From Platerodrilus igneus (lineage: Eukaryota > Arthropoda > Insecta > Coleoptera > Lycidae), in NCBI GenBank assembly GCA_036346225.1, contig JARFIW010001104.1, forward strand, positions 4,924,001-4,988,000: a stretch of DNA of 64,000 nucleotides, in the 5' to 3' direction. The position numbers and the translations under genes are program-made. Every line of letters begins with the position of its first letter. The stretch's first letter is position 1. Shown one piece after another: positions 1-64,000 of this stretch. The notes below the pieces were generated by a model, which worked only from the letters and a program-made list of their open reading frames with translations, was not told the origin of the DNA and did no database searches.

Positions 1-1999
1 AAAAGTTATCAATCTTGTAACTTCTGGCTATTTCTTCTTTTTTATTTAACAATGCTCTTTTATATTGTTGTCTTTTAAGTTATTTGGATGTAATCCAGAG
101 ATTAAAAAAGAAGTCGTAGCATCTTCAGAAAACCTTGTGGAAATAGACTGTATAACAGAATCCAAATAAGGAATAAAGGGCTTACTCGAAAGTAATCTTC
201 AACACTACTCATATGATAATTAGACCTATGAGTTTGTCTTGGTGCAATACGTGGTAATGTAATTTCCAATCCAAAACCATGGGCATGTTCAACACTTTTT
301 TTATAAACCTTTTTAAAATATTGTTCAGGATCACTACGGTGTGTCTTAAAAAGTTTGAGCAGTTCATCTGTGTGCTGTTTAACGGAAAATAAGTTTATAC
401 TTTTAGACTGCAGTGCATTACAAACAGGTTCCAATTTGCTAGAATATTTGGCCATAATATGCAGACAAAGAATAAATTTCGACGAAGAAACGCAATTTAA
501 AAGTTGACTGGCCCTATTTCTTGTCTGAGCATTTATTTCACGGTTATGAGCTAAATTTTCCAGAGCGTTCATAGTATCTGCAAAATGTTCCGCAAACAAC
601 CTCATTGATTTATATTTGGCGGACCAGCGTGTTTCACATAATAGTGGAATATTAGAAACATATCTACGTCTTAATGGACTATCTCGAAAGAAAGTAATTA
701 CTTCTTTAATGGTACCTACTGAATTTTGAATATCCAGAATCTTATTCAAATCATTTATCACTAAATTTAATCTATGGGACGCGCAGTGAAAATATATCGC
801 TTTTGGATATTTATTTTTAATAAGTTTTTGGACTCCCTGCTCATGACCTGCCATCGTCGAGCAACCATCAAACCCTAAACCAACTAATTTATCCATACAA
901 AGACCATATTCATTACAAGCGTTTAAAATTGCAGCAGTTATACCTTCTGCGTTCATCGATATAAGGACTACAAAGCCTAAAAATTCTTCTCTGACCGAAT
1001 TGTCATTACTAACAAATCTTACTCTAAGTGATAACTGTTCTACCCCAGCAATATCTGCACTTTCGTCAGCCAGAATTAAAAATGCTTCACTCAAATTCAC
1101 ATCTTTCACAATTTTTTCCCTAATTAATGTTCCACAAATTGAAATTATTTGATTTTGAGTTCTGTGAGAGGTGTATTTTGAGTTCTTCTTGCAAAACTTT
1201 AAGTGCTCGTTTAGAATGTGATCCCCACTTTCTATTCTGAATTGTAAAAGATCTTCAAAATTACCTTTTTTATCACCTCGTAATGGCAAATCATGCATAC
1301 CACAAAAAATGACGGTGAATATTATTGGTATAAGTTTTTTGCGATTCGATTCAATCAAATCCCGCTCAGCTTCATTTATTTGAGAGGTAATTGATAGACG
1401 TTTTCCTTCAATAATTTTTGTAAAACTAGAAGCTTTATAGTTGAATCACGATGCCATTCGGTTGTAACATGTGCTTTTGCAGAAGCGACAAAGTCATGAT
1501 ATTTTGTGAAGGGCTTCACAATGAAAGAACCAAGAACCCCTCTTTTAACAGTTGGCCGAAAAACTACGCAAAATTTGCAAAGTGCGCCTTTGAGTTTTGG
1601 AGAATACGCAAGCCAATCGTATTGTTGAAGCCAGTCATATCTAAAAGCACGTCTTCTTTCTTCGGAATCGTTCTTGAAATTATATTTAGGATCTGGTTTG
1701 TAAGGATTTGTTAATAAGGAAATGCGAACATCGTCGGAAAGTGTTTCATTCGAGTTAACAAAATTGCCCAAATCGAGCATGTACTCATTCTTATCAGTTG
1801 AAAGATTGGTGTCATATTCACATGTGAGAGATTTTAAAGTATTAGGTGACGAACTACCAGCTTTATTTAGATCATTGACACTATTATGTACTATACTATT
1901 ACACTCAAAAATAGCATTAGCACCAGCACCGCTACTACTACAGCCTATGCTAAATGATTCTTTTAGTTCATTTCGTTTGAAAAATTTTCTAATATCCAT
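1..1999 (-). pseudogene. hAT-superfamily transposase (ZMYM1-like, TTF zinc finger + DUF4371), frameshifted and cut by the window edge
   Basis: Minus-strand transposase relic. Translation probably starts at 1999 with MDIRKFFKRNE. The N-terminal part (to about 1376) holds a TTF-type zinc-finger region with YDWLAYSPKLKGALCKFC. The second part (about 1358 to 102, another frame) has DUF4371/hAT RNase-H-fold features: LADESADIAG with the first acidic residues, and GFDGCSTMAG with the second. A third frame carries on from about 185 towards position 55 (DSVIQSISTRF-like), so the C-terminal dimerisation part is shifted again and runs out of the window. At least two frameshifts make it non-functional. 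ZMYM1-like and 52-kDa-repressor-like host proteins share this fold, but the breaks favour a dead transposon. I could not find convincing terminal inverted repeats. Confidence 0.8.
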
Positions 2000-3765
2000 T
2001 GTTAGTATTGTTACTGATCTTAGATCTGAATTTCTGAAAAAAAATAACACGCTTTACTTTTCTGATACTTCAAAAGAAGAGATTTGTTAATCAAATAGAC
2101 TTTAAAGAAAAAAAAAAGAATCTCCCAATTGCAAATAAATATTATTTTTAAATATGTATTCTTACGCATTAGGTACATTAGTACTTACTGCTATCCTATC
2201 CGTAACTAAACCGTAACTGCAATCTTCGGCCTTCTTTAAAAACAAAAACCAGTAACTACACTACTTATCAACACTGATAACAATAACTACAAGGAAAATG
2301 ACCAATCAATATCTCTCAACATACACGTCTTGTCTTCTACTAATTCAACAGTCAGATAAAGTTTCCTAAGTCACAAATTAAAAGTACACCGCATTCGAAA
2401 AACACTGAATACAAACTGAAGTCACTGAAGATATAGATGTACTTTACTGTTATAGATAAAGAATATATTTTTTCTCAGAATAGAACATAATGAGACATTT
2501 GTAGAACATTCCAAAGTTTTAGTTGTAGAGTACCTGAACCTGTACAATAAGAAAGAAACCATTATGAAAGCCTTTATTTATATTTCGTTTGAATAGAAAC
2601 TTTCAGGGTAAAGATATTTAGATATTAAAGAATGAAAATAACAGTTTCGTTATAGGCGGTTAGGGTTACTATTGTAAGGTAATCGCATTAATTCGCATTT
2701 CCTGCTTAAAATGACATACAAAGTCGGTCTATTTATAGTTAGACAATAGGCATACCTGTAGTGTAATCTCAACATTTAGGTTTACTTTATTTTTAAACAA
2801 TAGTATAACCGATAGTGAAATCGTAATCTTCTTCAATCTCTAGTGAAGGTGCACTTCGTGTTGCGATTTCTAACGAAAAAAAACCAAAGGAACATATTCA
2901 GGGGGGGGTCAGGCGACCCCCATTGACCCCCTTTGTGGGCGGCCTTGCCAGCTTCCCAAACGAAAACTGTTAGCGTAGTTCTTAGCTGACACTGGATGGT
3001 GATCGATCATTGTACCGTTTCTACTCTTAGATGTTCTATGATTATTGGTGGTGTTTGTTATACTTAAAAACATATTTCAAAGAGGTAGATAATAAGAGTG
3101 GTGTCCAGATTAAACCTGTAAACACCAAATAAATAGATTTACTGCTAAAATTGCACCTCAAGTGTATAGGCAACCCTTCAAACATCTCTCCAAATATTTT
3201 TTGTTATACATTTTCAATGCACTCCTCCTATTTAAAAACAGACTATCTAGGTTGTAGCAGTTATTAGACATTAAGCATTTTAGCACACTTCTGTAATCGA
3301 TGACATAATTATTTATTTCTTTACCATATTCTATCAATTTCTGATCCCTTATACTTCATTTTTGGGTTGTCGAGCTTGTGTAAATTATGGGCGGTTTTAG
3401 ACAATGGGAGTACACTTGCAACAATTCAGAGAAAGCTTTTACAATTTGCATTACATGACCATGTTACAACTTGTAACTCATATTAATACATAATCGTGGT
3501 TACATAACTGTGTCGTGATTTCAAAATATGAAATAAATCTTTCGGATATAGGTTTTTAAGATGCTTTAAATTTATCGTTGGTATTGCATTGGAGTCCTTG
3601 AACTGGAAAAAATAGCAATTTAAAACCAGTAAAATGAATTTTATTTTTGTTAAAATACTTGTTGAGAAATTGAAAAACTTATAAATTTATAAAATAATGT
3701 CTAGTAATCAGAATTTGCTTCAATTGGGAGTATAAATACCAAGTGCAAACACATACATTTTATAA
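2000..3765. other. Non-coding AT-rich stretch, no gene seen
   Basis: No open frame with recognisable protein similarity. The one compositional oddity is a G-run followed by C-runs at about 2899-2931 that could fold into a small hairpin. The interval probably contains the 5' flank of the hAT relic and unclassified repeat DNA. Confidence 0.5.
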
Positions 3766-3838
3766 GCCCGGATAGCTCAGTCGGTAGAGCATTGGACTTT
3801 TAATCCAAGGGTCCAGGGTTCAAGTCCCTGTTCGGGCG
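3766..3838 (+). tRNA. tRNA-Lys (anticodon UUU)
   Basis: A complete 73-nt cloverleaf. The acceptor stem GCCCGGA pairs with TTCGGGC (one G-T pair) and is followed by discriminator G. The D arm carries the A box (TAGCTCAGTCGG). The anticodon stem TTGGA/TCCAA closes a CTTTTAA loop with anticodon TTT at 3799-3801. The T arm carries the B box (GGTTCAAGTCC). There is no intron. All stems are intact, so this is probably a functional nuclear gene rather than a SINE head. A TATA-like stretch (TATAAATA) lies about 35 bases upstream, at 3731, as is common for insect tRNA genes. Confidence 0.97.
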
Positions 3839-3841
3839 AAC

Positions 3842-3849
3842 TTTTTTTT
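3842..3849 (+). terminator. RNA polymerase III T-run terminator of tRNA-Lys
   Basis: Eight consecutive T residues begin four bases after the tRNA 3' end, the expected pol III stop signal. Confidence 0.9.
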
Positions 3850-4801
3850 CGTATTAATCAAATCTATTTTACATTAAAACAATTTTTATTATGATTACGT
3901 ACATAAACAACATAATACCCTATATTTGTATTATGCTAATACACATGTTTTACCTATTACGGAAAATGCAGACGTTATTTTTAATGTAATTATTGCCATT
4001 ATTAAATGCGAAAGTTTGATTTTTAATATGAGTGATAATGCGTACTCTGATGTATATTTTTTGCAGTTACACAGCGGTGACTTGTGATTCATGGAGAGAA
4101 CGTTCACGCTTTAACCTGTTAGCTGCCCTGGTCTTCATTGGGACTAGCTAGTTAATTTTTTTTATTTACATCAATAATTAATAATTATTTCAGTTGCACT
4201 AACTACATGAGACCTATTTCTTCAGTGGATATTTAAATTACGTGCGCAATTCTACTGTTCATATTTTGCAAAGTTGATAAACACAAATTAGATTTCGATA
4301 ACACAAAAATTTTACAACTGGAATCAGACCAATCGAAACGAATATTTTCGGAAATGTGTTATCCCTTTAGTGCATCGTGTAGCCGAAATGCCACGGTCTT
4401 TTTCTACTTATCGTAAATCATGGATATGAACCGTTCAGCCATTGGTTAGATAAGGCGTTCAGCTTCGTGCACTTTGTTGCACTACTGCTAGGATATTATT
4501 CATTTCTTATTGGCTACTCTATTTTTCGCACAGATAGCAACAACGAGAGCTACAGACTAACGACAATGCCACTAGATACCTCACACAGCACGGCAAGCGA
4601 CTAATTGTTGGTATTTTTGTTGCGTTTGTGCCACAGTAAAAGTACGTGACAACTGGGAATCGTTTTTTTAAGGTATGTAAATTGTAATTTTGAAGTCGTT
4701 TACGTAAGATTTCAATTCATTAATTCATCAATCAAGAATTAAAATTTATATAGCAAATATGCAACATTGTGCGTGAATAGTTTATTTTTCTGCTCGTAGA
4801 G
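3850..4801. other. Spacer and probable 5' end of a piggyBac-like element
   Basis: No coding region. At 4111-4114 there is a TTAA tetranucleotide directly followed by CCTGTTAGCTGCCC. TTAA is the obligatory target of piggyBac elements, and a pyrimidine-rich CC-start end resembles Looper-type piggyBac ends. The transposase relic starts about 690 bases downstream, so this could be its left end. No matching right end was found because the element is truncated. Confidence 0.35.
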
Positions 4802-5818
4802 ATGGCTGGTTCAGACAAAATAAAAAGATTGACTGATGCAAAATTACAGTAGTTCGCTGACCATTTGAGCGAAATAAGTGAAGATGGACAAGATATTGAT
4901 GACGACTCGTTGGAAGAGGAGCCTGATGAACTTTATGATTTTGAACTAGATGAAATTCCTGTCATACTTGATAATGATTTCACAGAAGTTGAAATAGCCG
5001 ATATGCCAATAGAGTTTGAAGACGGAATATTGGTTCAATCAGAAAATGATTTAGAACTCATCAACAGCTAGCTAGAAGCTTCGCAACAGTACCATTCAAA
5101 CTCAGGTGCTACAAATGAACCTTCCACATTACGCCAATCAAATAAAGTTTCAACATACAAGAAACCAAATCCTATATCTGTTTACAATATAAGAGATTTG
5201 AAATGGAAAAAGGTATTTAATAGTTTTTGAAGAAAAATTTGAAATTTCGGGGTAATTCCACTTTACCAGAAGTAATAATTCAGCTTTCCAGTACATATCA
5301 TTTTTTTAAATATTTTTTTACATACGGCATTATAAATTTAATTGTTGAGCAAAGCAACCTGTATTCATTCGGTACTATTAAATCCATCAAAGCCGGCAAA
5401 TTTAACCTCCGACGATATACAAAAATATATAGGAATATGTTTCTATATATCCATAGTGCATTTGTCAAGCATTAGAAGTTACTGGTCAAAAACAATTGGT
5501 TATGAAAAAGTAATTGCAACAAGGAGCCTAAAGGCATTTGAAAAAATACGTGCGTTTCTTCATTTCAATGACAATTCTAAAATTACGCCTAGAAATAAAG
5601 CTAATAAGGATCCGAATGAAGAACACGACTGGCTTTTCAAAATTAGATCTATTGTAGATAGTTTGAAAAACAGATTTAAAGATATTCCATTTGAAAAGTA
5701 TCTTTCTGTTGATGAGCAATTTTGTGCTACTAAAATTTACCATTATCTATTACAATACATACCTCTGAAACCACACAAATGAGGTTTCAAAGTTTTTGTG
5801 GTGAGCGGACTTACCAGA
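4802..5818 (+). pseudogene. piggyBac-like transposase (PGBD4-type), truncated
   Basis: Reading starts at ATG 4802 (MAGSDKIKRLTDAKLQ) and meets an in-frame TAG at 4850. It continues through an acidic N-terminal region typical of piggyBac proteins (DDDSLEEEPDEL), with further stops near 5069 and 5226. The transposase core (DDE_Tnp_1_7) follows: IGICFYISI, RSYWSKTIGYEK, IRAFLHFNDNSK, then YLSVDEQF, which holds the first catalytic Asp. KPHK is followed by TGA where the family usually has Trp, then GFKVFVVSG. Sequence identity is lost near 5820, where LTR-like copy A begins, so the remaining catalytic Asp residues are missing. This is a dead 5' half. Confidence 0.85.
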
Positions 5819-5838
5819 TTTACCTATATTTACCTATA

Positions 5839-7815
5839 TTCGAAAATTTTATTAAATTTTCAAAACTCGAAAATTGCATATAATAGAAAATTTTTCAAAA
5901 ATTAATTTCTTACCCAGATTTCTCTCTTCCTCGGTTGAATTGCTTTCATCAACTGCTTCCGGCTAGCTCAGCTGGACCTCCTCTGGATACCTAGATTCAC
6001 TATTATGCTTTGCATCGTTCACGCACACTCCCAATAAAACCACAAAATACACCAATCATACAATCTTTTATTTATCACTATTTACAAGTAAAATTCAATA
6101 TTATCCACATTTCAGTGATCAAGTTACACCTCAATAAATCTTATTTTGTAATGTCCTGTATTTTAATTTAAATTATCCAACACGTAGAATGTACCCGGAG
6201 TAAATGGGCCTTGAATAATATCTTATTTCTCATTCTTTCTTTATAATTTATTTTAAATCTACGTAAACTTTGTAGTATGGTGAGCTCATGATAACCCAGT
6301 TAATTATGAATAATGTATGCCCTTATACTTCGCATACTCTTACAATAAACAAAAAAAAACAAACCCATGTACTCTTTACAAAATTTAACTTCCTGATGGA
6401 ACGTTAATAAGCTTTAAATACACCTTCAAATTTCTATTTAAATACCATAATAAAGTTCGTTATACGTATTATGTTTGAATACGCAAAATAATGCACAATA
6501 GCTTCAAAATTCACTCTCATACGTCACCCAATATTCATAGTTTCATAGTTTATAACAACACAATTTCAAAGCGTTACCTGGAATTTCTAGAAGATCTCTG
6601 CTCCGTTGACGATGCCGTGTATTTGCTTCTTTCTGCTTTGCAGGCTGCTTCTAGCTATTAGTAGAAGAACCCCATCCAAGTTGCGCTGCTTGCGCTGCCT
6701 CCACGGTGTATCCAATTTCCAAATCCAAATTAATTATACAACTTTCATAATTATTTTATTTGATCCACGTTTCATAACGTCACTAACACGAGCTTGTTAA
6801 AAAATATATGTGACACCTCAATAAAAAAATGTAAACTCGGCACAATTCGCGTACAAATTATGAGGCTAACACCATGTTATATAATTTAAAATAATTTCTA
6901 TACTTACAAGCTCGTGGTAGCTTTGGTACGTAGTCTGACGCGTTTAAAATACTAAGGGCTTTTATTATATTTTGAAAAGGTATTTATACAATTTCCGATG
7001 CCACCTCTAGCCGCATTTCACGCGAAGTTCTTCATTTACAACAACACGTTCTTAAAATTTTGGTTTAACCGATTTGTAAGTCCTCGAATTCAGCGCGTCG
7101 TTACGATCTTTTCTGAAAATTAATATGCAATATTCCCGTGTCTTGTCTGATGTGCGACTAACGATAGCGACCAATAGTCTCTGCCTATACTAACCTATAC
7201 TAACGCTGTCCCTTGCTTATGCATATTTTACGTCTCTTTCTCACCTTGTTTGAGTGGTAGAAATCGATAGTTCTGACCGTGTTCTACAACTCCATGTGGA
7301 CCCCAAAATTACGTGCTTTAAATAACCGCTCATTAGCGTTTAATGGTAAAACATCCGACCGTTTACCGGATATCCTTTGAAACCTTGTTTGTTATCTACA
7401 AAAATACATGGAACTTGACATTTAGAAATCTGCAGGTGTTTAATTTTAACGAACGTTTTAAATAACATTTCTACAAGTTGGATTTTCAGCGTATTTTAAC
7501 CCCACCGATATATTTGTTTGTTAGCAACGCGTTTCGCCTTGGTATTATTGATTTTTACACGCTTTTATGCATATTATACGTAAATAACCGTTCATTTAAA
7601 CTCAATTAAATTAATAAATTAATTGCATTCGCTTCTAACATTTTTTTTACGAAACTAGCTAAATTTTATTCATTATTTGTAAAATTTTGTTAATACTTGT
7701 TACTTAAAAATGAACTAACTGGAATAATTTCGCACATAAATTCTGGTCGTTTCCTTTATACAGGGTGTTTTGAAATTACTTTGTTTATACGTAGATTTAG
7801 CCCTTTAAAACCACT

Positions 7816-7818
<3 letters not shown>
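5839..7818 (-). mobile_element. LTR-like repeat family, copy A (about 2.0 kb)
   Basis: On the minus strand this matches copy C (60741-62733) in order along its length. It has a TGTAGTGG start next to a TA microsatellite, an ACACCCTGTATA motif about 45 bases in, and a TATAAATA box with a downstream GTAAGT donor (see the regulatory entry). It also has a block reading TGAGCTCACCATAC in that orientation, an AATAAA-rich stretch, and a block containing GAGCTAGCC. The CA-end is lost where it meets the piggyBac relic. No protein is encoded. I read it as a solo LTR of a large LTR retrotransposon; another non-autonomous element is possible. Confidence 0.6.
6902..6988 (-). promoter_or_regulatory. TATA box and splice donor inside LTR-like copy A
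   Basis: On the minus strand TATAAATA (6988-6981) is followed about 80 bases later by CACGAGCTT and a GTAAGT donor (6907-6902). The same pair at nearly the same distance is found in copy C. Confidence 0.5.

Positions 7819-7853
<35 letters not shown>
7819..7853. repeat. (TA)n microsatellite
   Basis: An uninterrupted TA run separates LTR-like copy A from the 3' end of a Penelope-like element. Confidence 0.95.
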
Positions 7854-7856
<3 letters not shown>

Positions 7857-9155
7857 GTTCTTAGTTCTTGGGAGTAGGTCAATATAAACTAGACCAGATT
7901 GAAAAATTCATATTTAACATGCAGAATCTTCTCTATTTACGCGTTTCGGTCTGATAGACCATTTTCAAAATAGCTACAACTTCACAACATAAACAATAAA
8001 TAAATACTAAAATATGTGTTACATACCAGTTGTCGATTGAATAAAATTTTTTTTTCTGTAATAGTTTAATATTAAGACAATTTTTACTGAGTTGCAATTC
8101 TTAATAAAAATTTCGTATTAAATTATAATATACACTGGAGAAATGCTCTTGGTCGGATTTAGAAATAATAGAATTTATGTTGAGTTGAATATGTATAGTT
8201 TTCAATGCATTTCTTTTGTTATCGTTTATTTCAGTACCCAAAATTTTAACATTTTTAAAGTCAAACTAGTGTGACATTTCAATTGCATGGGCAGCGAGTG
8301 CTGTACTTTTTTTGTTGCTCGTTTGGATTGAATATTTATGTTCGTAAACTCTCTTATGAATGTACTGCTTGGTGGTTCCTATGTAACATCCGGAACAATC
8401 AATACAATTAATTTCATAAACCGAATGTGTTTTATTTTTATTTTCTATTGTAGGTTTTAGTTTGGTATAAAACGTTTTCGCAAAATTATTAGGTTTGTGT
8501 GTTACTTGGATACTATGAACTTCCAAACATTTTAAAATATACTCAATTCCTATTATTGTGTCTTTCTGATTAGTTTTACTATTATTATTGGCATTAGTAA
8601 ATATATTATGTATTTTATTTCTAATAATGGGTTCATAAAATTGTTTTGGGTAGGCGTTATTTTTCAAGATATTTTTTACTTTTTTATGTTTTTTGTCTAT
8701 GTTTGTTATGTGATAATAGGACCGCTCTTTCAATTAAGTTCGTGATTACATTTTTCTTATATTGATTAGGTACAATAGAGTTGTAGCTTAGTTGTCTACC
8801 ACTCCACGTTGGTTTGTTGTACCAATTTGTAGAAATCGTTCGTGAACTGTCATGTTTGATCTATAGGTCCAAAAATACTATTGTCTTATTATTTCTTTTT
8901 CTATGGTGAATTGTAACCGTGGATGGAAAGAATTAAATTTATTTATGGTTTCATCTATTTTATCCACTGGTAGGTACATAATACGTAGCGTTTGAAGAAA
9001 GTTTGTTTAAAACTCAATTGTTTTATGATCGTACTTTTTAGTTCTTCAAGGACTAAGTTTGCTATAGTTGAAGATATTGATGAGCCCATCGCTGTACCAA
9101 ATATCTGTGTAAAGACTTCTTCCTGAAATTTAAAATAAGTGGTGTCCCAACATAA
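7854..9155 (-). pseudogene. Penelope-like retroelement: C-terminal reverse transcriptase and GIY-YIG endonuclease
   Basis: Minus-strand PLE relic. Near 9150-9070 the translation gives the PLE RT signature with QIFGTAMGSSISSTIANLVL. Downstream, FFKRYV runs straight into MYLPVDKIDET across a frame change, so the catalytic Asp-Asp pair of YVDD appears to be deleted. The 8733-8266 frame holds the GIY-YIG nuclease: VYEINCIDCSGCYIGTT, KRVYEHK and ALAAHAIEMSH. A stem-loop plus GAAACGCG (about 7960-7942 on this strand) matches the hammerhead-like tail of PLEs, but the CUGAUGA core is degenerate. The 3' end abuts the (TA)n tract. PLEs use GIY-YIG-assisted target-primed reverse transcription; this copy is dead. 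Confidence 0.85.
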
Positions 9156-9164
9156 CTAAGTTTT

Positions 9165-9558
9165 CAGACCAAACAAAGTCAATAAACTATGATCAAATCG
9201 TAGCAAGTATCGAAGCCGCAATTAAAATGAAACCAACAGAAGAAAAAATATTAATAAGAAATAAAATATGCAACATTTTAACAAACCACCAAAACACAAA
9301 AAATAACAATACAAATAAAAACGGCTTAAACCATTATATAAAATTAACAAAAACCTTTCTGAAAAATAACACGGATATATTGGTACTACAGGCCGATAAA
9401 AGTAAATCTACCGTGCTATTGACTATTGTATAAAGAAGAATACACTAATAAAATGAATGATATGCTTGAAGACACGGCCACCTATGCAATACAGAAATTT
9501 GATCCAACTTTAAAAATACAGACCAGTCTAAACTCAATGATAAACACTTGGTTTTAAA

Positions 9559-9562
<4 letters not shown>
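9165..9562 (+). pseudogene. Penelope-like retroelement N-terminal fragment, inverted relative to its neighbour
   Basis: Plus-strand frame beginning about 9227 with KPTEEKILIRNKICNIL and LKNNTDILVLQADKSKS, the PLE region just before the RT core (ILVLKADKG-like). After a frameshift at about 9430 it continues with YKEEYTNKMNDMLED. It stops in the TA tract at 9563. Its head meets the minus-strand RT piece at about 9155-9165, giving a head-to-head layout often seen in PLE insertions. Confidence 0.75.

Positions 9563-9609
<47 letters not shown>
9563..9609. repeat. (TA)n microsatellite
   Basis: TA dinucleotide run interrupting the PLE fragment and marking the left limit of the unclassified element that follows. 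Confidence 0.95.
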
Positions 9610-9610
<1 letters not shown>

Positions 9611-11330
9611 ATATGATAACGCCGTACTCGGTTTCAATGGACGTTTTCTATAACTTTACCTCTCTGTGTTTTCTAATCAAATTTAAATCTCACTAATTTT
9701 ACTATTATGCCACGGCTAGCTTTTATTAATCTACACAGAGTGCACAACGTTACGATGATAAATTTTTTCTTCTCCACCCCTTTATGATTACCTTTTTGTT
9801 TGAATTATGAAACGAGATTAATTAATTCCATATAATGAAAAGAAATATTATGTACAAGTTTTGAAAATTATTAAAATACACTCTTCAATCAATCAATATC
9901 ATGTCCTATTTGTCTCAAAATTTATATGCTTTGCAATCAATCTAAAGTCATCAAAGCTACCCTTTTTATCAAAGAAACCTAGAACGTTCTAAACCCCTTT
10001 ATAATATTACGTACTTTGAACGTATACAATGTTGTTGCTGACTTCGTTACACTTTTACGTAAATTCAGTATTCAAATTTAAATAGAAAAATTACTTAAAA
10101 CTAATTAGATCTGACCTGTTACTGCTCTGCTTAATTGAACCCCTTGGTTTCAATAAATTGTTTCTTGCTTCTTTGTTTTATTTGCATTGAATCTCGCAAA
10201 TTAAAATTGTACCAAAATTGTCGACGCTGATTTGAAATATTATTTTAATCCATTTAAAATATCCCCATATTCGAATTATTATATCTATCCACACATTTGA
10301 AATGTTATACTATCAATTAGAATATTCCATGCATTTAAATTATTATACCATCCATTAGGATTTATTATCAACCAACTAGGATTTGAATTATTATATCTAT
10401 CCTCGAATTATTCATTCATTCAGAATTATTATACCACATTCGCAATTATCACCCAATTAGGATTATCCATACACTCGGAATTATTCTCCACCAATTAGGA
10501 GCCCTATTATTATATTATTAGTTTAAATAAATTACCTCAAATTCTACTCACGTTAAACGGCAACCGAAATTTTCATATTTGTAGCACTTATTTGTCACTA
10601 TCTATTTCATTAAACATTTAATATTACGCGTGACTTTTTGAATCAGAGTGGCGCAGCTTTGCCCTGCTTAATTAGAACTGTCTTATCATGGCTCGCTGTT
10701 AAATATAGGCTGATCCCACTTGCATGTGGGTTGGGTTTTCAACCAGTCTGTAGCTATCTTAACTAATAAGGTCTTTGTATTTGATGCATCTTGATGTGGT
10801 TTTCTGATGTAATATATTCGGTTTTCCGAGTAATGGTTATTTGCTTATAGATACCTCGTTATCAGACCATACGTTGTTTTGTGTAGATATCGCCTTTTCC
10901 ATAATTAAACAAAAATACATGATGCAATTTTAATTTTACTTTCGTCTATTTTATGCGTTTTTAAACTGCATTTTCTTATCAAAAATGTTGATTGTTTCTA
11001 TGCACTTACACAAAGCTTTGTTAAGTTTTATCTCTATCTCCGTAATATTTTATAACTAATTAAAATCCTTTTCAATGCGTGTTTAATTACATGTACTATC
11101 CTTTCCTCTAAATACGCGTACTTTTGCTAAAAGATATTGCTACTTGCATTGCTTATAATTAATAAAGCTCTATATACAGGGTGTTAAATGCTTACTATTT
11201 ACATAATATCCAAATTACTTAATTTTCTGTTAAATAAATGCAGTTTTCTGCTTCCTATTGCAATTTATGGTTACTGCACGATCCTTGCTACTGAATACAC
11301 CCCTAAGCAACCCCTTATCACAGCATTATA

Positions 11331-11333
<3 letters not shown>
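9610..11333. mobile_element. Unclassified non-coding element between two TA tracts (copy F)
   Basis: About 1.7 kb with no coding potential, bounded by (TA)n on both sides. It contains TATACAGGGTG near its right end (about 11174), a motif shared with the right ends of LTR-like copies A and B. From about 10240 to 10510 there are degenerate tandem units built on AATTATTATA and TCCA/CCATTAGGAT words. Its outline resembles the LTR-like family but the sequence is too diverged for me to assign it there. Confidence 0.35.
10240..10510. repeat. Degenerate tandem repeat
   Basis: Recurring words such as GAATTATTATAYCATCC and CAATTAGGATT appear at irregular spacing. It looks like a decayed minisatellite. 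Confidence 0.45.
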
Positions 11334-11375
<42 letters not shown>

Positions 11376-11376
11376 A
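11334..11376. repeat. (TA)n microsatellite
   Basis: Near-perfect TA run with one TG interruption. Confidence 0.95.
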
Positions 11377-12075
11377 TATTTAACAAACACCATACATTTT
11401 CTTACATAGTCTAAAAACAATTCCTTAATTGTAGAATTAAAATTTCTTTACTTTCACTTACTAAATTTAGCGATAAATAATTAATGGATGTGTACCAGAC
11501 TCCAAAATTCTGCATCTGCATAAAAGAGCATAATAGAATGAACGTAACGATTTTATAAACAGGATATTTCTAACAATATAGTGAGGCAATTTTCTTAAAT
11601 AAAGGCCATGACGTCTATCTAGTTCTGTAACAGTCTTGCCAACGTATGGCGACCTAGAATTCTGCCAATATATTATGCATCTTAAGAGTTGTTACAAGAA
11701 TGCTAATGAGGATGCGCTATATTAAGCGTAACACATTGCCAATTAAAAGTATAAATATTATATAATAATCCGCATTCTTTAACATTTAATTAAATACCAA
11801 GGTGTTAGTTCTAAAAATGGAATATTAGAATATGTAAAATAGCAAAAAGTGTTTGCAACAAAACATCTTTTCATTCTACCTTGGGATTTAATAACAGTAT
11901 TAGTCAGTAATCCTTTATTGAATAGTGAGATGTGTGTGATTATCCTCTGCATCTTCAATACGGAAGTAAATTGCAAATAAATAAGTTTACTTTCAAGAAA
12001 TTGTTCCATAGATCTTTTGTTATTTGTTTAGTCTTGAGAAGCTCAGGCCTAGTGTGTGAATAAGTTCGATAAAGA
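11377..12075. other. Non-coding DNA, probable promoter region of the split secreted-protein gene
   Basis: No open frame with recognisable similarity. It lies directly upstream of the candidate first exon at 12076. A weak kB-like word, GGGATTTAAT (about 11883), and a GATAA word on the minus strand (about 11940) are present, but each is short enough to occur by chance. Confidence 0.3.
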
Positions 12076-12090
12076 ATGGCCAAACTTTCG
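12076..12090 (+). CDS. Candidate first coding exon of a small secreted protein (five codons, MAKLS)
   Basis: ATG GCC AAA CTT TCG followed directly by a consensus GTAAGT donor at 12091. It has the same length, phase and start (Met-Ala-basic) as the first exons of the two abaecin-like genes in this window. Joined in phase 0 to the exon at 22394 it gives MAKLSVYLLISVLCMVSWA, a textbook signal peptide of basic start, hydrophobic core and small residue at the cleavage site. The intron would be about 10.3 kb and full of transposons. The exon call rests on this match and on the lack of a better first exon near 22394. No transcript evidence is available. Confidence 0.55.
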
Positions 12091-12317
12091 GTAAGTATTT
12101 CTTTAGTATATCTGTTTTGTATATTATAAGAAATTTTAAGATATTAGAAATATAAAATCAAAATATTTTATTAATTTTCTTTTTAATTCAAGATAGAGTT
12201 TGATTCATTAAGTAGCGACCATCAAAAATGTTGTAATGTATTTTATTTATTATTATTTATTTATTATTGTTATAACTTTTATAAACATATATACTTATTT
12301 CCAACATTTTATGTCTT

Positions 12318-13345
12318 ATAACATATGTTCAAAATGGCTGCCTTGTTCATTAATACACGCACGAATTCGTTTTACCAGGTTTGTTGACACTTTGTGGAGT
12401 ACGCCTACACTAATTGTGTTAATCTCCGTTGTAATGTTTATTTTCAGTTCATTCAGTATATAAGGCCTATTTTTATAAACCCTTCCTTTAAGATAACCCC
12501 ACAGGAAAAATCTGGAGGCGTTAAATCGAGAGACCGTGGGGCCATAATCCTTTAAAGATTATACGCCCGCCAAAAAACTCATGTAAGAAACTCATTGTTT
12601 CATTGGACGCTTGACATGTGGCACTGTCCTGCTGGAACCAACTATCACGTTCATCAGTTTCAAGCAACGAAATAAACCGTGGAATTATGTCTTTGTATAC
12701 ACCACTGTTCGCTGTAGTTTCAAAGAAAATAGGTCCCACTATTCGACGACGAGATACGGCACACCACACTCCAATTTTCAGACTGCAATGGATTTTCATG
12801 AAAAACATGAAGATTTTCAGTTGACCAGATTCTTGTGTTTTGGCTATTCACATATCCACTGAGGTGGAACCAAGCCTCGTCACTGAAGAAAACACGGTCT
12901 AGCTCTCCGATTCCATGATTGTCGACTATGGACCGAAACCATCTACAGTAAACCAAGCGCTTTTCTTTGTCTGGATCTTTCAATTCCTGAAAATTACGAA
13001 CACAATATGCCCGAATTTTTAACCGTTTCATAGCTTTCTGAGCACTACCCAATGGAATTTGTGATTGTATTGATAGTCTTCGTCGGCTTTTTGAAGACGA
13101 CTGCTGCATAACATTTCTAACTTCAGCCAGTTTAGCGTCAGTTAAAATGACTGGTCTCCTTGATCTTTTTTGTCTGCAACTGATCCGGTGTCACGGAAAC
13201 GTCAGATTAATCTGGTTAAGGTCGACTTGTTAGGCACACTTACATCCGGATATGTCACACGAAATTGATCAATAACAAATTCATATGAATGACTGGTAAA
13301 ATACTGTTCAAGAAGGAACACTCGTTGCTCTTGGGAAAACGGCAT
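12318..13345 (-). pseudogene. Tc1/mariner-superfamily transposase (DDE_3 type), broken
   Basis: Minus strand. It starts at 13345 with MPFSQEQRVFLLEQYF (helix-turn-helix region). After a frame change, 13109-12720 carries LDRVFFSDEAWFHLSG with the first catalytic Asp and the ENPLQSENWSVVC region. Another frame, 12808-12521, gives IGVWCAVSRRRIVGPIFFE and DSWFQQDSATCQ (second Asp). The stretch where the third acidic residue belongs reads FNASRFFLWGYLKGR in a further frame, so the DFF position seems to have changed to RFF. The tail ends with HFEHML and a stop at 12318. Several frameshifts and the probable loss of a catalytic residue make it dead. It sits inside the proposed 10.3 kb intron. Confidence 0.85.
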
Positions 13346-14739
13346 GTTTACTTTATCGTAATCTAGACAATACTGCAGATCTCCTGTACACACAATAATA
13401 GGCATTACATCTGTTGTTTATATTACTAGTCGTGCTGTCTTGCGGTAGCCACTAGAACTAATATAGACCTAATATTTACAGACTCGTTTATTTGGATGCG
13501 CGCGGCTTAATGAACGCACTGTAGTTAGAATAAATATAGCGAAAACGTTAACTGCATGGAAACTTTTAAAAATAATAAAAGTAATGAATTAGACTAATAG
13601 CTAGTTTATCTCATTATTCTATATACTCAATATAATATAGTGATATGGTTATCGATTGAATGTATTACAATTAATGTACAAACCAGTTGTAGTATACTAA
13701 CGGACACTAAGCGCTTGCTTATTAGTATTTATGTTACCGGCAAAGTGTTAATTCAGGCATTTTATAGATAAGCTAGGTATTGTAGCGAGCTACTACTACC
13801 GCGTTTCACTAACTTAAAACAAGTAATAACAAAGGTCTTTATTACTCACTGTTCACAAGTCTAATTAACAGTATATGCCTTATTTATAGATGTTTTCAGT
13901 GCAATTAAGAATGAAGCACTATCACACTAACGAATTTACAAGCACTAATATCTTCTTAAACTAATTTCTTAACCATAGGTCCATTAACAACACTAACATA
14001 ACTATTATAATTTATTTATTACACTTTTGTCAATTTATGTATTCTACAAGCTGCATGTACGTTAGACACTTTGACATCATATAACATTTATGTTTACTGT
14101 TGAACTTCCAAAAGCTCAACTATTTAACTTTACGCGACATAGTATATATTTGACATTCTGATATAGACTAATCTCTTACATTTATTAGCGGTTTTATATA
14201 TACTCTGAATTAAAAAGGATGACTCATTCTCCAGTAATTGCTAGAAGTCTCTCGATCCATAAAGAATATGCAGTGCCTACGGCGCTTGTATGTTTGACGG
14301 GTTGCCTAATAGTAGCTCGCAACAGTATTTTATAGAATGCCTAACGATTTCAGGCAATATGTGGAATCTGTTTTATTTTGAATAGTTTTTTACACTTTAC
14401 CTAGTCATTTTATAAAATGTCTAGGATTTATTTATATAAAATACCTTTGTAATATTAAGGAAAGTGTTAAATATATATACAAAACGACACTGGACACATT
14501 TATTTGAAATAGAAGAAACATTATTTTGCATACCGGACACTAAATATAAAAATCGGACATAAAAAGTAAAGTACAAATCTTGTAGTCTCTGGAATAAGAT
14601 TTCCTTCATTTATTTTTGCAAAGTAAACTTGAGTGACATTTACTAGAACAATCTGTCTTTTTCTTAGTACGCACACACACACTTCTTTGTTCCACAATTC
14701 TTTTTGCAACTGCATTTGATAAACCCTTAGCCACTTATA
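13346..14739. other. Non-coding AT-rich DNA, no gene seen
   Basis: No coding similarity recognised on either strand. It separates the mariner relic from the 5' end of a LINE and lies within the proposed intron. Confidence 0.5.
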
Positions 14740-15316
14740 CGAGTGGTTACCCATTGAGCGCATCTCCAGGTGGGGGATAGGAGAAATCTCAGGATATATG
14801 GCCAAAGGATTGGATATATACTCTGGGAAGGATCGTGATAAGCTTATCTCTTTCAATGACCCTGTACCTGAGTGGTATAAAACCCACAACATGGTGCAAG
14901 AGGTTGTGCTGGAGGGAGAAAAAATCGGCTCCTTAGCCAAGTGAAAACGAACCCGCTGACCAAACCCCTTAGCCCAAGCTGTAGTTTCGTGGCTAATGGG
15001 CCTGCGCTGAGGTAAACGAAGCTAGTGGGGCAATTTTGCAACACCGACACACCGCGTCTTCTCTGCGGTCGTGGTCATGTCTCACGAGCAAGAGGGCGTT
15101 GGGGTCTTGACTTAACCGCCCGGACCAAGACGAGACAAGCTCATTAAAAATCCTAATCTTGTGGTGTAGGACCGAGACCAAGGGGTGCGTGGCTGGATAG
15201 TTGACCAGTCCCAATCGGTCTAAAACTCGGGGAACAGGGCGGCATCTCGCTTTATTCACGCCTTCCATGACAACAGCGGGCACCTGGCTTGGTGACCATT
15301 TACATCCCCCTTACTC

Positions 15317-16170
15317 GTGGGAACAATGATGAATACAATTGGAACCATTAGTAAAACTGAACTCGAAGAGGTGGAACCAGCAATGGTGGACCCCTCAGGT
15401 AACAAAAACTTATCCATGGAGGTGGAGCATACCAGGGATGCAAGTCCGCTTGCAAGACCGGTGTCTGCTACACCAGATACAGAGAAAACAATAAAGAAGC
15501 TTGCAGGCACTGGACTGCAAGTAAAGAGACCTTCGGGTGTTCAGCGTAGGAAGCTGAGGCAAGCTAAGAAAGTCGAAGCTGGAACTTGGACAGAAGTCAA
15601 AATCGTCCACAAAAAAGGTGTTGGTGCAGAAGGAGAGCGGGGGCAATAAAAAACCTTGTCCAAAGACTTCAACACCGACACCATCTAAACTCCAGCAGCA
15701 AACTAAACGCCCCAAGAACCATGAGCAGATTGGGTCCTATAATGCCGCTGCTAGGGGAGTGCGGGTTACGTTAATCGACAGACGTCACCCGGACTTCAGT
15801 CTTGACTGAGGGTCAGTCGATGAGCGTCCAGAACATGCTTCTAGATGCTGTATTCGAAACTCTCTCAGGAAGTTCTAACCCACATCAGTTCGAGGGCGCT
15901 AGGTTTGCCGACGGTATCCTTTGGCTGACCTATGCTAACCTAGACTAAGGGGTGGGTTAAACATAATGTAGAGACCAAGGGAGACCTTTGGGAGGGTGCG
16001 TGCCTAAAAGTAGTAGACGCAGCCGACCTCCCAAAGAGATCCAGGGTTCTAGTATGGATCCCCGACGGAGATGTCGAGGAGAAAGTTGCCAAGACCTGAC
16101 TGCAGAAGCAGAATCCCAGTCTGCAAACGGGTGGCTGGCTGATAAGGAAGAAACTATCATGACCGTTTAG
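15317..16170 (+). pseudogene. LINE ORF1 (gag-like) remnant
   Basis: The 15317-15649 frame has an acidic start and the basic motif RPSGVQRRKLRQAKK, seen in ORF1 proteins of LOA-like insect LINEs (RLSGAQRRK-type). The following sequence, to about 16170, is broken into short frames without a clear zinc knuckle. The product would bind RNA in a retrotransposition particle; this copy cannot make an intact one. Confidence 0.6.
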
Positions 16171-16270
16171 GTCGCCCCAACATCTTATGAGGTACTTGAA
16201 CAAATCAAGTTCAAGACCTATTATGGGCTGAGAACGGTTTTGTTCAAGCCTATCAAGGGCAATTCACCTG

Positions 16271-18955
16271 ATGATAAGGGTGGTCCAAGTAAACCTGCAG
16301 CACAGTAGGGCAGCATTAGCAGCCCTATGTAAGCTGATGGGGGGCTGCGACATAGCCCTTATCCAAGAACCTTGGGTTTGCAAGCGAAAGGTGCTAGGAC
16401 TGGGTTCAATCGGTAGGGCACTTGTATATAGTAGATCCACTGATAGACCCAGGACTTGTATACTAATCAACAACCTTAACATGTCAACATGACCTTGTGG
16501 CGGTCAAGGTGGGACTAGGCAGAGGTGGGTCAAAGGAGGTTATATTCGGATCGGCCTATCGTCTGTTCGACTCCACTAACCTTCCGCCCTCAAAGGAACT
16601 AGAGGCGCTGGTGGCTAGGTGCAGAATGGATAGATCTCACCTCGTCATTGGTAGCGACACAAATGCTCACCACACAGTATGGGGCAGTACTGGGACCAAT
16701 CCTAGAGGTGTAGCAATAATACAATTCATAATGGCAAATCACTTAGACATTTTGAATAAAGGTAATACTCCATCCTTCGTAAATAGACGAAGAATGGAAG
16801 TCTTTGATATAACTATAAGTTCGCCATACATAAGCAACTTAGTAAAAAAATGACATGTGCCTGATGAGGAAAGCTGCTCAGATAACAGATGCATAAGATT
16901 TTCCTTAACGGGCTCAACCAGATGAACGAATTTTACCACAATCCAAGAAAAACTGACTGAGGTAACTATAAGTTTTACCTGGATCGGTACCTTGCAAGCG
17001 AAGTTTTAACAGTGCAAAGCTGTCTGGATATTGAAATGGCCACGGGCAATATTATCGACGTGGTTACTTCAGCATATAACGAAAACTGTCCTCAGTTGGA
17101 GAGGAGAACTACCAGAAAGGTTCCGTGGTTGAACTCTAAACTGAGGGGACAGGTTAGAACTTTATTTAATAAAGCAAAAAAATCAGGTAATTGGGAGGTG
17201 TACAAGTGGACTCTTACTGAGTATAACAAAGCTCTGCGGAAAGCCAAGAAAGAATCCTGAATGCGCCAGACTTCAAAGAATTCTCTCGATGGACATCCAG
17301 AGATATATTGGCTCACTGTCCACGGGAGACAGTAGTTTTACCAGGAATGAAATGGAGACGATGGTTCTTTTGCTCCAAACTCACTTCCTTGGTTCGACGG
17401 AATTGAAACAATTACCTTTTAAGTGGCAAGTCCAGGGACCTGTGGCCCCCGAAAGGAGGGCATCTCAGGAAGACTGGACAGTAGCGAAGAAGGTGATTAC
17501 CTTCCAAAAAATTAAATGGGCGATAAATACTTTCAACCCATATAAATCTTCGGGCATTGACGGGATTATTCCAGCTATGCTACAAAACGGATCAAACCTT
17601 CTGCTGAGCTGGATCTGCAGCGTTTTGAAGGTTAGCTTGGCATTCCAATATATTCCACGCAGTTAGAAGTTAACTAAGGTAGCCTTTATTGCTAAACCTG
17701 TTCGTACGGACCACTCACAAGCAAAATCTTACAAGCCCATCAGTCTTATGTCTTCTCTTCTTAAGATGATTGTAAAACTACTTGACAGGCGTATCAGGAA
17801 GAATGTTTTGGCAACTAACCCATTACACCCGAACCAGTTTTCTTTTAGAGCAAGACTTTCAACAGACAGCTATTCATTACCTGGTTTTCAGGGCTGAAAA
17901 GACTCTACCTAACAAAGAGATCCTTCTATGTGCCTTTTTGGACATTAAAGGAGCCTTTGATAATACATTCTACAGCTCCATCTCGACGGTCACCAGATCA
18001 GTGGGATGGAGGAAACTTTCTGCAGGTGGATACACTGCATGTTAAGTGGAAAAGTGGTAGCCACAGAACTGCTTGGTGAAACCGTGGCAGTCCGGGTGGC
18101 TAGAGTATGCCTGCAGGGGGGTGTCTTGTCTCCCCTGTTGTGGAACCTAGTCATGGATGGATTATTGTGAGAGCTGAGCAGAGAAGGGTTTACCCCGTTG
18201 GGATATGCTGATGACTTAGCAGTCTTAGTGGAGAGTTTATACAATAATAGTATCAGGGACCGAATGCAAGAAGCCCTGAAAATAATAGAGAAGTGGGCAA
18301 TGGGTGAAGACCTTCGAGCCAACCCCCAAAAGTCCACCCTAGTATCTTCCACCCGGAGAAGAAAGATTGCGGGCATTACACCCCTCTTCCTTAACGATAA
18401 CGAAATCGACCTGTCAGGCGAAGTGGTGTACTTGGGAGTCACTCTGGACTCCAAATTTACATGAAACCTGCAGATCGATAAGACCGTACGCAAGGCGGAA
18501 ACCTTCTTAGCAATAGTTAGAGGCACTTACGACAAATCCTGGGGGCTAAGACCAAACGTGGTACACTGGTTGTATACTACAGTGGTCAGACCAGCAACAA
18601 CATATGCAGCCTTGGTGTGGTGGCCCAGGGCTGAACAATCAAACACCAAAATAAAGTTGGGCAGGATCCAGAGATTGGCCTGTCTAAGTATTAGAGGGGC
18701 GATGTGTTCCACGCCCACTGCTACTATGGAGAATCTTCTTGGCCTTCCCCTGCTACACTTGGTGGTGGTGGGGGAGGCAAGCAAGGCTTGGTCTATACAG
18801 ACTTAAGAACCTTCAGTCTAGGATTATTAAAGGGATGGAGCATACGAGATTGCTTGGGAGAAATTGGGGTCATCTGTTTGAGATGCGTTCGGACCAAATT
18901 ACTCCCCAGCATCCACTCTTCAAGAGTGCTACCTACACTATTTTTATTTGGTAGT
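16271..18955 (+). pseudogene. LINE ORF2 remnant: AP-like endonuclease and reverse transcriptase
   Basis: The endonuclease begins IRVVQVNLQHSRAALAAL, then CDIALIQEPWV with the catalytic Glu (frame 16271). After a stop it continues with IGSDTNAHHTVWGSTGTNP and RRMEVFDITISSP (frame 16497). The RT region shows NPYKSSGIDGIIPAML, then LMSSLLKMIVKLLDRR and HPNQFSFR in shifted frames, and the catalytic GYADDLAVLVE box at about 18198. The thumb and C-terminal parts follow: YLGVTLDSKF and RIQRLACLSIRGAMCSTPTA. At least five stops or shifts are visible. The protein would nick target DNA and prime reverse transcription; this copy is inactive. Confidence 0.85.
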
Positions 18956-18959
18956 CTAT

Positions 18960-21900
18960 AATCTAAGACTTAACTAAATAGTCCATCATGTCTTAACTGG
19001 TGCCCTATCATTCTATCTCTACTGACCTTTAATTGTTTCCACATACAGAGTTCCTCACCTATCCTTCTATAAACTTCCTCATTTGTTAATCTATCTGTAC
19101 AACTAACCTTTAACATTCTCCTATAACACCAAGTTTTAAAAGCTTCTATCTTTTTTCTTATCTACCTCTTTAATTGTCCAAGTCTCAATACCGTATAATA
19201 GAACGTCCATACGTACGACTTTAAGAAACTATTTCTATTATCTAAACTAATACTATTAGCTATTAGTAAGTCATTCTTTTTTAAAAACATTTTTCTAACT
19301 TGAGTTATTCTAACTACTATATCCCTTCTGCTACGTCCATCCTTTGTAATTATACTACCTAAATAGCAAAATTCATCTACCTCCTCTAACTCGGTATTAC
19401 CTATTTTTAATTTTGGTTTAGAACTAGGCTGTAACTCACTTGTCATTATCTTTGTCTTTACTGAGTTAATTCTCATACTATAGTTACTCTGTAGTATCTC
19501 ATCTAAAATATTTAAAAACTCTAATCACTCTTTTCTAGACTCTGCTATAATGGCTATATCATCTGCAAAACGTAACATGTCTATTTTCTGTCCCTGTACA
19601 CTAATACCTATCTCTTTTCTCTCTCTAGCTAAGTTTAAAGCTTCCTCAATATAAACATTAAAAATCAAGGGAGACAGTATACAACTCTGTCTAAAACCAT
19701 TTCTAATCTTAGTTTCCTTTCTATTTCATCAAATCTAATTACTACGCTTTGGTTTTTATATAAACTATAAATAATTTTTCTATCCCTATGAGAAATTTAT
19801 ATTTTTCGTAAAACCCTGAACATAACAATACAATTAACCCTATCAAATGCTTTTTCTAAATCTACAAACGCGAAATGAGTCTTTTTATTTTTTGTAACCT
19901 TTTATCGATAATTACCCTAATCATTAGTATCGGTTCACTAGTCCCTGTCTTTATGAAAACTATATTGATCTTCGCCTAAATAATTCTCAGTCAAAGCTTC
20001 TACTCTATCTTTAATTATTATTGTTGGTATTTTGGAAGCGTGGAAAGTTAAACTAACCGTTCTAAAATTCTCACACCTATCAGCTCCTGAATTTTTGTAT
20101 TGGGATAATACTACTTTTTTGAAAATCTATTGGGACTTCACCTGTGTCATATATTACTTTTACAAGTTCATATAGTCTGACTACAGTTTTCTGACTTGCA
20201 TATTTTATTAATTCTGCGAGTATATCGTCTATGCCCGGCGCTTTATTTAGTTTAAGATCCCTAACAGCTCTATCAAATGCCTCTCTTAATATTAAGAACC
20301 CTATTTCTACATCCTCTTCTTGGTCGTTCTCTAACTCATCCATATCGTCTCCCTTATATAAATCGTCTAAATATCTTTTCCATTTATCTGCTACATCAAC
20401 TTTATTTATTAAAAGCTCATTATTATCATCTTAATATCATTATATTTTTCTTATCTTGCCGAAAATCTTTTTAACTGCCCTGTAAGCCCTGTCTATCTTA
20501 CCTACTCTCAAATCATCTTGCATTCTCTTACAATTCTCCTTCATCCATTTATTTCTAGCTTTTCTGCACTCACGTACTATCTTATTTCTAATTCTATTAT
20601 ATTTTTGCTTACTTTTACGATCCAGTTCTTTGAAAGGTTTAAGCTTTCTTCTATTCTCTATTAAATCTAGTATCCCTTTTGTTAACCAGGGTTTTCTCAC
20701 TTCTATTTTTTCTTACCTCTAGTATGTGTTGCTGTATCATGTACAGCCCTTTTAATTCCTTTCCAGCTATTTTCTACGTTCACTCCTATAGTTATCTCTT
20801 TGACTTTATTATCTAATACTTGTTTATATTCCTCTTTTACCTCACTATCATTAAGCTTGCCTAGATCCTATCCCTCTTTTAACCTTTCTCAATTTGTTAA
20901 ATTTTAGCTTACACTTCATTTTAACTAAGTTATGATCGCTATCTATGTTAGTCCCTGGATAACTACGACAGTTTTTAACTTGGTTTTTAAATTTTTATTT
21001 AACTAAAATATAATCTACTATTTGTAGTACTATTTGGTACCTAGCCCTATCACCTGGCGCTTTCCAGGTATATCTTCTTCTAACATGTTGTTCGAATAGG
21101 GTGTTTAGTTACTAATCTATGTTCCTGGCAAAACTCAACTAATCTTTCTCCTCTATCATTTCGTCGACCACACCCAAATCTTCCTACCATTTTTCCCTCA
21201 CTATCTACTCCCACTGACGCATTAAAACCGTCCATAACTATTAAATTCTCATCTCCCTTTACTTTTCTGACTATACTATTTATACTCGTATACCTTTTTT
21301 ACTTCCTCATTCTCGCACTGAGTAGTTGGCATGTAAACCTGTACTAAAACAGTGTCTATGGGTTTCGTACTCAATCTAACCATAATTATTCTATCACTAA
21401 ATTGTAAATACTCTTTAACTTCACGTCCTAATCTTTCAACTAGCATTATTCCTACCCCTGCCTGTCCATTAGTTGAAAAAGTTGTAATCATTCTACAATT
21501 ATCTTTCCAAAAGTCATTACTATCTGGCCATCTCACCTCACTAATACCTAAAATGTCCAGCGTTCTTTTTCTCTTTTCGACTAATAAATTCGTTAACTTA
21601 TCTACTCTAAATGATGATCTTAGATTCCAAGTCTCTATCACTAAATCGAACCGTTGTTTTAAATTCTTCCTATGACGAGTCCCAAGTACCCTTTCCCGGA
21701 GATCCGAATGAGGGGGTATTTTACTACCGGACAAGAATTTTGCTTGTGAGCTCTTCATCATACATATTTCGTGTTTTAGGCCATGCATACCTGGGAAATA
21801 TTGTGGTAGGTTCCCATATCTTTTCACAACGCAGTTTTTAAAGATTTTAGCAAAAAGCCGTATCTATCACGGCCAACCCCCAACAACCTTGTAAATTATC

Positions 21901-21970
21901 GAGAATCGCCTGAGACCAACCGACTCTCCTCCAATATCTTTTAGCCAGCAAGGCTGCTGCCCCTTGCTGC
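18960..21970 (-). pseudogene. RTE-like non-LTR retrotransposon (endonuclease + RT), degenerate
   Basis: Minus strand. The endonuclease frame 21827-21276 includes IETWNLRSSFRVDKLTNLL and TLDILGISEVRWPDS, as in RTE/BovB elements (often annotated craniofacial development protein 2-like). The linker frame is 20700-20440. The RT fingers, DLKLNKAPGIDDILAELIK, lie in 20343-20080. The catalytic box FADDIAIIAES is readable at about 19575-19540. The C-terminal parts follow: FCYLGSIITKDGRSRRDI (19476-19162), then EELCMWKQLKVSRDRMIGH ending near 18970. Several frameshifts are present. It meets the 3' end of the LOA-like LINE tail to tail at about 18955-18960, which suggests it inserted there. Confidence 0.85.
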
Positions 21971-22393
21971 GTTTTTTAATCGCCTTTTACAATAAGCAGG
22001 CTTACTATATTAATATTCTTTGTCCCCTACTATAAGGATCCATTTAGTATCAAGTGAATTTTTTTTTAAAAGGAAAGAATCCTTAATTTTTACATACAAC
22101 CTAGTACATTTTTACTTTTATTATAACGAATAGTGCACGGTAACGCACTTACCCCGTTTACACACTCGCTCCACTGCACCTCACTGAAATTGGTTTTAAG
22201 CAATGTAAAAACTATTTTAAACATGGTGTTGTAATAGCGGGAAGATTTTTGTAGGTACTTACGAAAATACTTATTTAATGAAATAACTTAGTATTAAATG
22301 CATATCTTTATAGTATCGTTGAAGAAAAACTGTTTGAAATAGAAATTGAAAAATTATCGTCTGTTAAGTATTTATAAAACTTACTTTTTTCAG

Positions 22394-22654
22394 GTTTACC
22401 TCCTCATAAGCGTTTTGTGCATGGTTAGTTGGGCAATTGATGTTCCCTCTCAATTTGCTGCAACAGCCGTTCCCAGAGATGTCAATTCAGCGAGAGCAGC
22501 ATTAGGATACAATAAATATGATAATGGTCGTGACGTTCAACATTCCGACAAAACCGTCAAGTATGGAAGTAATTGGGAACAATTTGCAAATCAAGATGAT
22601 ACACAATCAAATATTTTCCCTCAATTTTCGCAAAATCCTAGAAGTAGATTTTAG
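22394..22654 (+). CDS. Second coding exon of a small secreted protein of unknown family
   Basis: Preceded by a pyrimidine-rich acceptor (TTACTTTTTTCAG, CAG at 22391-22393). The exon encodes 86 residues and ends at TAG 22652-22654. It opens with VYLLISVLCMVSWA, which needs an upstream Met exon; with the candidate exon at 12076 the protein is 91 residues. The predicted mature part begins IDVPSQFAATAVPRDVN, has no cysteines, is rich in Asn, Gln, Ser and Asp, and ends QFSQNPRSRF. I do not recognise the family. The shared exon plan with the abaecin-like genes suggests a secreted peptide, perhaps immune-related, but that is inference. An AATAAA occurs at about 22942. Confidence 0.65.
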   Translation, partial: VYLLISVLCMVSWAIDVPSQFAATAVPRDVNSARAALGYNKYDNGRDVQHSDKTVKYGSNWEQFANQDDTQSNIFPQFSQNPRSRF

Positions 22655-22925
22655 AAGTTAATAGTACAAAATACAATAGATTATTAATGGGAGGGTTAGT
22701 GTTTTGAAAATACAAAAAACTGATTTATAAGGCGCAGTTGAATATCTCGTTTTCTTATACATTTCGACGATTTAGAATACTTTTTACAAGTACCAGGTTA
22801 AACACGAAATAATATAGATCTGCATTTTATAATTGTATATTATAGTTGTTGTTAAATAATTGTTGCATTTAATTTGTTAGCTCTTGTTTTTTTTGTATGT
22901 TTGTTGTGGTTTGTTAACTATTCTC
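22655..22925 (+). other. 3' flank of the secreted-protein gene
   Basis: Probable 3' untranslated sequence. It contains the words TGTATGTTTGTTGTGGTTTGTT (about 22896) that recur at 47828 in front of a related inverted repeat. Confidence 0.3.
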
Positions 22926-23074
22926 TTTAATCTTTCTTGGGAATAAAACTACTTATATTTGTTAAAATGATCTTTATTTACGTTTTGATCCATGACCTAA
23001 GATCGTTGTCAAAAAAAGTAAATAAAGATCATTTTAACAAATATAAGTGGTTTTATTCCCAAGAAAGATTAAAA
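22926..23074. repeat. Inverted repeat, about 56-bp arms, possible Penelope-like 3' ends
   Basis: The arm 22927-22982 is the reverse complement of 23018-23074, with a 35-base spacer reading TTGATCCATGACCTAAGATC. The arms are nearly identical (one mismatch seen). A related inverted repeat lies at 47852-48023, where the spacer has a GAAACG motif (minus strand), as in PLE tails. Confidence 0.75.
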
Positions 23075-23391
23075 AGTATATTTTTAAGTGGTATAAACTA
23101 GCACAATGTCACGCAAAAATTAAATTTCCATCACCTGAGATAAAAAAAACTATTGAATCCGGTTGTAACGCGTAGTTAAGGTTCGTGGCTTCGAGCGGTC
23201 CTTTTTAAAAAACTTTTTAAAAAGACTATTCTTGTTTCGCCTTCAACTTCTTTTTTGCTGGGATTGAACGATGCTTTTTTCGCCTCCAACTCTTGTTTTG
23301 TTCTGCCAAATTCGGAATTGAAATTCCAGACCACCAGTTCCTCGATTTTGGATTCGCTAGTGCCCTTTTGACTTCCGTTACGACTGCACCA

Positions 23392-23860
23392 GTTAAGGTT
23401 CGTGGCTTCGAGCGGTCCTTTTTAAAAAGACTTCTTGAACTTTAACACATTTATTTAATTTTTAAAACAGAATTGAACAATGTAATTTTGACAATCTTAA
23501 ATGAATTAATCGAAGTCGAAAATTATTTAATAAATGTACAAGTGAGCTATCTACGAACTGCAATGTAAAAGCTGAACGTTTGATGAACTGACTGCGAGTG
23601 GAGCTCCCGGGCCTTTTATAATCTCCCTACCCCCTCACAGTTCTGTGGGAACTTGCAGACCTAATGTCCGCTTGCACTTGACTCTATTCATGATACATAG
23701 TTGCTATCTTAAAAGCTATTCATAAATACTTTGTTGCGAGCTTACTTCTGCGTAATCTCGGTACGTGACTGTCTACGGCCGTCTGTAACCTGACATCTGC
23801 AGTGTCACTTATCCTTGTGCTACAATGTAGCGCTTCCGTTCACATGAACGTTTATAAACT
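23392..23860 (-). repeat. LTR (3' LTR of the gypsy-type element)
   Basis: In element orientation it starts AGTTTATAAACG and ends TTAAC, next to a TGGTGCAGTCG primer-site copy. It is nearly identical to 27581-28049. Confidence 0.7.
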
Positions 23861-25954
23861 GAAATAAATTGTAATAAATTGTCCTTCATGACAATGTTGC
23901 ACATTACTTAGCGTATTTTCTAATATTCCTAATAACTTCTTAAGTATTAGTTTTCGGTATTCGAAACATAATTTTTGTATTGCTCTTTGTTCCTCTGGAT
24001 TTATGTCGCGGTTAAATCGGATATTATTTAAATTTTGTCTTAACATTTCGTCTTTTTCTACGGGGTTGTAATTTTCGTTTAAGTTCTCGTCTATTTCCAT
24101 CTCGTTAAAATTTAATTCTTCTACGTTAATCGAGTTTGTTAAAGATAGTTCTACGGGGTAGTCATTTGAATTTAATATTGTTGTTGTGGCGTAATTATCT
24201 TTGATTTTTACTAATGCGGTTGGGGTTTCTACTCCTTGTTGAAAAGTTATGTGGTTTATTATTCCTAAGTTATTATTTGAATTTACGGAGATTCTTATCT
24301 TTTTTTCTGTTCAGGGTTGTAATGTATATTTTTCGTCAATTTGGGTGTTTTTAAATTTGATGGGGATTTGTCCATATTTGGTTCTTAATAATCGGTTTTT
24401 AATATCTATGTTGGCTCCTAATTTTCTTAGAAGATCCATTCCTAATAGTCCGTCATATTTGTCGTTAAATTCAAATATGCAGAATTTATGTTTCATTTTT
24501 ACGTTGAATGTTTATAGTAAAGGTATGTTTGCTACGAATTGGTGCAGGGTTGTTTGATGGGCGGTTTTAGTTTTGAAGGGTTCTCTTTCTACATAGTTTA
24601 GATAATGTTTCTTTACTGTTCGCGGGTTTATTAATGTTTTTGAAGATCCGGTATCGATTAGTAACTTAAATTCAGCGTGGGGTATTTCGATATAGGGTAG
24701 TACAAGGTGATTCATATTATTTAGGTTTATTATGTTTGGTCGTTTATAAAGTGGTCCATTTGAAAATTTGAGCACGATTTTTCTTCGTCGTCCTCTTCGT
24801 AAGTTTCGTATGGTTCTTCGCGTTCATAGTGGTTTGATTGGTTTTGTTCATTATTCGTACACGGTCGATTGCTATTATTCTGGTCATCTTCATAATCCTC
24901 TACTTCTTGATAAAATAACTCTTCTGAAGTGAAAGTGCGTTTTTGATTGGGGTTTGGCCTTATGTGTGTTATTTTCGTGTTGGGTCTGGTGTTACCAGAT
25001 GAGGTATCCATTGGTGCAGGTTTATAATAGTTATTGGAATTATTATTGTTTATCATCGGTGAGTTTCTATTAGGGTTCGCGTTGAATGCTGGTCTTTGCT
25101 GATTTACATTTTGGTTGAATCTCGGTTGAAATGCGGGTTTTGAAAAGTTCGAGTTAAACGTTGGTTAAAATACGGGTTTTGAAAAGTTTGGGTAAAATGT
25201 TGGTTTTGGAATTTGTTTGTATTGGTTGTTAAAGTTTGAGTTATTAAAATGTGGATTATTAGTTCTCATTTGGTTGGTTTGTGCATTGAAGGGGTTGAAT
25301 TTTTGTTGTGGATTTATTTGTCTTGCGGGTTGTATAGTTTTCATTGGCGTGTAGCTTTTATTCGCGTTGGGGTTACATAGTCGGTTTCTATAATTACATT
25401 ACATTTTCTTCTTCGATTATCATGTTCATTGCTTCTTCTAAGTTTTGGGGATGTTGAAATCTAATTTTATCTGAAAGTCGTTCGAGTAGTGCATTTAGAT
25501 AGGTATCTAATGCCATCTCGTTGTAAATTTTCGTTTTTAAAAGTCTTACATTTGGGTCGTTTTCTTCAATTTTAAGTTTTGTCAAGATTAAGTTTCTTAC
25601 ATCTTGGCATTTCATACCAAATTGATATGGAGATTAGTTGTGTTCTATCCTAAGGTTTGTCAAATCTCTTACTAGACATTTTAGGTTCCTTTGGTCGCCG
25701 AAATATGCTATTATAATGCGTTTGCATTCATCCCACTGGTCTACGTCTTCTCGACTCGCGATTAATGTTAGTGCCCTTCCAGTCAGTTTACTGATAATAA
25801 AGCGGATAAGCAAAGTGTTTCATTCGTTATCACCTGGCTTATAAAACGTTTTTAGGAATATTTTACAGGCTGAAATGTACTTGCTTAATAAACATTGATC
25901 ATTATCGTTAAAGTTGGGTATTATGTCTATGTACAGCTTTATTTCATTAGTCAT
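23861..25954 (-). pseudogene. Gypsy-type gag and aspartic protease, frameshifted, RT missing
   Basis: Gag starts at about 25954 (MTNEIKLYIDIIPNFN) and is soon stopped. A later frame, 25615-25394, holds CQDVRNLILTKLKIEENDP and ERLSDKIRFQHPQNLEEAM, similar to insect gypsy gag. The 25056-24730 frame is an Asn-rich, then acidic gag tail. The protease frame, 24775-24512, has EFKLLIDTGSSKTLINP with the DTGS active site, and 24496-24311 has KYDGLLGMDLLRKLGA, the second half of the fold. The linker frame 24100-23852 reads RDINPEEQRAIQKLCFEYR, which normally leads into RT, but instead runs into the LTR within about 80 bases. Deletion of RT-RNaseH-integrase plus stops make it non-autonomous and dead. 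Confidence 0.8.
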
Positions 25955-27413
25955 CTTGGCTGAGGTAATATTTGGGTAAATTTAAAAAAGTAAAAATTTT
26001 TTATTTTTTTTTGAAAAAAATTTGGATTTATTTTGTAATTTTTGGTGTTATTTAATGGGTTTTACGCTTGGTATTGGTTTAGTTAAGTTGATTCTTAATT
26101 TGCCGATTTTAATTTTAATTTCTGAAGTTTTAATAAGGCTTAGGAGTTTTTGTGGTAATTTATAGTGCTTGAACGTTTTGCGTTAGTTGCGTAAGTTAAA
26201 ACTTCTCTATTTTTATTTATGTCGATTTTAGTTAGGTACATAATAATTATCTCTTTGGTTTATGCGATTGTAAGGTGTCTGCAATGCTTACAATGTTGTC
26301 AATTAATTAGTTGCGTTAGCGTCCTATTACAGATTATTTTTAATATACTGTGGGTGTTATTCAGAAATCGTTGTGATTTTATACAATGAAATTTGTGCTT
26401 CGTTAATTTACTGAAATACTTAATTAAAATTGTAAAGTTTGAATAAGGTTGTAATATGCGTTTTTCAGTAGTAATTATTAATAGTTTTCCTGAGTTGGTT
26501 TTGTAATTTAAACGTAATTTAAATTGATACTTTATAAAAAGTTTCCGATCGTAGTTTATGCTGTTTTAATTTTACAATGCTGAAAGGTTTTTGCGATGTT
26601 TTTAAATAGCTTTTGTACAGTAATTTATAATTAGATTTGTTCAAGGTGAGGATTTTATACACTTTTTAAGATGATACGATGAATGTTGGTTCCGTTTGAA
26701 TAATTCTCGTGGTTTTAATAATAGAATGCAAGTTGTCTATTTATGGATCGTATTCCGTTTCGCGTTTGAATAGTTGCGTTGTTATAAGGAGTTTGGTTTT
26801 AATTCTTCGTGATTTTATTTTTCGCTTTTTATTTTCGGGATATTTAAATTATTTTTATGCGCCAGTTAATTCTCGTATTGTTGAATTAGAAATTCGTTTT
26901 TTGTGTCTATGAAGTTTTCTTGCGTTAGTTAAAGTTGTTGAATTAGAAATTCTAAAAATTTTTTGCGTTAGTTAAAGTGTAATATCGTCTCTTGTGCGCT
27001 TTGCGACTTTTTAATTGTCTCAAGTTTTTATTTCTCAGAAATAATTTTTTTCAAGTTTCTTTGTCTCGGAAATAAATTTTCTCACGTTCTTATAAATCTT
27101 TCTCATATACAAAGTATAAAATAATGATAAAATTTCAATAACAGCTTGAAGATAATCTCTAGCAATTGCTAAGTCGATTATTTTCAAAAAATTGCATAAA
27201 GTAGTTGTAACAATAGCTAATATACATATATAAATCATAAACTAGCAAATATCAAATGTTTTTGTTAATAATAAAATAAAATTCAATTGGTTTAGGAAAA
27301 TGAACTTACACTAGTTGCTTTGTTGATTTTATTGATTTCTTTCTTTGTTTCAGTTTTCTTTAGGATTTGATCTATTCTTGTATTGCCTCCAATTTTTCTT
27401 TTGTTGAATTTGA
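25955..27413 (-). other. Long leader/untranslated part of the gypsy-type element
   Basis: About 1.4 kb between gag and the duplicated leader. It is T-rich on the plus strand and has no recognisable frame. It is unusually long for a gypsy 5' leader. Confidence 0.4.
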
Positions 27414-27569
27414 ACTATTCTTGTTTCGTCTTCCACTTCTTTTTTGCTGGGATTGAACGATGCTTTTTTCGCCTCCAACTTTTGTTTTGTTCTGCCAAAT
27501 TCGGAATTGAAATTCCAGACCACCAGTTCCTCGATTTTGGATTCGCTAGTGCCCTTTTGACATCCGTTA

Positions 27570-27580
27570 CGACTGCGCCA
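27570..27580 (-). promoter_or_regulatory. Primer binding site of the gypsy-type element
   Basis: TGGCGCAGTCG on the minus strand directly follows the 5' LTR end, as expected for a tRNA primer site in gypsy/17.6-like elements. Confidence 0.6.
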
Positions 27581-28049
27581 GTTAAGATTCGTGGCTTCGA
27601 GCGGTCCTGTTTAAAAAGACTTCTTGAGCTTTAACACATTTATTTAATTTTTAAAACAGAATTGAACAATGTAATTTTGACAATCTTAAATGAATTAATC
27701 TAAGTCGAAAATTATTTAATAAATGTACAAGTGAGCTATCTACTAACTGCAATGTAAAAGCTGAACGTTTGATGAACTGACTGCGAGTGGAGCTCACCGG
27801 CCTTTTATAATCTCCCTACCCCCTCACAGTTCTGTAGGAACTTGCAGACCTAGTGTCCGCTTACACTTGACTCTATTCATGATACATAGTTGCTATCTTA
27901 AAAGTTATTTATAAATACTTTGTTGCGAGCTTACTTCTGCGTAATCTCGGTACGTGACTGTCTACGGCCGTCTGTGACCTGACATCTGCAGTGTCACTTA
28001 TCCTTGTGCTACAATGTAGCGCTTCCGTTCCCATGAACGTTTATAAACT
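27581..28049 (-). repeat. LTR (5' LTR of the gypsy-type element)
   Basis: 469 bases, with the same ends and length as 23392-23860 and few substitutions between them. The near identity implies a fairly recent origin. Confidence 0.7.
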
Positions 28050-28142
28050 AAAATAAATTGTAATAAATTGTCCTTCATGACATTGTTTCACATTACTTAG
28101 CGCATTTTCTAATATTCCTAATAACTTTTTAAGTATTAGTTT

Positions 28143-31030
28143 TATATAGATATAATAAATGGGGGGATTACATAACTCGCGTTGCGTTACGCCAGTTGTA
28201 AATTATATGAGAAAGAAAAAATTTAATTTTGAAGAGGCAGAATAAATACGAATGCACCCTGAATAACAGATTTCACGAACGATTAATTATAATTTAGAAT
28301 ATTTCACAAATTGGTTTCTATATAGGCCATTCAGCTAATAAAGTATAAACTATTTCTTTTAATTACACTGTAAACATAATAATCAAGGCTCATGACTTAA
28401 ATTAAAACCCCAAATAAAAACATATCTTAATATTACAAGATGGCATGTATTTTATATAAAAAATAATTTACAATAAACAAATGTCGTCCGTCCCGCCCAC
28501 CAAGTACATTAAAATAATACCATAATACAACAATACAAATTACATACAAAGTATTGTGGCAATAACTGTTTTATCCAGTATGAAAAAATTGTGCGAACAA
28601 ATTCTTATATAGTGAGAAAAATGACAGAAGTTAAACACTCGACGGAAAAGAATTAATTAGTTATTCACAAGGAAGTAATTAGAAAGGTCGAAATGTAGTC
28701 TTACCAGGAAATAATAAGGTACAATATGTTGTATATGGTCAAGTTAAAAGTTAAATTGAAAATAATAGGGCTTTAAATTGAGACTGGATTTACCGCAGGA
28801 AAAATACGCGGTTGGCAACAAGAAGTTGAGGTATGCTTACAAGTGAGAAGAGACTTACATAAGCTGGAGAGCGTGGATATAACGTGGTGACGACCGATGC
28901 AAACAGACCAAGAAACCTGGAGAGTTCACTCTTGCAATAATTGGAGTTTTATGGCATGCTGTTTTAGGGAGTTGTTTGAAGGATGAAAAATAGGAAATGT
29001 TTTTTTTCTGGACATCCTTTACCTTTTAAAAAATAAATTCAAACGGTGTTATATGTTATATGTTTAGGGCTATTAATTATGTTCACGTGAATTGAAAACG
29101 TAACCGGTTCGTATTTTTGTTGTGGAAATTAACAATTCATGAAAGTAGTTATTTTGTTAGATTAAATTAAGGATGAAATTAGTGTATATTGATTTTAAGC
29201 GTAAGCTTTATTTGTGAAATTATTGTTGATAAAAGAGCAAAAACTAGTATTTTTAATAAACATTAGAATAAAGTTGGTATTGCACGAAGTATTTTGATGT
29301 ATTGGTATGATGAGAATTTACATAAATTGAAATTTAAAATGTCTTATAACTCAATCTTGAAAACTAGAACAATGGCATGGTAGGTTTATTTATAAATCAA
29401 GGTTGTTTTAATGATTTTTGTTAATAATGCCTGCCGTAACGTTGCACATGCGGTGAATGGATTGATACTTATTTAGAAGGTATGATTTACTCATCATTTT
29501 ACATAGAAACCGCACGCGATCGTCTAAATTCCTGTCCGCTGATACGTCAATTAACTTAGCTGACAATGAACAAGTTGTTCTCAGGCAATATCCGCTTACT
29601 TAAATATTCTGGGATAAGTGTACCACCCTTACTACCTCTAGGTGTCCACACAATATTTTCAATGTAAATTGTAAATAAATGAAGTCAGTGTTGGTACTAA
29701 AATTTTGTTTGTAAAAATTATCGAATATATTTTTATAAAATTCATTATGTACTGTCGTAAGATCTAAGAGTAATACCTTTCATAATTTTTTATGCTATTG
29801 CATCATGGTGCAGCACTAATTTTCATAAAGTATATTATGTATTGTCATAAAATCTAACAGAAATATTTTACTATATTTTGATTATGAGATTGTATTAAAA
29901 ATACAGGTATATTTTTGAATAGTGTTTAATACGACAATACAGACTGTTTAACCCCCTTTTTCTCTAGCTCCTATCTGTTGAAATAATGTAAATGAAGCAA
30001 TCCAAAATTCTTATAATAATCGAGAGTACCTACACTTTGTACTCTAATAACTTATTAATTTGATTTTATATTCAAAAATTAGCCCCTGAATATAATAATA
30101 ATATTTATCTGATTCCACCAAAATCATACTCCCTGAAAGCCAGCAAAAATACCACTACTAATTTACTTTGAAGCCCTTTTGAACGTTCAAATTATCTTCT
30201 AATTATTCTTATAAATTTTCAAAAAAATTTTTGATATAAATAATAGAAAATGTCAAAAAATTGAAAATACAGTCGTATACTGATAAAGTATTCTAATCTC
30301 TGACCTGTGTTTTCCCCGTTTGTTTCCTGGAACTGCTTCTGTATGTGGATAGTCAGTACCCCCGGATTGTTTCCAATTTGATTTTCTGTTACAGCTTCTC
30401 CCACTTAATTCTTAGCGTAGTTTCCTCAGAATAGTTACTTAAATTTGCTTGAATTTTCCCTTCGGATTTTACTCAGATTTATGTTTAGTTTTATTTTAAT
30501 TCTTATAGTCTGCTTATTTTTCATAATTACTTGGAATGACTTGAAGTTTATAGGTCGTTGTTTAAAGTTTACTTGAAACCCTAAATCCTTAAATATTAGA
30601 ATTATTATTAATTAATTATTTACCTCGCGTTTTTAAAAGCAAACGGTCGCTTCTATTGTATTTATTGGCACTTGACTTTGCACTTTGATTTCACTCAATT
30701 ATTTATTTTTACTAAATTCACTTTGCATAGTAATTTACTTCTCACTGACGTTGCTAATGCCTTGGTTACAGAGATACTGCATGTTTTCAAGGTCCGCGTA
30801 CTATTTAAAGACTCCACCCGCCTATTTTTCCTATTGGTTTTCCTCGCGTGTTCGTAGATTAAGGCATTGCATCTTGAGCTATCACTGCAGGACTTGGTAT
30901 TTCTCCAAATTTCCTATCAAGACTCTTGGTAAAACAACAACAGCTATTCAAGAAGACAGCCCTCGCGAAGTACATATTACTGTGTTCGGGAATTAAATTT
31001 CTTACATCGAGCCACTGTCATTAAATGATT
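28143..31030. other. Non-coding DNA, no gene seen
   Basis: About 2.9 kb with only short spurious frames. No repeat in this window matches it. I saw no RNA gene, exon with flanking splice sites, or transposase signature. Confidence 0.45.
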
Positions 31031-33035
31031 TTCAAAAATAAAAAAAATTTCAAAAAGAAATTTCTTACCCGCTTATTTCTTTCTGCTTCAAAAAGTTTCA
31101 GCAGCTTCCTGGCTAACTCAGCTGTGCCTCTTCTCGAATACCTACATATAAAACTATTCTTTCTTCACACTTGCACACCATTCAATAAAATCACCAAATA
31201 ACAGAACAATCATACAATCTTTTATTTACCGCTATTTACAGACAAATTATTCACATGTATAAAAACAGTTTGGTACAATAATTACAAACTCAAAACGTAA
31301 TATGTTTTTAAAGTCCTTGCTTTTCTAATTATTTGCACAGAAATTTAATAAAATATGAGTAGATGGGCCCCACATATTACCCTAAATTGATTGTACACTG
31401 GAGTATGGTGAGCTCATAATAACTCAGTTAATTTAATATATGCCTTATACCTTGCATAAATTAATACAAAATTGATAGACCCGTTTACCCTTTACAATCC
31501 AATTTATATTCAGAATAAAATTTTGTAAGTTTTAAATACACCTTTTTTCAATGTTTAAATAACCCCAATAAATTGTCCTGTCGATATATCTTTTCCAATA
31601 AGTTTATATAACCATAAATAAACCTCAAAATTCACTTACACATTACCAATATTTCACAAAAGTTTATCAGACAACAGAAATTTCAAATAAATTACCTGGA
31701 GAATGCTTCAGGCCTCCATTCTTTCGACGACGATCACCACAACGTCTCTGCTTCGTGCCCATGTGCTGTGATACTGAGCAGATTCACAGACGATAACCTC
31801 AATTATTCGCCAAGCGCCTTGTTTCAAAGTACCATTCCATAACAGCATACAATCCTGGTTGTTTGTGATGCTTACCCCACGTATATTGTGCTTCTATTTA
31901 TTGATTTTCAGCTTAGTATAGTAGTAGCCGGAACTCTATTAATTTAATTTACACTACACGTATCTCGCCTTAGTAAATAGAAGGTCACTACTACTAAGTT
32001 ACACGTGCAAGCACTATATTTACTGTATTAGGAACAAATCTAATACTCACATAACAAAAACTCTACTATAATGTTGGTCTATCGTAGTAAAGTAGTATAA
32101 AAGCGACGAGAGGACAAAGAGAGCCGTACTAATTTAGCTAGAGTAATTATACCATTTCAAAATGCTACCTCCGGACACACTTCACGCGAAAAGTTTATTT
32201 TCAAATTAAAATTCTACAAATTTTGATACCACCGTCTTGAAAATTCCTGAAATTTACTCCGTTCTATGTGCCGTACATATCTGAAAGCGCTCCCACCTGT
32301 CGCGTTTGTCTACGTTTGGAAAACTGTCTGTTCTTAACCAATGAGACTATTCTGTGTCGTCATAAAACCCCGCCTGTAATATTTTTATATCTGCCTGATG
32401 CATGTCTGCTGTCGCGCTCAAAACCCCACTTGAGTTATAGAAAATCGATATTGCTGACAGCTCATCTCCACTCCACGTGTATTAGTACGTTCGTTTTCAA
32501 TATCAACGCATTTATCTCTGTCTCTATCTGTAGTAAATTACCGATAGTGCATTTCCCTTGCTCTTTAAGAACTTTGTTAGCTTGTTATTCAAACCAACTG
32601 ACGGTTGAAAATATTTTCTATAAAGTCCTGTCTTATTATGCGCATAATTTCGACAAATGTAACCTTTTTAAAATACGCAGGTGTTTGTTAATTATCGAGC
32701 TTTTTGCACAATAATTCTTAGAGTTCATTTTTCGTCGTATCCTATAAAACTGACGTTTGTTTGTTACAACAAACTTTTGCCTTGGAATTATTGATTTTCC
32801 TTACCCTAGTGGGTTTTTTTATGCTTTTAATTATGCGTATTCTATTTTTTAAAACTGTTTTTCTTTATGTACTTTTAACCTTTCAATCATTAATTATAAA
32901 AATACATCAATACTTGTCCGTTCTCCCTAAATGAATTAAATAAATTTTGCGCGTAAATAACTTGTTCTTTTCTCTATACAGGGTGGTCGAAATTGTACTG
33001 TTTACCTAAATTTAACCCTTTGAATCTACAACAAT
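31031..33035 (-). mobile_element. LTR-like repeat family, copy B (about 2.0 kb)
   Basis: In minus orientation it begins TGTTGTAGATTCAAAGGG next to a short TA stretch, with ACCACCCTGTATAGAG about 45 bases in. It shares with A and C the TGAGCTCACCATAC block (about 31404-31425), the polyadenylation-like region around 31220, and the block GAGTTAGCCAGGAAGCTGC (about 31105). The promoter region is more diverged (TATAATTA in place of TATAAATA). No coding capacity. The CA-end at about 31031 is unclear. Confidence 0.55.
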
Positions 33036-33824
33036 ATATATTAATTAACAAAATGAAATAATAACTTAGATTTGTATGCAAAGCTTAAATGATAATTTCA
33101 GATCGAGTAGCAATTGAAGGATGGAAAATATAAAGTCCTGGATAGGATTAAAACCTCAGATGTTTATTCTACTTAATATTTTTTACAAAATTTTACATTT
33201 AGTGTTGATAACCCAGGGTAACTCGGGGTTTCCCTGTTATTGTTTCATTATCCCTTTGAATCTTTGTTTCATCATATTGTGATCTTTTTGTATAGTTATT
33301 TGTGCGGAATCATTTGCTTTTAAGCTATACCCTTCCTTAAATATAATCTTGTCTGTTTTTTGCTTTGGAGTCTTCGCCTGCCAAGTTCTACCTTTTCTCC
33401 AAGCTGAAATGGTGCTCAATTCCTTTCGCGTATATTTCTATCCTTAAACTCCGCTTCATCATGCCTCCGCGGATCTAATATCTCAGCTATGCCGTATTGT
33501 TCCGGAGTCGTTTCCACCCACTAGGTCTCCCACGCCACAAAATATTTATTATCAAGGAGCGTGCAATATACAGAGACCTGTGAAGTTGGCCACGCATATA
33601 AACCACAAAAGATGTCGTATAGTAAAATTTTTACAGCTCTTTAGTTCTTATTTCATTTCAAAGCCGAACCCTTCAGTCACAATTGTGGTATCGGAAATAT
33701 TAGATCTCAAAGTGCAGAGTTAGCAGCTGAATACATATTTTTTTTGCTGTTGAGCACTCATAATTGAATATAGCAAACTCCCCAAAGATTTGTTCTTGTT
33801 TTAGTAGTCAAACTTTAACCTCAA
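33036..33824. other. Unclassified stretch with one short minus-strand frame
   Basis: It includes a 60-codon minus-strand frame (33419-33237) rich in Lys and Gln, with RKGRTWQAKTPKQK. I do not recognise it. The preceding bases, GTGGCGTGGGAGACC (minus strand, about 33540), and their GC content differ from the surroundings, so this may be the edge of another decayed retroelement. Confidence 0.3.
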
Positions 33825-34617
33825 TAGGGCGATGAAGTTTTGCGCAATTTTGGTTTCGGAAATATTAGATGTCAAAGTAGAATGGAAGGTGGCGACAACT
33901 ATTTTATTCCAGCAGTGCAAAGGATTCGATATCACAAAATCATAGGTGCTGTTAATTGCTTTATTATCATTCAAATCAACGGTCTTCTGATTTTGGAAAT
34001 GTAGACTGTGTCAGATTAAAAAGTTAACAACAATTTTTGGTTTCTAATACACAACCTAAAATAGCAAAAAAACACTTTTAGTGCTCTATTGATGTTTTAT
34101 TTTGAGATCCAAACTGGAGCATAACCGCAGTTTAGGGTGTTGATTACAAACTTTGACTTAAAAGATCAGTGCATCTTACAGTGATCACTGTAAATTTTCT
34201 TGCATTAAAATTAGAAAAAATTATTTAATCCTAAAAAAATTCATTATTTTAAAAAAAATTAAAAGCCGACAGTTGAGATATAGTGAATCATCGGTGGTCG
34301 TCTTTAAGGGCGGCCATCCCTATTGGGAAAGAGTGTTTATGTGTTATATTCGTCACACTAAATGGCATATTTCGAGCAAGGAGTGCACTTGGGGTTTAAT
34401 TACCATGTACCAGACGTACTAATATATGTGTCTCAATCTGCAACTTTCAGGAGGCTCCTTTTATACTGGAACTCGGAATCTAGGATTTAGTATGCGACAT
34501 CCATTTCCATCCTTTTTTTTACATTGAGATTCTGAATCTCATATTCAGTATACGACATTGGAGTCAATTAATTCCAGAACCGGGCGCTTGCTCGAGTGTG
34601 CTTTGTACAGTTTAAAA

Positions 34618-36735
34618 ATGAACATGGTAGAGGAAGCGCTTTTGCTATGTTATTATCAAGCGGTGACGAAAAAGGAGAAAAAGTCAAGGAAAAGCAGAAT
34701 AATGGGTTTGTCAAATAGTCATGGAACGCAATACAAAAGGAGTATACTATATACCGTATTAGGATTTAAAACAACACCCAGAAAATATTTTCAACTAGTT
34801 CAGAATGTCAATTCGGTTTTTTGACGAGCTTCACAATATCTTAAAAAATAAAATATCTTAGTATCCAGTAATGCGTCGAAGCATAACATCAGAGGAAAAC
34901 CTAATGGTATCTTTAAGGTAAGTATGTATAATGATGGTATCAAATAAAGTTAACCATTGCGTGTGCATTTTAAAAATGTTTAACAAATAATTATATCCTA
35001 GCAATATAATCCAAGACATAGGTCACTCTATTTGCATTCAAATATACAGTAACGTATTTTTGTATCTAGCTTTCTTTACGTTGGAAAAATTAGTTGTTTG
35101 ATTCATATGTATGTCCATAAGTCATGATTGACTTAATTTGATTTCGATTATACATACAATATGTGGTTGTTTTTAGTTATATCAAAAGTTTATTATTGCA
35201 TTCTACCTTCGAAAGGACTACAAGTACTTATACTACGTGTAGGTATTTATACTGTAAAAGAGAAATTATTCATTACATGAACTAAGCAAATCCAGAACTT
35301 CAGATTCCTGTGAATTACAGGATAAGACCGGAGATTGTAGACCTAGAGATAGCTTCGGAGATGATGAGGTGATAAGGAAGCCCTGTAGATAATGTTGTGG
35401 TTGTGTAAAATAACGTTGATTTTCCGTTTGATAGTATTTTATTGGTTGTTAAAAAACTGCGGAAATAAACTCGTGGGATTCATAGGTGGAGAAGACACTG
35501 CTATATTTTCAAAATTACGGAAACTGGTGGGTTGGCGCAACATTGATCCTGCATTTGTAGAGTACAAATATGTTGGAGTAATAGTTGAATTTTGTGATGC
35601 CGGATAGAGATTCTAAAATTCCGAAGCTGGTGTAGTTGACGCGGAAGCTTTCTTTAATACTTGGGTCATTTCTAGCTTCACATACATTTTATTGTCTGGG
35701 CAGTAGCAGATCTTGTTAAAACCGATAGCTATTCGAAGTAGATGTATGTCTCCCAAATAGCTCCAGATCCCGATTTTTTCGGGTTTTTTTCAGCCAGTTC
35801 TAACGCGAATAAATTTCTTAATATTTTCTATTTCTTGTGCAAATCTTTTTCTATAAAAATAATAGAGGCTTTATATATTTACAGTTTCCTAGCTAGAGGA
35901 TATTCCCTAAGCGGATGCATTATAATTTTAGAATTGGGGCGACTACACTGAGTCAGATTATTCAAGATGGGTGCACAATAGTTTGGAACAGTATGCAAGA
36001 ACGTATTCCTCAACCAATCCCGTGAAAAATGCCTCGATAATGCAGATGGCTTTTTAAAAAAAGCAAATTCTCCTAATTGTTTTTGATTTATTGTTGGGAA
36101 ACACGTACGTATAAAAACCATTCTACAGTGGGTCGCAGTATTTAATTATAAATCATACTTCTCTATACAACTGCTGGCCATGCACGATTCTAATTATTGT
36201 TTTACTTTTGTGGACATTTGAGATCATGGCAAAAATAATGACTCGGCTAAATTTCAAAAATCCGTGCGTTATCATAGTTTAATTGCAAAAACACTTTATA
36301 CTCTAGGCGGTTCCTCTTTACCCGAGAACTATGATATCAAAATGCCATATGTAATTATTGTAGATGAAGCATTTGGACTTTTCATAAACATGATGTGCCC
36401 ATTCAGAGGAAACATTTACCACTGATTAAACGAGTGTATAATTATCGATTGCGCATAGCACGTAGGTATATTGAATGCTTTATCGGTATTCTCACCAGCA
36501 AGTGGTGAATTTTTCATAAACCCTTGAATGTTTCGACGAACTTCGCGAAGATCATTTTTGAGCACGTTCGAGATGGTTATAAGCAAGAAAATACGCCCTA
36601 TTATTAATGGCTGTTTGGCAATGATTTGAACAATTTGGACAAGAACTATTCTGGGAGAACTCCAAATACTGTACGAGAATATTTTGTCGAATACTTTATG
36701 ACTACAGGAGCCATTCTTTGGCAGAACACAATAAT
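34618..36735 (+). pseudogene. Harbinger transposase, copy 1 (two exons, broken)
   Basis: Exon 1 (34618-34917) starts MNMVEEALLLCYYQAV, a start typical of Harbinger transposases, then a Lys-rich stretch. After a frameshift it reads FDELHNILKNKISYPVMRR and ends at a GTAAGT donor (34918). The catalytic exon (about 36090-36735) reads NYKSYFSIQLLAMHDSNYC and FTFVDI, then a stop, then KTLYTLGGSSLPENYDIKMP and YVIIVDEAFGLF with catalytic acidic residues. The tail GRTPNTVREYFVEYFMTTGA is spread over frames. Several stops are present. It is shared with copy 2, so the insertion predates the duplication. Confidence 0.8.
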
Positions 36736-37065
36736 TTAATTTTGTATCAAAATTATAAAACTTTTATGTATATTCATTTTAAAAATAGATTATTTACTAG
36801 TTGGACAGATTGTCACTTTAGGGCTACTTTTAAGTTACTAATTACCTAAACGAAACTTACAATTAATTAATACATCCAAATTTTATCATCAGTCTTTTCC
36901 AAAATCTATATTTAATTGATGAAAATAATTTACAAGTTGGTTAATAAAATTTTTTAACAAAATAATCACGTGTTTGTACAATCACATTTTGTCTAGAATT
37001 AAGAGTTGAAAGTTTAAAAAACTAGTTCAGAGCGAATCGGGCTCGCACAATGGGGGTTCCGTACT

Positions 37066-37524
37066 AACACTACAGTGAGCAGATGCTAGACCAAATTAAA
37101 CTGTTTTGTTTATGTATATTTTAAACTCATCCGAATTTGCTTGTGATAACTGTAGACGGACAGACGGACGGATACAAAAGTGATATTATAAGAATTCCTT
37201 TTCCCTTTTACCGTACAGAATCCTAAAAGCAACTTTATGAAATGGAAATCTATAATAAGTTTATGTGTGTGTTAAATTAGCCCCCAGCGAAATTTTGGTG
37301 GACAACAGTTAAAAATATTAGTGCTATTTATGTGCTTATTAGTTGCTCTAGAAAGAATTTTGTGATTCAATCGTTTAGTTTAGCAGAAATTTAAATTTGA
37401 TTATCGGGGGTTGGCTCGATTTTAAGCAGCCCTCCCTCCATATATAAAAATAAAAAGCCAACATGCCTGATTTATATACTATTTATGTACTAACTAGTTG
37501 CTCTAATCCTGCTTTTTTGTGCTA
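37066..37524. other. Copy-1-specific middle segment
   Basis: About 460 bases replacing the 1.8-kb segment 46886-48713 of copy 2. No gene seen. Confidence 0.5.
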
Positions 37525-38767
37525 CAAGCGTTTATTGAGAAAATACATTTGAAAATGAGAGGTAGGGCAGTTTAATGTTAAGCCGGTTCCCCAGATATGG
37601 GAAAAAGCTATATCAAGAAAACGATCATGCCTGATTTATGTGATACTTATGTGCTTTGCAAGTATCAAAAAATATTTTTCAAAGTTAAGTGGTTTTGCAA
37701 AAATTCACATATATGACTGTCACGACTTCCCGGTCGACAGGTATCAAAACGTACCTTCGTCCAATAATTTGATGGTTGGTGTGAAAATGATTGCAAAAAA
37801 ACACACTTTCGGAATATGTATTGCATCGAATTAGTTACTAGGCAAGAAGTACAATGAAACAATGTGTGTTGTTAAACGACAAATACGTAGTGGCCTAAAA
37901 TTTCAGAGTTAACAAGCGTAAAATGTGATTGCGCAATCAGTTGATTATTTTGCTGCAAATTTTTATTAACAAACTTGTCAAATTATTTTGTTCAATTGAA
38001 TATACATATTGCGAAAGATTTATGTTAAAATGTGGATGTATTATTGAATAAACGATCCCATTTCATGAAACTATGAATATATTTAATCGCATTAAACTTA
38101 CCATATTCATTTTGACTTGCTGATGGCATGTGTTTAAAGTCTTTGTTCATTTCCTTTAAGGAAATGAACAAAAACTTCAACCTACCGTGCTTTTTTAATT
38201 GTTTTATTGGAATATTCTTCTAAAGAAGTATTCCATAAGTTTGGGCCTACTTGTATTAACGATATAAACTGGTCAGTATCAAAAACAATTTTCAGTACAT
38301 CCACATTGGTGTGACTTGTCACGTTGGAAAGTCGCCACAATCACAACCAAAAATTCAGAACAACCTCCCTCACAACAGCGCTGGCATAGAGGCTCTGAAT
38401 AAGAATCCCAGTGTAAAGTTTTACATATACACCAATGGTAGACCTGCGGCCGATTCTAATTCCATGCTAGGCGACCGAAATAAGCGCGATTCTAAAATTT
38501 CGAATCGCAATTCTGTATCTCAGATGTCGCCGGTGTAATACGGTTTTGAACGTTATTGTTAAAGCTGAATTCGGGATTTCTGAATTCGAGATTCCGAATT
38601 CCAGTATAAAAGGAGCCCAAAGGTTACTTATTTTACATATTTCTATTTTAATGTATTTAAAATAGAAGTAATTTAATGCATATTAAGAAACTAACGTTTA
38701 TAAGAAATAAATAATATGTAACATTTTAATAACTAAATAAATCGTCGTACTATACTAGCTCGAAGTT

Positions 38768-39081
38768 TTAACCTCCACGGCGGAGTCCTGGTGGTTTGGG
38801 AAAAGACGGAAGAGGTCGACCTCCACCATGGGGATTAAATGTAGGGTACCCTAAACCAGGGATCCTTTGTGGTGATGATAGGGTAAAAGCTGCCAGAATA
38901 GACAATATGAGCAGAATGATCTGAAAGAATGCATTAATCAACAAAATTGTTTCATATAGTTCGAATGCTAAAAAAGTATGTTACAGCAAATTGCTTTTTT
39001 ATTTAAACTTAGGAAGTAATAAAACAAAAATTTTGTACAAACTTATCTATACCAATAATGACTTACCAACCTTCGTGCCAT
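38768..39081 (-). CDS. Abaecin-like secreted proline-rich peptide, copy 1
   Basis: A two-exon gene. Exon 1 coding: 39081-39067 (ATG GCA CGA AGG TTG, then GTAAGT). The intron is 146 bases, ending TTCTTTCAG. Exon 2: 38920-38768. The product has 55 residues. MARRLIILLILSILAAFTLS is a signal peptide. The mature part, about 35 residues from SPQRIPGLGYPTFNP, contains GGGRPLPSFPKPPG and ends LRRGG. It has nine prolines, five Arg/Lys, no acidic residue and no cysteine. The GRPLPSFP core resembles the RPFPTFP core of hymenopteran abaecins, which are inducible proline-rich antibacterial peptides that act inside bacteria. Overall similarity is low, so 'abaecin-like' is inference. The frame, splice sites and promoter are intact. 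Confidence 0.8.
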
Positions 39082-39125
39082 TTTCGAAACAAAATTAGGG
39101 ATGTATGGTTGAGCTTAACGCTTCG

Positions 39126-39227
39126 CTATTTAAAAGTTAACTGATTCAAACAACGAACGTTCGAAGTTTTATAGTTGCAATATGAATGTAGGTAATTCCC
39201 CATGTACTACTTACACAAGGCGATAAG
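39126..39227 (-). promoter_or_regulatory. Promoter of abaecin-like copy 1: TATA-like, kB-like and GATA sites
   Basis: Upstream of the ATG at 39081: a TATA-like CTTTTAAATAG (39136-39126), a kB-like GGGGAATTACC on the gene strand (39201-39191), and GATAAG on the plus strand (39222-39227), about 20 bases from the kB word. Paired kB and GATA sites close to a TATA box are typical of insect antimicrobial-peptide genes controlled by Rel factors. The sites are conserved in copy 2. Confidence 0.55.
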
Positions 39228-39937
39228 TTCATAAGGTTTATGATCTTACTATAGAGAAAGTAAATAAACGCCCAATCATAACAGTAAATTCCAAGATGCA
39301 AGGAAATGTTTGTTATCTTATTTTGCTATTTTGTTTCCATGTACTCATATCAATTAATTACTTCTTATTACTGTGATGTGTTGAACGTAAATATAATGGA
39401 TACAAAAAGCCCCTAATAATTAATTTTTTAATATTGCCCCGATATCAAGGATTAAGAACACTTTATTGGAAGGTAAATGCTTATCAACACAGCTCGCGTA
39501 TCCAACTTTCAATTTCGTGTTTGCAATATTCGTAAAAATTGCACTAGTGAATTAACACGACGACAATTAGGTTAGTTTTTGGCAATCAGATCAGTCTATT
39601 TTTCAGATTTTAAACATGTTACGTGAATGTACTATTTCTTATTTATATGCAATCCAGCTAATTTGCAACACGCCGTAAACATTTAGTGTAACGACACATT
39701 CTTTTCTATAAAATAATCCTTGCCAAAGATGAAACCGAACCCGCAAGTTTCTGTACCGATCAGGTTCTAAATTCAAGATATACAGGTAGGGGCGTAAATA
39801 GAGCAAGTCACCTCAAGGGTGTTGTAGTGAAAATTTACCAACGAAGCCACTGGTGCATCTAAAAGCACTTTGAGTCTGATTCAGAATATTATTTTTTTGT
39901 GAGTACTAAAAATAATTAAACAACACGAGTAACTCGT

Positions 39938-40269
39938 ATATGATGATATATTATTAATAGATTTGAGGTCTGCTGTAAGAAAGTAAACTCTTTTTATGGC
40001 CTAAATTTTGGAATTTAATTCAAATTCTTGATCATAGGCTTTAAGGCAAGGTAATACATTAAATTAACATAGAAATTAAATTGAAATATTGTTCTAGCAA
40101 GAATCAGCTAAATAAATATTTCAATTTAATTTATATGTTAATTTAGTGTAATTACCTCGCCTTAAAGTCCGTGATCAAGAATTTGAGTTAAATTCGAAAA
40201 TTTAGGACTTAAAAAAGAGTTTACTTTCCTACAGCTGACCGCAAACCCATTAATAATATATCATCATAT
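39938..40269. repeat. Long palindrome (MITE-like), copy 1
   Basis: Arms of roughly 150 bases from 39938 and up to 40269. ATGATGATATATTATTAAT at the left pairs with its complement at the right, and CAAATTCTTGATCA and TTAAATTAACAT pair further in. A short loop lies near 40095-40115. No coding capacity. Confidence 0.75.
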
Positions 40270-40316
40270 TTATGCAAGGTCATTATCTCTCAACTGTATT
40301 ATAAATATATATATAT

Positions 40317-41008
40317 TGCCGTGTAACCTTGTTAAAATTTGTGCCCCACAAATTGGGCTAACATGAAAGTGCCGTGGATTTTTTTAAAATTTCGTGCTCA
40401 CTCCCATGCCAACATAAAAATTTTCAAAAAAAAAAAATAAAAAAAAATTATTTATTTATTTATACGTTTCTCTGTCTGTTTTATATTATCGATCGTTTAT
40501 TCCACTCACTCCTCAAGGCATTTGATATTTAAAGCAGTTGGTCAAATAGACCGTTGAAAACAATTTCATAGGAATTCTATCTTAACGTTTATTTAAGTTC
40601 CATGAACGTGACAATTAACAACAGGTGCTTCTTGAAACAACCGACCGTTTGAAATAACAATTCTCGGTTTCTTCCCTTCTTAGTATTTGTATAAACGAAC
40701 GTTGGCTTTTAAAATGAAGCATTTGCGTTTGAAATTACTGATTTTCTTATGCATGCAAGCTCCCTTCTTGCTTCCATGCGTTTGATTAAATTATTATAAT
40801 TTCTTATGCGTATCTTTGAGCTTTTATGTACTCAAAAGCTTTCTCTTAAGTAATTTTAAGATTTTAATTTAAATATAGAAAAATACCTTAATACACCTCC
40901 GTTTTCACTATATAAATTAATTAATTTGGCGCGTAAATAATTTGCTCCTATTTCTATATACACGGTTGCTAAAATTTTATTGTCTACACCTATTTACCCT
41001 CTAAATCC

Positions 41009-41014
<6 letters not shown>
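40317..41014 (-). mobile_element. LTR-like repeat family, copy D (internally deleted, about 0.7 kb)
   Basis: In minus orientation it starts TGTTGTGGATTTAGAGGG at 41014 and ends GTTACACGGCA at 40317. Both ends match copy C and both touch TA tracts. The middle 1.3 kb of the family is missing, including the promoter block. Confidence 0.65.

Positions 41015-41050
<36 letters not shown>
41015..41050. repeat. (TA)n microsatellite
   Basis: A TA run between LTR-like copy D and Penelope-like 3' sequences. Confidence 0.95.
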
Positions 41051-41054
<4 letters not shown>

Positions 41055-41650
41055 AAATCAGGTTTAATGATGAGTCTTAAATTAATACAAAGTAAAAAGA
41101 AATTATTGGCAAGTGACTCATAACAGTCGGCACGGAGGAGATCCGGCTCAACTGACTTTATCCATAGCCAAAAGTTAAGCCGGTTCTCTTCCCTGCTGAT
41201 TGTTGCTAAATACCTGCGATGTCAGGTGAAACAACACGAAGACACAAATTGTGAGCTGGGTGATGCTGTACTTCCCATAAAGTGTCTGTATTAAATATTA
41301 CAACTTTGCTACTTTTGTCCTGATGAGCCCCTATTAGGCGAAACGCGTTGACAGAATGCCCTCGTGGCTGAATTTGAGTCGCTTGCCAATAATTTCTTTT
41401 TACTATGTATTAATTTAAAACTCATTAAACCTGCTATTCTTTAAATTTAAACTTTTGGCTATGAAAAAAGGCAGTTGAGCCGGATCTCCTCCGAGCCGAC
41501 TGTTGCTAAAAACCTGCGATGTCAGGTGAAACGACACCAAGACACTAATTTTGAGCTAGGTGATGCTGTACTTCCCATGAGGTGTCTGTATTAAATATCA
41601 CAACTTTGTTACTCCTGTCCTGATGAGCCGCAATTAGGGCGCCTAGCAGT
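41051..41650 (+). mobile_element. Rearranged 3' ends of a Penelope-like element
   Basis: Three pieces of one 3' region. 41051-41180 is inverted relative to 41365-41480 (shared words: GGCAAGTGACTCA / GAGTCGCTTGCC). 41200-41340 is repeated directly at 41500-41645 (CCTGCGATGTCAGGTGAAAC, GATGCTGTACTTCCCAT, TGTCCTGATGAGCC). No coding part remains. The assignment to PLE rests on the hammerhead core with GAAACGCG, as in known PLE tails, and on the PLE neighbours elsewhere in the window. Confidence 0.5.
41300..41355 (+). ncRNA. Hammerhead ribozyme-like core in the PLE 3' region
   Basis: CTGATGA (41320-41326), GCC, loop CCTATTA, GGC (41337-41339), GAAA (41340-41343). The two invariant core strands flank a three-pair stem II with a seven-base loop, exactly the hammerhead order. 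PLEs are known to carry such motifs. Stem I and the cleavage triplet are not clearly identified, so activity is uncertain. The repeat at 41620 keeps CTGATGA and GCC but has lost GAAA. Confidence 0.5.
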
Positions 41651-43137
41651 AAGCTAGTTGAAAAACTAAGCTAACGATGTACGCTTGTTGAAAGTTGAGA
41701 GCGTAAGAGCCCTTCACCTCAGACTCTTGGGGCTTATATTCTCGTTCTCCACCCCTCAAATCTGCCAATTCTTAAAAATTTCTACAATATAAATATTTGT
41801 ACACAACAATTCTTCGTAAAACTTTCAACGCCCACTTGTTAATAAAATTAGTTTATCAAGCAAAGATGACAAGCGTAACGTCATCCCTGGAAGTGTATTA
41901 ACCTATACATGGAAACACAAGGATATAGGTTAAGTATTTATTTTAGCAAAAAAAGGTTTTAAAGATGAAGTTAAATAAAGATGGGCAAAAATTAAAGGTT
42001 TGGAGTCTTTTCGACAAGAAATTAGTTCAGATACGAATTGTATTTTTCTAAAGTACCTACTTAGTATTGAGTTAACTAAATGTAAAACCAAAAAATTGAT
42101 AAAATTTTGTGTCAAGGTTTACCCTGTTTAAAATTTGAAAAGTCGTGTTTTGAATATTCTAATTAAAGAGCGTGGTTTTTGTTGCTAAACTAGACCTTCC
42201 CATTTATATACTAAAAACACATTACATTGGAATGTTATACATTATTTGAAAACAGAACATTACTGTTTGAAAATGGTTTTAAATATTAAACACTTATAAA
42301 GGGTTCATTTTTAAAATTCCAGCGGTTTAAGATTTTCGGGAAATGGTTGGTTGAAGCATATGTCTTGGGTAGCGAAAAAGGATTTTAAAGAAGGTGTTAA
42401 ATATAAATGAGCAAAAATTTAGAGGTTTGGGGTCTTTAAAAGTGTAACTTTGTAAGAGGTGGTCCTATTTAAAAGCTATTTACAGATTTGGACTTTTTAG
42501 AAAAATCTAATATTAATTGACACCAAACAAGATAATTTATCTTAAAAGAAGCAAAAATAATCTTTTATATGTTTGCTAGAGGGTATGTGTGTAAAACGGT
42601 AAGGGGTGGTTGGATTTTAAATCTATTTGCAGATTCGGATTCTGCGTAAAATTCTAGACTAATTTGATGTATCGCATGGTTAAGAAATTCATAAGAACGG
42701 TCAGAAATCGTTGCCGGTAAAAATCTTAAAATTGAGATACCTTCTTAGAGAGTGACGCTACGTAAAAAATTCCTAGAAATTCAGGCAGCTGAGAAAAATC
42801 TAATATTAATTGATATCAAACAAGATAGATTTATTTCATGAGTGGAAATGTGGAGAAAGATTTATCTCGTGGGTGGAAAAGTGGGTTGGTAAAAATTCTT
42901 AAAATTAGGGCAGCTCCCTGAGAGATAATGCAATCTAAAAAATTCCTAAAAATTCGGATAGTTGAGAAAAACAAGATAGATTTATCTCGTGAGTGGAAAT
43001 GTGGAGAAAGATTTATCTCGCGGGTGAAAATGTAGGATGCTAGTGTAAATGTGGTCTCAGTTGCCTGTCAGGATTCTACTTTCTTGTTTTATTGTAAACC
43101 AAATTTTAATTACTGCTTTTAAAAATATTAGGCCTCA
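41651..43137. other. Non-coding DNA between the duplication copies
   Basis: No gene seen. It contains an imperfect direct repeat: AGATTTATCTCGTGAGTGGA and GGAGAAAGATTTATCTCG words occur at about 42825-42890 and again at about 42965-43035. Confidence 0.45.
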
Positions 43138-44166
43138 TTAGGGAGATGAAGTTTGCGCAATTTTGGATTCGGAAATATTAGATGTCAACGTAGAATAGAA
43201 GGTGGTGACAACTATTTTATTCGAGCAGTACAAATTATCCGATATCACAAAATCATAAGTGCTGTTAATTGCTTTATTATCATTCAAATCGACGCTCTTC
43301 TGATTTTAGAAATGTAGACTGTGCTAGATCAAAAAGTTAGCAACAATTTGTTGGTTTTTAATGCACAACCTTAATTAGCAAAAAAACATTCTTAGTGCTC
43401 TATTGATGTTATATTTTGATCCAAACAGGAGCATAACCGCAGTTTAGAGTGTTGACTACAGAATTTGACTTAAAAGATCAGTACAACTTACAGTGATCAC
43501 TGTAAATTTTCTTGCATTAAAATGCAAAAACTTTTACCTAAAGGCCTAATTGTCAATTCATTGCAACTGCGATCTTAATCAAACTACGTCTGTAATTTGT
43601 TGCAAAACAGGGCTCTTCCGATAACAAGAAAGCAGAAAAATTGTTTACTGCTTGTCAGATGAGGTAGAAAAGCTATAGTGTGTGTTAAAAAAGTTATTTG
43701 ACAATAAATTTCTGTAAAAAGTGAAATGTTAAGTATTTAAAAATTGTGTGGGAACCGTATGGTTTAGAAAAAATTATTTAATCCTAAAAAAATCCATTAT
43801 TTTAAAAAAAATTAAAATCCGACAGTTGAGATATAGTGAATCATTGGCGGTCGTTTTTAAGAGCGGCCACTCCTATATGAAAAAATGTATTTATATGTTA
43901 TATTCGTCACACTAAATGGCATATTTCGAGCAAGAAGTGCACTTGGGGTTTAATTATACCAGACGTACTAATATATGTGTCTCAATCTGCAACTTTCAGT
44001 AGGCTTCTTTTATACTGGAATTCGGAATCTAGGATTTAGTATGCGACATCCATTTCCATCCTTTTTCTTACATTGAGATTCTGAATCTCAGATTCAGTAT
44101 ACGACATTCGAGTCAATTAATTCCAGAACCGGGCGCTTGCTCGAGTGTGCGTTGTACAGTTTAAAA

Positions 44167-46560
44167 ATGAACATGGTAGAGGAAGCGCTTTTGCTATATT
44201 ATTATCAGGTGGTGACCAAAAAGAAAAAAAAGTCTAAGAGAAGCAAAATAATGGGTTCAACCGATAGTCATCGAACGTAATACAAAAAAAGCATACTATT
44301 TACAGTATTAATATTTAAAACAACACCCTTGAAAATAATTTCGACTACTTCAGAATGTCAATTCGGTCTTTTGACGAGCTTCACAATATCTTAAAAATAA
44401 AATATCTAAGTATCCAGTAATACGTCGAAGCATAACATCATAAGAAAGGCTAATGGTATCTTTAAGGTAAGTATGTATAATAATGGTATCAAATAAAGTT
44501 AACCATTGTGTGTGCATTTTAAAAAGTTTAACAAATAATTACATATTAGCAATATAATCCAAGACATACGGTCATACTATTTGCATTCAAATATACAGTG
44601 ACGTATTTTTTGTATCTAGACTTCTTTACGTTGGAAAAATTAGTTGTTTGATTCATATTCATGTTCATGTCATGATTGACTTAATTTGATTTCGATTATA
44701 TATAAAATATGTGAATGTTTTTAGTTATTTCAAAAGTTTATTATTGTATTTTACCTTCGAAAGGGCTACAAGTACTAAGATTATGTGTAGGTATTTATAC
44801 TGTAGAAGAGAAATTATTCATTACATGAATTAAGCAAATCCAGAACTTCAGATTCCTGTGAATTACAAGATAAGGCCAAAGATTGTAGATCTGAAGATAG
44901 CGTCGGAGGTGATGGGGTGATAAGAAAGCCCTGTAGCTGAAGTTGTGGTTGTATAAAATAACGTTGATTTTCCGTTTGATAGTATTTTATTGGTTACTGA
45001 AACTGGGGAAATAAATTCGTGGGATGCATAGGTGGGAAAGACACTGCTATATTTTCAAAATTACGGAAAGTGGTGGGTTGGCGCAACATTGGTCCTGCAT
45101 TTGTAGAGTACAAATATGTTGGAGTCATAGTTGAATTTTGTGGTGCCGGATGGAGTTTCTAAAATACCGGAACTGGTGTAGTCGACGCGGAAACTTTCTT
45201 TAATACTTGGATCATTTCTAGTTTCACATCCATTTTATTGCATGGGCTGGCTCTTTTAAGGTCGCTCAATAACGAAAGGAGGAAGTATCGATTTCCATCT
45301 TCGCTCAATACTGCGTTTTATGACAGCCAGAATTTCAATAGCGTGACCCTGGTCCTTGTTAGTTTTTTTTCTATGCTTACGCGGTTACCCTGCTGTAGAT
45401 GAACTACATCGATATTGTCGTCATATGTATTTTCGATGTCATTCTCGAAATCAAGTGGCATGCATACAAAATTAGATGGTATACTAAATAATACGAATTA
45501 TTATACAACATATTCTCTATCAGTATCAGATCTTGTTAAAACCGATAACTGTTCGAAGTAGATAAATGTCTACCAAGTAGCTCCAAGTGCCGATTTTTTT
45601 TGGTTCTTTTTCGGCCAGTTCTCGCACGAATGAATTTCTTAAAATTTTCCATTTTTTGTTCAAATCTTCGTTTAAAAAATAATAAAGATTTTATATATTT
45701 ACAGGTTCCTAGCTACGGGATGTTCCCTAACCGAGATGCATTATAATTTTAGAATTGGGGCGATTACACTAAATCATATTATTCAAGATGAATGCACAAT
45801 ACTATGGAACAGTATGCAAGAACATTGTATTCTTTAAGTAGCCCGTGAAAAATGGCTTGATATTGCAGATGGATTTTAAAAAAAAATGCAAATTTTCCTA
45901 TTTGTTTTTATTTATTGATAGGAAACACAAACGTGTAAATAACATTCCACGGTGGGTCTCTATATTTAATTGTAAATCATACTTCTCCATTCAACTGCTG
46001 GCCATGTACGATTCCTGTTATTGTTTTACTTTTGTGGACATTTGAGATCATGGCAAAAATAACGACTCGGCTATTTTGCAAAAATCTGTGCCTTATCATT
46101 GATTAATTGTAAAAACACTTTATACTCCAGATGCTTCCTCTTTATACGAGAACTATGATATCAAAATGCCATATGTAATTATTGTAGACGAAGCATTTGG
46201 CTTTTTCATGAACCTGATGTACCCCTTCAGAGGAAACATCACTGATTAAACGGGTGTACAATTATCGATTGCGCAGACCACGTAGGTATATTAAATGCTT
46301 TTTCGGCATTCTCGCCAACAAGCGGTGAATTTTTCATAAATGTTTGAATGTTTCAACAAACTTCGCAAAGAACATATTTTACGCGTTCGAGATGGTTTTA
46401 AGCAAGAAGATACGCCCTATTATTAATTACTGTTTGGCAATGATTTGAACAATTTGGACAATAACTATTCTGTGAGAAATCCAAATACTGTACGAGAATA
46501 TTTTGTCGAATATTTTATGACTACAGGAGCCATTCTTTGGCAGAACACAATAATTTAATT
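44167..46560 (+). pseudogene. Harbinger transposase, copy 2 (broken)
   Basis: The same layout as copy 1: MNMVEEALLLCYY start (44167), a shifted FDELHNILKNKIS stretch and a GTAAGT donor at about 44467. The catalytic region begins near 45940 with SYFSIQLLAMYDSCYCFTFV and continues in other frames with SLYTRELYDIKMPYV-like and VDEAFGFFMN sequence, up to TVREYFVEYFMTTG. It carries stops that differ in part from copy 1, consistent with independent decay after duplication. Confidence 0.75.
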
Positions 46561-46885
46561 TTGTATCAAAATTATGAAGCTTTTATGTATGTTCATTTCA
46601 AAAATAGATTATTTACTAGTTGGACAGATTGTCACTTTAGGGCCACTTTTAAGTTACTAATTACCTAAACGAAACTTACAATTAATTAATACATCCAAAT
46701 TTTATCATCAATCTTTTCCAAAATCTATATTTAATTCGTTAAAATAATTTGATAAGTTTGTTAATAAAATTTTTCAACAAAATAATCACGTGTTTGTACA
46801 ATCAAATTTTGTCTAGAATTAAGAGTTGAAAGTTTAAAAAATTAGTCAAAAGCGAATCGGGCTTGCACAATGGGGGTTCCGTACT

Positions 46886-48713
46886 GTAACGAATATATAT
46901 TCTGTGGCACTAGTTTTAAAGAGATCACAGCTATTCATTGTAGATCTGTGATATCTGATTTTTTGTATTCGATATAGTTACATCTGAAGGAAACACTTTC
47001 ACAATAGACCAGGACATTATTACCATTTAATTAGCTTTCAATGCATTACTAGGAAATATTTAATAGTAATAAACACTTTGAAAACGTATTTAAAAAGGAA
47101 CAAGTCATTTGTGTTGCCTACTCCGTAAGCGGATTATATCCTTTCAGTTATTAAATTAAAATAGCGCTTGCGTAAATAAGGTCACGAGGTGACGCGCAAG
47201 ACATATTAGCTGTTCTCTACGTGGAGAGTACGAAAAGGCAAATTCGCCGTTGTAGTTTGACATGTGAACGAAGCAGCAAACTTAAGACGATGCGGACACG
47301 AGCACGTGTCAAGTAGAGCCTCCGAATACCCATAACATGGTAGGGGCATAGGATTCGTGGTCGTCTTGGAGGCCCAAGAATGATGGTTATTCTTTAAGTT
47401 CCGGCAAGGCAATGGATCACGCTCCCTAATAAAAATGGCTTGACAGGTCGGTGATTATTAACGCGCGTGGAATAACCAAGTTTATATTTAATAATTAAAG
47501 CAATTGTCGTTAAGGATGTATGCAAAGCTGTTGTTAGACATTTCTTGGTAGACACGTTTTGAACAGATGTTGGTCGACAACATAATACCCTAGGCATCAA
47601 ATTTTGTAAGCAGGACCTGAACTTGTGCATCGCAGTTCGGTAGCAAGAGGTAACTTCTTCCCATGTATTAAAACTTTCAGTTACTATGTTTGCTAGACTT
47701 TTAAAAGTGTTCATATTAAATTTTAATAGTGGATTGCCTAATCATGCTACATTTTGTGCACGAATTAACTTTGCATGAGATCATAAAATTGTAACATTTC
47801 TTTAATTTGATAGCAAAGTTATTTCCTGTATGTTTGTTGTGGTTTGTTTAGTATTCTTCTTAATCTTCTTTGGGTATTAAACCACTCATAGTTTTTAAAA
47901 TTATCTTTATTAACGTTTCGATCCATAACCTAGGTTATGGATCTTCTTTGGGTATTAAACCACTCATAGATAATTTTAAAAACTATGAGTGGTTTAATAC
48001 CCAAAGAAGATTAAGAAGAATAGCAAAGTTATTTGTTAAAATTGTGCTAAACCAAGTTAAAATAACGTGAAATATGGTTCTTTAGGAAGCAATAGCAAAG
48101 TAATTTCGTAAGACACGTGGAATATACATGTGTCATTCCTATACCTGGATAAATTTGAAATTCTATTTACTTAAACTAGCTACATGTGATTTAAATTTTT
48201 TTATAAAGAATATGAACTAAACTTATGTGATATAAATGTAAACCAATACACAGATCTGTTCGTTGGGAAATTAAGTATCGTGTTTTAAAGTATTATTAAA
48301 AGTAAGGTCTTGTTATGTCAAGACAGATTTATAAGAAAAACTAGAATTCATTTTTATTATTTTGTTTTTGTAACTATATTTAACAAAAAAAAACGAAAAA
48401 AGAGAAACGACATTAAATTACATTTTTGGATTCAAGTTTTTTATTCTATGAATAATTAATTTTAATAAGAATATCTTGGAGAAAATAAATTTTTTTGAGT
48501 AACGAAATTAGACGAATTCTGAAACAATATAAAAGTACAGACATCTTACAATTGATTTATTCTAGATATCCATTTTTAACTAAAATACCTTTGGTGTGGT
48601 AATCTCAAGATTATCAACTCATAATTATTATTATGCTCTTTTATTGAAAAGTACAAATAGTGTCTTTTTAATAGAAAATTTGTTGTGTAACTTTTTCTTT
48701 CAGGATCATCGTG
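46886..48713. other. Copy-2-specific insertion, possible LTR-type fragment
   Basis: It begins TGTAACGAATATATATTCTG, a start typical of insect gypsy LTRs, directly at the break with copy 1. GC-richer stretches at 47160-47420 have no recognisable protein; minus-strand frames of 106 and 68 codons (47714-47394 and 47412-47206) match nothing I know. It also contains the inverted repeat 47852-48023. Confidence 0.35.
47852..48023. repeat. Inverted repeat related to the one at 22926
   Basis: The arm TCTTAATCTTCTTTGGGTAT at about 47857 pairs with its complement ending at about 48020, and part of the left arm is repeated at 47940. The spacer contains the palindrome GATCCATAACCTAGGTTATG and, on the minus strand, GATCGAAACG. 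Confidence 0.7.
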
Positions 48714-49911
48714 ACTACAAGCGTTTATTGAGAAATTACATTTGAAAATGAGGGGTGGGGGCAGTTTAATATTAAGCTGGTTCCTAAGATATGCTACTTA
48801 TGTACTTAGCAATTGTCAAAAAATATTTTGCAAAAGTTAAGCGGTTCTGCAAAAATTCGCATATATGGCTTTCACGACTTTCCGGTGGACAGGTATAGCA
48901 AGACATAACTTTGTCAAATAATTTGATGGTTGGTGTCAAAATGATTGCAATAAAACACTTTCGGAATATGTAAAGCACCGAATTAGTTACTAGGCAAGAA
49001 GTACAATGAAACAATGTGTGTTGTTAAACGACAAATACATAGTGGCCTAAAATTTCAGAGTTAGCAAGCTTAAAATGTGATTGTGTAATCAGTTTATTAT
49101 ATTGTTGCAATAATTTTTATTAACAAACTTGTCAAATTATTTTGTTCAATCGAATATACATATTGGGAAAGATTTATGTTAAAATTTGGACGTATTATTG
49201 AATAAACAATCCCATTTTGTGAAACTATGAATATATTCAATCGCATTAAACCTACCATATTCATTTTGACTTGCTAACGGCATGTGTTTAAACTCTTTCT
49301 TCATTTCCTTAAGCCACTTCCACCTAGCGTGATTGTTTAGTTATTTTATTGGAATACCATTCTAATGAAGTATTCCATAAGCTTGGACCTGCTTGTATTA
49401 ACGATATAAACTGGTTAGTATCAAAAGCAATTTTCAGTACATCCACATTGGTTTGAGTTGTCATGTTTCGAAAGTCGCCATAATCACAACTCAAACTACA
49501 CAACAACCTCCCTCAAAACAGTGTTGGCATAGAGACTCTGAATAAGAATCCCAGTGTAAAGTTTTACATATACACCAATGGTAGACCTGCGGCCGATTCC
49601 AATTCCATGCTAGGCGACCGAGATAAGCGCGATTCTAAAATTTCGAATCGCAATTCTGTATCTCAGATGTCGTCGGTGTTAATACGGTTGTAAGCGCTAT
49701 TTTTAAAGCTGAATTCGGGATTTCTGAATTCTAGATTCCGAATTCCAGTATAAAAGGAGCCTAAAGGTTACTTATTTTACATATTTCTATTTTAATGTAT
49801 TTAAAATAAAAGTAATTTAATGCATATTAAGAAACTAACGTTTATAAGAAATAAATAATATGTAACATTTTAATAACTAAATAAATCGGCGTATTATATT
49901 AGCTCGATGTT

Positions 49912-50228
49912 TTAACCTCCACGGCGGAGTCCTGGTGGTATGGGAAATGACGGAAGAGGTCGACCTCCACCATGGGGATTAAATGTAGGGTACCCTAAAC
50001 CAGGTATCCTTTGTGGTGATGATAGGGTAAAAGCTGCCAGAATGGACAATATGAGCAGAATGAGCTGAAAGAATGCATTAATCAAAAAAATTGTTTCATA
50101 TAGTTCGAATGCTAAAAAAGTATGTTACAGCAATTTACTTTTTTATTTTAAATTTAAGAAGTAATAAAACATACAATTTTGTACAAATTTGTCTGTAAAA
50201 AAAATTAACTTACCAGACTTCGTGCCAT
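49912..50228 (-). CDS. Abaecin-like secreted proline-rich peptide, copy 2
   Basis: Paralogue of the gene at 38768-39081. Exon 1 coding: 50228-50214 (ATG GCA CGA AGT CTG, then GTAAGT). The intron is 149 bases. Exon 2: 50064-49912. The product has 55 residues and three differences from copy 1: Arg4Ser and Ile6Leu in the signal peptide, and Lys42Ile in the mature peptide (SFPIPPG in place of SFPKPPG), which lowers the net positive charge by one. The frame, both splice sites, the stop and the promoter words are intact, so both copies look expressible. Conservation amid decayed flanking transposon sequence suggests selection, but this needs a substitution test. Confidence 0.8.
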
Positions 50229-50272
50229 TTTCAAAACAAAATTAGGTATGTAGGGTTGAGCTTAACGCTTTG

Positions 50273-50374
50273 CTATTTAAAAGTTAACTGATTCAAACAA
50301 CGAACGTTCGAAGTTTTATAGTTGCAATATGAATGTAAGTAATTCCCCATGTACTACTTGCACAAGGCGATAAG
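50273..50374 (-). promoter_or_regulatory. Promoter of abaecin-like copy 2: TATA-like, kB-like and GATA sites
   Basis: TATA-like CTTTTAAATAG (50283-50273), GGGGAATTACT on the gene strand (50348-50338) and GATAAG on the plus strand (50369-50374) lie at the same spacing as in copy 1. One change (C to T at the last base) weakens the kB word slightly. Confidence 0.5.
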
Positions 50375-51028
50375 TTCATAAGGTTTATGATCTTACTATA
50401 GAGAAAGTAAATAAACGCCCAATCATAACAGTAAATTCCAAGATGCAAGGAAATGTTTGTTATCTTATTTTGCTATTTTGTTTCCATGTACTCATATCAA
50501 TTAATTACTTCTTACTACTGTGATGTGTTGTACGTAAATATAATGGAATACAAAAAGCCCCTAATAATTAATGTTTTAATATTGCCCCGATATCAAGGAT
50601 TAAGAACACTTTACTGGAAGGTAAATGCTTATCAACACAGCTCGCGTATCCAACTTTCAATTTCGTGTTTGCAATATTCGTAAAAATTGCACTAGTGAAT
50701 TAACACGACGACAATTAGGTTAGTTTTTGGCAATCAGATCAGTCTATTTTTCAGATTTTAAACATGTTACGTGAATGTACTATTTCTTATTTATATGCAA
50801 TCCAGCTAATTTGCAGCACGCCGTAAACATTTAGTGTAACGACACATTCTTTTCTATAAAATAATCCTTGCCAAAGATTAAACCAAACCCGCAGGTTTCT
50901 GTTCAGATTAGGTTTTAAATTCAAGATATACAGGTAGGGGTGTAAATAGAGCAAGTCACTTGGAGGGTATTGTAGTGAAAAATTGCCAACGAAGCCAATC
51001 GTGCATCTGAAAGCACTTTGAGTCTGAT

Positions 51029-51472
51029 TCAGAATATTATTTTTTTGTGAGTACTAAAAATAATAACATTAAACAACACGAGTAACTCGGATACGATGAT
51101 ATATTATTAATGGATTTGAGGTCAGCTGTAGGAAAGTAAACTCTTTTTTAAGGCCTTAATTTTCGACTTTGATTCAAATTCTTGATCACCGGCTTTAAGA
51201 CGAGGTTAAACATTAAATTAACATAGAGATTAAATCGAAATATTATTTTAACTGATTTTTGCTTCAATTTGTTGTTATAAGAAAATTGTATAAGTTATAC
51301 AAAATTGATGCAAGAATCAGCTAAAACGATATTTCAATTTAATTTTTATGTTAATTTAATGTATAACCACGCCTTAAAGCCTGTGATCAAGAATTTGAAT
51401 CAAAACCCATTAATCATATCCGAGTTACTCGTGTTGTTTAATGTTATTATTTTAGCACTCAAAAAATAATAT
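51029..51472. repeat. Long palindrome (MITE-like), copy 2
   Basis: Counterpart of 39938-40269. The outer arm extends further than in copy 1 (GAATATTATTTTTTTGTGAGT on the left pairs with ACTCAAAAAATAATATT on the right). There is extra sequence in the loop side (about 51255-51310), and part of the right arm is lost. Confidence 0.65.
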
Positions 51473-51498
51473 TGTGCAAAGTCATAATCTCCAAACTG

Positions 51499-51502
<4 letters not shown>

Positions 51503-51547
<45 letters not shown>
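51503..51547. repeat. (TA)n microsatellite
   Basis: TA run at the right end of duplication copy 2, directly followed by a large hairpin. Confidence 0.95.
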
Positions 51548-51550
<3 letters not shown>

Positions 51551-51773
51551 AGATGTATCTGTAAACAAACTCTATGAAAATAATAGAGTCTATTGACGAA
51601 TACAAATCGGGCTGGTAGTTATATAGCCATTAACAAAACATTAGCTTATTACTTCATGGGGAGGAAAGTAATAAGCTAATGTTTTGTTAATGGCTATATA
51701 ACTACCAGCCCGATTTGTATTCGTCAATAGACTCTATTATTTGCATAGAGTTTGTTTACAGATACATCTTATT
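51547..51773. repeat. Near-perfect inverted repeat, about 107-bp arms, 12-bp spacer
   Basis: 51547-51653 is the reverse complement of 51666-51773 with only a few mismatches (one seen at the AAAATAATAG position). The spacer is TCATGGGGAGGA. The palindrome is flanked by the TA tract on the left and a TATATTG stretch on the right. It is not shared with copy 1 of the segmental duplication. Confidence 0.9.
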
Positions 51774-53855
51774 TTATATATTGTTCTACACAATTTCTTA
51801 TTGCGGACTGCAAATAACCTGTCTTTTATGTGTATATATATTGCTGTGATTCTATCTCTGTTTTGAATTGCCCACGTTCTGTGCCAAGAATTGCTGTGAT
51901 TCTATTGTCCGTTGAATCTCTTCTGATAATCGCCTCTTGACTCTTTCCTTCCGCCTCGGCTGCTCACCTAGTTAAAACTTTCATCCTCATTCATAAAAAA
52001 AACAAACACATTCCTACCACAAACATCAACGTTAACTCTATTTACATGAATATTCACAATACATTAAAATTTCAAATTTAATTTCAGCATAAATTTCAGC
52101 ATCATAAAATTTCAAGTTCAAATTTGTCATCGTTTTAATTTGCATCCAGAATTAGAGTCCTTGTAGGATAAAAGGGAGAGTCTCCCATCCCTTTACGTTA
52201 ATTTAACAGGTTAATCTAATTGAGCTCAAAGACAGACCCAAATTTTCATCATAATCAAAAACATAAACCTGATAAATACTCCTTTCTACTTATACAAGAA
52301 AATTTTACCTTAAAATTCAAAATTTGTTGTTTATACAAGTTTACTACTGTCCATCTTTATCAAACAAATTATAAAGATATTTAACACACACCAAAACATC
52401 TAAGATCGAACAACAATGCATAAGTTACCTGAAGGTTAATACACTCGTAGCTCCAATGTACATCGTCCTTGCTAATTCCACCATTCCAGCTGGGTTATGT
52501 TTACGTCCTCGGATTTCTGGCCGCCTTTAAAATTTTTCTACACCACCATTCATCTAAGGGGTTTCAAGGCTTCTCAGGAACTCATCTATGTATATCTAAA
52601 TCTTGTTTTGTGGATCCAATCACGTTTACGAATAACACTTGATTACTAACACTCCCGAAAAATAGCAATGAAATTCATAATACTTTCACGCTATACCACA
52701 ACTGCATACTTCTATTTATTTATTTATCGTTACTAATTTGGATAATTGGTACAGTAATACCCGCAAATATAACTAGACTTTATTACCTTTATCTATCTTC
52801 TCTAAATGCACTAATGCATAATAACTTTTATCGTAGCACGTAATCACTATGTATTCTGCTTGAAGTATCGAATAAAATCAAAAAATAAAGAGAGCTAAAC
52901 TTCTATCAGCACGGGTTTATATAATGGCTCGCCTGCATGTCGAATTTGTCCCGCAACGGACGATTTTCAGAAATTCGCATTCTATTTTTCCTTCCGATGG
53001 CTCGGCACAATGATTCTTCTGAAATTTGCACTCGTCCGAGTTGAAATCTAAGAAATTTCCACACGCCTTGCAACACGTCCGCGAACAACTAATTAATTTT
53101 ACATAGAAATTGTTATGCTTCCACCTCTCATGTTTGCATCTTATTTCAACCTTTATCGCCAATCTAGTTTGTTTGTTCTATCTACAACCTGTGCTCTTGT
53201 TTTACATATTTCCCCTCATTTAACTACCAATGCATTCCCTCTCGCTTGTCTTTATACCACAAACTTGCTTTCTTACTTGCACTCATATAGCTTGGAGCTT
53301 ATCGACTATCGTATACATCGTTATTTTTGCAGGTGTTCTTAGTTCTAATACGCTGAAGGCTTTTACGTGACTTCCCCACGTCTTTATAATTTTTCGATAG
53401 CTTTAGTACTTGGAAAGATTAAATTAAATACAAGTTGAACATTTTAACTCGGCTTCTTTTTATAGAAAGCGTCCAGTGAATAATCTAAACCCCTTACTTT
53501 TAACAAAACGAATAAATTTTTATGCTCCATGGTTTTAATAATGCGTATTATCTAATGAAATTCTACATTACTTCCTTCTACACGTTGATTATGATTATAT
53601 ACAAACCCTACATTCTAATTGAATGATTTAAATCTACACAGTAGGCCTTTAATTAAGCGTTCTATTTTTCACTGCTCTGATATACAAGATGTTTAATATT
53701 ATCTAAACAATATAAACCCTATGTTTAGAAGTAAATGACGAATTTATTCAATATACCTTTAAATAAAGCGTATTATTACCCAAAACGTCCTTATACACGG
53801 TGATGAAAATTATTTGATGTCATTAATTAATTTTCTACCTTGTTCTAAATTAGAG

Positions 53856-53857
<2 letters not shown>
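51774..53857. mobile_element. Unclassified non-coding element ending in a TA tract (copy E)
   Basis: About 2.1 kb without real coding frames. The arrangement resembles the LTR-like family: a GCTGCTCACC block near the left, CTCTATTTACATG, a GAGTCCTTG word, and a right end in (TA)n at 53858. Sequence similarity is weak. A minus-strand Cys-rich frame (53162-52917) is not supported by anything else. Confidence 0.3.

Positions 53858-53889
<32 letters not shown>
53858..53889. repeat. (TA)n microsatellite
   Basis: TA run ending in TTTTTATAG. Confidence 0.95.
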
Positions 53890-53892
<3 letters not shown>

Positions 53893-54172
53893 TATAGATT
53901 GCTTTCTTAAACGGGCAAGTTTATGTCAGATTGGTTGAAATCGATTACAATTAAAGAAAACCAGTACGATAATTTAAACTTCGGTCAGTATATATCCAAC
54001 AAAAGTGTTTTACTCATATACTATATGGATTTGATGTATTATAAGAAAAATCAGAAAATATTTTAGTTGTAGAAATTTGGATTATGACACTTTCTTTGAC
54101 ATTTTGTTGCAATTTTATAATATATGTCAAATCATGGCTACATTTTACAATACGTATAAAATACTAATTTAA

Positions 54173-57100
54173 ATGATAAAAATGGTAAGGAAATCCCAAC
54201 GGATCAATGCTGCACACACAGAAAAACTTATTAAAGCAAAGGAATCAAAAGAAAACGAAATTATCATTAAAGATGAAGATGTAAAAAATCTGAAATCAAA
54301 GGAAAACAAATCCGTAATAACAGATAAATTTCTCAAATGTCCTTTATGCAACAATAGTTTCAAAAATAGAGGATTGAAAATTCACATGAACAGAATGCAT
54401 AATAACGAGTCTTCATACACAAAACCACCTAGAGAAGCATATATTATAGATCAAAATTTAAATTTTGAAAAGCGTTTGGCACTGTTTAAGAAAAATTCAA
54501 TTATCATAAAAAGAATTCCAAAATCTGTGAGGGCATCTACAGCATTATCACTTACAAGTTTAATTAACGAATGTGTGGAAAAGAATTCCTTCTCATCTTG
54601 GGAAAAACTATTACTTTTTCCATACTGTAGTTTATTCATAAATAACCAAAACAAGAGTGAGAAAATCAACAACCTTTCTTCAATCATTAGACAGAATTTA
54701 AAATTTTAGTTCCACCGAATATAACATCAAACAATAAGAATTTTAAATACTCTTTGAATAAAAAAATAATCAGTAAAGTATCAGATGGAGACCTATCAGC
54801 AGCTGTGCGTCTGATGTGTTCAAATGATATATTAGCAGAAGTCAATAACGACACAATTTCGGAAATGAATTTAAAACACCCTCATACTGACAAAACAAAT
54901 AGTTTCCCTGAATTTACTTCTTTTAATATTTCCAAAATTACTTTCGAAGAAGTTATGAATGCGATCAGATCTTTCCGCACTAGCTCTGCAGGTGGATTAG
55001 ATTCCCTTAGACCTTCCCATATTCAAGATATGTGCAGCTATAGCGCTGGTTCCTGTGGCCAAAACCTTGTAAAAGCACTCACCGCCTTATGTAACCTAAT
55101 GCTTTCAGGTAAAGTACATCACGAAATTTGTCCCATACTATATGGTGCATCATTGTGTGCGCTTAAGAAAAAAGATGGAGGACTAAGACCAATAGCAGTG
55201 GGAACTTTCTACCGACGGCTAGTTGCAAAAATTTGTTGCTCTAAAATAATGGGAAAAATCAAAGAAATTCTACAACCTCACCAATTTGGTTTTGGAATCG
55301 CTGGTGGAGCAGAAGCTGTAACACATTCAGCAAGAATATATCTCTGTAACATGAAAGAAAAATTTTTTAAAACTAGATTTTAAAACGCATTTAATATGAT
55401 ATATCGAGACACAATGTTACATCAAGTAGCAATTCTAACTCCAGAAATTTATCCATTCGTGGAACAATGTTATCGAACAGAGTCATTTTGATGTTTGGAA
55501 ACCACTTAATGAAATCTCAACGCGGTGTCCAACAAGGAGATCCCTTGGCCCTGCACTTTTTGTTTAGCTATAGAATGTATAGTGAAAAATATTCACACTG
55601 AATTCAACTGCTGGTATCTAGATGACGGATCAATAGGTGGTAATGAAGAAGATATCTTAAAATCATTTAAAAATATAATATTCAATTCTCGCAATGTAGG
55701 CCTTGAATTAAATTTCAAAAAATGCGAAATTCTATTAAATCAATCAAATCCAACGTTCATGAGAAAAATATTGGAATTTGCTCCTGGCATAAAAATATCA
55801 GCTACATCAAACTGGTTTCTTCTTGGTGCTCCGCTTTCCATTCCCGCCTTATCTACTTGCTTAAAAGAGAAATTGAATTCACTAAAATTAATGTGTTCTA
55901 GATTGAATAATCTTCCATCACACATCGCCTTTTTTCTTCTGAAAAACTGTTTAGCGATACCTAAATTATTATATACTTTAAGATGCATTCCGTCATGGCA
56001 TTGTAACGAAATCCTTAAGGAAATTGATCAATGTTTAAAAACTGCTCTAGAACTAATAACGAATAACCAACTAGATGATAAAACATGGTTAACAGCTACT
56101 CTCCCGGTAAATAGAGGTGGTTTGGGCATCCGCTCAGTTTCATCTTTAGCACTACCCGCCTTTCTATCCTCTTTCCGTAGCACATCACACTTAATAAATA
56201 TGATTTTACAAGATAGAACAACTGATAATTATTTTAAAGAAGGGGAAAAAGTTTGGTTCTCTAAGACTAAGATGACTTTACCAGAAGAGTCAAAGAGACT
56301 TCAGAAAGCTTGGGATCAACCACTACTAGATATTTGTTGCGACTATTTACTTAAGACAGCTAAAACTCCTATTGACAAGGCTCGTCTTCATGCAACAAGA
56401 ACAAAAGAATCTGGCGCCTGGTTAAACGCTATTCCAGCTGCATCTCTGGGTACTCTTTTAGACAACAATTCATTTAGGATTTCGATTGGTTTTCGTCTTG
56501 GAACAAATATATGTGTTGAACACAAATGTAGATGCGGATCTCTCGTTTCTAAAATGGCATTCATGGTTTGAGCTGTAAACTTTCCGCAGGCCGTCAATCA
56601 CGTCATCATTCAGTTAACGATATATTGAAACGTGCACTAGGCCTTGCAAAATACCAGCAATTTTGGAACCCCTAGGCATTGATCGAGACGATGGCAAAAG
56701 ACCGGATGGAATGACTCTCATTCCATGGGAATGCGGTAAAGCCATAGTATGGGATTTTACTTGTGTAGACACACTTGCTTCTTCCCATATAGCAGCCACT
56801 TCAAAACTGCTGGAGCTGCTGCCTTGACAGGCGAACGCTTAAAAATTAAAATACAAAAATCTTCAAAATAACTATATTTTTGCCCAGTAGCTATTGAAAC
56901 ATTCGGAAATTTTGGACCAAGCGCATCAAATTTTATACATTCTGTGGGAAAAAATTTCAAAGGAAACAAACGACAACAGAGCTACCTCATTTCTAATACA
57001 ACGAATTAGTATAGCAATTCAACGAGGAAATGCTGTCTGCTTTTCGGCACACTTCCAAATGATTGTAAACTGGACGAATTACATTACTATCCGAGGTTAT
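54173..57100 (+). pseudogene. Non-LTR retroelement: C2H2 finger, YLDD reverse transcriptase, restriction-like endonuclease
   Basis: The N-terminal frame (54173) has a C2H2 finger with Cys56, Cys59, His71 and His76, then IKRIPKSVRASTALSL and SSWEKLLLFPYCSL. The RT frame (54754) has SAGGLDSLRPSHIQD, KKKDGGLRPIAVGTFYRRL and QPHQFGFGIAGGAEAVTHSA. A short shifted part reads KTDF-NAFNM and RGVQQGDPL. The 55525 frame carries the catalytic WYLDDGSIGG box. The end holds CVEHKCRCGSLVSKM, then in shifted frames [19 protein letters not shown] and [12 protein letters not shown], a PD-(D/E)XK-like nuclease, closing near IAIQRGNAVC and GTLPNDCKLDELHYYP. Finger, RT and nuclease in this order fit the R2-type superfamily; the exact clade is unsure. 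Frameshifts at about 54710, 55380, 55490 and 56570 make it dead. Confidence 0.8.
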
Positions 57101-57199
57101 CAATTACACGTTCAAAAATACAAGACAAATTATCAAACAATCAAACAAATCAACTATCGAAGAATTTAATAACATCACATATATCACGAAACAAGCAAA

Positions 57200-60517
<3,318 letters not shown>

Positions 60518-60692
60518 GAATGGTTCTAATGCAAGCCAGTGGTGATTGTACATTATTAAAGTTGGCATCAACCAAAAACCATCATAATTATTGTTTTGAT
60601 TGTTTTCGCTGTTTCCTAACAATTAGAATGTAATATTGTACTTAGATTTTGTATTAAAATTGTGATAGGAATTAAACCTCGCAATATAATTA
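60518..60692 (+). other. Probable 3' untranslated part of the USP7 retrocopy
   Basis: AT-rich sequence after the USP7 stop, running to the TA tract. No coding signal and no obvious poly-A tract. Confidence 0.4.
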
Positions 60693-60696
60693 AAAA

Positions 60697-60740
<44 letters not shown>
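60693..60740. repeat. (TA)n microsatellite
   Basis: TA run directly in front of LTR-like copy C. Confidence 0.95.
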
Positions 60741-60743
<3 letters not shown>

Positions 60744-62731
60744 AGTGGATTTAAATGGTTAAATTTGGGTATAAACAATGCAATTTCAAACACCCTGTAT
60801 AGAGGAAACAACCATATTTTACGTGCGAAAGTTATTTCATTTATGTAATTTAAAGTAACAAGTATTACCATAATTTGATAATTAGGGATTAAAAATGAGT
60901 AGGTTCGTAAAGAAAATAAATTGTATAAGCCAATGGAAGTTATGAATTAATTTAATTCAGTTTAATTCAAAGGGTTATAACGTCAGAAAACGCCTCAAAG
61001 CATGAAAAATCGATAATTCCAAGGCGCAACGCGTTAATAACAAACAAACAGACGTCGAATATAGGAAATACCTTGAAACGCAAACTCCTAGAAATGTTAT
61101 TTTAAAACGTTCGTTAATTGAACATCTGCATGTTTTGAAAGATCGACTTCTATGTATTTTGGAGCATAACAAGCAAGTTTCAAAGAATATTGGTCAACCG
61201 ACAGTCGCAAAGCACGTACACAACTCCTCGTGGAGGAGATATCACGCGGACAGTAATATCGATTTTCTACCACTCAAACAAGGGTAGAAGGAAACATCTA
61301 ATATGCATGGGAGAAGAGTAGAGTTAATACAGGCGGGGTCTTAAGACGTCACTGAAAGGTATCATTGGTCTAAATAGTTAATTGTACAACCGACGAGCAC
61401 GGGACAGATGAATACGGGTTTTTCGGAAAATAGCGTGCGACGAGCTAAATTTCGGGGAGTTTAAAAACGGTTATACAAAATTTGGAGAAAGAGTTAGTTC
61501 AATTAAATATTTCGCGTTAAGAGGGTTTGGAGAGGTTACATTTTGAATCCTATAAATATGAAAGGGGAGTTATTAAGTTTCTCTTTGACTTCTTTAATTT
61601 GCATCGCTTACGCCGTACCAAAAATCTACTAACGAGCTTGTAAGTATTAAAATTTATAAATTAAATAGTACAGTGTTAGATGGTTGGCCTTATACTTTGA
61701 ACGCGGATAGTGTTGAGTTTATTTATATTTAACTAAGTTACAACGTATACTATAACACGTTCGTAACGTAAAGTAAATTAAATTATGCAATAATAACAAG
61801 TGTACTATACTTGGATTTGGTTATTGAGATGGATCTTGAATGAGTAGCATGCAGCGCAACGTAAATGGTGTTCATTTGTAAATAGCTGGAGGCGGCAAGC
61901 AGCGCATAACCACGAGACCGAGGGTTCAGGAACATAATACATCGTCAACAGAAATGGAATCTTCAGGTTTTTCCAGTTAACGCATTAGAATTTGTTGTTT
62001 TTTTATAAACTGTGGAGATTATTTGTGATGTGTGAGAGTAAACCTTGATGGTATTTTTCGTCATTTTGCGTATTAAAAAGAATACCTATAACTAACTTTT
62101 ATTATGGTATTTGAATATAAATCTAAAGGTGTACGTAAAGCTTATTAACGATCCTCATGAATTCAAAATTTTATTGTTAAGAGTACATGGGTTTTTTAGT
62201 GTTTGTAGTAAGAGTATGTAAAGTAGAAAGCATACATTAAAAAAAACTGGGTTATCATGAGCTCACCATACTCCAAACTGTACTAATTAGAAATAATTAT
62301 AAATAAAAAAATAAGGTATTATTTAGGCCCCATTTACTCCTGTTACATTAAATGTGTTTGATATTTCAATTTAAACACAAGGACTTTACAAAGATATTAT
62401 TTATTGAGGTGTAACTTGAGCACCGAAATGTACATAATCTTAAATTATTATTTGTAAATGGTGGTAAATAAATATTGTATGCTTGTTGTATTATTTTGTG
62501 GTTTTATTGAATGGTGTGTGTGAACTGTACAGAGAATGATAGTAAATCTAGGTATCCAAGAGGAGGCCCAACTGAGCTAGCCAGGGAAGCTGCTGAAGAA
62601 ATCAATCAATGTGATGAAGCAGGAATCCGGACAAGAAATTTTTTTTTTTAAATTTTTCTATTTGGTGAAATTTTCGATTTTTGTAAATTAATAAATTTTC
62701 GAAGCTACTGAGCCTGAGCGAAGTAACACGG

Positions 62732-62733
<2 letters not shown>
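60741..62733 (+). mobile_element. LTR-like repeat family, copy C (most complete, 1993 bp, TG...CA ends)
   Basis: It starts TGTAGTGGATTTAAATGG and ends GTAACACGGCA, with TA microsatellite on both sides as a likely target duplication. In order it contains: ACACCCTGTATAG (about 60790), TATAAATA (61551), a splice donor GTAAGT (61640), the TGAGCTCACCATACTCC block (about 62260), AATAAATATTGTATG (about 62468) as a likely polyadenylation region, and AACTGAGCTAGCCAGGGAAG (about 62570). No protein is encoded. TG/CA ends, an internal promoter and a poly-A signal fit a solo LTR with U3-R-U5, though 2 kb is very long and no internal retroviral-type genes are seen in the window. Confidence 0.65.
61551..61645 (+). 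promoter_or_regulatory. TATA box and splice donor inside LTR-like copy C
   Basis: TATAAATA at 61551-61558 is followed by ACGAGCTT and GTAAGTATT at 61640. The same two signals at almost the same spacing are present in copy A. This would give a transcript with a short capped first exon that can splice into flanking DNA. Confidence 0.5.

Positions 62734-62777
<44 letters not shown>
62734..62777. repeat. (TA)n microsatellite
   Basis: TA run between LTR-like copy C and the 3' end of a Penelope-like element. Confidence 0.95.
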
Positions 62778-62779
<2 letters not shown>

Positions 62780-63580
62780 TGATAATGAAAATAAAAACCA
62801 AATTAATAATAATCTGTTTTACATTCTCTTTATTTGTCTAGTCAAGCTTTCGAAATTGATCTTTAACTTCATCATCAGGACACTAAAAGTAATAACTAGG
62901 TTAATAACTAATAACTATAATATATGTTTTGAAACTTACACAAACGTGAGAAGTTTAAATAAATATATCGATTAGCATATTCAACATAAACACTACGAAT
63001 GCAAAATAAAACTGTAAATACTGACAAGTTGTTTCTTAATACAATGAATTAGTACAATTGTTATAACACCACTACAATTTGAACATTTATACTTTCCAAA
63101 AATTAATACCTACGTACTAAAGATAACATGTATAACTTGTTTCTATATCTATATGTAAAATATTTAATATTATTCATCTACAGGTGCGTCGAATTTGTGT
63201 ATATGGGATTTAGTCAAAAGGTAAGTATATATTACACTCAGATTTTCTGTGTCTGATTTTTTATTCATACGATGTGGTTCACAATTAATAAAGTACATTT
63301 TTAGGAATTTTCGCTTGGTCAAGTTGGTCTGTTTTGTTAAAATTTTCACGTCTTCAAAATTAATTTTATGTCCGAATTCACGTGCATGGCTTGCCAAAGC
63401 ACATCTTTCTGGTTTTAGTTTTATATCGCTTTTATGTAACGAGACCCTCGCTTTTAAGATTTGTGTTGTATGTATACAATTGTTACAAGTAATCTTATAT
63501 ACTGTATGTGACTGTGCATTTATTGGTATAGGTGACTTTAATCTGATAAACAGTCCTACTCCGTCCGTAGCATTCTACCG
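62778..63580 (-). pseudogene. Penelope-like retroelement 3' part (GIY-YIG region)
   Basis: Minus strand. A frame from about 63397 reads ASHAREFGHKINFEDVKIL and RKFLKMYFINCEPHRMNKKS, the end of the GIY-YIG nuclease region. Upstream, to about 63520, VYKITCNNCIHTTQILKARV is legible, but the YIGQT-type core motif is missing. The 3' tail has CTGATGA (62878-62872 on this strand) and GAAAGC (62851-62846), a hammerhead-like pair of core words, and then runs into the TA tract. RT is absent, so the element is truncated. Confidence 0.75.
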
Positions 63581-64000
63581 TACTTTCCATTTTCCCTTTC
63601 AACCGATGCCTTATGCAAATACGCTGCATCTCCGTTTACCTTATTTACCTTTAAAAATTTCTTTGTCTTACAGACGTTTCAAAGTCAATGACAGCTAACC
63701 GTATGATATCTTCCATTCCTTGCTACCTCATATAAAACACAGTCTTTCTCTTTGTATTATCAACCCATTTTGGTTTGTAACGTTCAACATCTTATCTAAT
63801 ATATACCTGCTATTTGTTTTTTAACGATCTTTTTCTAAGAAACCTTGATACTTATTGACAGACTTTTAAAATCAATACTAAGAATGCATTTATACTGCTA
63901 AACCTTACTGAAAATATTTTGTTTTTAGAAACTCCTAATAGTTAACTTGTTTATTGACTACATTTTCATATTTTATGCTAAACCTTTGAAAAATTATACA
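63581..64000. other. Non-coding end of the window, no gene seen
   Basis: No recognisable protein, RNA or repeat match within the window. Confidence 0.4.

What the first reader, a model, noticed from the sequence alone, without database searches (positions are those of the whole stretch)
38768..50228. Two intact genes for a new abaecin-like proline-rich secreted peptide
Genes at 38768-39081 and 49912-50228 (minus) each encode 55 residues by splicing a five-codon exon to a 51-codon exon. The mature peptide is about 35 residues, with nine prolines, a strong positive charge and no acidic residues; its GRPLPSFP core is like that of hymenopteran abaecins. The genes are too short and too split for ordinary ORF calling and could easily be missed in annotation. 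Both have intact frames while the surrounding transposon copies are riddled with stops.
Basis: partly seen in the sequence, partly recalled or inferred. Interest (0 to 1): 0.88.

Follow-up and report, generated by a model that had tools for sequence, protein, structure and literature searches.

The report
Twin beetle genes for proline-rich peptide
A stretch of beetle DNA carries two copies of a small, probably working gene for a secreted, positively charged, proline-rich peptide that looks like an antimicrobial peptide but matches no known family, and is not shown to be the bee and ant peptide abaecin it was compared with.

Summary
In detail: two two-exon genes on the minus strand (38768-39081, 49912-50228) each encode a 55-residue precursor, introns 146 and 149 bases, consensus-like splice signals, a signal-peptide-like start, and a mature part of about 35 residues (9 Pro, 8 Gly, charge +5/+4, no acidic residue). 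They are paralogues in a segmental duplication about 9% diverged. A 619-base block just upstream is exceptionally conserved (1.8%; 0 of 1959 equal-length windows elsewhere in the duplication match it); exon 2 is low (3.3%) but not exceptional (5.7% of windows match it). Selection is likely, not proven; a gene-conversion tract upstream is possible.

A broken USP7 retrocopy places the window among beetles, not Hymenoptera. Four of four abaecins submitted match Pfam PF08026, these peptides 0 of 2; likeness to bee abaecins is no better than shuffled sequence. No relative was found among 5.8 billion proteins. Best reading: an orphan beetle proline-rich host-defence peptide resembling abaecin by composition or convergence. 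Antimicrobial function is inferred; expression and genome-wide copies could not be tested.

The parts
39067..39081 (-). copy 1, exon 1 (5 codons, MARRL)
   Evidence: sequence; ATG in AAAATGG context; 2 of 15 sites differ from copy 2
38921..39066 (-). copy 1, intron 146 nt, phase 0, GTAAGT...TTTCAG
   Evidence: interior 12 of 129 sites differ from copy 2
38768..38920 (-). copy 1, exon 2 (50 codons + stop): rest of signal peptide and whole mature peptide
   Evidence: 5 of 153 sites differ from copy 2
39140..39173 (-). copy 1, putative core promoter: TATAAAA (from 39173) and TCAGT initiator-like (from 39144)
   Evidence: identical in both copies; the motif pair alone is common by chance (mean 6.9 per 64 kb)
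39192..39201 (-). copy 1, kappa-B-like GGGGAATTAC, weak
   Evidence: fits only a relaxed pattern, not GGGRNNNYCC; identical in both copies
39082..39700 (.). copy 1, conserved upstream block (11 of 619 sites differ); counterpart about 50229-50848
   Evidence: 0 of 1959 equal-length windows elsewhere in the duplication are as similar, lowest 42 differences
38725..38730 (-). copy 1, candidate polyadenylation signal ATTAAA, 38 nt after stop
50214..50228 (-). copy 2, exon 1 (5 codons, MARSL)
50065..50213 (-). copy 2, intron 149 nt, phase 0
49912..50064 (-). copy 2, exon 2 (50 codons + stop)
50287..50320 (-). copy 2, putative core promoter TATAAAA and TCAGT
50339..50348 (-). copy 2, kappa-B-like GGGGAATTAC, weak
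49869..49874 (-). copy 2, candidate polyadenylation signal ATTAAA
33819..40269 (.). first unit of the segmental duplication that carries the gene (ends approximate)
   Evidence: self-comparison, (four main segments 88.7-92.4% identical)
43133..51404 (.). second unit of the segmental duplication (ends approximate)
57069..60517 (+). intronless, broken retrocopy of host USP7; used only to place the organism among beetles

Best explanation
Two paralogous, probably functional genes of a beetle (Coleoptera, perhaps Elateroidea) encode a new orphan secreted peptide. SHOWN: gene structure, composition, duplication, an exceptionally conserved upstream block, and an open frame in both copies. INFERRED: the first about 20 residues are a signal peptide; the released peptide of about 35 residues (SPQRIPGLGYPTFNPHGGGRPLPSFP[K/I]PPGLRRGG) is unstructured, enters haemolymph or a gland secretion, and works as a proline-rich antimicrobial peptide: cationic residues bind the bacterial surface, it gets in through a transporter or through pores made by other peptides, and the extended Pro-rich core (RPLPSFP) blocks an intracellular target such as the chaperone DnaK or the ribosome. 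The likeness to abaecin is best explained by convergence or shared composition.
For: Gene models and splice signals. No such model in 20 simulated 64-kb sequences. Upstream block 11 of 619 sites different against 125 of 1406 presumed neutral sites (p = 6.5e-11), and unmatched by 1959 windows elsewhere in the duplication. Exon 2 5 of 153 against intron interior 12 of 129 (p = 0.030) and against the pool (p = 0.0075). Neutral decay at the mean rate gives an intact frame with 3 or fewer amino-acid changes in 0.155% of 20,000 simulations. Both sequence criteria of a published PrAMP definition are met: 25.7% Pro, charge +5/+4. Beetle origin: rows 1-25 of the 120 listed are 23 named beetle rows (18 species) and 2 unnamed; the tree puts the USP7 copy inside the beetles, with Pyrocoelia, support 0.93.
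Against: No expression data. Low divergence of exon 2 is not exceptional: 204 of 3595 overlapping windows of its length elsewhere in the duplication are as similar, and 328 of 3535 for the whole coding length, so the Fisher and decay figures, which assume one rate, overstate it. Exon 1 differs at 2 of 15 sites. 3 of 7 coding differences change an amino acid, not significantly fewer than chance (P 0.15); coding sequence against the intron p = 0.061. One gene-conversion tract could explain the upstream block. No relative among 5.8 billion proteins (copy 1 only). No PRP and no YL/IPRP motif. The kappa-B-like site is weak and the TATA-initiator pair frequent by chance. Proline percentage sits just above the 25% limit and depends on the cleavage site assumed.
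Confidence: 0.5

Rival explanations
1. A functional secreted peptide of another kind: gland, cuticle, silk, seminal or signalling peptide, with Pro/Gly richness serving structure or receptor binding.
For: A short first exon within a signal peptide is common in insect secreted proteins (recalled; the one search for it gave nothing usable). Gly 23% and Pro 26% also suit cuticular or glandular peptides. No strong immune promoter motif.
Against: Net positive charge without acidic residues favours an antimicrobial; no amidation signal (Gly before the dibasic site, by eye) for a classical neuropeptide; no Pfam match.
Confidence: 0.3
2. Decaying or never-coding sequence; the frame survives because the duplication is recent and gene conversion homogenised part of it.
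For: An intact frame alone has 12.7% probability under neutral decay; the coding stretch is no more conserved than 6-9% of other windows; the 39.08-39.70 kb block could be one conversion tract.
Against: No such gene model in 20 random sequences; signal-peptide-like leader, splice signals and stop all kept in both copies; intact frame with 3 or fewer changes 0.155% at the mean rate.
Confidence: 0.12
3. A genuine abaecin (Pfam PF08026) in the beetle, by descent or transfer from Hymenoptera.
For: Similar precursor length, Pro content and an RP-P-x-FP core. The Pteromalus abaecin-like peptide PP30 aligns better than 98.8% of shuffles, the best of 19 comparisons, uncorrected. The mixed profile A1 returns abaecins, but it contained two bee abaecins.
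Confidence: 0.04

Closest known systems
Abaecin (Hymenoptera; Pfam PF08026, Antimicrobial_5)
   Same: Short signal-peptide precursor (7 of the 8 entries fetched have 52-61 residues, 55 here), about 30% Pro, cationic, a core of the type RPFP[ST]FP against RPLPSFP here
   Different: No PF08026 match, no detectable homology to bee abaecins beyond composition, lacks the FNPKI(K/Q)WP end, different insect order, whole mature peptide in one exon here
Proline-rich antimicrobial peptides as a functional class (drosocin, metchnikowin, pyrrhocoricin, oncocin, lebocin, Bac7)
   Same: 25% or more Pro, cationic, predicted unstructured; the RPLPSFP core recalls RPLPFP in Bac7 (sequence from PMC7736402)
   Different: No PRP motif, no YL/IPRP motif, Gly-rich too; activity and target unknown; 17 of 19 alignment scores reached by more than 5% of shuffles
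Coleoptericins (beetle-only, glycine- and proline-rich; PF06286 per PMC4874388 passages)
   Same: Beetle, Gly and Pro rich, secreted
   Different: No Pfam match here; coleoptericins carry a furin site (PMC3574431 passages) and are longer (recalled)
Ant abaecin-2 (PMC13398410)
   Same: Short, unstructured Pro-rich peptide with a His; acts with a pore-forming peptide (abstract)
   Different: No His at position 3 of the presumed mature peptide, so no ATCUN motif here; other order; its sequences were not seen by me

Membership tests
Abaecin (PF08026) | Match to the Pfam model Antimicrobial_5 | tested here: not met
   0 of 2 peptides at E up to 10; 4 of 4 abaecins submitted (2 named bee proteins, 2 unnamed; 4 of the 8 found) match, E 1.6e-8 to 3.6e-16
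Abaecin (PF08026) | Sequence homology of mature peptide beyond composition | tested here: not met
   Apis 15.2%, Bombus 13.7% of 2000 shuffles reach the score of copy 1; PP30 1.2%, not corrected for 19 comparisons
Abaecin (PF08026) | Conserved phase-0 intron on the 3' side of the abaecin unit, short 3' exon | tested here: inconclusive
   Here the phase-0 intron follows codon 5 and the mature part is one exon; papers' text implies a 3' placement but the figures were not seen
Abaecin (PF08026) | Occurs in Hymenoptera | tested here: not met
   USP7 retrocopy places window in Coleoptera; a 2016 review calls abaecin thought to be restricted to Hymenoptera
PrAMP class (Box 1 of PMC7736402) | Proline 25% or more | tested here: met
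   9 of 35 = 25.7% with cleavage before SPQR; 25.0-26.5% for cleavage one residue either side
PrAMP class (Box 1 of PMC7736402) | Net charge +1 or more | tested here: met
   +5 and +4, His not counted
PrAMP class (Box 1 of PMC7736402) | Antimicrobial activity | not testable with these tools
   needs synthetic peptide and assay
PrAMP class (Box 1 of PMC7736402) | Intracellular target (DnaK and/or 70S ribosome) | not testable with these tools
   needs binding assay
PrAMP class (Box 1 of PMC7736402) | PRP motif (indicative, not essential) | tested here: not met
   no PRP in either peptide (sequence)
Coleoptericin (PF06286) | Match to the Pfam family | tested here: not met
   0 of 2, no Pfam family at E up to 10

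The most novel reading that the evidence does not exclude
A short linear proline-rich antimicrobial peptide family of beetles, arisen independently of abaecin, drosocin, lebocin and the bug peptides, duplicated in this lineage and missed because its genes are tiny and split. The His-Gly-Gly-Gly stretch, identical in both copies, may add copper binding, as histidine does in ant abaecin-2; this last part is speculation.
Probability: 0.42. Interest if true: 0.66.

Novelty: new member of a known kind. Interest (0 to 1): 0.48.

Why it matters
A 2016 review (passages) lists short proline-rich antimicrobial peptides in flies, bugs, Hymenoptera and moths but not beetles, and the main text held of a 2024 review of invertebrate proline-rich peptides does not contain the words Coleoptera, beetle or weevil (PMC11678341). 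A beetle family would show the class arising again in a very large insect order and give a new scaffold with a known style of mechanism to test. It also illustrates how tiny split genes can escape annotation: no relative is present in a 5.8-billion-protein set that does hold bee abaecins and many beetle proteins.

Tried and rejected
Rejected: membership in abaecin. Rejected: hymenopteran origin of the window. Rejected as evidence by themselves: the TATA-initiator pair (10 sites in the window against a mean of 6.9 in 60 Markov sequences), the kappa-B-like site, intact frames, and low divergence of exon 2.

Tried without result: relatives in the protein set, in genome contigs and viral contigs (596 and 55 pattern matches, none confirmed), in the PDB, all four with copy 1 only; NCBIfam; Rfam over 33.5-52 kb at gathering scores; further copies or relics in the window by tblastn (the two copies score far above all else; seven weak stretches at E 1.8-7.7, among them LAYPTFN at 39493-39513 and its duplicate at 50641-50661, are taken as chance); published text containing pieces of the peptide (18 papers hold some term, none GRPLPSFP, RPLPSFP or GRPFPSFP; one paper with an unrelated match); a second open frame in the conserved upstream block (none that I find convincing). 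Literature on beetle proline-rich peptides: 87 papers, 20 listed; 118, 25 listed; 1,216, 15 listed; 75, 12 listed; of these I opened passages of PMC3303552, PMC3574431, PMC4874388, PMC11506011, PMC7826645 and PMC11121495 for this question. The profile search mixed two bee abaecins with the two peptides, so it shows that the set holds abaecins and is no evidence of kinship; 8 of its 16 candidates passed.

The whole genome of the window could not be searched: the same genome search got a busy reply on 9 of 9 tries.
Full report
OBSERVATION. The two genes are where the finding puts them. On the minus strand, 39081-38768 and 50228-49912 each read ATG plus four codons, a GTAAGT donor, an intron of 146 or 149 bases ending TTCTTTCAG, then 50 codons and a stop. 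The products are MARRLIILLILSILAAFTLSSPQRIPGLGYPTFNPHGGGRPLPSFPKPPGLRRGG and MARSLLILLILSILAAFTLSSPQRIPGLGYPTFNPHGGGRPLPSFPIPPGLRRGG. With cleavage before SPQR (my judgement; no signal-peptide program was run) the mature part has 35 residues, 9 Pro, 8 Gly, 5 or 4 Lys/Arg, one His and no Asp/Glu.

CHANCE. A scan for one- and two-exon models with a hydrophobic leader and a Pro-rich cationic tail returned three models at these two genes, the third being an alternative start for copy 1; 20 order-3 Markov sequences of 64 kb gave none. The thresholds were chosen after seeing the peptide, so this shows rarity, not an unbiased probability.

DUPLICATION AND SELECTION. The copies sit in a segmental duplication (about 33.8-40.3 kb against 43.1-51.4 kb, main pieces 88.7-92.4% identical), so the second intact frame is not independent. 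Presumed neutral sites (distal upstream, 3' flank, intron interior) differ at 125 of 1406 positions (8.9%). The coding sequence differs at 7 of 168, exon 2 at 5 of 153, the intron interior at 12 of 129, and 39082-39700 upstream at 11 of 619; exon 1 differs at 2 of 15. Fisher tests, one-sided: exon 2 against neutral pool p = 0.0075, against the intron 0.030; whole coding sequence against pool 0.020, against the intron 0.061; upstream block against pool 6.5e-11. The regions were chosen after looking at the sliding profile, and these tests assume one rate. A control without that assumption slid equal-length windows over the rest of the aligned duplication, leaving out 38690-39700: 204 of 3595 windows of 153 columns have 5 or fewer differences, 328 of 3535 of 168 columns have 7 or fewer, but 0 of 1959 of 619 columns have 11 or fewer, the lowest having 42. 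So the upstream block is exceptional and the coding exon is not. Of the seven coding differences, three change an amino acid (codons 4, 6, 47) and four are silent; with 117.5 nonsynonymous and 47.5 synonymous sites this leans to constraint but is not significant (P 0.15). Simulated neutral decay at 8.9% plus the observed indel rate (10 events in 1434 columns) leaves the frame intact in 12.7% of runs, and intact with 3 or fewer changes in 0.155%; local rate variation would raise that last figure. A single gene-conversion tract over 39.08-39.70 kb would also explain the upstream block. Selection on the gene is thus likely rather than shown.

PROMOTER AND 3' END. TATAAAA 92 bases and TCAGT 63 bases upstream of the ATG are identical in both copies, and ATTAAA follows the stop by 38 bases. 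The TATA-initiator combination occurs 6.9 times per 64 kb on average in 60 Markov sequences and 10 times in the window, so only its position is suggestive. A kappa-B-like GGGGAATTAC lies at -120 in both, fitting a relaxed pattern only; another kappa-B-like GGGGCTTTTT (at -332/-333) and two GATA-type sites are also present in both. I do not claim immune regulation from this.

WHAT ORGANISM. At 57.1-60.5 kb is an intronless, frame-broken copy of USP7. Searched as a read-through, 3862 proteins passed among the 7991 candidates scored and 120 were listed; rows 1-25 are 23 named beetle rows (18 species, six rows being Rhynchophorus) and 2 unnamed; four further beetle rows (Hypothenemus, a partial Dendroctonus entry, Aromia, Molorchus) rank lower, among other orders. 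The best hymenopteran, Cephus, is 178 bits behind Pyrocoelia. A tree of 38 chosen relatives puts the copy inside the beetles with the firefly Pyrocoelia and an unnamed sequence, support 0.93 for that group and 0.93 for the beetle group. Against a firm family-level claim: by plain identity the jewel beetle Agrilus is marginally closer (74.1% against 73.5%), the copy has a long branch, and the tree's deep order (Hymenoptera beside Hemiptera) is not the accepted one. Every hymenopteran in that table is at 67.0% or less. The copy could mislead only if it had been transferred between insects. The window is thus beetle DNA; Elateroidea is a guess.

IS IT AN ABAECIN? Not by the tests available. Neither peptide matches any Pfam model at E up to 10 while 4 of 4 abaecins submitted match PF08026 at 1.6e-8 or better (two named bee proteins and two unnamed ones, out of eight found, all eight carrying PF08026). 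Local alignment of copy 1 to Apis and Bombus abaecin scores 42 and 46, reached by 15% and 14% of shuffles; of 19 known proline-rich peptides only PP30 of Pteromalus, itself abaecin-like (1.2%), and GmPro1 of Galleria (2.9%) fall under 5%, uncorrected. Abaecin papers (passages of PMC2853521; sections 4, 17, 18 and part 1 of section 5 of PMC13398410) describe a conserved phase-0 intron and, for ant abaecin-2, short 3' exons; here the intron follows codon 5 and the mature part is in one exon. I did not see those figures. A 2016 review (passages of PMC4874388) says abaecin is thought to be restricted to Hymenoptera.

IS IT NEW? No candidate among 5.8 billion proteins shares three five-residue words with copy 1, though that set holds bee abaecins, short proteins from unnamed assemblies and many beetle proteins; a diverged relative could escape this filter. 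No relative was confirmed in genome contigs or viral contigs, which are poor places for insect DNA. Two text searches for pieces of the peptide found no paper with it. The reviews name short proline-rich peptides in Diptera, Hemiptera, Hymenoptera and Lepidoptera, one of them without any mention of beetles, and coleoptericins as beetle glycine- and proline-rich peptides. Searches did not lead me to a short linear proline-rich peptide of beetles, but for this question I opened passages of only six of the papers they listed.

HOW IT MIGHT WORK. It meets the sequence criteria of a published definition of proline-rich antimicrobial peptides (25% or more Pro, net positive; PMC7736402 passages); the functional criteria are untested. 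By analogy with bumblebee abaecin, which binds DnaK and needs a pore-forming partner (PMC4426631 passages), the likely sequence of events is secretion, uptake through pores or a transporter, and inhibition of DnaK or the ribosome. The HGGG stretch might bind copper; this is speculation prompted by copper binding in ant abaecin-2 and recalled chemistry. A non-immune secreted peptide remains a serious rival (0.3).

LIMITS. No expression data, no second species, no whole-genome search (nine busy replies), and two copies only. My confidence that these are real genes is about 0.85; that the product is an antimicrobial peptide about 0.5; that it is an abaecin about 0.04.

Noticed in passing
57069-60517 (+): Intronless, frame-broken retrocopy of USP7 whose best-scoring relatives are beetle USP7 proteins.
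   Followed up: yes
39401-39700 and about 50549-50848: Upstream stretch with 3 substitutions in 300 between copies, more conserved than the proximal promoter (no 300-column window elsewhere has 4 or fewer); no Rfam match and no convincing open frame. Enhancer, conversion tract or unknown transcript.
   Followed up: partly
39938-40269, 51168-51404, 51539-51781: Self-complementary palindromic elements (84-95%), the first two at the same side of both gene copies; look like hairpin-type miniature transposons.
   Followed up: no
23225-23954 and 27414-28143: 730-base direct repeats 96.7% identical that flank about 3.5 kb and each carry TATAAAAGGCC...TCAGT on the minus strand; probably the two ends of an LTR retrotransposon.
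   Followed up: no
54173-56571 (+): Frames with a zinc-finger-like stretch (by eye) and a reverse transcriptase (55513-56571 matches RVT_1 below its curated cut-off); I think it an R2-like LINE.
   Followed up: no
102-1445 (-); 5342-5782 (+); 63170-63574 (-): A 447-codon frame matching DUF4371, a piggyBac-type transposase piece (PF13843), and what looks by eye like a Penelope-type endonuclease piece.
   Followed up: no
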